NCBI GenBank assembly: GCA_027052175.1
Contig: JALUFE010000084.1
Span: 1-34,008 of the forward strand
DNA: 34,008 nucleotides
Direction: 5' to 3'
Source of the DNA: Helicobacteraceae bacterium
Lineage (GTDB): Bacteria > Campylobacterota > Campylobacteria > Campylobacterales > Sulfurimonadaceae
The notes under the pieces were generated by a model. The model saw only the letters and a list, made by a program, of their open reading frames with translations, searched no databases and was not told where the DNA came from. Below, piece after piece: positions 1-34,008 of this stretch; position 1 is the first letter of the stretch; each line of letters opens with the position of its first letter. A program made the position numbers and the translations under genes.

Positions 1-1
1 G

Positions 2-193
2 ATGCCAAAGATGAAATCTGTAAAAGGTGCCGTTAAGAGATTTAAAGTGAAAAAAAGCGGAAAAATCAAAAGAGGAACCGCTTTTAGAAGCCACATCTTA
101 ACGAAACAAGACGCCAAAACAAGAAGAAGACAGCATCAGCCGAAGTATGTACACCAAGCTGACGCAGCGAACGTCAAAGATATGATCTGCTAG
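2..193 (+). CDS. rpmI: 50S ribosomal protein L35
   Basis: This 63-residue, very basic protein matches bacterial L35 in length and in its opening MPKMKS and the [12 protein letters not shown] and KTRRRQ segments. It is a small component of the large ribosomal subunit. The ATG is at the second base of the window, so its ribosome-binding site and the usual upstream infC lie outside. rplT follows after 107 nt, the standard rpmI-rplT order; in other bacteria L20 represses this operon. The gap holds two short CCAC/GTGG hairpins around 230-273, which could take part in such control, but I see no recognisable L20 leader. Confidence 0.97.
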
Positions 194-300
194 GTTTAAC
201 CTAAACGATCCAACAACCTCCACAAAACGTGGGCAAGTCCACCAAAGCCGTGGCACCTACAAGCACAAAGCAAAATAGGTAAAGGAAAGGAAAAAACAAT

Positions 301-654
301 ATGCCAAGAGTAAAAACAGGTGTCGTAAGACGCAGAAGACATAAAAAAGTACTCAAACTCGCAAAAGGTTTCTACAGCGGTAGAAGAAAACACTTCAGAA
401 AAGCCAAAGAGCAACTTGAACGCAGTATGTACTACGCTTTCCGTGACAGAAAGCAGAAAAAGAGAGAGTTCAGAAAGCTATGGATCATCCGTATCAACGC
501 AGCTTGCAGACTCAACGATATCAACTACTCAAGATTTATCAATGGTCTTAAAAAAGCCGGCATCGAGCTTGACAGAAAAATTCTCGCCGATATGGCAATG
601 AACGACGCTGCGGCATTTAGCGCAGTAGTAAAACAGGCCAAAGCGGCCCTCTAA
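301..654 (+). CDS. rplT: 50S ribosomal protein L20
   Basis: The 117 residues fit L20, with the typical start MPRVKTG, the basic RRRRHKK segment and the RKRQ-like region before the RINAACR motif. L20 binds 23S rRNA early in 50S assembly and in several bacteria also represses its own operon. A purine-rich Shine-Dalgarno AGGAAAGGA precedes the ATG. A Rho-independent terminator follows directly, so the rpmI-rplT transcript ends here. Confidence 0.97.
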
Positions 655-660
655 AAACGA

Positions 661-686
661 AACCGTGTCGTCACGGCACGGTTTTG
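661..686 (+). terminator. Rho-independent terminator after rplT
   Basis: A perfect 7-bp stem, AACCGTG at 661-667 with CACGGTT at 677-683, encloses a 9-nt loop and is followed by a short T run. On the other strand the stem is also followed by a T-rich stretch, so it may stop transcripts arriving from rarA as well. Confidence 0.75.
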
Positions 687-771
687 GCTCTCAATCTTTC
701 CACTTTTCCCATAAAAATCCATGCTTCTTGCTTGATTCTTATCCGTTGTTCAAGCTGTTGAGGCGATTGTA

Positions 772-1950
772 TCACAATTTTCTGATCTGCTCATACCACT
801 CTTTGATCTTTTTTTCATAGCCGTTTGTTTTGAAATCGACAAAATGTCTCTCTTTTGAAAGATATTTCTGCTTGACATAACCGCCGAAGTCATGCGGATA
901 AAGGTAACCCTCTTTGTTATGGACGATATTTTTCGGGATTTCGAGTATATCACCCTCTCTTACCGCTTTTTGCGCGGTGTTGATCGCTTTGTAAGCAGTG
1001 TTGGACTTGGGAGAGGATGCAAGATAAAGGGTACATTCCGAGAGAATGATGCGTGCCTCCGGAAAGCCTATCTCTTTAACGGCGGTCAGTGTTGCCGTTG
1101 CCAAGGATAGAGCATTTGGATTGGCAAGACCAATATCTTCGCTTGCAAGGACAACAAGCCTGCGCGCGATAAAGTCGGCACTCTCTCCCTCCTCTATCAT
1201 CCGTGCCAGATAATAGATCGCGGCATCCACATCACTGCCGCGTACCGACTTGATAAAAGCGGATATCAGGTCATAGTGCACATCCGCTTCACTCACTCCT
1301 CTTGAGAGCGCATTCGGGCGCAGGGAACGAAGCAGCGGCTTGTCTATCTCTTTTTCCATTTCGCTTGCGAACTCCAGGAGTTTCAACATCGCCCTGGCAT
1401 CACCGCCGCTGCTTTTGACAAGATACTCTTTCGCTTCGATGTTTATATCGCATCCACACATCTCCAGCGCTCGCTCAAGCAACTTTAAAAGATCTTCGTC
1501 TTCAAGCGGCTTCAGCTCAAAGAGCAGACTCCGGGAACGAATGGCAGAGGTGAGCGAATGGTAAGGGTTGGATGTTGAAGCACCAAGAATGAGAGCTTCG
1601 TTCTTCTCCATCACCGGCAACAGAACCTCTTGCTGATTTTTGGAAAGCCGATGCACCTCATCTATGAAGACAAGCGGTTTTATCAGCGCGTTTTGATAAC
1701 GGGAGAAAAGTTTGCGAAGCTCGTCGATCTTGAGCGAAGTTGCATTGAACTCATAGAAGTCCATCTCCATCGTTTTGGCTATGATACGCGCTAACGAGGT
1801 TTTACCCACTCCTGCCGGCCCATAGAAAAAACTGTGTCCAAGCGCACCCTTCTGTGCAAGAATACGCAGTGGTGCATCCACCGCCAGTAAATGTTTCTGC
1901 CCGACAAAATCATCGAAATTTTTAGGACGAAGCAGTGAAGTAAGATCCAT
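772..1950 (-). CDS. rarA: Replication-associated recombination protein A (RarA/MgsA AAA+ ATPase)
   Basis: The 392-residue protein is an AAA+ ATPase of the clamp-loader-like RarA/MgsA/WRNIP1 family, which acts at stalled replication forks. It begins with the family's short N-terminus (LTSLLRPKNFDDFVGQ). Walker A GPAGVGKT lies at residues 44-51 and Walker B LVFIDEVH at about 93-100. The sensor-1 region (ASTSNPY) and the C-terminal MgsA tetramerisation part (LSLATATLTAVKEIGFPEA and the end region KYLSKERH) follow. It is the last gene of the minus-strand run and begins directly after the yjbQ-like stop codon. RuvB and DnaX are excluded by the tail and the length. Confidence 0.93.
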   Translation of the reverse strand: MDLTSLLRPKNFDDFVGQKHLLAVDAPLRILAQKGALGHSFFYGPAGVGKTSLARIIAKTMEMDFYEFNATSLKIDELRKLFSRYQNALIKPLVFIDEVHRLSKNQQEVLLPVMEKNEALILGASTSNPYHSLTSAIRSRSLLFELKPLEDEDLLKLLERALEMCGCDINIEAKEYLVKSSGGDARAMLKLLEFASEMEKEIDKPLLRSLRPNALSRGVSEADVHYDLISAFIKSVRGSDVDAAIYYLARMIEEGESADFIARRLVVLASEDIGLANPNALSLATATLTAVKEIGFPEARIILSECTLYLASSPKSNTAYKAINTAQKAVREGDILEIPKNIVHNKEGYLYPHDFGGYVKQKYLSKERHFVDFKTNGYEKKIKEWYEQIRKL

Positions 1951-2349
1951 CTATCCTGCTATGACCTTGATATAAACCTCACGTTCCTGTCGTGGACCGT
2001 CGAACTCTCCAAAGAAGACCCCCTGCCACTTTCCAAGCAGCAGTTTCGCATTTTCTACGGGAATGGAAACGGAGTTGCCCATTCGGGAACTTTTAAGATG
2101 CGCAGCGGCATTTTGTCCTTTGTGAAAATACTCGCCGTCTGTGGGTGCTACGCGATTGAGAGCATTGAGAAGATCTCGGCGCAATGCCGGATCTTGATTT
2201 TCGAACAAAAAGACACTTGAAGTCGTATGCGGTGTAAAAACGATGCAGATACCGTCTTTCACCCCTGATTCGATCACCTTTTCGGCCACCTCTTTGGATA
2301 TATCCATCACCTGTGTTTTGTGACTGGTCGGAAACTTCAGTTTTTTCAT
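1951..2349 (-). CDS. YjbQ / UPF0047 family protein (possible thiamine phosphate synthase activity)
   Basis: This 132-residue protein carries the YjbQ/UPF0047 signatures in order: TPHTTSSV at about 39-46, a NAAAHLKSSRMGNSVSIPV-type segment in the middle, and GKWQGVFFGEFDGPR near the end, with conserved His residues. Members have been reported to complement thiamine phosphate synthase mutants, but the physiological role is unclear. Its ATG overlaps the stop of the pseudouridine synthase gene by 4 nt, so it is probably translationally coupled. thiG lies elsewhere in the window and is not linked to it. Confidence 0.9.
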   Translation of the reverse strand: MKKLKFPTSHKTQVMDISKEVAEKVIESGVKDGICIVFTPHTTSSVFLFENQDPALRRDLLNALNRVAPTDGEYFHKGQNAAAHLKSSRMGNSVSIPVENAKLLLGKWQGVFFGEFDGPRQEREVYIKVIAG

Positions 2350-3113
2350 CGTTTGACTCCTTTGTTTTTCAAAAATGTATGCAAGGCATTATATTCGCTT
2401 CGATCGAGATAGCGCGTCTTGCCGCTTGGCAGATTGTTAAGCTTGATCTCAGCAAACTCAAGCCGCTTGAGATCGAGCACATCCGCACCGAATGATGCGA
2501 AAAAACGTCGCAGTTCTCTGTTTTGTCCCTCGTTTATGGCAACTTTGAGGATGGAGTAGTTTGGCTGATTTTTGACTATCGTATAGCCCAAAAATGGCTT
2601 GAACTTCATCGACTTGATTTTGCTCTTTTTATGCGCGCCCTTGCTTGCATCCTCAAGTTCGAGACCTTCAAGCATCGCCTCTTTCATCTTTGGTGTTATA
2701 GGCCCTTTTATCTTGATCTTGTAAACCCGCTGCAGGTCCGACTCCATCAGTGCCGTCGCCACAATCGAGCTATCAGTCAGCAGCAAAAGCCCTTCGCTTG
2801 CAAAGTCGAGTCTACCGACAGGCTTGAAGTGCTTGAACTCCTTTGGTAGCGAGTCGTAGATGGTGCGGCGTCCTTGCGGATCCTTTTTGGAGACGATTTC
2901 GCCTTTAGGTTTGTTGTAGACGATGACGGTGTATTTGTTTTTTGGACTTACTTTTTTGCCACTGATGTAAACGACATCTCTCTCTTCGTTGATATCGCGC
3001 GCGGGGTTGGTCTCAAGCTCTCCGTTTACCTTGACATAGCCATCCTGCACCGCACGATCTGCCTCACGGCGCGAATATGTCGAATAGTGCGCTATAAATT
3101 TGTTGAGTCTCAT
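2346..3113 (-). CDS. rluB: Pseudouridine synthase, RsuA/RluB/E/F family (RluB-like)
   Basis: This 255-residue enzyme isomerises uridine to pseudouridine in ribosomal RNA. An S4 RNA-binding domain occupies about residues 1-45 (RLNKFIAHYSTYSRREAD). The catalytic domain follows, with the GRLDFASEGLLLLTD motif placing the catalytic aspartate at D103, and an EGQNRELRRFF motif towards the end. Length and N-terminal S4 domain fit RluB, acting on 23S rRNA, but RsuA or RluE specificity cannot be excluded by reading alone. It overlaps hepT upstream and the yjbQ-like gene downstream by 4 nt each. Confidence 0.88.
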   Translation of the reverse strand: MRLNKFIAHYSTYSRREADRAVQDGYVKVNGELETNPARDINEERDVVYISGKKVSPKNKYTVIVYNKPKGEIVSKKDPQGRRTIYDSLPKEFKHFKPVGRLDFASEGLLLLTDSSIVATALMESDLQRVYKIKIKGPITPKMKEAMLEGLELEDASKGAHKKSKIKSMKFKPFLGYTIVKNQPNYSILKVAINEGQNRELRRFFASFGADVLDLKRLEFAEIKLNNLPSGKTRYLDRSEYNALHTFLKNKGVKR

Positions 3114-3475
3114 AATTTCTCTTTTAGTTGTTTTATCTTTTCTTCGAGTTCGTCCAGTTCATTCATACAGATATCAAAAACTGCATCAGCCTGCAAGTCC
3201 GTATAATGATGCGACACAAGATCACGGAATCGTATCATATCACTCCAGTACTCTTTCGAACCAGCCTGCAATAAAAAATTTGAATCTCGTTTATCCAAAT
3301 TTTTCAGAGCTTCACCACTTGCCTGTAGGCGCATTAAAATAGCATCAAGCTTCATCAGATTATCATCATTTTCCAAAAAATCATCTCCTGACACTATCCC
3401 ATCAAACCGCTTTTGAACGATCTGGATGCTCTCCAAAATAAAATCAAGTAATTCCAACGTAGTCAATTTATTCAT
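3110..3475 (-). CDS. hepT: HepT-like HEPN RNase toxin (DUF86)
   Basis: The 121 residues have the all-helical HEPN fold pattern of HepT/DUF86 toxins. The diagnostic RX4HXY motif is intact (R84, H89, Y91 in RFRDLVSHHY), so the RNase active site and the tyrosine that cognate MntA antitoxins AMPylate are both present. It follows the nucleotidyltransferase gene with a 4-nt overlap, which makes a toxin-antitoxin pair. Local GC looks lower than in flanking genes (about 37% in one 60-base line I counted), consistent with acquisition. The gene appears complete. Confidence 0.88.
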   Translation of the reverse strand: MNKLTTLELLDFILESIQIVQKRFDGIVSGDDFLENDDNLMKLDAILMRLQASGEALKNLDKRDSNFLLQAGSKEYWSDMIRFRDLVSHHYTDLQADAVFDICMNELDELEEKIKQLKEKL

Positions 3476-3762
3476 ATAAAAATCGTCTCTTTCTTGATAT
3501 GTTCATAGATAGCTCCTTTGGAGCGTCGATGTTCTCTGTAGAGATCCACCTTAATACGATAGAGATCCTCCAAAAAATTCCATAAACCTGCAATTTTTCT
3601 AAATTTCGGCTCATCAAAACGTACAAAAATATCGATATCACTCTCTTTGGTCGCTTCACCCCTGGCATAAGAGCCAAAGAGTCCTATCTTTTCGACACCG
3701 TAGCGCTCCTCTATGTAAGGTTTGTGTTCTTTGAGTTTTTGGAGTATCTCCTCTTTTGTCAT
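3472..3762 (-). CDS. mntA: MntA-like minimal nucleotidyltransferase antitoxin
   Basis: This 96-residue protein has the polymerase-beta-type nucleotidyltransferase signature GS(x10)DxD: G30-S31 and D42/D44 in LFGSYARGEATKESDIDIF. A third acidic site, IKVDLYRE, lies towards the C-terminus. MntA antitoxins neutralise HepT by transferring AMP to its active-site tyrosine. The gene precedes hepT with a 4-nt ATGA overlap and also overlaps the kdsD stop by 4 nt, so its expression follows the housekeeping operon. The catalytic residues look intact. Confidence 0.87.
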   Translation of the reverse strand: MTKEEILQKLKEHKPYIEERYGVEKIGLFGSYARGEATKESDIDIFVRFDEPKFRKIAGLWNFLEDLYRIKVDLYREHRRSKGAIYEHIKKETIFI

Positions 3763-4721
3763 GATATCCCCTTTTCTATCAGGGTATGAAGATGCAGCAC
3801 CCCTTTGATACGCTTTGCTTTGTCCGTAATGACAAGAAGCTGTATCTTTTTATTTTCTATCAGTACCAGCGCATCACTGGCGAGTATCTCGTCATCATCC
3901 ACATAAAGTGGATCTTTCGTCGCATATTCGATCGCCTTGTGTGAAAGATCGAAATCGCTCTGCAGCAGTGCACGACGTACATCACCGTCACTCAGCAGTG
4001 CCTCAAGCCGCCCCTCTTTATCGGCAAGCAGCACCGTTCCAAGCCGCCCTTCGCTCATTGCCACGATCGCCTCTTTCATCGTCGCGTCGCGATCGATGAC
4101 AGGCAGATGGTCTGTACGCATCAGATCTTTGACCTTGACAAAGAGCCGCTTGCCAAGACTCCCTCCGGGATGCAAAGAGGCGAAGTCATCCTTTTTGAAA
4201 TCCCGTGCCCGCATCAAACAGATCGCCAGCGCATCGCCGAGTGCAAGTGTGAGTGTCGTCGAACTTGTCGGTGCCACGTTTAACGGACATGCCTCCTTTT
4301 CGACAATGATAGGAATATGGATATCGCTGTAATGCCCCAGTGTACTTTCAACACTCTTGCTCATCCCGATAAGCGGTATGTCGAAACGCTTGATATGCGG
4401 TAAAATAGAGCTGAGCTCCTCACTTTCGCCGCTGTAACTGATAGCGAGTACGATATCTTCTTGACCTATCATTCCAAGATCGCCATGCAGTGCTTCGGTT
4501 GGATGCAAAAAGAAGCTCGGTGTCCCCGTACTTGCCAAGGTAGCCGCGATTTTCGCCCCTATCAGCCCGCTCTTTCCTACACCCGTTACTATAAGCTTCC
4601 CCTTACAAGGAAGGATCATCTCAACCGCTTCTTTGAACTCTTCTCCGACATACTCTTTGGCATCCAAAAGAGTACGTGCTTCGATATCTAATGTCTCTTG
4701 TGCTATACTTTTATAATTCAT
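3759..4721 (-). CDS. kdsD: D-arabinose 5-phosphate isomerase (KpsF/GutQ/KdsD family)
   Basis: The 320-residue protein interconverts ribulose 5-phosphate and arabinose 5-phosphate, the first committed step towards Kdo for LPS inner core or capsule. A SIS sugar-isomerase domain spans about residues 38-175 (TGVGKSGLIGAKIA at 46-59, SYSGES at 95-100, the LHPGGSLG segment at 183-190). Two CBS domains fill about 195-320, the full-length architecture. It is the first gene of the minus-strand run. The start fits the family alignment, yet no Shine-Dalgarno sequence sits at normal distance and a TATAAT lies only 7 nt upstream of the ATG. Confidence 0.92.
   Translation of the reverse strand: MNYKSIAQETLDIEARTLLDAKEYVGEEFKEAVEMILPCKGKLIVTGVGKSGLIGAKIAATLASTGTPSFFLHPTEALHGDLGMIGQEDIVLAISYSGESEELSSILPHIKRFDIPLIGMSKSVESTLGHYSDIHIPIIVEKEACPLNVAPTSSTTLTLALGDALAICLMRARDFKKDDFASLHPGGSLGKRLFVKVKDLMRTDHLPVIDRDATMKEAIVAMSEGRLGTVLLADKEGRLEALLSDGDVRRALLQSDFDLSHKAIEYATKDPLYVDDDEILASDALVLIENKKIQLLVITDKAKRIKGVLHLHTLIEKGIS
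4712..4717 (+). promoter_or_regulatory. Putative -10 element for the diguanylate cyclase gene
   Basis: A perfect TATAAT lies 42 nt before the ATG at 4760, with a Shine-Dalgarno AAGGAAA at 4742-4748 in between. It overlaps the start of kdsD, so the two divergent promoters are nearly superimposed and could interfere. No clear -35 was seen, which is common in this phylum. Confidence 0.45.
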
Positions 4722-4728
4722 AAAGAAG

Positions 4729-4734
4729 ATTATA
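4729..4734 (-). promoter_or_regulatory. Putative -10 element for the kdsD operon
   Basis: A perfect TATAAT is read on the minus strand. Transcription would start at about 4722-4723, almost on the kdsD ATG at 4721, so the message could be leaderless. No convincing -35 was seen. Confidence 0.5.
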
Positions 4735-4759
4735 TCCTATTTAAGGAAATTCCACTGCT

Positions 4760-6250
4760 ATGTGGCAAATACGAAACGAACTTGATTTTTTGATTGTCAA
4801 AAACGCCTTGCTTGGTGTGCGTAATGCGATTATAGGTCAAATCATAGTTCTTTTTGTTTTTGCCTACTTCCTTTCTCCTTATATACCGAAACTCTATATG
4901 GTGGGGTGGCTGGGTATGCATCTTTTTGCCTATGCGGTACGTTACGGTTTGAACTTTTTCTACCAGCAACTCAGCCTTTCTAAAGAAAATTTCAAGATCG
5001 CCACCTTTTTGTTTCGTCTTTATATCGCCACTTTAGCGTTGACAAGTGTTTTATGGGGCAGCTCTATTCTCTTTTTCGGATATATTCCGCAAAACTACCA
5101 TTTTCTACTCTACATGATCGCTTTTGGCTTCACTTTCGCCTCCGCTATGAGCATCGGACCGATTCGCAGCATGTATTTTGCCTATACCGTTCCCATGGAT
5201 TTTGCAGTTATCTTTTATGTGATAGAAAAAGAGGATCCCGCATACCTCATAGTAATCCTCTTTATCCTGATGGCTTTTGTCTATTCCCTGTATGCTTCGA
5301 AAATCTACTACTCTGTCTACCACTCACTGATAAAAGAACGGCTTAACGCCGAAAAGGCACTGCAAAAAATAAAATATGAAAAACAGAAACAGGAGCAACA
5401 ACTCAAAGCGATAGAGGAGATCGGCTTAGGCATTATCATAGTCGATAGCACGGACAAAATCATCGAAACAAACGCCTCCGTACGTCAATGGTTTGGACAT
5501 GTCGAGTATCTTTTGTATGAAGAGTTTGTCGCCCGTAACATCCTCACTCAAGAGCATTACGGCTCTCATCTGAACATTCTGACCAAAAACGGAAAATCTT
5601 TTGAAATGAGTATCAAGACGATCGGCGATCTTCATAAAAACGGAGGACGTCTCATTCTTCTCAAAGACATCACGGAGGAGGTCAAAAACAAAAAAATCAT
5701 ACAAAAGATGGCCGAGCGCTACAAAGAACGTGCCGAAACAGACTCGCTTACAAAGATACTCAACAGAGAGAGTTTCATCACTCAGCTACAACATCTTGTT
5801 TACGAAGCGGACCGTTCCTTCTCCAAAACGGCACTGCTCTTTATTGATCTTGACAACTTCAAATCGATCAACGATACCTATGGACATAAAGCCGGTGATA
5901 CCGTCCTCAAAATAGTCGCCAAACGCATTCGAAACAGCCTGCGCCAAAGCGATCTGCTTGGACGCTATGCAGGAGACGAATTTATCGTGGCACTTCGAAA
6001 AATCGGCAGCAAAGAGATGGCCGAAAATATTGTGACAAAACTTCTGTATGCCCTTTCACAGCCTATCTCGATTGAAAAGCATCCAACTCGACAAACGGAG
6101 CTTTATGTCACGGTCAGCATAGGCATCAGCATCTATCCGGACGATACCAAAGATATGGATCAACTCATCAGCAAAGCGGATCGTGCGATGTATACCATCA
6201 AAGCGAAAAACAAAAACGGCTATGAATTTTACAGTGAAAGGACATCATAA
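4760..6250 (+). CDS. Membrane-bound PAS-GGDEF diguanylate cyclase
   Basis: This 496-residue protein likely makes cyclic di-GMP. About five or six hydrophobic segments fill residues 18-185, followed by a charged coiled-coil linker (about 190-218), a PAS-like domain (about 219-310, EEIGLGIIIVDSTDKIIETNAS) and a GGDEF domain (about 325-495). The signature reads AGDEF (404-408), a substitution tolerated in some active cyclases. An RxxD inhibitory site (R395, D398) lies exactly five residues upstream, and the DLDNFKSINDTYGH segment is canonical. No EAL domain is present. The stop codon overlaps the next gene by one base. The membrane part may sense a small ligand, but I cannot name the sensor family. 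Confidence 0.88.
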   Translation: MWQIRNELDFLIVKNALLGVRNAIIGQIIVLFVFAYFLSPYIPKLYMVGWLGMHLFAYAVRYGLNFFYQQLSLSKENFKIATFLFRLYIATLALTSVLWGSSILFFGYIPQNYHFLLYMIAFGFTFASAMSIGPIRSMYFAYTVPMDFAVIFYVIEKEDPAYLIVILFILMAFVYSLYASKIYYSVYHSLIKERLNAEKALQKIKYEKQKQEQQLKAIEEIGLGIIIVDSTDKIIETNASVRQWFGHVEYLLYEEFVARNILTQEHYGSHLNILTKNGKSFEMSIKTIGDLHKNGGRLILLKDITEEVKNKKIIQKMAERYKERAETDSLTKILNRESFITQLQHLVYEADRSFSKTALLFIDLDNFKSINDTYGHKAGDTVLKIVAKRIRNSLRQSDLLGRYAGDEFIVALRKIGSKEMAENIVTKLLYALSQPISIEKHPTRQTELYVTVSIGISIYPDDTKDMDQLISKADRAMYTIKAKNKNGYEFYSERTS

Positions 6251-7650
6251 TGCAGAATCTGTACGATGAAGTGGGATTCCTCGACCGTCGATGTTACGAA
6301 GAGTTTGCGTTAAACGAAGAGATACTTATGGAACATGCCGCCGACGGAATAGCGGATTTCATTCGGAGAAACTTCCAAAAAGGGAGTTCCATTCTTATCG
6401 CCACAGGCAGCGGAAACAACGGAGCCGACGGTATCACACTGGCAAGATTGCTCTATAAAGAGTACGAAGTAGCACTGTGGTTTGTCAAAGAGCCGAAAAG
6501 TCCGATGTGCCGTCTCCAGCATAAGCGTGCTCAAAAAACGGGCATCGAACCCATAAATATGCCTCAAAGCCGTTACGACATTGTCGTCGATGCCGTTTTA
6601 GGAACGGGGTTTGCGGGTGAGTTCAATGAAGAGCTTCGTCAAAAGATGCGACAACTCAACAGTACAAAAGGGTACAAAATCGCCTGCGATGTTCCAAGCG
6701 GCCTGCGCAAAGAAGGAACATGCGAACAAGACACATTTGTCGCCGAAACGACACTGACGATGGGTGCACTCAAAAAAGGGATGTTTCTCGACGAAGCGAA
6801 AGAGTATACAGGAAACATAAAGGTACTCGATCTTGGAGTCTCTCGCGTTATCTACGAAGTCCCAAGCAACTGGAAGCTCTTGGAACATACTGATATGATG
6901 CTCCCCTCCAGAGAGAAAAAGAACACCCACAAAGGAAGCTTCGGTCATACCGCAGTGATTGCCGGAGAAAAAGCGGGAGCCGCTATCCTCGCAGCTTCAA
7001 GCGCTCTGCGCATAGGCAGCGGACTGGTCACGCTCATAGAGTGCGAACCGCACATCATCCCCTATGAGCTGATGCGCTCAGAGCATCTTCCTGCAAACAC
7101 AACCACTATAGCCGTAGGTATGGGACTGGGCACTATCTGGAGCGATGAAGAACTTGAAACTCTTTTGCGAAACAATCTGCCAATAGTAGCCGATGCCGAC
7201 ATCCTCTACACACAAAGAGTCAAAACTTTGCTAAAACGCGACAATATCGTCATCACACCCCACCCAAAAGAGTTTGTTGCACTTCTTAAACTCCTGAATC
7301 TCGCTCACATCGATACGCCAACCCTGCAAAAAAATCGCTTCAAATATGCAGAACTTTTCTGTAAAGCATATCCAAATGTCACACTGCTGCTTAAAGGTGC
7401 CAACGTCATCGTCGGAAAAAACAACGAATTTTTCATAAACGACAAAGGCAGCTCCAAGCTCGCAAAAGGCGGAAGCGGCGATGTGCTAAGCGGTATCGTC
7501 GCAGGGCTGCTCGCACAGGGCTACACCCCGCTTGAGGCGGCAACGAACGCTACGCTCATCCATACGAAACTTGCCGAACTGTATAACGGAAGCAGTTTCT
7601 CATTGACCCCCGCAAAGCTTATCGAAAAGATGGACAAATTAGGCGGCTGA
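6250..7650 (+). CDS. nnr: Bifunctional NAD(P)H-hydrate repair enzyme (epimerase / ADP-dependent dehydratase)
   Basis: The 466 residues comprise the two domains that repair damaged NAD(P)H: a YjeF_N epimerase (about 1-205, with GSGNNGADG at 53-61 in place of the common GNNGGDG) and a ribokinase-like ADP-dependent (S)-NAD(P)HX dehydratase (about 215-466). The dehydratase part shows KGANVIV and an AKGGSGDVLSG motif with the catalytic aspartate at about D411. Its length is normal to slightly short for the fused form. Its ATG overlaps the cyclase stop by one base, so the two genes are cotranscribed, although no functional link is known. Confidence 0.92.
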   Translation: MQNLYDEVGFLDRRCYEEFALNEEILMEHAADGIADFIRRNFQKGSSILIATGSGNNGADGITLARLLYKEYEVALWFVKEPKSPMCRLQHKRAQKTGIEPINMPQSRYDIVVDAVLGTGFAGEFNEELRQKMRQLNSTKGYKIACDVPSGLRKEGTCEQDTFVAETTLTMGALKKGMFLDEAKEYTGNIKVLDLGVSRVIYEVPSNWKLLEHTDMMLPSREKKNTHKGSFGHTAVIAGEKAGAAILAASSALRIGSGLVTLIECEPHIIPYELMRSEHLPANTTTIAVGMGLGTIWSDEELETLLRNNLPIVADADILYTQRVKTLLKRDNIVITPHPKEFVALLKLLNLAHIDTPTLQKNRFKYAELFCKAYPNVTLLLKGANVIVGKNNEFFINDKGSSKLAKGGSGDVLSGIVAGLLAQGYTPLEAATNATLIHTKLAELYNGSSFSLTPAKLIEKMDKLGG

Positions 7651-7983
7651 CTATGCTCAGCAGGTAAGTAATGAGAAAGAAATAATTGCATACCCACTAC
7701 GTTTCACTCGTATTTGTATGTAAAGCCACGCAGTCGTAGTCATTCTATTTCAAGTCGATTTTCGTGCAAAGACGAGCGAAAATCATCTCACACATATAGG
7801 GCAGCAAGAAAAAGGCTTATCTGACGGTGTTAGATTTTCTCACCTTAGCTACGGTTATGCTTTCGAAAATCTGCCTTGCATCTATACCTTTTTACTGCGA
7901 CATATCTTCTTGACATACGCAAAACTGACAACTTCCCTTATGAAACTATTCACAAGGAAATGCTTTCACGTTATGCATAAATG

Positions 7984-8005
7984 ATTGTTACCAAATTGTT
8001 ACCAA
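7984..8005 (+). repeat. Two tandem copies of ATTGTTACCAA
   Basis: An 11-nt unit, ATTGTTACCAA, occurs twice without a gap (7984-7994 and 7995-8005), one helical turn apart and immediately upstream of a -10 element. The spacing suits a pair of protein-binding half-sites. The same bases also provide the likely -35. Confidence 0.6.
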
Positions 8006-8013
8006 ATTATATT
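7985..8013 (+). promoter_or_regulatory. Putative promoter of the barrel/lipoprotein pair
   Basis: TTGTTA at 7985-7990 and TATATT at 8008-8013 are separated by 17 nt. A second candidate -10, TATACT, is at 8013-8018. A Shine-Dalgarno AAGGAAG follows at about 8036-8042, just before the ATG at 8046. The promoter contains the tandem 11-nt repeat, so occupancy of the repeat would affect transcription. Confidence 0.45.
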
Positions 8014-8045
8014 ATACTAACAAATATTTTTTATAAGGAAGAACT

Positions 8046-8948
8046 ATGTGTTTTCTTCGCTTTTCCAAACTTGTTTTTTTCTTGAGTGCCATATTTTACA
8101 CGCTATCTCTTGATGCATCGGAATTTCAATATGCAAAAGGAACGCTCGACATCAAAGGTGGATTTATCGGCTTGGATTCGAGTCTCGATGCCGACATCGA
8201 CACCTATACGATAACGGAAAAACATAAAAACATATTTTCAAGCAATTGGTACTATCACTACGATATCACCTGGTACGACTCCGAAAAAATGGTCAATGCA
8301 CAGCAGAGTTTCAACAACGCAAGCGGTACTCTCTTTGGATCGAACTACAATCCGACCGGGCTGATCCCCGCTATAAACTATAGACTGCAAGGCCTCGATG
8401 CCAATGTCGTCCTGGGACGGGATCTCTACCATAAAGACAAAAGAACATTTTTCGGTCTCGGTCTGGCGGTGGGGATCTCTCTGCCATGGATAGACAGCGA
8501 GAAGGACTCTTCCAATAACGACGATACGTCAGATACCATAATGAAACTAATGAAAAAGAGTAAAACGAAAATGTACACGTACAAGGTGGGGCCAAGCATC
8601 AACGCAAGCTATGCCTTCAGCAAATATTTGATGGCATACTGCAATGCGACGGTCGCCTATCAAAGCGGCTCTATCAAAAACGACTACATCCATGCGGATT
8701 TCAATGCAGAGGGTATTTTCCAGGAGTATGACGCCGGTATAAAGCTGCAGCCTTTCGCAGAAGATTTCAAAACGGGATTCATAACACTCTCTCCACGTAT
8801 TTACGCCTCTTTCGGCTGGCGTTATGTCTCATGGAAACTCGAAGATGTCTCTTTGGATGTGACGGGAGCCGGTGCACCGCTGCCACCAAGCGATTTTGAA
8901 AGCTCCAGTTCGATGGGCTACTTGGGGATAGGATATGATTTCTTCTAA
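8046..8948 (+). CDS. Putative outer-membrane beta-barrel protein, function unknown
   Basis: I do not recognise a named family. The 300-residue product starts with a hydrophobic signal peptide (about 1-24, cleavage likely after TLSLDAS). The rest alternates polar and aromatic residues in the way of membrane beta-strands (for example SNWYYHYDITWYD and PRIYASFGWRYVSW). It ends in IGYDFF, a terminal phenylalanine as expected for BamA substrates. No cysteine-rich or enzymatic motif was seen. The following lipoprotein gene overlaps its end by 14 nt, so the pair is probably coexpressed. The nearest description is porin-like or OmpW/OmpA-barrel-like protein; this is inference from pattern only. Confidence 0.65.
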   Translation: MCFLRFSKLVFFLSAIFYTLSLDASEFQYAKGTLDIKGGFIGLDSSLDADIDTYTITEKHKNIFSSNWYYHYDITWYDSEKMVNAQQSFNNASGTLFGSNYNPTGLIPAINYRLQGLDANVVLGRDLYHKDKRTFFGLGLAVGISLPWIDSEKDSSNNDDTSDTIMKLMKKSKTKMYTYKVGPSINASYAFSKYLMAYCNATVAYQSGSIKNDYIHADFNAEGIFQEYDAGIKLQPFAEDFKTGFITLSPRIYASFGWRYVSWKLEDVSLDVTGAGAPLPPSDFESSSSMGYLGIGYDFF

Positions 8949-9351
8949 CATTCTCAAAAAAAGTGCGCTCTTTTCTTTACTTTTGATTTTGACATCGTGC
9001 AGTGACAATGCAGTCGTACGGACAGACAAAAAGGAGCTCGAAAATGTCCACTGCATGAAACTGGTGATTTTTCCTCCCGATGCAATACTCAAAAGCGCAG
9101 CCGAAAAACTTTACGATTTTGACGAAAAATGTCCCTATACTCTTTCTCTGTCCCAAAAAAGCGGCATCACCTGCAACTCCAACTACAATGTCGACAAAAA
9201 AACACTCTCGACATTCCCCTCCGGCTACATTCGCATGGATCTCTCAAAAGGCTCCCAAAACATCTTCTCCTACTACAAAGATCTTACACACAAAGCCGAT
9301 GAAGACGATGTGAAAGATGCTTTCGACGCTCTTAAAAAGAATTTGAAGTGA
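8935..9351 (+). CDS. Small lipoprotein, function unknown
   Basis: The 138-residue product has a type II signal peptide with lipobox LTSC (C22), so it should be lipid-anchored in the envelope. The mature part has three further cysteines (around residues 40, 64 and 77) and a charged C-terminal helix, and shows no family I can name. Its ATG lies 14 nt inside the barrel gene, with an AGGAT Shine-Dalgarno a few bases upstream, which supports translational coupling. A role as partner of the upstream barrel protein is an inference from this arrangement. Confidence 0.75.
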   Translation: MISSNILKKSALFSLLLILTSCSDNAVVRTDKKELENVHCMKLVIFPPDAILKSAAEKLYDFDEKCPYTLSLSQKSGITCNSNYNVDKKTLSTFPSGYIRMDLSKGSQNIFSYYKDLTHKADEDDVKDAFDALKKNLK

Positions 9352-9394
9352 GCCTGAATGAAATTAATCTTATATTATTTTAAATATCATGCTC

Positions 9395-9400
9395 TATAAT
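9395..9400 (+). promoter_or_regulatory. Putative -10 element upstream of the NifU-C gene
   Basis: A perfect TATAAT in an AT-rich gap lies 29 nt before the ATG at 9430. There is no clear -35, which is usual for sigma-70 promoters in this phylum. Confidence 0.5.
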
Positions 9401-9429
9401 CTATATATTTTTTGACGGAAGGAACGGTT

Positions 9430-9810
9430 ATGCAGTTTTTAGATGAAGATATTTACGAAGCGGTCAAGAACTATCTTCCCAAAGTAAGTGAGTACGTAAA
9501 CTCTCACGGCGGCGATATCAAACTCCTTGGTGTCAAAGACGGCGTAGTCTATATAGAGCTCAGCGGTGCATGCGGCGGCTGTTCCATGAGTCTGATGACA
9601 ACAAAAATGGTCGTACAAAGAAAACTCAGAGAACTGATACATCCCGAACTTGTCGTGGTCAATGTCGATGGAACGCCTGAAAATCAAATGCCCGAAGATG
9701 CGTATACAGGCCAACCGCAAAAGAACGCAGAACACATCCAAGAGAAAGAGAAAAAGGATGAAAAAGGACATGGAGTGCTTGAAAACATCAAACATATGGT
9801 AGGACTTTAG
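9430..9810 (+). CDS. NifU C-terminal domain (Nfu-type) iron-sulfur carrier protein
   Basis: The product binds a 4Fe-4S cluster through the CxxC motif (C48 and C51 in SGACGGCSMS) and would deliver it to target enzymes. The Nfu domain covers about residues 5-85; the rest is a highly charged tail (EKEKKDEKGH) ending in a short hydrophobic helix. I chose the ATG at 9430 because GGAAGGAA at 9417-9424 is placed correctly for it. An in-frame TTG at 9412 lies upstream of that ribosome-binding site and is unlikely. It stands alone, without nifS or the N-terminal scaffold domain. Confidence 0.9.
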   Translation: MQFLDEDIYEAVKNYLPKVSEYVNSHGGDIKLLGVKDGVVYIELSGACGGCSMSLMTTKMVVQRKLRELIHPELVVVNVDGTPENQMPEDAYTGQPQKNAEHIQEKEKKDEKGHGVLENIKHMVGL

Positions 9811-9855
9811 GGATTTTAAAAGCGGTTTCACGATAAGTGGATTATAAGCAATTTA

Positions 9856-9864
9856 TGATATAAA
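9856..9864 (+). promoter_or_regulatory. Putative extended -10 element for thiG
   Basis: TGATATAAA, an extended -10 (TGn plus TATAAA), lies 27 nt before the thiG ATG. I saw no THI-box-like motifs in the 81-nt gap, so no TPP riboswitch is supported. Confidence 0.4.
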
Positions 9865-9891
9865 TATAGAAAAGTTAGAAGAGAGCAAAGT

Positions 9892-10671
9892 ATGAGCGAT
9901 ACACTGAAAATAGGAAAATATGAACTGGGATCCCGACTCATTGTCGGCAGCGGAAAATACAAAGATTTCGAAACGACAAAAGAGGCGACGCTGGCTTCAG
10001 GCAGTGAGCTGATCACTGTAGCGGTGAGACGTCTGAACATCACCGACCCGAATAAAGAGAACCTTCGCGATACCTTCAAAGGAACGAACGTCAAGTTCCT
10101 CCCCAACTCCGCAGGATGTGTCACAGCCGAAGAGGCTATCACGACCTTCAGATTGACCCGTGAAGCAACCGGGATTGATCTCATCAAACTCGAAGTGATC
10201 GGCGATACGCAAAAAACACTCTATCCGGATGTCTTGGAAACCATAAAGGCATGTGAAGTGCTTGCCAAAGAGGGCTTTACGATTATGGCCTACACTTCCG
10301 ACGATCCGATCATGGCAAGACGCCTCGAAGATGCGGGAGCACACGCCGTTATGCCGCTGGCAGCTCCCATAGGCAGCGGACTTGGTGTTCAAAACTCTTA
10401 TAATGTGGTCTTTGTCAAAGAAGCCGTCAGCGTTCCCGTTATCGTCGATGCAGGGATAGGCTGTGCGAGCGACGCGGCCTATGCGATGGAGTTGGGTGCT
10501 GACGGTGTGCTGACCAATACCGCCATAGCACAGGCGCAAGATCCCATAGCGATGGCAAAAGCGATGAAAGCCGCCGTCGAAGCGGGACGTCTCAGTTACC
10601 TTGCAGGCCGCATCCCCAAAAAGCCGTATGCAACGGCAAGCTCACCGGTTGACGGGTTGATACAGTTCTGA
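9892..10671 (+). CDS. thiG: Thiazole synthase
   Basis: ThiG joins deoxyxylulose 5-phosphate, dehydroglycine and ThiS thiocarboxylate into the thiamine thiazole. The 259-residue length and motifs fit: LIVGSGKY near the start, the VAVRRLN segment at 44-50, the Schiff-base lysine at about K99 in [17 protein letters not shown] in the phosphate-binding loop, and a PVIVDAGIG segment. Its partners thiS, thiF and thiH are not adjacent; instead a small membrane-protein gene overlaps its stop by one base and rsmE follows. The enzyme itself looks complete. Confidence 0.96.
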
Positions 10672-11078
10672 TGGATTATATGATGCATGCGGGGCTTCTT
10701 GCCCATAAATACCTTATCTACTCTTATATCGCCGTTTTGTTTTTTCATCTGTTCAAACTGCTGCGCGCTGATGACATCACAGCTTATAGAAAGTTTATGC
10801 TTATCTACAACCCGATGCTCACTCTTCCAACCCTGGGGGGCGTGCTGCTAAGCGGACTTGTGATGTTTACGGCGATCCACTTCGAGTTCAATGTCGCAAC
10901 CTCCACAATGATAGTCGCTTCCATCGGTCTTGTCATCCATGAATTCAAGCGAGCCAGAGATCTCCGCTATACAACCAAAGAGGAGTTTGATGCATACAAA
11001 AAAAGAGCGATGCGTTATCTGCTTACCAATCTTGCTCTTGTCTTTGTCACCACATTCATAGGAGTGAAGTTTAGCTGA
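10671..11078 (+). CDS. Small integral membrane protein, unknown function
   Basis: The 135-residue product has about four hydrophobic stretches (near 12-28, 43-67, 72-90 and 112-132), with a charged loop, KRARDLRYTTKEEFDAYKKRA, between the third and fourth. Histidines H6, H12, H26 and H70 in or next to helices recall small haem-binding or CopD-like membrane proteins, but no motif settles this. Its ATG shares one base with the thiG stop and its stop shares one base with the rsmE ATG, so it is the middle gene of a tight operon. The function is not assigned. Confidence 0.8.
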   Translation: MDYMMHAGLLAHKYLIYSYIAVLFFHLFKLLRADDITAYRKFMLIYNPMLTLPTLGGVLLSGLVMFTAIHFEFNVATSTMIVASIGLVIHEFKRARDLRYTTKEEFDAYKKRAMRYLLTNLALVFVTTFIGVKFS

Positions 11079-11749
11079 TGATCTTTCTTTATAACGAAGA
11101 TGCCGGCAAGGAGCTGCTCAAGCTTCGCGGCGAAGATCACAAATACCTCATCAAGGTCCGCCGTCACCAAAAAGGCGATACTTTGCATCTACGAAGCGAA
11201 AACGACCCCCACATCTTTCATACTTATATCATCACCGACATTACACCAAGAGAGCTCTATTTGAAACTGCAAAGCAGTGAGGAAAAAGCGATCCTGCCTC
11301 CAAGGAGGCTTCATATCGGCTGGTGTATGATCGATCCAAAAAGCATCGAAAAGGTGCTTCCCTCTCTCAACGAAATGGGTGTGGGCAAGATCAGCTTCAT
11401 CTACTGCGCACGCAGTCAAAAAAACTTCAAACCCGACCTCAAACGACTCCACCGCATTTTGCGCTCCTCCAACCAGCAGTGTGGACGTAGCGATTTTATG
11501 GAGTTTGCGATCTACAACCGTCTTGAAGACTTTTTAAACGAATGTCCCGATCTCAAAATATTTGACTTTTGCGACAAAGTTTTAAAAGAGCGAAGTGATT
11601 TTGAAGATGTGCTCATAGGCTGTGAGGGTGGCTTCTCAAAAGAGGAGAAAAAGCTGCTTAGCTCCAAAGAGGTCTTCAGACTCGACACCCCGTTGGTACT
11701 GCGCAGCGAGAGTGCCGTCTGTGCGGTAGCGGCAAAGATACTCCTCTAA
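11078..11749 (+). CDS. rsmE: 16S rRNA (uracil1498-N3)-methyltransferase
   Basis: RsmE methylates U1498 of 16S rRNA in the decoding region. The 223 residues include an N-terminal PUA-like barrel (about 1-70, with HKYLIKVRRHQKGD) and a SPOUT methyltransferase domain. The knotted SAM site shows as LIGCEGGFSKEE followed by LDTPLVLRSESAVCAVAA; many homologues have LRAETA at that point. The family's conserved segment R-SQKNFKP is also visible. The stop overlaps the convergent GlcD-like gene by 4 nt, leaving no room for a terminator between them. Confidence 0.92.
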   Translation: MIFLYNEDAGKELLKLRGEDHKYLIKVRRHQKGDTLHLRSENDPHIFHTYIITDITPRELYLKLQSSEEKAILPPRRLHIGWCMIDPKSIEKVLPSLNEMGVGKISFIYCARSQKNFKPDLKRLHRILRSSNQQCGRSDFMEFAIYNRLEDFLNECPDLKIFDFCDKVLKERSDFEDVLIGCEGGFSKEEKKLLSSKEVFRLDTPLVLRSESAVCAVAAKILL

Positions 11750-13131
11750 TCCAGCCCCATTTTTGAAGGGTTGAGGATATTGTTGGGGTCAAACGCTTTT
11801 TTGATCGCTTTGAAAAGTGCCATCTCGGCATCAGTGAAAGCCATCTTCATGTAAGGCGCTTTGGCAAGCCCTATGCCGTGTTCGCCGCTGAGCGTTCCAC
11901 CGAGATCAATGGTGGCTTGGAAAACCTCCTCGATCGCTTTGTAGCCTATCTCGACCTGTTTTGGATCGCTGCCATCGACCATCACGTTGGTATGGACGTT
12001 GCCATCCCCCGTATGACCGAAGCACGGGATCTTAATGTCGTATTTATCCGCTATGGCGTAAAACTTCTCCAACAACTCCGGAAGTGCCGAGCGCGGTACG
12101 GTGACATCTTCGTTGATCTTCTTACTGCCATACATCGTGATCGCCTGCGAAGCGTTCCGTCTGGCAAACCACAGGTCAGCAGCCTCTTTTTCGTCTTTTG
12201 CTATTTTGAACTCGTAGCAGCCGTTCTCCCGAAAAACTTTCTCGATCTGTGCAAGCTGGAAGTCGAGATCCTGCTCAAGATTGCCGTCCACATCGGTAAC
12301 AAGCAGTGCTCCGGCATCCGTCGGCAGTCCCTTGTGGTAGGTCTCCTCAACCGCACGGATGGTGAGATTGTCCAAAAACTCCATCGCAACAGGAGTTACA
12401 CCGCTTGCCATTGTCTTGTAAACCGCTTCCATTGCTTCTGTGACGCTTTTGAAGATACCCATCGCCGTTTTGGTGAGCTTTGGTTTTGGAATCAGCTTGA
12501 GCGTAATTTCGCTCAAAACCGCTAAAGTTCCTTCACTCCCTACCAAAATACCCGGGATGTTGTATCCCGCCACATCCTTGATGGTGCGCTTCCCGGCACG
12601 GATAACTTCACCGTTTGGCAACACTGCACGGATCGCCATAACGTAATCTTTGGTGATACCGTATTTCGCCGCGCGCATCCCACCGGCATTTTCGCTGACG
12701 TTTCCGCCTATCGTAGAGTACTCTTGACTTGCAGGATCTGGTGGATAGAACAATCCTACCTCTTCGACGGCTTTTTGAAGATCTTTGTTGATCACTCCCG
12801 GCTGCACCACGGCAACCATGTTTTTCATATCGATCTCTAAAATTTTATTCATATGTTTCTCAAAAGCAAGCACGATCCCGCCCTTGCTCGGCAGTGCACC
12901 GCCCGTAAAGCCGCTGCCCGCCCCTCGCGGCACGATGATAATGCCGTGCTCGTTGCAGTAGTGCAAAACCGCTGCGATATCCTCTTCGTTTCGCGGAAAC
13001 ACCACTGCATCCGGCTCAAAATGATTGCGCGTCGCATCGTAGGAGTAAGCGATCATATGCGCTTTGTCATCATGGACATTTTCTTCACCAAGCAGTTGTT
13101 TGAAATGTTGTATATGCGTTTTGTCTATCAT
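11746..13131 (-). CDS. glcD: FAD-linked oxidase, GlcD-like (glycolate / D-lactate dehydrogenase)
   Basis: The 461-residue flavoenzyme belongs to the VAO/PCMH family of 2-hydroxyacid dehydrogenases. The FAD-binding PCMH domain covers about 38-215, with PRGAGSGFTGGALP at 68-81 and NVSENAGGMRAAKYG. The C-terminal substrate domain has the HTGDGNVH and SGEHGIGLAKAPYM motifs that carry catalytic histidines. Glycolate or D-lactate is the probable substrate; reading cannot decide which. No GlcE or GlcF partner is adjacent. It overlaps the PgbA-like gene upstream by 4 nt; I recall HP0508 and HP0509 forming the same neighbour pair in H. pylori. Confidence 0.9.
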   Translation of the reverse strand: MIDKTHIQHFKQLLGEENVHDDKAHMIAYSYDATRNHFEPDAVVFPRNEEDIAAVLHYCNEHGIIIVPRGAGSGFTGGALPSKGGIVLAFEKHMNKILEIDMKNMVAVVQPGVINKDLQKAVEEVGLFYPPDPASQEYSTIGGNVSENAGGMRAAKYGITKDYVMAIRAVLPNGEVIRAGKRTIKDVAGYNIPGILVGSEGTLAVLSEITLKLIPKPKLTKTAMGIFKSVTEAMEAVYKTMASGVTPVAMEFLDNLTIRAVEETYHKGLPTDAGALLVTDVDGNLEQDLDFQLAQIEKVFRENGCYEFKIAKDEKEAADLWFARRNASQAITMYGSKKINEDVTVPRSALPELLEKFYAIADKYDIKIPCFGHTGDGNVHTNVMVDGSDPKQVEIGYKAIEEVFQATIDLGGTLSGEHGIGLAKAPYMKMAFTDAEMALFKAIKKAFDPNNILNPSKMGLD

Positions 13132-13931
13132 TTTTTTTCTCCAAGACCAAGCTTTTTAGCAAGCTTGGTGACATTGTTTTCAGTTGAGCTCTCTATGCTT
13201 TTTATAAGTGTTTCATTGTCAGGGTTGTACCGGTAAAGCAGCTCATAGTAGTATGGCTCATAATCTTTCAATCTTCCGCTCCCCGCACCAAACCAGTTGG
13301 CTTCGATTTTTTCGACCCTGCTGTAGAAAGGAAGCTTTTTACTCTTTTCTCGCAACGGAGCGTTTTGAACGTTGAGAATCTTAAAAGACTGGCAGTCTAA
13401 GGTATAAAGCTTCTGTTCAAGATAGAGAAATAGCAATCCCGTTGTGACATTATTACAAAATCCGCTGAAATCCTCTTTGAGCGGTGTTGGATGTCCATGG
13501 TAAGAAAGCAGTGTCGCAAAAACGTCCGGATGGACGAAAGTCTCATCTTTCATAGAACGTGTCAGCGTATAGTATATCTCTTCATTTGGGGCTATGAGCA
13601 GACCTCTGTCATACCCATAAGCCAAAATCACCTTGTCTCCCGCCTTGGGTTTGAGTTTGAGAGTCGGAAGATTGTTGTTGCGAAAGAGCGTATAGGGGGC
13701 AAGCCTGAGTGTCGCTCTTTTTTGTCCTTTCTCAAACGAAACAACCGTTGCGGCAGCTATGATCATACTGTGGTCCGCAGCCAGCTTGCGCACAACGAAA
13801 CCGCTGATACCGACATCCGCTTTAGGTATGGAGATAGTCGCTTCATCTCCTTTGACAACGGTGAGTCTGCTCTCTACATAGGCGCCAAAGAGTGCCAGTT
13901 TCATACAAATAAGAAAAAGTATATATCTCAT
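13128..13931 (-). CDS. PgbA N-terminal-domain protein (plasminogen-binding-protein-like, secreted or envelope)
   Basis: The 267-residue product has a signal peptide (about 1-17) and then the domain I associate with the N-terminus of H. pylori PgbA: VESRLTVVKGDEATISIP, DVGISGFVVRKL, KPKAGDKVILAYGYDRGLLIAP and the HPDVFATLLSYHGHPTP segment. It ends in two lysines, like plasminogen-binding proteins, but a marine host makes plasminogen binding an unlikely primary role. The assignment leans on position: it stands divergent from csd3 and upstream of glcD, as HP0508 does. It lacks the long repetitive C-terminus of PgbA. Confidence 0.75.
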   Translation of the reverse strand: MRYILFLICMKLALFGAYVESRLTVVKGDEATISIPKADVGISGFVVRKLAADHSMIIAAATVVSFEKGQKRATLRLAPYTLFRNNNLPTLKLKPKAGDKVILAYGYDRGLLIAPNEEIYYTLTRSMKDETFVHPDVFATLLSYHGHPTPLKEDFSGFCNNVTTGLLFLYLEQKLYTLDCQSFKILNVQNAPLREKSKKLPFYSRVEKIEANWFGAGSGRLKDYEPYYYELLYRYNPDNETLIKSIESSTENNVTKLAKKLGLGEKK

Positions 13932-13958
13932 CTACTCACTTTTCATTTTTTTGACGCT

Positions 13959-13964
13959 ATTATA
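13959..13964 (-). promoter_or_regulatory. Putative -10 element for the pgbA-like/glcD operon
   Basis: A perfect TATAAT is read on the minus strand 27 nt from the start codon at 13931. The 102-nt divergent gap must also contain the csd3 promoter; TAATCT at 13997-14002, preceded by TGC, is one candidate. Confidence 0.45.
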
Positions 13965-14033
13965 ACAAATAAGTTATACACTAAGCTATTTTTTGCTAAT
14001 CTACCAAACAATTTAACTTTCGGATAATAATCG

Positions 14034-15263
14034 ATGAAATTTCTCATACTTTTTTTCTTGCTTCTCTCGGCTCTCTATGCGGCACATGTGGAAAATTACC
14101 GCTGGAAAAACAACGAAACCTATCTGCTCTTTTTAAAGCGTCTTCATCTACCGCAAAAGAGTCTCTACTATGACCTCGACAAAGAGGATCAGAAGATGAC
14201 CGAGGACATCCGCAGCGGCTTCAACTACCAGATCCTCTACAACGACCAAGACGGCTCGATCGAGCAGCTGCTTATCCCGATCAACGACGAACTGCAAATT
14301 CACATTTATCATGATAAAAAAGGAAAATATCGGTTCGAGACGATCCCGATTGTTAGCAGCACAAAAACAAAAGCCTTTATGCTAAGCATCGAGCGCTCCC
14401 CCTACTACGACATCATCAAAAAAACCGGCTCAAAGAAGCTCGCAACAATCTTCATGCAAGGCTACAAACACTCGCTTGACTTTAAAAACGGGATCCGCAA
14501 AGGAGACAGACTGGCGATGATCTATGAGCAGAAATACCGTCTCTCACGCCCTTTTTCGATGCCTACACTCAAAGCCTCCGTCATCGAACTTCACAAAAAG
14601 AAGCACTTTATCTACCTTAACAGCGATGATCGCTACTACGACGAAAAGGGCAAACAGATAGAGGGTTTCTTGCTTGCACGACCGATCCCCGGTGCGCGCA
14701 TCACCTCTCGCTTCACCCGCAAACGGTGGCATCCGATCTTGCACAAGTACCGCGCACATCTCGGCGTGGACTTTGGAGCCAGAGCCGGTACGCCGATCCA
14801 TGCAGCAGGAAGTGGACGCATCATCTTTGCAGGACGCACACGCGGGTATGGCAACCTCATCAAGATACGCCACAAAGACGGCTATGTCACCCTCTATGCC
14901 CATCAGCGCAAATTCCGCCGCGGCATCCACAGAGGCAAATATGTCAAAAAGGGGCAGATCATCGGTTATGTCGGCTCGACGGGACTTTCAACTGGACCGC
15001 ATCTACATTTTGGTCTGTATAAAAACGGCCGTGCCATCAACCCGCTACGTGTCGTACAGGTCACGGTCAAGCAGCTTCGAGGCAAAAGTTTGCGCGCCTT
15101 CAGACAGCTCAAAGCCAACTACGACCAGAGTCTTCTGCTGCATCTACAAAATGAAACCCCATTTCAAAATGAGCCGAAGTTCGAACGACTTTGCTACTGT
15201 TTTGACAGAAACGCCAAAAACATCATGACAAAAGCCAAAAACAATGAAACAAGTACACATTGA
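14034..15263 (+). CDS. csd3: M23 family peptidoglycan peptidase, Csd3/HdpA-like
   Basis: The 409-residue envelope protein starts with a signal peptide (about 1-16). Two regulatory domains precede a LytM/M23 zinc peptidase at about 215-345. Metal ligands are visible as H242 and D246 (HLGVD) and H325 (HLH at 323-325), with H290 as the second motif histidine (YAH). In Helicobacter, Csd3 trims peptidoglycan as a DD-carboxypeptidase/endopeptidase needed for helical shape, and is about the same length. It heads a ten-gene run: the NUDIX gene starts 20 nt before its stop. The long basic tail after the peptidase domain is also seen in the family. Confidence 0.9.
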   Translation: MKFLILFFLLLSALYAAHVENYRWKNNETYLLFLKRLHLPQKSLYYDLDKEDQKMTEDIRSGFNYQILYNDQDGSIEQLLIPINDELQIHIYHDKKGKYRFETIPIVSSTKTKAFMLSIERSPYYDIIKKTGSKKLATIFMQGYKHSLDFKNGIRKGDRLAMIYEQKYRLSRPFSMPTLKASVIELHKKKHFIYLNSDDRYYDEKGKQIEGFLLARPIPGARITSRFTRKRWHPILHKYRAHLGVDFGARAGTPIHAAGSGRIIFAGRTRGYGNLIKIRHKDGYVTLYAHQRKFRRGIHRGKYVKKGQIIGYVGSTGLSTGPHLHFGLYKNGRAINPLRVVQVTVKQLRGKSLRAFRQLKANYDQSLLLHLQNETPFQNEPKFERLCYCFDRNAKNIMTKAKNNETSTH

Positions 15264-15822
15264 CGAAATCATCCCGTTAGAAGATCCCAAGTTCATAACC
15301 CCTGTTCGCATCAACTACACCCAAAACGGCAGAAAAAAGAGCTGGGAGGCCATCAAAAGCCACAACAGTGTCGCCGTTTTGCTCTACCACAAAGAAAAAG
15401 ATGCCTTTTTGCTTGTTAGGCAGCTGCGTGTTACCACACTGCTTAACAACGAAGAGGACGACGGATATACGTACGAACTTTGCGCCGGTATCGTCGACAA
15501 AGATCTACCCCTTAAGCAGATCGCCAAAGAGGAGATATACGAAGAGTGTGGCTACGATGTGCCTTTAGAACAGATCAAACGTGTCACCTCCTACTACACA
15601 AGCGTAGGTTTCAGCGGAGCGAAGCAGACGATGTACTACGCCGAGATCGACGAGAGTATGTATGCCCATGAGGGCGGAGGGATAGAAGATGAAGAGATAG
15701 AGCTCTTTTTCCTCCCTATTAGCGATGCAAAAACTTTCATGTTCAATGAGAGCTACAAAAAGACGCCGGGGCTTATCATGGCATTTTACTGGTTTTTCGA
15801 CGACATAAAGAGCGAAAAATGA
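15244..15822 (+). CDS. NUDIX hydrolase, UDP-sugar/ADP-sugar diphosphatase-like (NUDT14-type)
   Basis: The 192 residues form a NUDIX hydrolase that would cleave a nucleoside diphosphate sugar. The box at 82-104 (AGIVDKDLPLKQIAKEEIYEECGY) keeps the metal-binding EExxEE-G core but lacks the first canonical Glu (Leu instead) and the Arg (Glu instead). This is the pattern I recall for UDP-glucose pyrophosphatases such as NUDT14, and the preceding YELC also matches. Its ATG is 20 nt inside csd3 and its stop overlaps the GT4 gene by 4 nt. Beside a glycosyltransferase, a role in clearing or controlling nucleotide sugars is a reasonable inference. Confidence 0.85.
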   Translation: MKQVHIDEIIPLEDPKFITPVRINYTQNGRKKSWEAIKSHNSVAVLLYHKEKDAFLLVRQLRVTTLLNNEEDDGYTYELCAGIVDKDLPLKQIAKEEIYEECGYDVPLEQIKRVTSYYTSVGFSGAKQTMYYAEIDESMYAHEGGGIEDEEIELFFLPISDAKTFMFNESYKKTPGLIMAFYWFFDDIKSEK

Positions 15823-17009
15823 AAATATTGAAAGTGATACACGGCTTCCCGCCGGATTATATGGCGGGAAGTGAAGTGTACTCCTACCATCTTACCAAAG
15901 AACTGCGAAGGAGTCAAAATGTCGATGTTTCCGTTTTTACACGCGTGGAAAACGAATTTGACGAAGCGTATAAAGTTTATGACGAAAATATCGACGGCAT
16001 ACGGATCAGGAGAGTGAACAAACCCAAACGGGATTATCTGTATGAGGAGAAATTTTTCGACAATGCCATAGATACGCTTTTCGAGAAGTATTTGTCGCAA
16101 GTAAAACCCGATATAGTGCACATAGGGCATTTGAGCCATCTTTCCACAAACATCGTACATATCGCCAAATCATACGGGATTCCCGTAGTTTACACCATCC
16201 ACGACTTTTGGTTGTTCTGCGTAAAAGGACAGATGATAAACTATAAAGGAGATATCTGCGAATCCCCTTCAACAGAAAGATGCATGGTCTGTTCAGGAAA
16301 TTTCATGGTGAGCAGACAAGCCGTCGAAAATGTTTTTGCGCATATGCGACGAGTGATCGATATGATCGACATCTTCACCTCTCCCTCCCATACGTTGAAA
16401 AATTTTTTCATAAAGCAGGGGGTTTTGGAAAATAAAATCAAATATCTCAAATACGGCTTCGATAAAACCAAGATCAAATACAAAAAGAGAGTTTTCGACA
16501 AAAACTCCAAAATAAGATTTGGATTTATGGGAAGAGTTATCCCGACAAAAGGGATCAGGGTTTTGGTAGAAGCGTTTGAGGATTTAACCGACGAGAAACT
16601 GCATATCTACGGCAGTATCGGTTCTCAAAAAAGATTTTTGGAAAGGGAGAACATCGTTTTCGAAGACGCTTACGACAACGACGATATCGATGCGGTACTG
16701 CAAAATATCGATCTTTTGATAGTTCCCTCCATTTGGTACGAAAACTCCCCTTTGGTGATCCAAGAAGCTTTTTTGGCGGGAGTCGGAGTCGTGACATCCG
16801 ACATAGGCGGAATGGCCGAGCTGGTCGAAGACGGAATGAACGGATTCACTTTCAAAGCGGGCGATAGCGAAGATTTGAAAAGAGTACTTTTGAAAATAAC
16901 AAACGACCCCACGGTTCTAAACACCCTGCAAACGAGCAGAAATGCCGTTGTGGATATCAAAGAAGATGCACGAAAGATGCTCGAACTCTATGAAAGTTTA
17001 CTACGATGA
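15819..17009 (+). CDS. GT4-family glycosyltransferase (GT-B, retaining)
   Basis: The 396-residue cytoplasmic enzyme should transfer a sugar from a nucleotide donor. The N-terminal Rossmann half begins HGFPPDYMAGSEVYSYHLT and contains HDFWLFC (129-134) followed by three further cysteines (C147, C155, C158), a pattern common in surface-polysaccharide GT4 enzymes. The C-terminal half has GFMGRVIPTKG (235-245) and the EX7E motif E308/E316 in WYENSPLVIQEA, diagnostic of retaining GT4. Acceptor and donor are unknown. It is the first gene of a four-gene cassette joined by 4-nt overlaps and looks more AT-rich by eye than csd3. Confidence 0.9.
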   Translation: MKILKVIHGFPPDYMAGSEVYSYHLTKELRRSQNVDVSVFTRVENEFDEAYKVYDENIDGIRIRRVNKPKRDYLYEEKFFDNAIDTLFEKYLSQVKPDIVHIGHLSHLSTNIVHIAKSYGIPVVYTIHDFWLFCVKGQMINYKGDICESPSTERCMVCSGNFMVSRQAVENVFAHMRRVIDMIDIFTSPSHTLKNFFIKQGVLENKIKYLKYGFDKTKIKYKKRVFDKNSKIRFGFMGRVIPTKGIRVLVEAFEDLTDEKLHIYGSIGSQKRFLERENIVFEDAYDNDDIDAVLQNIDLLIVPSIWYENSPLVIQEAFLAGVGVVTSDIGGMAELVEDGMNGFTFKAGDSEDLKRVLLKITNDPTVLNTLQTSRNAVVDIKEDARKMLELYESLLR

Positions 17010-17959
17010 AATTACAGCGCTTAACGATAGACACCAATCCCGACGAGTGCAATCTCCACTGCATCATGTGCGATACACACAGCGTTTACAATACCCAAAA
17101 ACACACTCGAAAGTCGATGAGCAAAGAGCTGCTGGAGAGAATCCTCGATGAAGCGATCTCTCTGAAGCTGGATGAAATCATACCTTCCACCATGGGAGAA
17201 CCCCTTGTCTACAAGCATTTCGGTCTGTTTATCGAAAAACTCAAAAAAACCAAAACCAGACTCAATCTCACGACCAACGGAACTTTTCCCATTTTCGGAA
17301 TCGAAAAATGGGCACAACTGCTGCTACCCGTTTTAAGCGACATAAAAATCTCCATAAACGGCATCGATCCGCAAGTGAACGAAAGGATCATGAGAAATGA
17401 CGATACGCTTGAAAAAATAGAAAATATCAAAAAATTCACACTCCTTCGAGATAAGATCAATCCCAATGCGACGATCACACTCCAAGTCACGTTTTTACAA
17501 TCAAATCTGAACTCGTTGGAAGAGATTATTCAATTCGCCGTAGAAAACGGTATCGACAGGGTCAAAGGGCATCATCTTTGGGTCACGTACGACGAAATAC
17601 GCTCCGAATCGTTGCAAACGACTTCCAATCTGGCAAACTGGAACGATTTCATAGAAAAGATAGAAAAATACAAATCTCGGATAAAACTGGTCAATTTCGA
17701 AAAGATCGAGCGCAATGAGGGTAAAGTTCCACCGAACTATATCTGCCCTTTTTTGGGAAAAGAGCTATGGATCGACCATGAAGGCAACTTCAATATCTGT
17801 TGTGCACCTTCTGACAAAAGAGTCTCTTTGGGAGATTTCGGCAACATTAAAGACAGCGGCATCGAAGATGTTTTTCATTCGCAACGCTATTTGGATTTGG
17901 TCAAAAATTACAAACAAAAAGAGATTTGCCAAAACTGTTCGTTAAGGATACCCAGATGA
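17006..17959 (+). CDS. Radical SAM / SPASM-domain protein
   Basis: The 317-residue enzyme has the radical SAM cluster motif CxxxCxxC at C15, C19 and C22 (DECNLHCIMC), then a TIM-barrel region with TMGEPLVY and LTTNGT segments. A C-terminal SPASM-type domain (about 240-317) carries C247, C265, C266, C308 and C311 for an auxiliary Fe-S cluster. Such enzymes modify peptides (RiPPs), proteins, or sugars and small molecules. No precursor peptide is evident nearby, and the glycosyltransferase next door points at least as much to a glycan or small-molecule substrate. ATGA-type overlaps join it to both neighbours. Confidence 0.9.
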   Translation: MKLQRLTIDTNPDECNLHCIMCDTHSVYNTQKHTRKSMSKELLERILDEAISLKLDEIIPSTMGEPLVYKHFGLFIEKLKKTKTRLNLTTNGTFPIFGIEKWAQLLLPVLSDIKISINGIDPQVNERIMRNDDTLEKIENIKKFTLLRDKINPNATITLQVTFLQSNLNSLEEIIQFAVENGIDRVKGHHLWVTYDEIRSESLQTTSNLANWNDFIEKIEKYKSRIKLVNFEKIERNEGKVPPNYICPFLGKELWIDHEGNFNICCAPSDKRVSLGDFGNIKDSGIEDVFHSQRYLDLVKNYKQKEICQNCSLRIPR

Positions 17960-19548
17960 TCACTCTCTCGTTGGATGAAACGCACCATATAAAAGAGGGT
18001 AAACCTTTATATGATACGAGATACAAAAAAGTCATGAGCTTTCATGAAGGTATCGCACCCGTAGAAGGGAACGAGAAGGCTTTTTTCATAGATATGCACA
18101 ATAATCGACTTTTCAACCGTTTTTTTGAAAAAGCTTACGGCTTCTATGAAGGAAAAGCCGCCGTCAAAGAGAAAGAGGGATGGTTTCATATAGATACAAA
18201 CGGGAACGATGTCTATAGTGAGCGATACGCCTGGACGGGCAACTACAATGAAGAGAGATGCATAGTCAGAGATTTCGAAGGAAACTATTTTCATATCGAC
18301 GAAACCGGCAAAAGAGTATATGAACAAAATTACAGCTACGGAGGCGATTTCAAATACGGCATCGCGGTGATCGTGAATGAAAGCGGCAAATCGACGCATA
18401 TCGACCGCAACGGCAAGCTGCTACACTGCAAGTATTTTGATGAATTAAATATCTTCCATAAAGGATTCGCGGTAGCCAAAGACGAAAAAGGGTATTTTCA
18501 TATCGATAAAACGGGAAAAGCGCTTTACCCGCAAAGATACCGCAAACTCGAAGATTTCTATAACGGACGGGCTCTGGCTACGACGTTCCAGGGCAATAAA
18601 ATCGTGCTCAACGAATCCGATTTCAGCGAAATCGAACTCACTAAACCCCAAATCGACAAAAACGAAATATTAAACGAGGCGTTCGGCTATTTCAACTATC
18701 AAATCCTGTTTGCGATTTTAAAGCTGGATATTTTAAAAAATATAAAAAATTTCGATCGTTTGGATCTGCCTGAAATCTCCAAAAAGCTCATTTTTCGATG
18801 GCTTGTATCTAAAAAGCTGATAGATCGCGATTATCGTCTGACTCCCCTTGGAAAAGTGATAGAACGAGAATTGAAAGATATTATCCTGTATTGGAGAGAT
18901 TTGCCGTTTAAGACATCGGCATATATGACGGAGTCTTTAAAGCAAGGCGACGAGTTTTTTTCAAAGTTGTACGGAAAAGAGTTTTTCATTTTTATAGAAG
19001 AGGACCAAGAAGCCAATGCTCTGTTTCAAAAAATAAGCGCCTACTACACCGACGACTATGACCGACTTTTGCCCTATCTGCATCTGACAAACGAAACGGT
19101 GTGCGATATCGGCGGAGGCAATGAAAAACTGGCACAAAAGATACGAAAACTTTATCCGAACGTCACAATGACGATAGCGGACAAATTCGTAAAGACAGAA
19201 GATGGTTTTCGTAAAAAAATCAATTTTTTCGAACCTTTCGATATACAATGTGACATCTTCGTCATGAGCAGAGTCCTCCATGACTGGAACGATGAAAAAG
19301 CGCTGTTGATACTGAGAAATCTCTCTAAAAATATGGATGCCGATACGGTGCTGTATCTTTTTGAGACCATCGTTCCCGACGATTATCGTGATAGAGGTAT
19401 AACACTCTCTTTTCATCTGCTGAATTTTCTTGGAGGCTATGAAAGAACATTGGACGATTTTAAAAATTTACTCGATCGCGCCCGTTTAAAAATCGTAAAA
19501 ACACAGACCGAAAATCTGATTTCACTGATACAAGTAGTAAAAAAATGA
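17956..19548 (+). CDS. WG-type repeat protein fused to a COMT-like SAM O-methyltransferase
   Basis: The 530-residue protein has two parts. Residues 15-220 hold six imperfect 34-36-residue repeats of WG/KWG type (pattern xFHIDxxGKxLYxxRYxxxxxFxxGxAxV), in which the usual Trp is mostly Tyr or Phe. Residues 235-530 match a plant COMT-like O-methyltransferase: a winged-helix dimerisation region (about 237-305), a SAM loop CDIGGGNEKLAQ (383-394), and SRVLHDWNDEKALLILRN (438-455) with the probable catalytic base H442. I chose ATG 17956 because AAGGA at 17944-17948 fits it and it makes a 4-nt overlap; an ATG at 17926 is less likely. The repeats may bind the substrate or a partner. The combination is unfamiliar to me. 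Confidence 0.85.
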   Translation: MITLSLDETHHIKEGKPLYDTRYKKVMSFHEGIAPVEGNEKAFFIDMHNNRLFNRFFEKAYGFYEGKAAVKEKEGWFHIDTNGNDVYSERYAWTGNYNEERCIVRDFEGNYFHIDETGKRVYEQNYSYGGDFKYGIAVIVNESGKSTHIDRNGKLLHCKYFDELNIFHKGFAVAKDEKGYFHIDKTGKALYPQRYRKLEDFYNGRALATTFQGNKIVLNESDFSEIELTKPQIDKNEILNEAFGYFNYQILFAILKLDILKNIKNFDRLDLPEISKKLIFRWLVSKKLIDRDYRLTPLGKVIERELKDIILYWRDLPFKTSAYMTESLKQGDEFFSKLYGKEFFIFIEEDQEANALFQKISAYYTDDYDRLLPYLHLTNETVCDIGGGNEKLAQKIRKLYPNVTMTIADKFVKTEDGFRKKINFFEPFDIQCDIFVMSRVLHDWNDEKALLILRNLSKNMDADTVLYLFETIVPDDYRDRGITLSFHLLNFLGGYERTLDDFKNLLDRARLKIVKTQTENLISLIQVVKK

Positions 19549-20102
19549 TCTATCTGATTCGACATGCGGAAAAAAAGAGCACTTTGCCGGACTCCGGATT
19601 GACACGACGGGGGATTTTGGATTGCAGATCGTATGCCGACAGCCTGGTCCAAAACGGTATAAAACTGGATCGTATAATCACCAGTCCCATACAAAGATGT
19701 GTGCAAACAGCTTCCGAAATTGCGTATATACACGGTATTGGTATTGAAAAGTCCGACTTTTTAGGGGATCCCGGTGTTTTTGTAACGGATGACAAGATCG
19801 CAGGTGAAATCTTCAACCGATACAAACTGGTCGATATCATAAACATGCAGCTTACTCACAAAAGTTTAAACGGCTTTGCACCTTTGAAAACCGGCAGCTT
19901 GAAATTACTCGAATTCATGTCGCATTATCGAGAAAGCAATGTTTTGATGATCTCGCATGACGCCATCATTATGCCTTTTGTATGCCATTTTTCAAAAATT
20001 AAAAAAATACAAGAGAAAGATATAGTAAACTATCTCGATGGATATCGTATTTTATTGCAAGACAATAAGTGTACGATACGAAAGATATCACAAAGAGCGT
20101 AA
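19545..20102 (+). CDS. Histidine phosphatase superfamily protein
   Basis: The 185-residue protein has the branch-1 histidine phosphatase core: RHA (R6, H7 phospho-acceptor) in LIRHAEKK, R51 in ITSPIQRCVQTA, and the second histidine H138 in LMISHDA. The acidic proton donor is not obvious. The size is close to SixA, CobC and related small phosphatases. It could dephosphorylate a sugar phosphate or another small intermediate of the cassette, or a phosphohistidine protein; the sequence does not decide. Its ATG overlaps the methyltransferase stop by 4 nt. It is the last cassette gene, and the conserved-looking small gene before mlaE follows after 3 nt. Confidence 0.87.
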   Translation: MIYLIRHAEKKSTLPDSGLTRRGILDCRSYADSLVQNGIKLDRIITSPIQRCVQTASEIAYIHGIGIEKSDFLGDPGVFVTDDKIAGEIFNRYKLVDIINMQLTHKSLNGFAPLKTGSLKLLEFMSHYRESNVLMISHDAIIMPFVCHFSKIKKIQEKDIVNYLDGYRILLQDNKCTIRKISQRA

Positions 20103-20105
20103 AGT

Positions 20106-20312
20106 ATGGCAAAGAAGAAAAAAAGCATTGACTTCGCAGATAAAGAGATATATTTTGAACTGGAACAGGAGCGCTACAGGGTGATGCGCTTTTATCCTTC
20201 AAACATGACGGTGGATGTGACACGGTATATCGAAGGCAAAAAGAGCGGTCAGACAAACCTCGCGTTTGCCCACCTGCCAAAAGCGGTCAAACAGCTTATA
20301 AAACCGAAGTAG
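20106..20312 (+). CDS. Small basic conserved-looking protein upstream of mlaE
   Basis: The 68-residue product starts with a lysine run (MAKKKK), has no cysteine, no signal peptide and no membrane segment, and ends LPKAVKQLIKPK. I do not recognise a domain. It lies 3 nt after the phosphatase gene and 6 nt before mlaE, so it is cotranscribed with both. Base composition looks like the mla genes rather than the AT-rich cassette, so it probably belongs with the transporter. It lacks the leader-core organisation expected of a RiPP precursor. Confidence 0.75.
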   Translation: MAKKKKSIDFADKEIYFELEQERYRVMRFYPSNMTVDVTRYIEGKKSGQTNLAFAHLPKAVKQLIKPK

Positions 20313-20318
20313 GCGAAG

Positions 20319-21095
20319 ATGTTGGAGAGAATCGGAGAGAAAACACTCTCAAGTCTGTCTTCTATCTTTGACGTTCTGCGCTTTATCTTTCTCTGTCTTG
20401 TCCATATCCTGCTCCCCTCTTCTTATAACCCCGCGATGATTATGGTGCTTGTAAAGCAGATTTACTTTACAGCTGTGGGGATCTTGCCGCTCTTTTTCTT
20501 TATGTCGGTAATCTTTGGCAGTATTATTATCGGGGTAGTCATCTCGTTAGCGATGCAGTATGGTCTGCAAGAAAACATCGGCTCCATTCTTGTCAGCTTC
20601 AGTGTGGATGAGTTCGCTCCTTTCTTCACCGCCCTGCTTATCTCGCTTCGCTCCTCTACTGCCGTCAATACCGAGATAGCCACGATGAAGGTCAACCACG
20701 AACTCGACACACTCAGGGAGTATCGCATCGATTTGATCGATTATCTTTTCGTGCCGCGTATCATCAGCGGGATAGTGAGTGTAACTTCGCTCTCCATCCT
20801 CTTTGCCATCATCATGCTTGCAAGCGGCTATATTGTCGCACTCTTTATGATGGGGATGGATCTGCATACCTACAAGATGCTGCTACTCCAAGCCATCGAG
20901 CCAAAAGATCTCATCGTCCTGATCTCCAAAGGGGTGGCCTTTGGATTTGTGACGATGGTCATCCCCATCTACAGTGGGCTTCATGCCTTTGACAGCTACA
21001 CAGCCATCCCCATCTCCGTCCTCAACGGGATGGTCAAGCTCTTTATCGCAATCTTTGTTATCGAGGTGACATCATTACTACTGCAGTCTCTGTAA
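20319..21095 (+). CDS. mlaE: MlaE-type ABC transporter permease (phospholipid transport)
   Basis: The 258-residue inner-membrane protein belongs to the MlaE/YrbE permease family, which moves phospholipids between membranes with an MCE protein. It has about five or six membrane segments (near 15-38, 45-80, 95-112, 145-175 and 195-255). The family motif appears in the cytoplasmic loop as EIATMKVNHELDTL, close to the AELGTMKV consensus that contacts the ATPase. The last codons contain GAGGTGA at 21063-21069, which acts as a Shine-Dalgarno for the next frame. Campylobacter iamB is the comparable gene. Confidence 0.9.
   Translation: MLERIGEKTLSSLSSIFDVLRFIFLCLVHILLPSSYNPAMIMVLVKQIYFTAVGILPLFFFMSVIFGSIIIGVVISLAMQYGLQENIGSILVSFSVDEFAPFFTALLISLRSSTAVNTEIATMKVNHELDTLREYRIDLIDYLFVPRIISGIVSVTSLSILFAIIMLASGYIVALFMMGMDLHTYKMLLLQAIEPKDLIVLISKGVAFGFVTMVIPIYSGLHAFDSYTAIPISVLNGMVKLFIAIFVIEVTSLLLQSL
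21063..21069 (+). promoter_or_regulatory. Strong Shine-Dalgarno inside mlaE for the degenerate mlaF
   Basis: GAGGTGA, nearly the full anti-Shine-Dalgarno complement, precedes an in-frame ATT at 21074 by 4 nt. No ATG, GTG or TTG exists in that frame between here and 21194. It marks a non-AUG start as the likely beginning of the next gene. Confidence 0.5.
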
Positions 21096-21547
21096 AACTC
21101 TTCGCTCGCTATGAGGAGATCGCCCCCTATATCCAAAACGACCGGAAGCATATCCTCATCAGCGAAAAAACCCCCCTGCTTTCCAATCTTGATATGAAAG
21201 AGAACATCGCCCTTATAAAAGAGGTCCATCATAAAAAACCACGTGATGCCGCCGAAACGGAAGCAAGAGAACTGCTTGAGAAGCTCGGTGTCGGGCATGT
21301 CGCAGATCTTCGCAGCAACCGCTGCAGCAAAGAGGAGCTCTTTTATGTCATGACAGTACGCGCCTTGATGTGTGATGTGGAGAGAGTGTTTATCAAAACA
21401 CCGCTGCATCTTTTGGAAAATCTCGCCAATATCTGCACGATCATCCAAAATATAGAAAAGTTACATCCAAACAAAGGTATAATAATACTCGATACAAAAG
21501 CGAACCTGCATCACTACAAGGAGTGTGGATGTCCTATAGCAGAATGA
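21074..21547 (+). CDS. Degenerate MlaF-position ABC ATPase-like protein without Walker motifs
   Basis: The product is about 157 residues if it starts at ATT 21074, or 117 from ATG 21194. A Q-loop-like segment (HILISEKTPLLSNLDMKENIAL) and a helical region (ARELLEKLGVGHVADLRSNRCSKEELFYVMTVRAL) align in order with ABC ATPases (LSGGQ region, then RALxxxPxxLLLDEP). However, Walker A is absent, the signature reads CSKEE, and Walker B reads VFIKTP. It cannot hydrolyse ATP by the usual chemistry. ATG 21194 lies inside the conserved segment, so the earlier start is preferred. It lies between mlaE and mlaD, overlapping both, in an undamaged frame, which suggests retention rather than decay. Campylobacter iamA is, as I recall, a full ATPase. 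Confidence 0.6.
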   Translation: MTTAVSVKLFARYEEIAPYIQNDRKHILISEKTPLLSNLDMKENIALIKEVHHKKPRDAAETEARELLEKLGVGHVADLRSNRCSKEELFYVMTVRALMCDVERVFIKTPLHLLENLANICTIIQNIEKLHPNKGIIILDTKANLHHYKECGCPIAE

Positions 21548-22443
21548 AAACCGCTGTCGGTCTCTTTGTAGTTGTCTTTCTTGTAAGTCTGCTGGCCTTT
21601 ACCTACTTTCTGCTCGATGCCAAAGGAGTGTTTGAGAAGCATTACCGCTACTATTTCGTTACCGACTCCGCTTCATCGCTCTCCATAGGGATGCCTGTAA
21701 AATTCTCCGGATTTACCATCGGTTCGGTAGAAAAGATGGAACTTCAGGATGACGGTCATGTCAAAACGATTTTCTCCGTCAATGCGAAAAACAGAAAGTG
21801 GATCAACCGCTACACCTATCTGTTGCTGAAAAAACCGCTGCTTGGCTCACCGCATATCGAGGTACTGGCCACAAACGGTATCGAACCGCTCAAGCCAAAC
21901 GCAAAACTTCCTATCATCATTACCGATGATATCAACGACCTTGTGACCAAATTCGAGCCGGTGGTGGATAAGCTGCTGCATATCATCACCAACATTCAGA
22001 CCATAACCGACACGATGGCGGATGCCAACTCATCGCTCAACAAAACGATGGAAAATCTCGAACTCTTTAGCGACAAGCTCGCTCACAGCGACTCGCTGCT
22101 GACAAGCATCATAGGCGATAAAAACGCTACAAAAAGCATCATCGACTCAATCCAGACAACGAACCAAATTCTCAAAGATGTCCAAAACACCACACATGCT
22201 CTCCACAGCGACATCATCCAACCGACATCGCAAACGATCAAAACACTCCATTCCATCCTGATCGATGTAAACCAAAAGCTCAAAACGCTCCAGCCGCTTG
22301 TACAAACCATCGGCAAATCGGACAAAGACATCGAGGCACTCCAAGAGAGTATCCAGACAACGATAGAGAAGACCAACCAGCTTATGGAAAAACTCGATGC
22401 CGTTTTGATTGAGAAGAAAAGCAAGGAGGTACAGCTCCCATGA
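21529..22443 (+). CDS. mlaD: MlaD/MCE-family lipid-transport protein
   Basis: This is a 304-residue periplasmic protein anchored by one N-terminal membrane helix (about 8-30). The MCE domain follows (about 35-115): YFVTDSASSLSIGMPVKFSGFTIGSVEKM and a LLLKKPLLGSPHIEV segment. A long helical, coiled-coil-like C-terminus (about 140-300) would build the hydrophobic conduit or reach the outer membrane. I chose ATG 21529 because AAGGAG at 21518-21523 is correctly spaced; the GTG at 21523 overlaps that site. It overlaps the degenerate ATPase gene by 19 nt and the lipoprotein gene by 4 nt. Confidence 0.92.
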   Translation: MSYSRMKTAVGLFVVVFLVSLLAFTYFLLDAKGVFEKHYRYYFVTDSASSLSIGMPVKFSGFTIGSVEKMELQDDGHVKTIFSVNAKNRKWINRYTYLLLKKPLLGSPHIEVLATNGIEPLKPNAKLPIIITDDINDLVTKFEPVVDKLLHIITNIQTITDTMADANSSLNKTMENLELFSDKLAHSDSLLTSIIGDKNATKSIIDSIQTTNQILKDVQNTTHALHSDIIQPTSQTIKTLHSILIDVNQKLKTLQPLVQTIGKSDKDIEALQESIQTTIEKTNQLMEKLDAVLIEKKSKEVQLP

Positions 22444-23087
22444 TACGCTCATTTATCCTGCTTCTTGCTCTGCTTTTTGGCGGCTGCAGCTTCAAAAGCG
22501 AGCCCAATCTCTGGGAGTACAAGAGTGCGCAAAGTTTTGAAAGCTACAAACAGAACTTCCTCAAAGGCAACGACCTTCTAGCCAGGCACGATCTCACTCA
22601 AGCGATCAAACATGCCAAAAGCAGCGCCGATCTCTCGCAACTTGCTTCGATCTACCTTGGCAAATGCGCCTTGAACAAAGCTGTAGGCATAGAAGATCAG
22701 TGTCAAGAATACGAAAAGATAGCAGACCTCATCACCTGCCCAAAACTGCAAAACTACTACCGCTTTTTACAAAAAGATCTCACCCATCTCGATGTTAAGT
22801 ATCTCCCCACACGCTACCAGGATTTCGCCTCCTTGCTCAAAAGCGGCAATCTACAAAAAGCCAATGCCAAGCTCCAGCAGATGGAAAATCCCGTATCGAT
22901 GATGCTTGCACTTGCACTGCTTGGCAAGAACGCCACCAAAGAGAGTATAGAAGCCACACTGCAAAAGGCATCTTACTACGGATACAAAAAAGAGGTACTG
23001 CATCTGCTACAGGAGCTGAAAACGAGAGAGGATGATCCAAACAAAAAAGCGAAACTACAAAAAAAGATGGATATTTTGACAAAGTAG
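22440..23087 (+). CDS. Mla-operon lipoprotein, helical-repeat
   Basis: The 215-residue product has a lipoprotein signal ending in FGGC (C16). The mature part is almost entirely helical, with repeat-like stretches (NDLLARHDLTQAIKHAKSSAD, GNLQKANAKLQQMENP) resembling TPR-like folds, and cysteines near 77, 88 and 99. It ends the Mla set and overlaps mlaD by 4 nt; I recall a lipoprotein gene (Cj1649) in this place in Campylobacter. An outer-membrane partner of the MCE protein is a reasonable inference. Confidence 0.85.
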   Translation: MIRSFILLLALLFGGCSFKSEPNLWEYKSAQSFESYKQNFLKGNDLLARHDLTQAIKHAKSSADLSQLASIYLGKCALNKAVGIEDQCQEYEKIADLITCPKLQNYYRFLQKDLTHLDVKYLPTRYQDFASLLKSGNLQKANAKLQQMENPVSMMLALALLGKNATKESIEATLQKASYYGYKKEVLHLLQELKTREDDPNKKAKLQKKMDILTK

Positions 23088-23178
23088 AGCCTTTGTCACA
23101 AGAACAAAGACCATACAAGGAGAATCGTGCTAAAATTGTACAAAACAAGTGTTACAGAAACGTTAACAGGAGGGTATC

Positions 23179-23472
23179 ATGATAAAATGTAACTCACTCG
23201 AAGAGTTGAGAAAAGAGGTAGACAAGATCGATGAGCAACTCGTCGAACTCATCGCCAAGCGAAACGCCTACATCAAACAGGCAGCCAAATTCAAAACAAG
23301 CATCGACGACGTCAAGTCACCCGAACGCATCGAGCAGGTGATGCAAAACGCCCGTAAAAAAGCGATCGAACTCGGCGTCAATCCCAACATGATCGAAGAT
23401 CTCTTCAAGATTATGATCGATGAGATGGTAGAGACCGAGATAGCGGAGTTCCGTAACGGAGGGAATTTTTAG
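23179..23472 (+). CDS. Chorismate mutase, AroQ class
   Basis: The 97-residue all-helical protein converts chorismate to prephenate for phenylalanine and tyrosine synthesis. It shows the AroQ pattern: R11 in LEELRKEVDKID, R28 in LIAKRNAYI, KSPERIEQV in the middle and MIDEMVETEIAEF at the end. It is a stand-alone domain without prephenate dehydratase. An AGGAGG Shine-Dalgarno at about 23169-23174 precedes the ATG, and TGCTAAAAT in the 91-nt gap is a candidate extended -10. GGGA/TCCC followed by a T run at the stop codon may be a weak terminator. The stop overlaps the convergent PEBP gene by 4 nt. Isochorismate pyruvate lyase is less likely. Confidence 0.9.
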   Translation: MIKCNSLEELRKEVDKIDEQLVELIAKRNAYIKQAAKFKTSIDDVKSPERIEQVMQNARKKAIELGVNPNMIEDLFKIMIDEMVETEIAEFRNGGNF

Positions 23473-23999
23473 TCCCCTTTTTTGTATGTTCCCATAAGCT
23501 CCGCGGCCTGAAGGACATGCCCTTGCATCGCCGCTTCAACCTCTGCTTTGGTAGGGATATGTGGAAACTCCAAGGATGTATCGAGCACATAGAGCTTGAA
23601 AAAGTAACGATGTCTGCCTATCGGTGGACATGGACCGCCATAGCCTGTGCGCTTCCAGTCATTCAGCCCCTCTTTGCTTCCCGATGGAAGATAATGGATC
23701 CCTTCTCCAAACCCATGGACAGTTGGAGGGATGTTATACACAACCCAGTGTACCCACGTCATCTTAGGTGCTTTTGGATCGGGAGCGTCAGGATCATCGA
23801 CGATAAGCACCAATGATTTCGCTTTTGCACTCACCCCGCTCCACTCAAGCGGCGGACTGATATCGGCACCCTCACAGGTGTACTTAGCGGGGATGACACC
23901 ACCCTCTTCAAACGCGGGCGAATATATATGCAACGCCATTCTCTCACCTCCTGCCAAAAAAGATGTCAACATAACCAAAACAAAAAGAAACTTTCCCAT
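23469..23999 (-). CDS. YbhB/YbcL family Raf-kinase-inhibitor-like protein (PEBP)
   Basis: The 176-residue protein is a phosphatidylethanolamine-binding-protein homologue with an N-terminal signal peptide (about 1-18), so it is probably periplasmic. Family motifs are present: DISPPLEWSGV, the DDPDAPDP anion-binding motif, WVHWVVYNIPP, and the GGPCPP-GRHRYFFKLYVLD segment. The bacterial role of this family is not settled. It lies 18 nt downstream of the GH12-like lipoprotein gene on the same strand, so the two are probably cotranscribed. Confidence 0.92.
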   Translation of the reverse strand: MGKFLFVLVMLTSFLAGGERMALHIYSPAFEEGGVIPAKYTCEGADISPPLEWSGVSAKAKSLVLIVDDPDAPDPKAPKMTWVHWVVYNIPPTVHGFGEGIHYLPSGSKEGLNDWKRTGYGGPCPPIGRHRYFFKLYVLDTSLEFPHIPTKAEVEAAMQGHVLQAAELMGTYKKGD

Positions 24000-24017
24000 A
24001 CCGATATTATAGCACTT

Positions 24018-25316
24018 TCATTCTTTCGTAACATTCAAATCAAACTTCGCCACTTGAAAATACTGAACACCATTTGATGCATTGATCTCGATACCTCTGT
24101 AAAGTCCCTCCTGATCAGGTATACCGCTTAACTCTCCATTTGTCGATGCGAAACTCGCCCACGATGGTTTGTTGGCTATCGTATAGGTTAATGTAGTATC
24201 ATTAAGTTCCGGATTGTAACTATAAAGACTGTTTACTTTTGCCCTTGTTATCGGTCTGTTTGCCTGTACTACTTTCATCCTATCGACCAGAAGCACTCCG
24301 CTGCCATCGATCACCTCGACACCCATCTCGATATCGGCATAGTAAAGATCGGGAATATCGCTGACATTATGCTCGTACAAAAAGTTCATAAATGCATTTG
24401 GATGGAGCTTGAGCGATTGAATCTTTTTGTGTGTCACGAAGTTGAAGAACTGCCTTTTGTTCACTCCTGATGGTGCATCTTTGTAGAGATCGTAATCGAT
24501 ACCATCGATAACGACATCCTTCATCCAAGCATTATGCGGGTGAAATCCATCCGGGTCCAGGCGCACCATGATCTCGTACTTGATGTTCTCCATCGAGGTA
24601 TTTTCATCCAGATGCAGCCACCACTCCGGCGCAATGTTGTAATTCTTTGTAAAATTGATGTCTCTGTAAGCGATATCGACGAAGACCTCTTTGAGCTTAC
24701 TTACCTTGATCGGCCAACCACTCTCAGGATTGTGCTGAGAACGAAACTTCTTGCCGTATATCACTTCCGGATACCCTTTGACACCTCCTTTTCCGTAAGG
24801 CCATCCCCAGTAAAATCCTCCTTTGAAAGTACCGTTCTCGTCCAGATAACTAAAAGCACACTGAATCCAGTCCTGATCTTCGGGAATCTGTGTTCTGCCC
24901 CATGTGTTATTGTTGTAGGTATATCCATCAATTCTTATACTCCAGAAGTTCTCACACTCTCTCTCTTGCACATTGAGCCCTTCGACAAGTATCTGAGGAG
25001 ATACGACACGGACTATTCTCTCTTTGGTCGCTTTATTGCCAGAGGAATCCGTGGCAGAGTAGCGTATGCTGTAGTCTCCCATCTTCGCCGTATCGACATC
25101 TCCTTCAATCTCTACAGAAAGGTTGCCATCCTCAACATCGAAAGCCTCTGCCCCTAGTTCCTTATAATCGTTCCCCAATATTACATCCACTTCTTTGCCG
25201 CCTACAAGCGTTATAGTCGGTGGTGCATCGATCGGCTCGTTTGTACCGCTCTGTTTTGAGTCGCTACAACCTGTAAAAAACACCATACCCATAACAAGTA
25301 AGATCCAAATTTTCAT
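24018..25316 (-). CDS. Three-domain lipoprotein with a GH12 endoglucanase-like centre
   Basis: The 432-residue product has a lipoprotein signal (FTGC, C17). Residues about 32-106 form a DUF5011/HYR-like Ig domain (GNDYKELGAEAFDVEDG, YSATDSSGNKA). Residues about 115-350 resemble GH12 glucanases in order: YNNNTWG (134-140), WIQC (150-153), GGVKGYPEV (177-185), VFVDIAYR (211-218), YEIMVRL (247-253) and GVEVIDGSG (332-340). E248 and E334 would be nucleophile and acid/base. Residues about 352-430 look like a putative-Ig (He_PIG) domain. GH12 cleaves beta-1,4-glucans and xyloglucans; whether this one is active or only binds glycans is open. A strong GGAGGGGAGGAG precedes the start. Confidence 0.7.
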   Translation of the reverse strand: MKIWILLVMGMVFFTGCSDSKQSGTNEPIDAPPTITLVGGKEVDVILGNDYKELGAEAFDVEDGNLSVEIEGDVDTAKMGDYSIRYSATDSSGNKATKERIVRVVSPQILVEGLNVQERECENFWSIRIDGYTYNNNTWGRTQIPEDQDWIQCAFSYLDENGTFKGGFYWGWPYGKGGVKGYPEVIYGKKFRSQHNPESGWPIKVSKLKEVFVDIAYRDINFTKNYNIAPEWWLHLDENTSMENIKYEIMVRLDPDGFHPHNAWMKDVVIDGIDYDLYKDAPSGVNKRQFFNFVTHKKIQSLKLHPNAFMNFLYEHNVSDIPDLYYADIEMGVEVIDGSGVLLVDRMKVVQANRPITRAKVNSLYSYNPELNDTTLTYTIANKPSWASFASTNGELSGIPDQEGLYRGIEINASNGVQYFQVAKFDLNVTKE

Positions 25317-25347
25317 AGCGACTCCTCCCCTCCCCGTTATAACACTT

Positions 25348-26133
25348 TTAAAGTTCTATCTGTAAAGCGACGGGGCAATGATCACTCCCCACAATCTCAC
25401 TGAGTATCTCCGCATCTTCGATCTGCTCTTTGAGATCGTTACTGACAAAAAAGTAATCAATTCGCCAGCCCGCGTTGGTTTTTCTGGCATTGAACTTGTA
25501 TGACCACCATGTATACTGATGCTCTACATCTCCGTGTATAAAGCGGAAGGTATCGATATATCCATCCTCTACACATCGATCGAGAATGGCACGCTCTATG
25601 GGCAAAAAGCCAGAGGTGTTTTCGTTAGCTTTTGGGCGCTTGAGATCGATAGGCCTGTGTGCGATGTTAAAGTCTCCACAGACGATGATCGACTTCCCCT
25701 CTTTTGTAAGCTCACTGCAGTAAGCCATAAACCGCTCGTAAAAGGAAAGTTTGTACTGCAACCTCTCTTCGCTCATCTGTCCGTTTGGAAAATAGACATT
25801 GAAAAACGCTATCTCTTTGCCTGCAGTTTGAAAATGCAGCTCGTTGATGCGCCCCTCTTTGAGCGTATCGATATGCTCACCCTTCCCCACAAAAACAGGA
25901 TCGAGATCACAAAACGTCGCTACTCCGTGACGGCCTGCTACCGTCCCAGAGTTGATATAAAGATGTTTGAATTTTTTCTCAAAAAGATTTTCGGGCATCT
26001 GTTCCGGCTTTGCCTTGATCTCCTGAAGCGCGAGCAGATCAACCTGCTGTGTATCTACCCATTTGAGTGCCTCTTTGCGCTCTATAGCACGTATACCGTT
26101 GACATTCCAGGAGAGAAGTCTGTATATTTTCAT
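25348..26133 (-). CDS. xth: Exodeoxyribonuclease III
   Basis: The 261-residue enzyme is an ExoIII-type AP endonuclease and 3'-5' exonuclease of base-excision repair. Catalytic elements are in place: N10 and N12 in SWNVNGIR, E38 in LALQEIK, D154 and N156 in CGDFNIAHRP, and the terminal GSDHCPV with D251 and H252. It stands alone downstream of infA, separated by a terminator-like hairpin, with its own candidate -10. Confidence 0.95.
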   Translation of the reverse strand: MKIYRLLSWNVNGIRAIERKEALKWVDTQQVDLLALQEIKAKPEQMPENLFEKKFKHLYINSGTVAGRHGVATFCDLDPVFVGKGEHIDTLKEGRINELHFQTAGKEIAFFNVYFPNGQMSEERLQYKLSFYERFMAYCSELTKEGKSIIVCGDFNIAHRPIDLKRPKANENTSGFLPIERAILDRCVEDGYIDTFRFIHGDVEHQYTWWSYKFNARKTNAGWRIDYFFVSNDLKEQIEDAEILSEIVGSDHCPVALQIEL

Positions 26134-26159
26134 TATGACAACCTAAAAAAAGATGATAC

Positions 26160-26165
26160 ATAATA
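26160..26165 (-). promoter_or_regulatory. Putative -10 element for xth
   Basis: TATTAT on the minus strand, 26 nt from the xth ATG, lies in a very AT-rich gap downstream of the infA terminator. No -35 was clear. Confidence 0.35.
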
Positions 26166-26204
26166 CAAAAAAAACATATAAAAGAAAGTTAGAAAGCAAG
26201 AGAA

Positions 26205-26229
26205 GAACAAAGAACTCCCAAAAGGGAGC
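26205..26229 (-). terminator. Probable terminator of the S10-spc operon after infA
   Basis: CTCCC (26215-26219) and GGGAG (26224-26228) form a 5-bp GC-rich stem with a 4-nt loop. Read on the minus strand it is followed by a T-rich tract, as for a weak Rho-independent terminator 6 nt after the infA stop. Confidence 0.55.
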
Positions 26230-26234
26230 ACTTC

Positions 26235-26453
26235 TTATTTATAACGGTAAGTTATACGACCCTTATCGAGTGAGTAAGGAGTCAGCTCTAGCTTGACTCT
26301 GTCTCCAGGGAGGATCTTGATGTAGTGCATACGCATCTTTCCAGCGATATGACACAAAACGACATGCCCGTTGTCGAGTTCCACTCGAAAAGTTGCATTG
26401 GGCAAAGCCTCGATGATCTTACCATCTACTTCAATTACATCAGATTTAGCCAT
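26235..26453 (-). CDS. infA: Translation initiation factor IF-1
   Basis: The 72-residue OB-fold protein matches IF-1 in length and motifs ([52 protein letters not shown]-like segment, GRITYRYK). It assists IF-2 and IF-3 at the ribosomal A site. It is the last gene of the ribosomal operon, 10 nt after map, with an AAGGA Shine-Dalgarno. Confidence 0.97.
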
Positions 26454-26463
26454 GTTGTAATCC

Positions 26464-27222
26464 TTATACCTTAGATAAAATTTCAGCTTTACCGTTTATA
26501 ACCGCAACGGTATGCTCATAGTGTGAACCGCGTAGACCGTCGGCACTGACAACATCCCAGCCGTTATCAAGGATAACGGGCTTTCCATCTTTTTGGCATA
26601 TCATCGGCTCAAGACAGAAAACCATCCCGTTTTTTATCTTTGGGCCCGCCTTTGGGTTGGGTGCGTCGAGATAGTTTGGGATTTCGGGCTCTTCATGCGG
26701 CTTCTTGCCGATGCCATGACCACAGAAATTACGAAGCGGAACGTAGCCGCGCTCAAGTATAAACTGCTCCATCAAATAAGAGAGCTCTTTAAAGCGCATT
26801 CCCTGTTTAATGTTTTCTATCGCATAGTAGAGTGTATCCTTCGCGCAGGCTATAAGATCTTCGTCCTCTTTGGATATATTGCCGACACCCATCGTTATGG
26901 CAGCATCACCAAACCATCCATCTTTCTCTGTCCCGATATCATACCCGATTACATCCCCCTCTTGCAGTTTATAATCGCTTGGAATACCATGGATGATAAC
27001 TTCATTGAGAGATGTACAAACGGAGTTAGGAAAGCCGTAGAGACCTTTGAAGGATGGCTTTGCACCCTGACTTCGGATATAATCCTCAGCCATAGCATCC
27101 ATCTCTTTTAAGGTCATACCGGGTTTTGTATTTTCTCGAAGAAGTTCGAGGGCCCCCGCAACAATGCGGTTTGCCTCGCGAAGTTTTTCTATTTCTGCAG
27201 GTTTACGAAGTGCAATGGCCAT
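26464..27222 (-). CDS. map: Methionine aminopeptidase, type I
   Basis: The 252-residue enzyme removes the initiator methionine from new proteins. All five metal ligands can be read: D95 and D106 ([16 protein letters not shown]), H169 (CGHGIG), E205 (LEPM) and E236 (HYEHT), with substrate-binding H78 (IIHGIP). The short N-terminus without a zinc-finger extension is type Ia. It follows secY after 2 nt, the usual place in this phylum. Confidence 0.97.
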
Positions 27223-27224
27223 CG

Positions 27225-28487
27225 TTACAGACCAACCGCACTGAGTGTTTCGTATTTGCTCATATATATCTGAGCCTCTATTCTTCTCATTGTATCAAGC
27301 GCAACTTGAACGACGATCAAAACAGCCGTGCCTCCAAAAAAGAACGGAACCCCCATCGCTTTAATAATGACAAACGGTACGACCGCTACCAAACCAAGAT
27401 AGAGGGCACCTGTAACTGTCAAGCGGCTTGCGACTTCGTTGAGAAACTCTTTTGTCGCTTCACCTGTTCTAATCCCCGGAATGAATCCGCCCTGTCGTTT
27501 GAGATTGTCCGCAATATCTTTTGCATTGAATGTTATCGAAGCGTAAAAGAAAGCAAAAAAGACAACGAACGCAAAATCGAGAATATTGAAAACATATCCT
27601 CCCGGATGGAGAATATCGGCTATCTTTTGTACGTATGGATTCGTACTGCTTGAGAGCAGTGTCATCGGGAACATAAGGATTGCACTTGCGAAAATGACCG
27701 GGATAACACCGGAGAGGTTGACTTTGACAGGAATGTAGTTCATCACCCTCTTGTTCTGATTTTGCATAATGGTCTTTTTCGCATAGGTCACCGGAATGCG
27801 TCGCTCACCAAGCTCGACATAGATGATTATGCCGATAGTGACAACGATAAGTGCAATGATCGCTATTACGGTCAAGAAACTCATCGCTCCAGTGTTGACC
27901 ATAGAGACTGTCTTACCGATTGCGCTCGGAATAGCCGAGACGATACCCGCAAAAATGATTAGTGAGATACCGTTGCCTATACCGTTTTGCGTGATCTGCT
28001 CACCGATCCACATTAGCAGCATCGTTCCCGCAAGCATCGAGATCGCAGCCAACGTCACGAATGTCGTATGATCGACAAGGATCGCGCTTGTTCCATGAGG
28101 GCCGTTTAGACTCTGCAGTCCTACACTCACTCCTATCGCCTGCACAAGCGTAATAGCAATTGTCGCATAACGGATAATCTGCATATACTTCACCATACCG
28201 TCACGCTCTTTTTTCATTTGAGCAAGATTTGGAAAAGTAGCTGCAAGAAGTTCCATAATGATAGATGCGGTGATATAAGGCATGATACCGAGTGAAATGA
28301 TAGAAAGACGCTTGACCGCGTTGCCGCTGAACATATTGAAAAGCCCCAACGCATCGCTGTTATGCTTGTCGAAGAAAGATGCAATCACACTTGCATCGAC
28401 TCCGGGTACTGGCACATAGGCCAGCATTCGGTAGAGGAACAGAAATCCAATCGTAATAAGAATCTTATTTACAAGACTTTTACTCAC
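27225..28487 (-). CDS. secY: Preprotein translocase subunit SecY
   Basis: This is the channel-forming subunit of the SecYEG translocase, 420 residues with ten hydrophobic segments. Diagnostic sequences include YVPVPGVDAS near the start, LGIMPYITASIIMELL, IWIGEQITQNGIGNGIS-like segment, and the cytoplasmic loop GEATKEFLN with FIPGIRTG before it. It follows rplO by 1 nt in the spc order. Confidence 0.97.
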   Translation of the reverse strand: MSKSLVNKILITIGFLFLYRMLAYVPVPGVDASVIASFFDKHNSDALGLFNMFSGNAVKRLSIISLGIMPYITASIIMELLAATFPNLAQMKKERDGMVKYMQIIRYATIAITLVQAIGVSVGLQSLNGPHGTSAILVDHTTFVTLAAISMLAGTMLLMWIGEQITQNGIGNGISLIIFAGIVSAIPSAIGKTVSMVNTGAMSFLTVIAIIALIVVTIGIIIYVELGERRIPVTYAKKTIMQNQNKRVMNYIPVKVNLSGVIPVIFASAILMFPMTLLSSSTNPYVQKIADILHPGGYVFNILDFAFVVFFAFFYASITFNAKDIADNLKRQGGFIPGIRTGEATKEFLNEVASRLTVTGALYLGLVAVVPFVIIKAMGVPFFFGGTAVLIVVQVALDTMRRIEAQIYMSKYETLSAVGL

Positions 28488-28489
28488 GA

Positions 28490-28888
28490 CTATTTACCTG
28501 AAGTAGTTACATTCTCATCTTTGATCTTCGCTGCGAGATCTTTCGCACCAGTACCAATGAGTTTTACTTTTGTAACACTGTTTGCGATCTTGTGAACGCT
28601 TCTGATGCTCTCCATCGTGATCTCGTCAAGCTCGGCTACTGCTTTGACTTTTGCGATGTTGATCACATACGGCTTGACAACTTTGGAGTGGAAACCGACT
28701 TTTGGAAGGCGCTTCGCAAGCGGCTGCTGTCCACCCTCGAAGTTTCTCTTTCTTTTGTAACCAGTTCTGGATTTTTGACCCTTTTGACCACGAGTTGCAG
28801 TCTTGCCCATTCCAGAACCCTGTCCGCGCCCTACTCTCTTTTTAGAGTGTGTAGAACCCGCTGCCGGAGTTAGATTTTCTATACCCAT
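28490..28888 (-). CDS. rplO: 50S ribosomal protein L15
   Basis: The 132-residue protein has the L15 N-terminus (MGIENLTPAAGS, KRVGRGQGSGMGKTATRGQKGQKSR region) with its Gly/Arg/Lys-rich extension that threads into 23S rRNA. It lies between rpsE and secY with 1-3 nt gaps. The rpmD (L30) gene that separates rpsE and rplO in many bacteria is absent, as is usual in this phylum. Confidence 0.97.
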   Translation of the reverse strand: MGIENLTPAAGSTHSKKRVGRGQGSGMGKTATRGQKGQKSRTGYKRKRNFEGGQQPLAKRLPKVGFHSKVVKPYVINIAKVKAVAELDEITMESIRSVHKIANSVTKVKLIGTGAKDLAAKIKDENVTTSGK

Positions 28889-28891
28889 TGC

Positions 28892-29332
28892 TTATCCTTT
28901 TATTCTTGAAAGTGCTTCGATAGTCGCACGAACCAAAGTGTTTGGGTTGTTCGAACCGATCGACTTTGTAAGAACATCCTGGAAACCTGCAAGCTCCAAG
29001 ACAGGTCTCGCGGCACCACCGGCGATAAGACCTGTACCCTCAGATGCAGGCTTGATAAGGATACGGCTTGCGTTGAACTTGTGCTCGATGTCATGAGCGA
29101 CAGTCGTTCCCTTGATGCTAACGGTTGTCAGGTTTTTAAACGCATCGTCAACCGCTTTCTTGATCGCATCTGGAACCTCTTTGGCTTTACCAAATCCGTA
29201 TCCTACTGTTCCTTTTTTGTTACCGACAACGACAAGCGCAGTAAAACGAAATCTTCTACCACCCTTGACAACTTTGGTAACACGGCCTATGTTAACAATA
29301 GTCTCTTCAAACTCTTCTCTATTGATTTCCAT
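28892..29332 (-). CDS. rpsE: 30S ribosomal protein S5
   Basis: The 146-residue protein has the S5 double-stranded RNA-binding fold at the N-terminus ([18 protein letters not shown]-type segment with [22 protein letters not shown]) and the C-terminal domain ([21 protein letters not shown]). It acts in decoding accuracy. Position between rplR and rplO fits. Confidence 0.97.
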
Positions 29333-29340
29333 TGTGTCCC

Positions 29341-29697
29341 CTAAAACTTGATTTCGTTTGCACGAAGTGCATCACCAAACGCGGCGATTACGCCGTGGTA
29401 TTGGTATCCGTTACGATCAAATACGATTTGCTCGATATTTTTCTCTTTGAGCTTGGCTGCAAATTCTGCAGCGAGTGCAGTCGCACCCTCTTTGTTCGCT
29501 CTGTGGTTGATCGCTTTTGAGTTCATACCGACAATTGTCGTACCAGTCGTATCATCGATAGCCTGGACAGTCAAGTAGCGGTTGGAACGAAATACGGAAA
29601 CACGAGGAAGCTCTGCACTGCCGCTTATTTTAGAACGAACTCTCTTCTTTCTTTTGAGGCGGTTGGCGAGTTTGCTTTTTAATACTCTTGCATTCAT
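29341..29697 (-). CDS. rplR: 50S ribosomal protein L18
   Basis: The 118-residue protein matches L18, which binds 5S rRNA: a basic N-terminus ([14 protein letters not shown]), [19 protein letters not shown], and the terminal [20 protein letters not shown]. Position between rplF and rpsE is standard. Confidence 0.97.
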
Positions 29698-29711
29698 TTT
29701 AACTTCCTTCC

Positions 29712-30248
29712 TTATTTCTTCGCTGTCTTACCAGCTTTTCTGACGATGTGCTCATCGACATACTTGACACCCTTACCTTTGTAAGGCTCCGGTGGTCTGA
29801 AGCTTCTTATCTCCGCTGCAACCTGTCCGACAAGCTGCTTGTCGTGACTCTTGAGCGTGATGATATTTTTTTCGACAGACGCTTCAATACCCTCTGGGAG
29901 TTCATAGTCGATATCGTGAGAGAAACCAAGCTGCAGGTTAAGCACCTTTCCTTTGACTGCCGCTCTGTAACCGACACCGTTGATCTCAAGCTGCTTTTGG
30001 AAACCTTTTGTAAGGCCTTCAACCATATTGGCAGAAAGTGCTCTGTACGTTCCCCAGAAAGCTCTATGCTCTCTTGCGTCTGATAGTGGCTTAAATGTAA
30101 GTGTATTGCCCTCTATAGTGAACTCAACGTTCCCTTTAGTATCGAGAGTAAGAGACTTGTTGCCTTTTGCGAATGTGATCACATTTCCCTCTGCAGTGAC
30201 TTTGACGTCTGCCGGAAATTCTACAGGATTTTTTCCAATTCTTGACAT
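29712..30248 (-). CDS. rplF: 50S ribosomal protein L6
   Basis: The 178-residue protein matches L6, with two repeated domains, the start [12 protein letters not shown] and the 23S-binding C-terminal segment [21 protein letters not shown]. Position between rpsH and rplR is standard. Confidence 0.97.
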
Positions 30249-30260
30249 ACTACTCTCCTC

Positions 30261-30656
30261 CTACCAAACTGTACACAGAACTTCGCCGCCAATACCAAGC
30301 TCGTATGCTTTGTCATTTGGCAGGACACCCTTGGATGTACTTACGATAATCGTTCCGTAACCGTTTTTAAATCTCTTGATCTCGTCTTTACCTTTGTAGA
30401 TACGACGACCAGGCTTGGAAACTCTTTTGATCTCGTTGATCGCAGGTCTTCCGTTTTCGTCATACTTGATGACTGCGTTGATGCTCTTTTTCGCACCGTC
30501 TTCCACGACGTTGCAGCTTTCAAGATAACCCTTCTCTACAAGGATGTTCGCTATCGCTTCAACACTCTTTGAGTGAAGCAGCGTAGTCGTACTGAGTCTT
30601 CTCATACCAGCGTTTCTGATACGAGTAAGTGCGTCCGCTATTAAATCATTTACCAT
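30261..30656 (-). CDS. rpsH: 30S ribosomal protein S8
   Basis: The 131-residue protein matches S8: [15 protein letters not shown] at the N-terminus and [27 protein letters not shown] at the end with the conserved STSKG motif. S8 binds helix 21 of 16S rRNA and represses the spc operon in E. coli; I cannot see the mRNA target here. Confidence 0.97.
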
Positions 30657-30694
30657 TGTTATATTCCTTTGCTAATCATTAGTAGTATCAAAGC

Positions 30695-30880
30695 TTACCA
30701 GCTTGACTTTCTAACGCCTGGGATCAGTCCCTCATTTGCCATTTTTCTGAAGCAGATTCTACAAATACCGAAATCTCTGTAAACAGAGTGTGGTCTTCCG
30801 CAGATCTGACATCGTGTATATGCACGTACTTTGAACTTCGGAGTTCTTTTCGCTTTAGCGATCATAGACTTCTTGGCCAT
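30695..30880 (-). CDS. rpsN: 30S ribosomal protein S14, zinc-binding type
   Basis: The 61-residue form (type Z) has all four zinc ligands, C24 and C27 (CQIC) and C40 and C43 (CRIC), then the [17 protein letters not shown] tail. It shares one base with the rplE stop. A 38-nt gap to rpsH is the longest within this part of the operon. Confidence 0.97.
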
Positions 30881-31428
30881 TATTTGCTCCCTTTACTAAA
30901 AGGCATACCCATTTTTTCAAGTAGTGTAAATGCCTCTTTATCATCTTCAGTCGTTGTAACGATAGTGATGTTCATCCCGTGAATCTGCATAATCGAATCG
31001 TAATCAATCTCAGGGAAGATCAACTGCTCCTGAAGACCAAAGTTGTAGTTACCGCGACCGTCAAAACCGTTTCTTGGAACGCCTCTGAAGTCTTTCACAC
31101 GAGGAAGCGCGATAGAGATAAGTCTATCGAGGAATGCATACATTCTCTCACCTCGAAGTGTCACTCTCACACCAACAGGCATCCCTTCTCTTACTTTAAA
31201 ACCTGCAACAGATTTCTTTGCAAGAATGATGCTTGCATGCTGCCCGGCGATAGTGGAGATCGTCTGCTGGATGTTTTGCATAAGCTTGTTGTCTTTCATA
31301 GCAAAACCGGCTCCCACAGAGATGATCACCTTCTCGATGGCAGGGATCTGCATTGGGTTTTTGATATCGAGCTCTTTTTGCAAATCGCTCTTTAGGTTGT
31401 CATATTTTTCTCTTAGACGCTCTGCCAT
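30880..31428 (-). CDS. rplE: 50S ribosomal protein L5
   Basis: The 182-residue protein matches L5, the 5S rRNA-binding protein of the central protuberance ([14 protein letters not shown] near the C-terminus, [18 protein letters not shown]). I chose ATG 31428, giving MAERLREKY, because a GGAGG Shine-Dalgarno lies just upstream on the minus strand; the longer frame from 31461 would run into rplX and has no homology. Confidence 0.96.
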
Positions 31429-31429
31429 C

Positions 31430-31660
31430 TTACGCCTCCACTTTCTTGACATTGGATACATCTATAGGCATCTCTTTGTTTACATGTCCGCCTTTAGTGT
31501 TCTCTTCAGTTGGTTTGACTGCTTTTTTAGCGACCTTGCAGCCTTCAACAACCACTTTGTTTTTCTTAGGAAGAACTTCAAGAACTTTTCCGGTCTTCCC
31601 TTTGTCGTCACCGGCGATGATCTGAACCATATCGCCTTTTTTGAACTTGAACTTCGCCAT
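31430..31660 (-). CDS. rplX: 50S ribosomal protein L24
   Basis: The 76-residue protein carries the KOW motif near the N-terminus ([33 protein letters not shown]) of L24, an assembly initiator. It overlaps the rplN stop by one base and ends 1 nt before rplE. Confidence 0.96.
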
Positions 31661-32028
31661 TATACAACCTCCGGTGCAAGAGATACGATCTTCATAAATC
31701 CTGCATATCTGACTTCACGGCTTATCGGTCCGAAAATACGTGTTCCGACAGGCTCTTTTTTGTTATCGAGAATAACGGCGGCATTGTCATCGAAGCGGAT
31801 GAGTGAGCCGTTTTCTCTGTGAATCTCTTTCTTTGTTCTGACAACTACTGCCTTGACTACGGAACCTTTTTTCACTTTCGCAGTCGGGATGGCTTTCTTG
31901 ACAGAAGCGACGATGATATCACCTACTCTTGCGTATCTTCTCTTACTGCCGCCGAGTACTTTGATACACATGATCTCTTTTGCACCAGTGTTGTCCGCTA
32001 CATTTAGACGAGAAAAACTCTGTATCAT
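31660..32028 (-). CDS. rplN: 50S ribosomal protein L14
   Basis: The 122-residue protein matches L14, starting [18 protein letters not shown] with the conserved VKVxGGSxRRYA-like segment. I chose ATG 32028, the family's normal start, which shares one base with the rpsQ stop; an extended frame to 32088 lies inside rpsQ and adds unrelated residues. Confidence 0.97.
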
Positions 32029-32273
32029 TACTCCGCTCCTACTATGCTTTTGAGTCTGAAAGTTTTTCTTTTGGAGATCGGTCTGCACTCTACTGCAACA
32101 ACCTCGTCACCGACTTTCAGCTCATTGTTCTCATCATGAATGAGATACTTTTTAAATCTCTTCACAACTTTGTGGTATCTTGGGTGCATAACACGTCTCT
32201 CTACCAAAACGGTAGCGGTTTTGTCACCCGCAATTTTGATCACGTTACCTTGAATTTCACGCTTATGTGTCAT
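32028..32273 (-). CDS. rpsQ: 30S ribosomal protein S17
   Basis: The 81-residue OB-fold protein matches S17: [35 protein letters not shown] and the [21 protein letters not shown] segment. It lies between rpmC and rplN as usual. Confidence 0.97.
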
Positions 32274-32282
32274 TGCCAGCCC

Positions 32283-32471
32283 CTACTTACTTGCTGCAGT
32301 AATTGCAGTGTTGATTCGTGCAATATCTTTCTTAGCGCTTCTGAGTTCGCTAGTGTTTTGTAATTGCATAGTTTTATGTTTTATCTTCAGTGTGAAGAGC
32401 TCCGCTTTTTTCTCTTTGAGAAGCGCTTTGAGCTCTTCGACACTCTTTTCTGCTAAATCAGAATATTTCAT
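32283..32471 (-). CDS. rpmC: 50S ribosomal protein L29
   Basis: The 62-residue helical protein matches L29 ([46 protein letters not shown]). It sits at the peptide exit tunnel. Its start overlaps the end of rplP by 14 nt, so it is translated in close coupling. Confidence 0.96.
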
Positions 32472-32883
32472 TGCTCATCTCCTGAGTGACGATTTTTGTT
32501 TTAAACGGCAGTTTGTGCATTGCAAGAGTGAGCGCTTCACGAGCCACTTCTTCAGGAACACCGCCCATTTCGAAAATGATACGACCGGGCTTGATATTCA
32601 TAACCCACTGCTCAACGCCACCTTTACCTTTACCCATTCTGGTTTCAAGTGGTTTTTTGGTTAGTGGCTTGTCTGGGAAGACTCGAATCCAGATCTTACC
32701 GTTTCTCTTGATATGTCTCGTCGCGGCGATACGCGCAGCTTCGATCTGGCGAGAGTTGATTCTTCCATGCTCAAGTGCTTTGAAACCGATGTTACCAAAA
32801 GCGAGTTTGTAACCGCTTCTCGCTTTACCGCGGTTTCTGCCCTTTTGTACTTTTCTGTATTTTGTTCTTTTAGGCATCAACAT
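32458..32883 (-). CDS. rplP: 50S ribosomal protein L16
   Basis: The 141-residue protein matches L16: [19 protein letters not shown] at the start, the [16 protein letters not shown] segment, and [23 protein letters not shown]. The ATG at 32883 gives the conserved MLxPKRT start; a second ATG two codons in is possible. It is located between rpsC and rpmC. Confidence 0.97.
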
Positions 32884-32885
32884 GA

Positions 32886-33602
32886 TTATTCACCTTTTGT
32901 GCTTTTTTCGCGTCTTGGAGATCTTCTTTTTCTGTTATCTCTTTTTTCTTCTTTCGCTTCTTGAGGGATTCCTTTTGTAAGAACCTCACCTTTGAAGATC
33001 CAAACTTTGACACCGATGATACCGTAAGTAGTATGCGCTTCGGCAAAACCGTAGTCTATCTTCGCTCTAAGAGTATGAAGAGGAACACGACCTTCGAGGT
33101 ACCACTCAGTTCTAGCCATCTCAGCACCACCAAGGCGTCCTGCAACAGCTACTTTGATACCTTTTGCTCCACTTCTTTGTGCGTTTTGCATAACTTTTTT
33201 CATCGCGCGTCTAAACGCAACACGACGCTCAAGCTGCGTTGCAACATTTTCAGCGACAAGCTGTGCGGAGATCTGTGCCTTCTTCTCCTCTTTGATGTTG
33301 ATAGAGACAGGCTTGTTGACAAGTTTGGTCAAGGTGTTTTTGAGCTTCTCGATATCCGCACCCTTTTTCCCGATGATAACACCAGGACGTGCAGCGACGA
33401 TAGTGACTCTGAGTCTTTTGACAGTTCTTTCTATGATGATGTTGCTCACACCCGCATAGTAAAGCTCTTTTTTCAAGAATGTTCTGATCTTGTGATCTTC
33501 ACCGAGATTTGCAGGAGCAGACTTGAAGTTTGGAAACCATCTGCTTTCCCAGTTTCTATTGATTCCTAGGCGAAGACCTATAGGATTAACTTTTTGTCCC
33601 AT
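32886..33602 (-). CDS. rpsC: 30S ribosomal protein S3
   Basis: The 238-residue protein has the S3 start [13 protein letters not shown], a KH domain ([22 protein letters not shown] with the GxxG loop), and the C-terminal domain ([21 protein letters not shown]). A basic, repeat-like tail ([14 protein letters not shown]) extends the protein slightly. Confidence 0.97.
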
Positions 33603-33603
33603 A

Positions 33604-33921
33604 CTATTTACCCTCTACTTCTACTAATATGTGTGCTGTCGGTTTTCTGATACCAGAAGCCATACCTCTTGCGCGCGGTCTGAATCTCTTGAGGACTGGA
33701 CCGTTGTCGACACGACAAGATGAGATAACGCAATCTTCGGCTTCCAGTCCGCTGTTAGCAACTGCAGAAGCGACAACCTTGGAGATGATTTTGGCAGCTT
33801 TGTTTGGAGTGAACTCTAACGCCGCCAAAGCCTCTTCGGCATTCATACCCTGAATCTCTCTAGCAATTAGGCGAGATTTTGTAGGCGATACACGAACGAA
33901 TCTAAGTAATGCTCTTGCCAT
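33604..33921 (-). CDS. rplV: 50S ribosomal protein L22
   Basis: The 105-residue protein matches L22: [22 protein letters not shown], the hairpin region and [20 protein letters not shown] near the C-terminus, which lines the exit tunnel. It starts 1 nt after the rpsS stop. Confidence 0.97.
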
Positions 33922-33922
33922 A

Positions 33923-34008
33923 TTAACCTACCTTCTTCTGAACGGAACCTTTGTGGCCCTTGAACGTTCTTGTCGGAGCGAATTCCCCGAGCTTGTAACC
34001 GATGTGGT
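33923..34008 (-). CDS. rpsS: 30S ribosomal protein S19, C-terminal part (cut by window edge)
   Basis: Reading the minus strand from the right edge gives [20 protein letters not shown] and a short tail ending in a TAA at 33923-33925. This is the C-terminus of S19, and its place upstream of rplV fits. The remaining N-terminal part lies outside the window. Confidence 0.93.

Follow-up and report, generated by a model that had tools for sequence, protein, structure and literature searches.

A conserved glycosyltransferase, radical SAM, WG-repeat and phosphatase operon, horizontally acquired in a Helicobacteraceae genome, that may make a modified glycoside

In the genome of a Helicobacteraceae bacterium (GCA_027052175.1), genes for a glycosyltransferase, a radical SAM enzyme, a WG-repeat methyltransferase and a histidine phosphatase follow one another between a NUDIX gene and the mla set. 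The questions this locus raises are whether the four genes belong together, how they came to this site and what they could make. We refer throughout to the window, by which we mean the whole stretch of DNA that was analyzed, the 34,008 nucleotides of contig JALUFE010000084.1. An earlier note, made from the letters of the window, had described four complete genes with 4-nt overlaps, and the ORF coordinates and Pfam assignments agree with it. All four genes are on the plus strand and all Pfam matches are above the curated cut-offs. The first encodes a retaining GT4 glycosyltransferase of 396 aa (15819-17009; Glyco_trans_1_4, PF13692, E 1.7e-23; Glycos_transf_1, PF00534, E 2.5e-23), and the second a radical SAM enzyme of 317 aa (17006-17959; Radical_SAM, PF04055, E 3.9e-16; SPASM, PF13186, E 1e-8). 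Then come a WG-repeat and O-methyltransferase protein of 530 aa from the ATG at 17956 (17956-19548; WG_beta_rep, PF14903, E 2.2e-7; Methyltransf_2, PF00891, E 2.7e-18) and a SixA/CobC-like histidine phosphatase of branch 1 with 185 aa (19545-20102; His_Phos_1, PF00300, E 1.8e-12). The four ORFs are intact and all three junctions between them are 4-nt ATGA overlaps; the start of the GT4 gene overlaps the stop of the NUDIX gene in the same way.

The residues expected of working enzymes are in place. The Pfam match and an EX7E motif (E308...E316) put the glycosyltransferase in the GT4 family, and across 79 aligned homologues both glutamates are 100% conserved and four cysteines (134, 147, 155 and 158) are invariant. 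In the phosphatase R6, H7, R51 and H138 are invariant in 33 homologues.

The cassette is horizontally acquired and was inserted at this site. Its borders are the NUDIX (YffH/AdpP) gene on the left (15244-15822, plus strand) and a conserved small protein of 68 aa on the right (20106-20312, plus strand), both of which lie outside the cassette and are present at the empty site. We found that site in G003, a genome that belongs to the same genus and is 100% complete; there the 68-aa gene and mlaE come straight after the NUDIX gene. In blastn, window positions 9854-15800 align at 73% to G003 positions 215-6141 (locus L127), and 20101-22778 align at 70% to 6166-8849. Only 24 bases separate the two aligned blocks in G003, and the segment from 15801 to 20100, with the cassette, is absent there. 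In G001, a second genome of the genus, the NUDIX gene also adjoins mlaE. The earlier note had proposed an insertion between the NUDIX gene and the mla set and had judged the GC to be lower by eye, and both points hold. GC per gene is 0.40-0.42 for the four cassette genes against 0.44-0.52 for 15 neighbors, and a codon-adaptation-like index is also lower, at 0.62-0.72 against 0.71-0.78. The window genome is 85.7% complete and 5.2% contaminated; both flanks align to G003, which places the contig in the genus and rules out a binning error as the source of the cassette. Among 60 genomes searched as relatives, a WG gene was found, besides the window's own genome, only in G043, which is of a different family.

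We found no recognizable mobility gene at the insertion in the window and no convincing target duplication at the cassette borders. A direct repeat at the borders, AAAGAGCG (15807 and 20092), was discarded as evidence because it occurs six times in the window. Carriage by a prophage or plasmid was rejected for the window, which has no mobility genes there, and so was a functional tie of the cassette to mla or csd3, since the flanks are merely the insertion site. Within the mla set a short conserved ORF (21096-21547) stands between mlaE and mlaD, where mlaF would be expected. It is also in G003 and had no Pfam ABC match, and it is possibly a degenerate or replaced MlaF.

To see the same genes elsewhere, GTDB species genomes were scanned with a three-sequence alignment of the radical SAM enzyme alone, which gave at least 396 relatives. 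The best 80 of these were kept, together with campylobacterial loci, the window and phage WO; ORFs were called and ten domain profiles were searched. The loci were picked by closeness to the window's radical SAM enzyme, ORFs were called mechanically and many contigs are truncated, and outside Campylobacterota the counts are to be read as lower bounds and not as frequencies: GT4 is adjacent to or fused with the radical SAM enzyme in 81 of 84 loci, a WG domain is present in 78/84, a methyltransferase in 52/84 and a His-type or Tyr-type phosphatase in 56/84. The phosphatase is thus frequent but not constant, and some of the 28 loci where none was seen are cut contigs. Of the six loci without WG, L016 and L066 meet the contig end and L037 has a WG domain further off. 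Core neighbors overlap in 172 of 248 pairs, with a median gap of -4, and the 84 loci hold 41 GT4-radical SAM fusions, 34 WG-methyltransferase fusions and two proteins in which an epimerase, GT4 and the radical SAM enzyme are joined. This defines a constant partnership of GT4 and the radical SAM enzyme with a WG domain. The window has the same arrangement, with GT4, the radical SAM enzyme and a six-repeat WG domain adjacent on one strand and a phosphatase gene behind them.

The examined loci come from at least 12 phyla of bacteria and archaea. By record title the bacteria are Campylobacterota, Gamma- and Alphaproteobacteria (with Rickettsiales), Bacteroidota, Cyanobacteria, Nitrospinae, Chloroflexi, Verrucomicrobia, Planctomycetes, Acidobacteria, Myxococcota and Leptospiraceae, and the archaea are Lokiarchaeota, Heimdallarchaeota (Asgard) and ANME-2. 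In a sample of 397 Campylobacterota genomes, strong WG matches occurred in five besides the window's, all with the GT4-radical SAM pair. Probes for the radical SAM enzyme and for WG, run independently, matched the same 3 of 72,556 plasmids, all from Arsenophonus. Among phage records the radical SAM enzyme matched two, both Wolbachia WO, and one of those two was the sole WG match; in IMG/VR we found one distant radical SAM contig and no WG match. The radical SAM and GT4 trees are congruent (Mantel r 0.91, where the maximum of 2000 permutations was 0.27), and the correlation between the radical SAM and WG trees is 0.55. The window sits in the tree with Campylobacterota and sulfur-bacterial Gammaproteobacteria.

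Four unrelated genes joined by chance, or carried as genomic-island cargo, would fit the low GC and an insertion that has no recognizable mobility gene, but the same block recurs in about 80 loci from many phyla with its overlaps and fusions. This co-occurrence refutes chance neighbors, and we give that explanation next to no credence. The earlier note had taken the four genes for one unit; the same families adjoin across phyla and we did not see the genes scattered in relatives. The evidence supports the cassette being a local copy of a widespread conserved operon that works as one functional unit, and not an orphan.

The radical SAM enzyme has the CxxxCxxC motif of the radical cluster followed by C-x17-CC ... 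CxxC, and all eight cysteines are present in 84/84 homologues. None of these 84 sequences has further SPASM cysteines. This refines the earlier reading as radical SAM/SPASM: in place of a full seven-cysteine SPASM domain there is a truncated motif of the twitch type, with one predicted auxiliary cluster, as in BtrN. In BtrN of the butirosin pathway the CxxxCxxC motif is likewise joined by CX9-15GX4C...CX2C cysteines. BtrN oxidizes an aminocyclitol and its auxiliary cluster is a likely electron acceptor (PMC9012708), and BlsE of the blasticidin S pathway decarboxylates a glucuronoside (PMC3715490). Both act on cyclitol or sugar substrates, but their identity to the window enzyme by fold is only 14-15%. 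A confident model (pLDDT 94.4) gave BlsE as the best balanced match among the Foldseek top 50 (TM-score 0.74/0.72), whereas by E-value SuiB ranks first and the peptide-modifying enzymes SuiB and anSME score better than BtrN and BlsE. Profile searches of the PDB were similarly divided, with BtrN best for a small seed alignment (E 5.8e-5) and EpeE and anSME above it for a larger one.

The third protein divides into a WG domain (residues 1-235), with six repeats of about 35 aa that conserve H-I and G, and an O-methyltransferase (residues 236-530). It was modeled with a pLDDT of 96.2, and the methyltransferase has the LaPhzM/MmcR/DnrK type of fold. The top 50 of the fold search were methyltransferases only, and by sequence no solved structural relative of the WG domain was found; that it forms a closed propeller is our assumption. 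We found nothing relevant in the literature on WG repeats with radical SAM enzymes or RtcR. The SAM-binding motif DIGGG and an HDW motif are intact in the window, and nearly every relative keeps them too. Neither motif survives in the loci that bear PhyH, namely the Wolbachia/Rickettsiales branch, L083 and Arsenophonus (L003:15071-16666; L033, L034, L043, L080, L083; L136:10227-11936). Going by these motifs, the methyltransferase half of the WD0614-like proteins in this branch, annotated as methylation, is probably a pseudo-methyltransferase. WG domains of the same type are also fused to a class II aldolase or a P-loop kinase in other loci (L062:6074-7147, L042, L012:3101-4396).

Our working proposal, to which we give about even chances, is that this is an ancient mobile operon of the order (epimerase)-GT4-radical SAM-WG(/methyltransferase)-phosphatase, horizontally acquired here, which makes a modified glycoside in the cytoplasm. 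GT4 would use a nucleotide sugar to glycosylate a small phosphorylated acceptor, and the sugar it moves could be a uronic acid. The twitch enzyme would take a hydrogen from the sugar and oxidize or decarboxylate it, as BtrN and BlsE do with their substrates, and its auxiliary 4Fe-4S cluster would accept the second electron. The methyltransferase may then cap a hydroxyl, and the histidine phosphatase may strip the phosphate and so release the product. The WG domain could be the scaffold, or the platform that holds the substrate, in a complex of these enzymes. We read it as a scaffold because loci in which the methyltransferase is a separate gene, missing or degenerate still have it; conservation and fusions are what this role is based on. 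The substrate and the order of the reactions are likewise inferred. The window operon has no epimerase; two distant homologues are encoded elsewhere in the genome and could supply that step.

The accessory genes of other loci appear to fit small-molecule sugar chemistry. An epimerase is present in 28/84 loci, with 6 more on the opposite strand, a nucleotidyltransferase in 22/84 and a carbamoyltransferase (Carbam_trans_N/C) in 8/84. We also see nucleotidyltransferase together with Y_phosphatase3, P-loop kinases, UDP-glucose dehydrogenase and class II aldolase. His-type and Tyr-type phosphatases swap at the same place in the operon, as would be expected if dephosphorylation is required. No transporter or nucleotide-sugar gene is constant across the loci. 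In two campylobacterial loci a fusion of a P-loop kinase and a nucleotidyltransferase comes directly after the phosphatase (L131:10834-12066, L132:12253-13458). Where the earlier note spoke of a biosynthetic or decorating pathway, the single unit is borne out and the pathway itself stays a proposal, now sharpened by the twitch enzyme and the accessory genes. The weak likeness to BtrN and BlsE counts against a glycoside, as do the better Foldseek E-values of peptide-acting enzymes, the rank of EpeE and anSME above BtrN with the larger alignment, the 28 loci where no phosphatase was seen and the want of a constant transporter or nucleotide-sugar gene.

If the substrate were instead a surface glycan, the cassette would modify LPS, capsule or exopolysaccharide. 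GT4 and epimerase families are common in LPS and EPS loci, and UDP-glucose dehydrogenase is near four of our loci. Such a role was proposed for the Undecim genes WD0611-WD0613 and WD0620 of Wolbachia (PMC9203015). However, among the families listed for the operon-contiguous neighbors (n=77) there were 3 ABC and 1 MatE, and no Wzx, Wzy or Wza. The operon is also carried by Asgard and ANME archaea, where LPS is not expected, and the mla and csd3 flanks of the window mark only the insertion site. We consider surface decoration unlikely, though it deserves to be kept in mind. For the set of activities as a whole, a pathway to a soluble glycoside is the best reading; genes for export and polysaccharide assembly are rare among the operon neighbors and there are archaeal carriers.

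Another possibility is that GT4 and the radical SAM enzyme act on a protein, either the WG-repeat protein or a small one. Peptide-acting radical SAM enzymes rank high in the fold search, WG is the most constant partner (78/84) though its fused methyltransferase is often absent or degenerate, and proteins of 99-115 aa are upstream of the operon in about 15 Bacteroidota loci. But these small proteins are not general, and WG has several enzymes as fusion partners (methyltransferase, class II aldolase and P-loop kinase), as would be expected of a scaffold. There is no precursor-sized ORF between the overlapping cassette genes and no RiPP precursor gene in the window operon, where the overlaps leave no room for one; the neighboring 68-aa gene exists without the cassette. 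Protein or peptide modification is in our judgment quite improbable.

The Bacteroidota loci also bring up stress or conflict. There a divergent RtcR-like regulator with CARF, AAA and HTH domains (PADLOC RtcR_PspF1, E 1.6e-75) precedes the operon on the opposite strand, often with a 99-115 aa protein, and McrBC or type I restriction genes adjoin some loci. The regulator is found in 21 of the 84 loci, chiefly Bacteroidota (L013, L016, L020, L023-L026, L028, L045, L049, L051, L055, L057, L061, L067, L073 and others). With the recurrent Pol-beta nucleotidyltransferases and P-loop kinases, one could picture a kinase, nucleotidyltransferase, phosphatase and GT4 that modify nucleotides or RNA, as in tRNA hypermodification, and are induced by RtcR-type sensors. 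Yet RtcR is absent from the window and from most other phyla, and the carbamoyltransferase, O-methyltransferase and epimerase suit small molecules better. With the PADLOC models the four core proteins match no family beyond a generic viperin similarity of the radical SAM enzyme, and we found no membership in a known anti-phage system. We think it distinctly doubtful that the enzymes act on nucleotides or RNA.

A bolder version of the glycoside pathway, which we regard as a rather long shot, makes WG a dedicated carrier or assembly platform. On it GT4, the radical SAM enzyme and optional tailoring enzymes (methyltransferase, carbamoyltransferase, nucleotidyltransferase, kinase and aldolase) would build a radical-modified glycoside, and Wolbachia/Rickettsiales and Arsenophonus would have kept the methyltransferase fusion only structurally. 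If true, this would be a glycoside pathway shared by bacteria and archaea and equipped with a scaffold domain of its own.

How does the operon compare with systems that already have names? The GPMC system pairs a radical SAM enzyme with a GT4. Its radical SAM model TIGR04311 gives the window enzyme 57 of 400 bits, and the GT4 model NF038229 is a weak match with 32 of 400 bits. TIGR04317, for the radical SAM maturase of a tungsten oxidoreductase, gives 93 of 380 bits, and it and TIGR04311 are the best-scoring curated radical SAM models. These scores are far below the curated cut-offs, so we place the cassette in neither system. No NCBIfam model reaches its cut-off for the window's radical SAM enzyme, and the best E-values across 77 members are in the same weak range. 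The searches define a large family of twitch radical SAM enzymes that has no NCBIfam model of its own.

The earlier note had found no named system to match the set, and this did not hold up: the named but functionally uncharacterized Undecim Cluster of Wolbachia prophage WO (WD0611-WD0621; core UC2-UC4) has a homologous core with the same GT4-radical SAM order. WD0613 and WD0614 are UC3 and UC4 (PMC9203015). The window GT4 is 35% identical to the N-half of WD0613 (E 8e-76), the radical SAM enzyme 44% to its C-half (E 4e-92) and the WG half 42% to WD0614 (E 2e-61). These alignments make the cassette a homologue of the core WD0613-WD0614, to which WD0612 is added in most relatives. As in UC4, a WG-repeat and methyltransferase-like protein comes directly after the radical SAM enzyme. 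A proteomic study from 2015 (PMC4701759) had described the WD0614 WG-methyltransferase fusion and pointed out homologues with the same synteny in a small number of free-living bacteria, and in December 2025 the Undecim functions were still described as unknown (PMC12801941).

The window cassette is nevertheless not the Undecim Cluster proper. UC3 is a GT4-radical SAM fusion, where the window has two separate overlapping genes that match its halves, and the window operon is without the UC2 epimerase and UC5-UC8 (PhyH, ABC transporter and aldolases). The cluster is associated with prophage WO, whereas the flanks in the window share synteny with G003 and are free of phage genes. WD0614 has no SAM motif but the window methyltransferase is intact, and the window operon ends, unlike the cluster, with a histidine phosphatase. 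Named carriers of the Undecim-type set are Wolbachia WO, Rickettsia pREIS2, Cardinium and Phycorickettsia. We also observed an Undecim-like set on plasmids of about 20 kb from Arsenophonus of louse flies (CP132904.1, our L136, 6933-15370; CP132908.1; CP132902.1), with an epimerase, GT4 and radical SAM separate and without a listed gene, a WG-methyltransferase, PhyH and a threonine aldolase; in CP132904.1 it stands together with panB, panC and panE. The available part of PMC9203015 does not name these plasmids as carriers.

Closer relatives have the window's unfused order of GT4, radical SAM, WG(-methyltransferase) and phosphatase. These are Arcobacter cryaerophilus LMG 9065 (L006), G043 (L004/L005), Thiosymbion (L007) and Thioploca (L009), whose radical SAM enzymes are 55-59% identical to that of the window and form one clade with it. 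They differ from the window in an NAD-dependent epimerase upstream, and G043 and Thioploca are without the methyltransferase half. Because some carriers, among them Arcobacter (Aliarcobacter) cryaerophilus and Azospira oryzae, are in culture, one can look for the product in organisms open to cultivation and mutation. The core was known in outline; new are its extent across phyla and into archaea, the form without fusions, accessory genes such as the phosphatase, and the insertion. Archaea are among the 12 or more phyla that carry the operon, and the Undecim core represents a single form of this much broader set.
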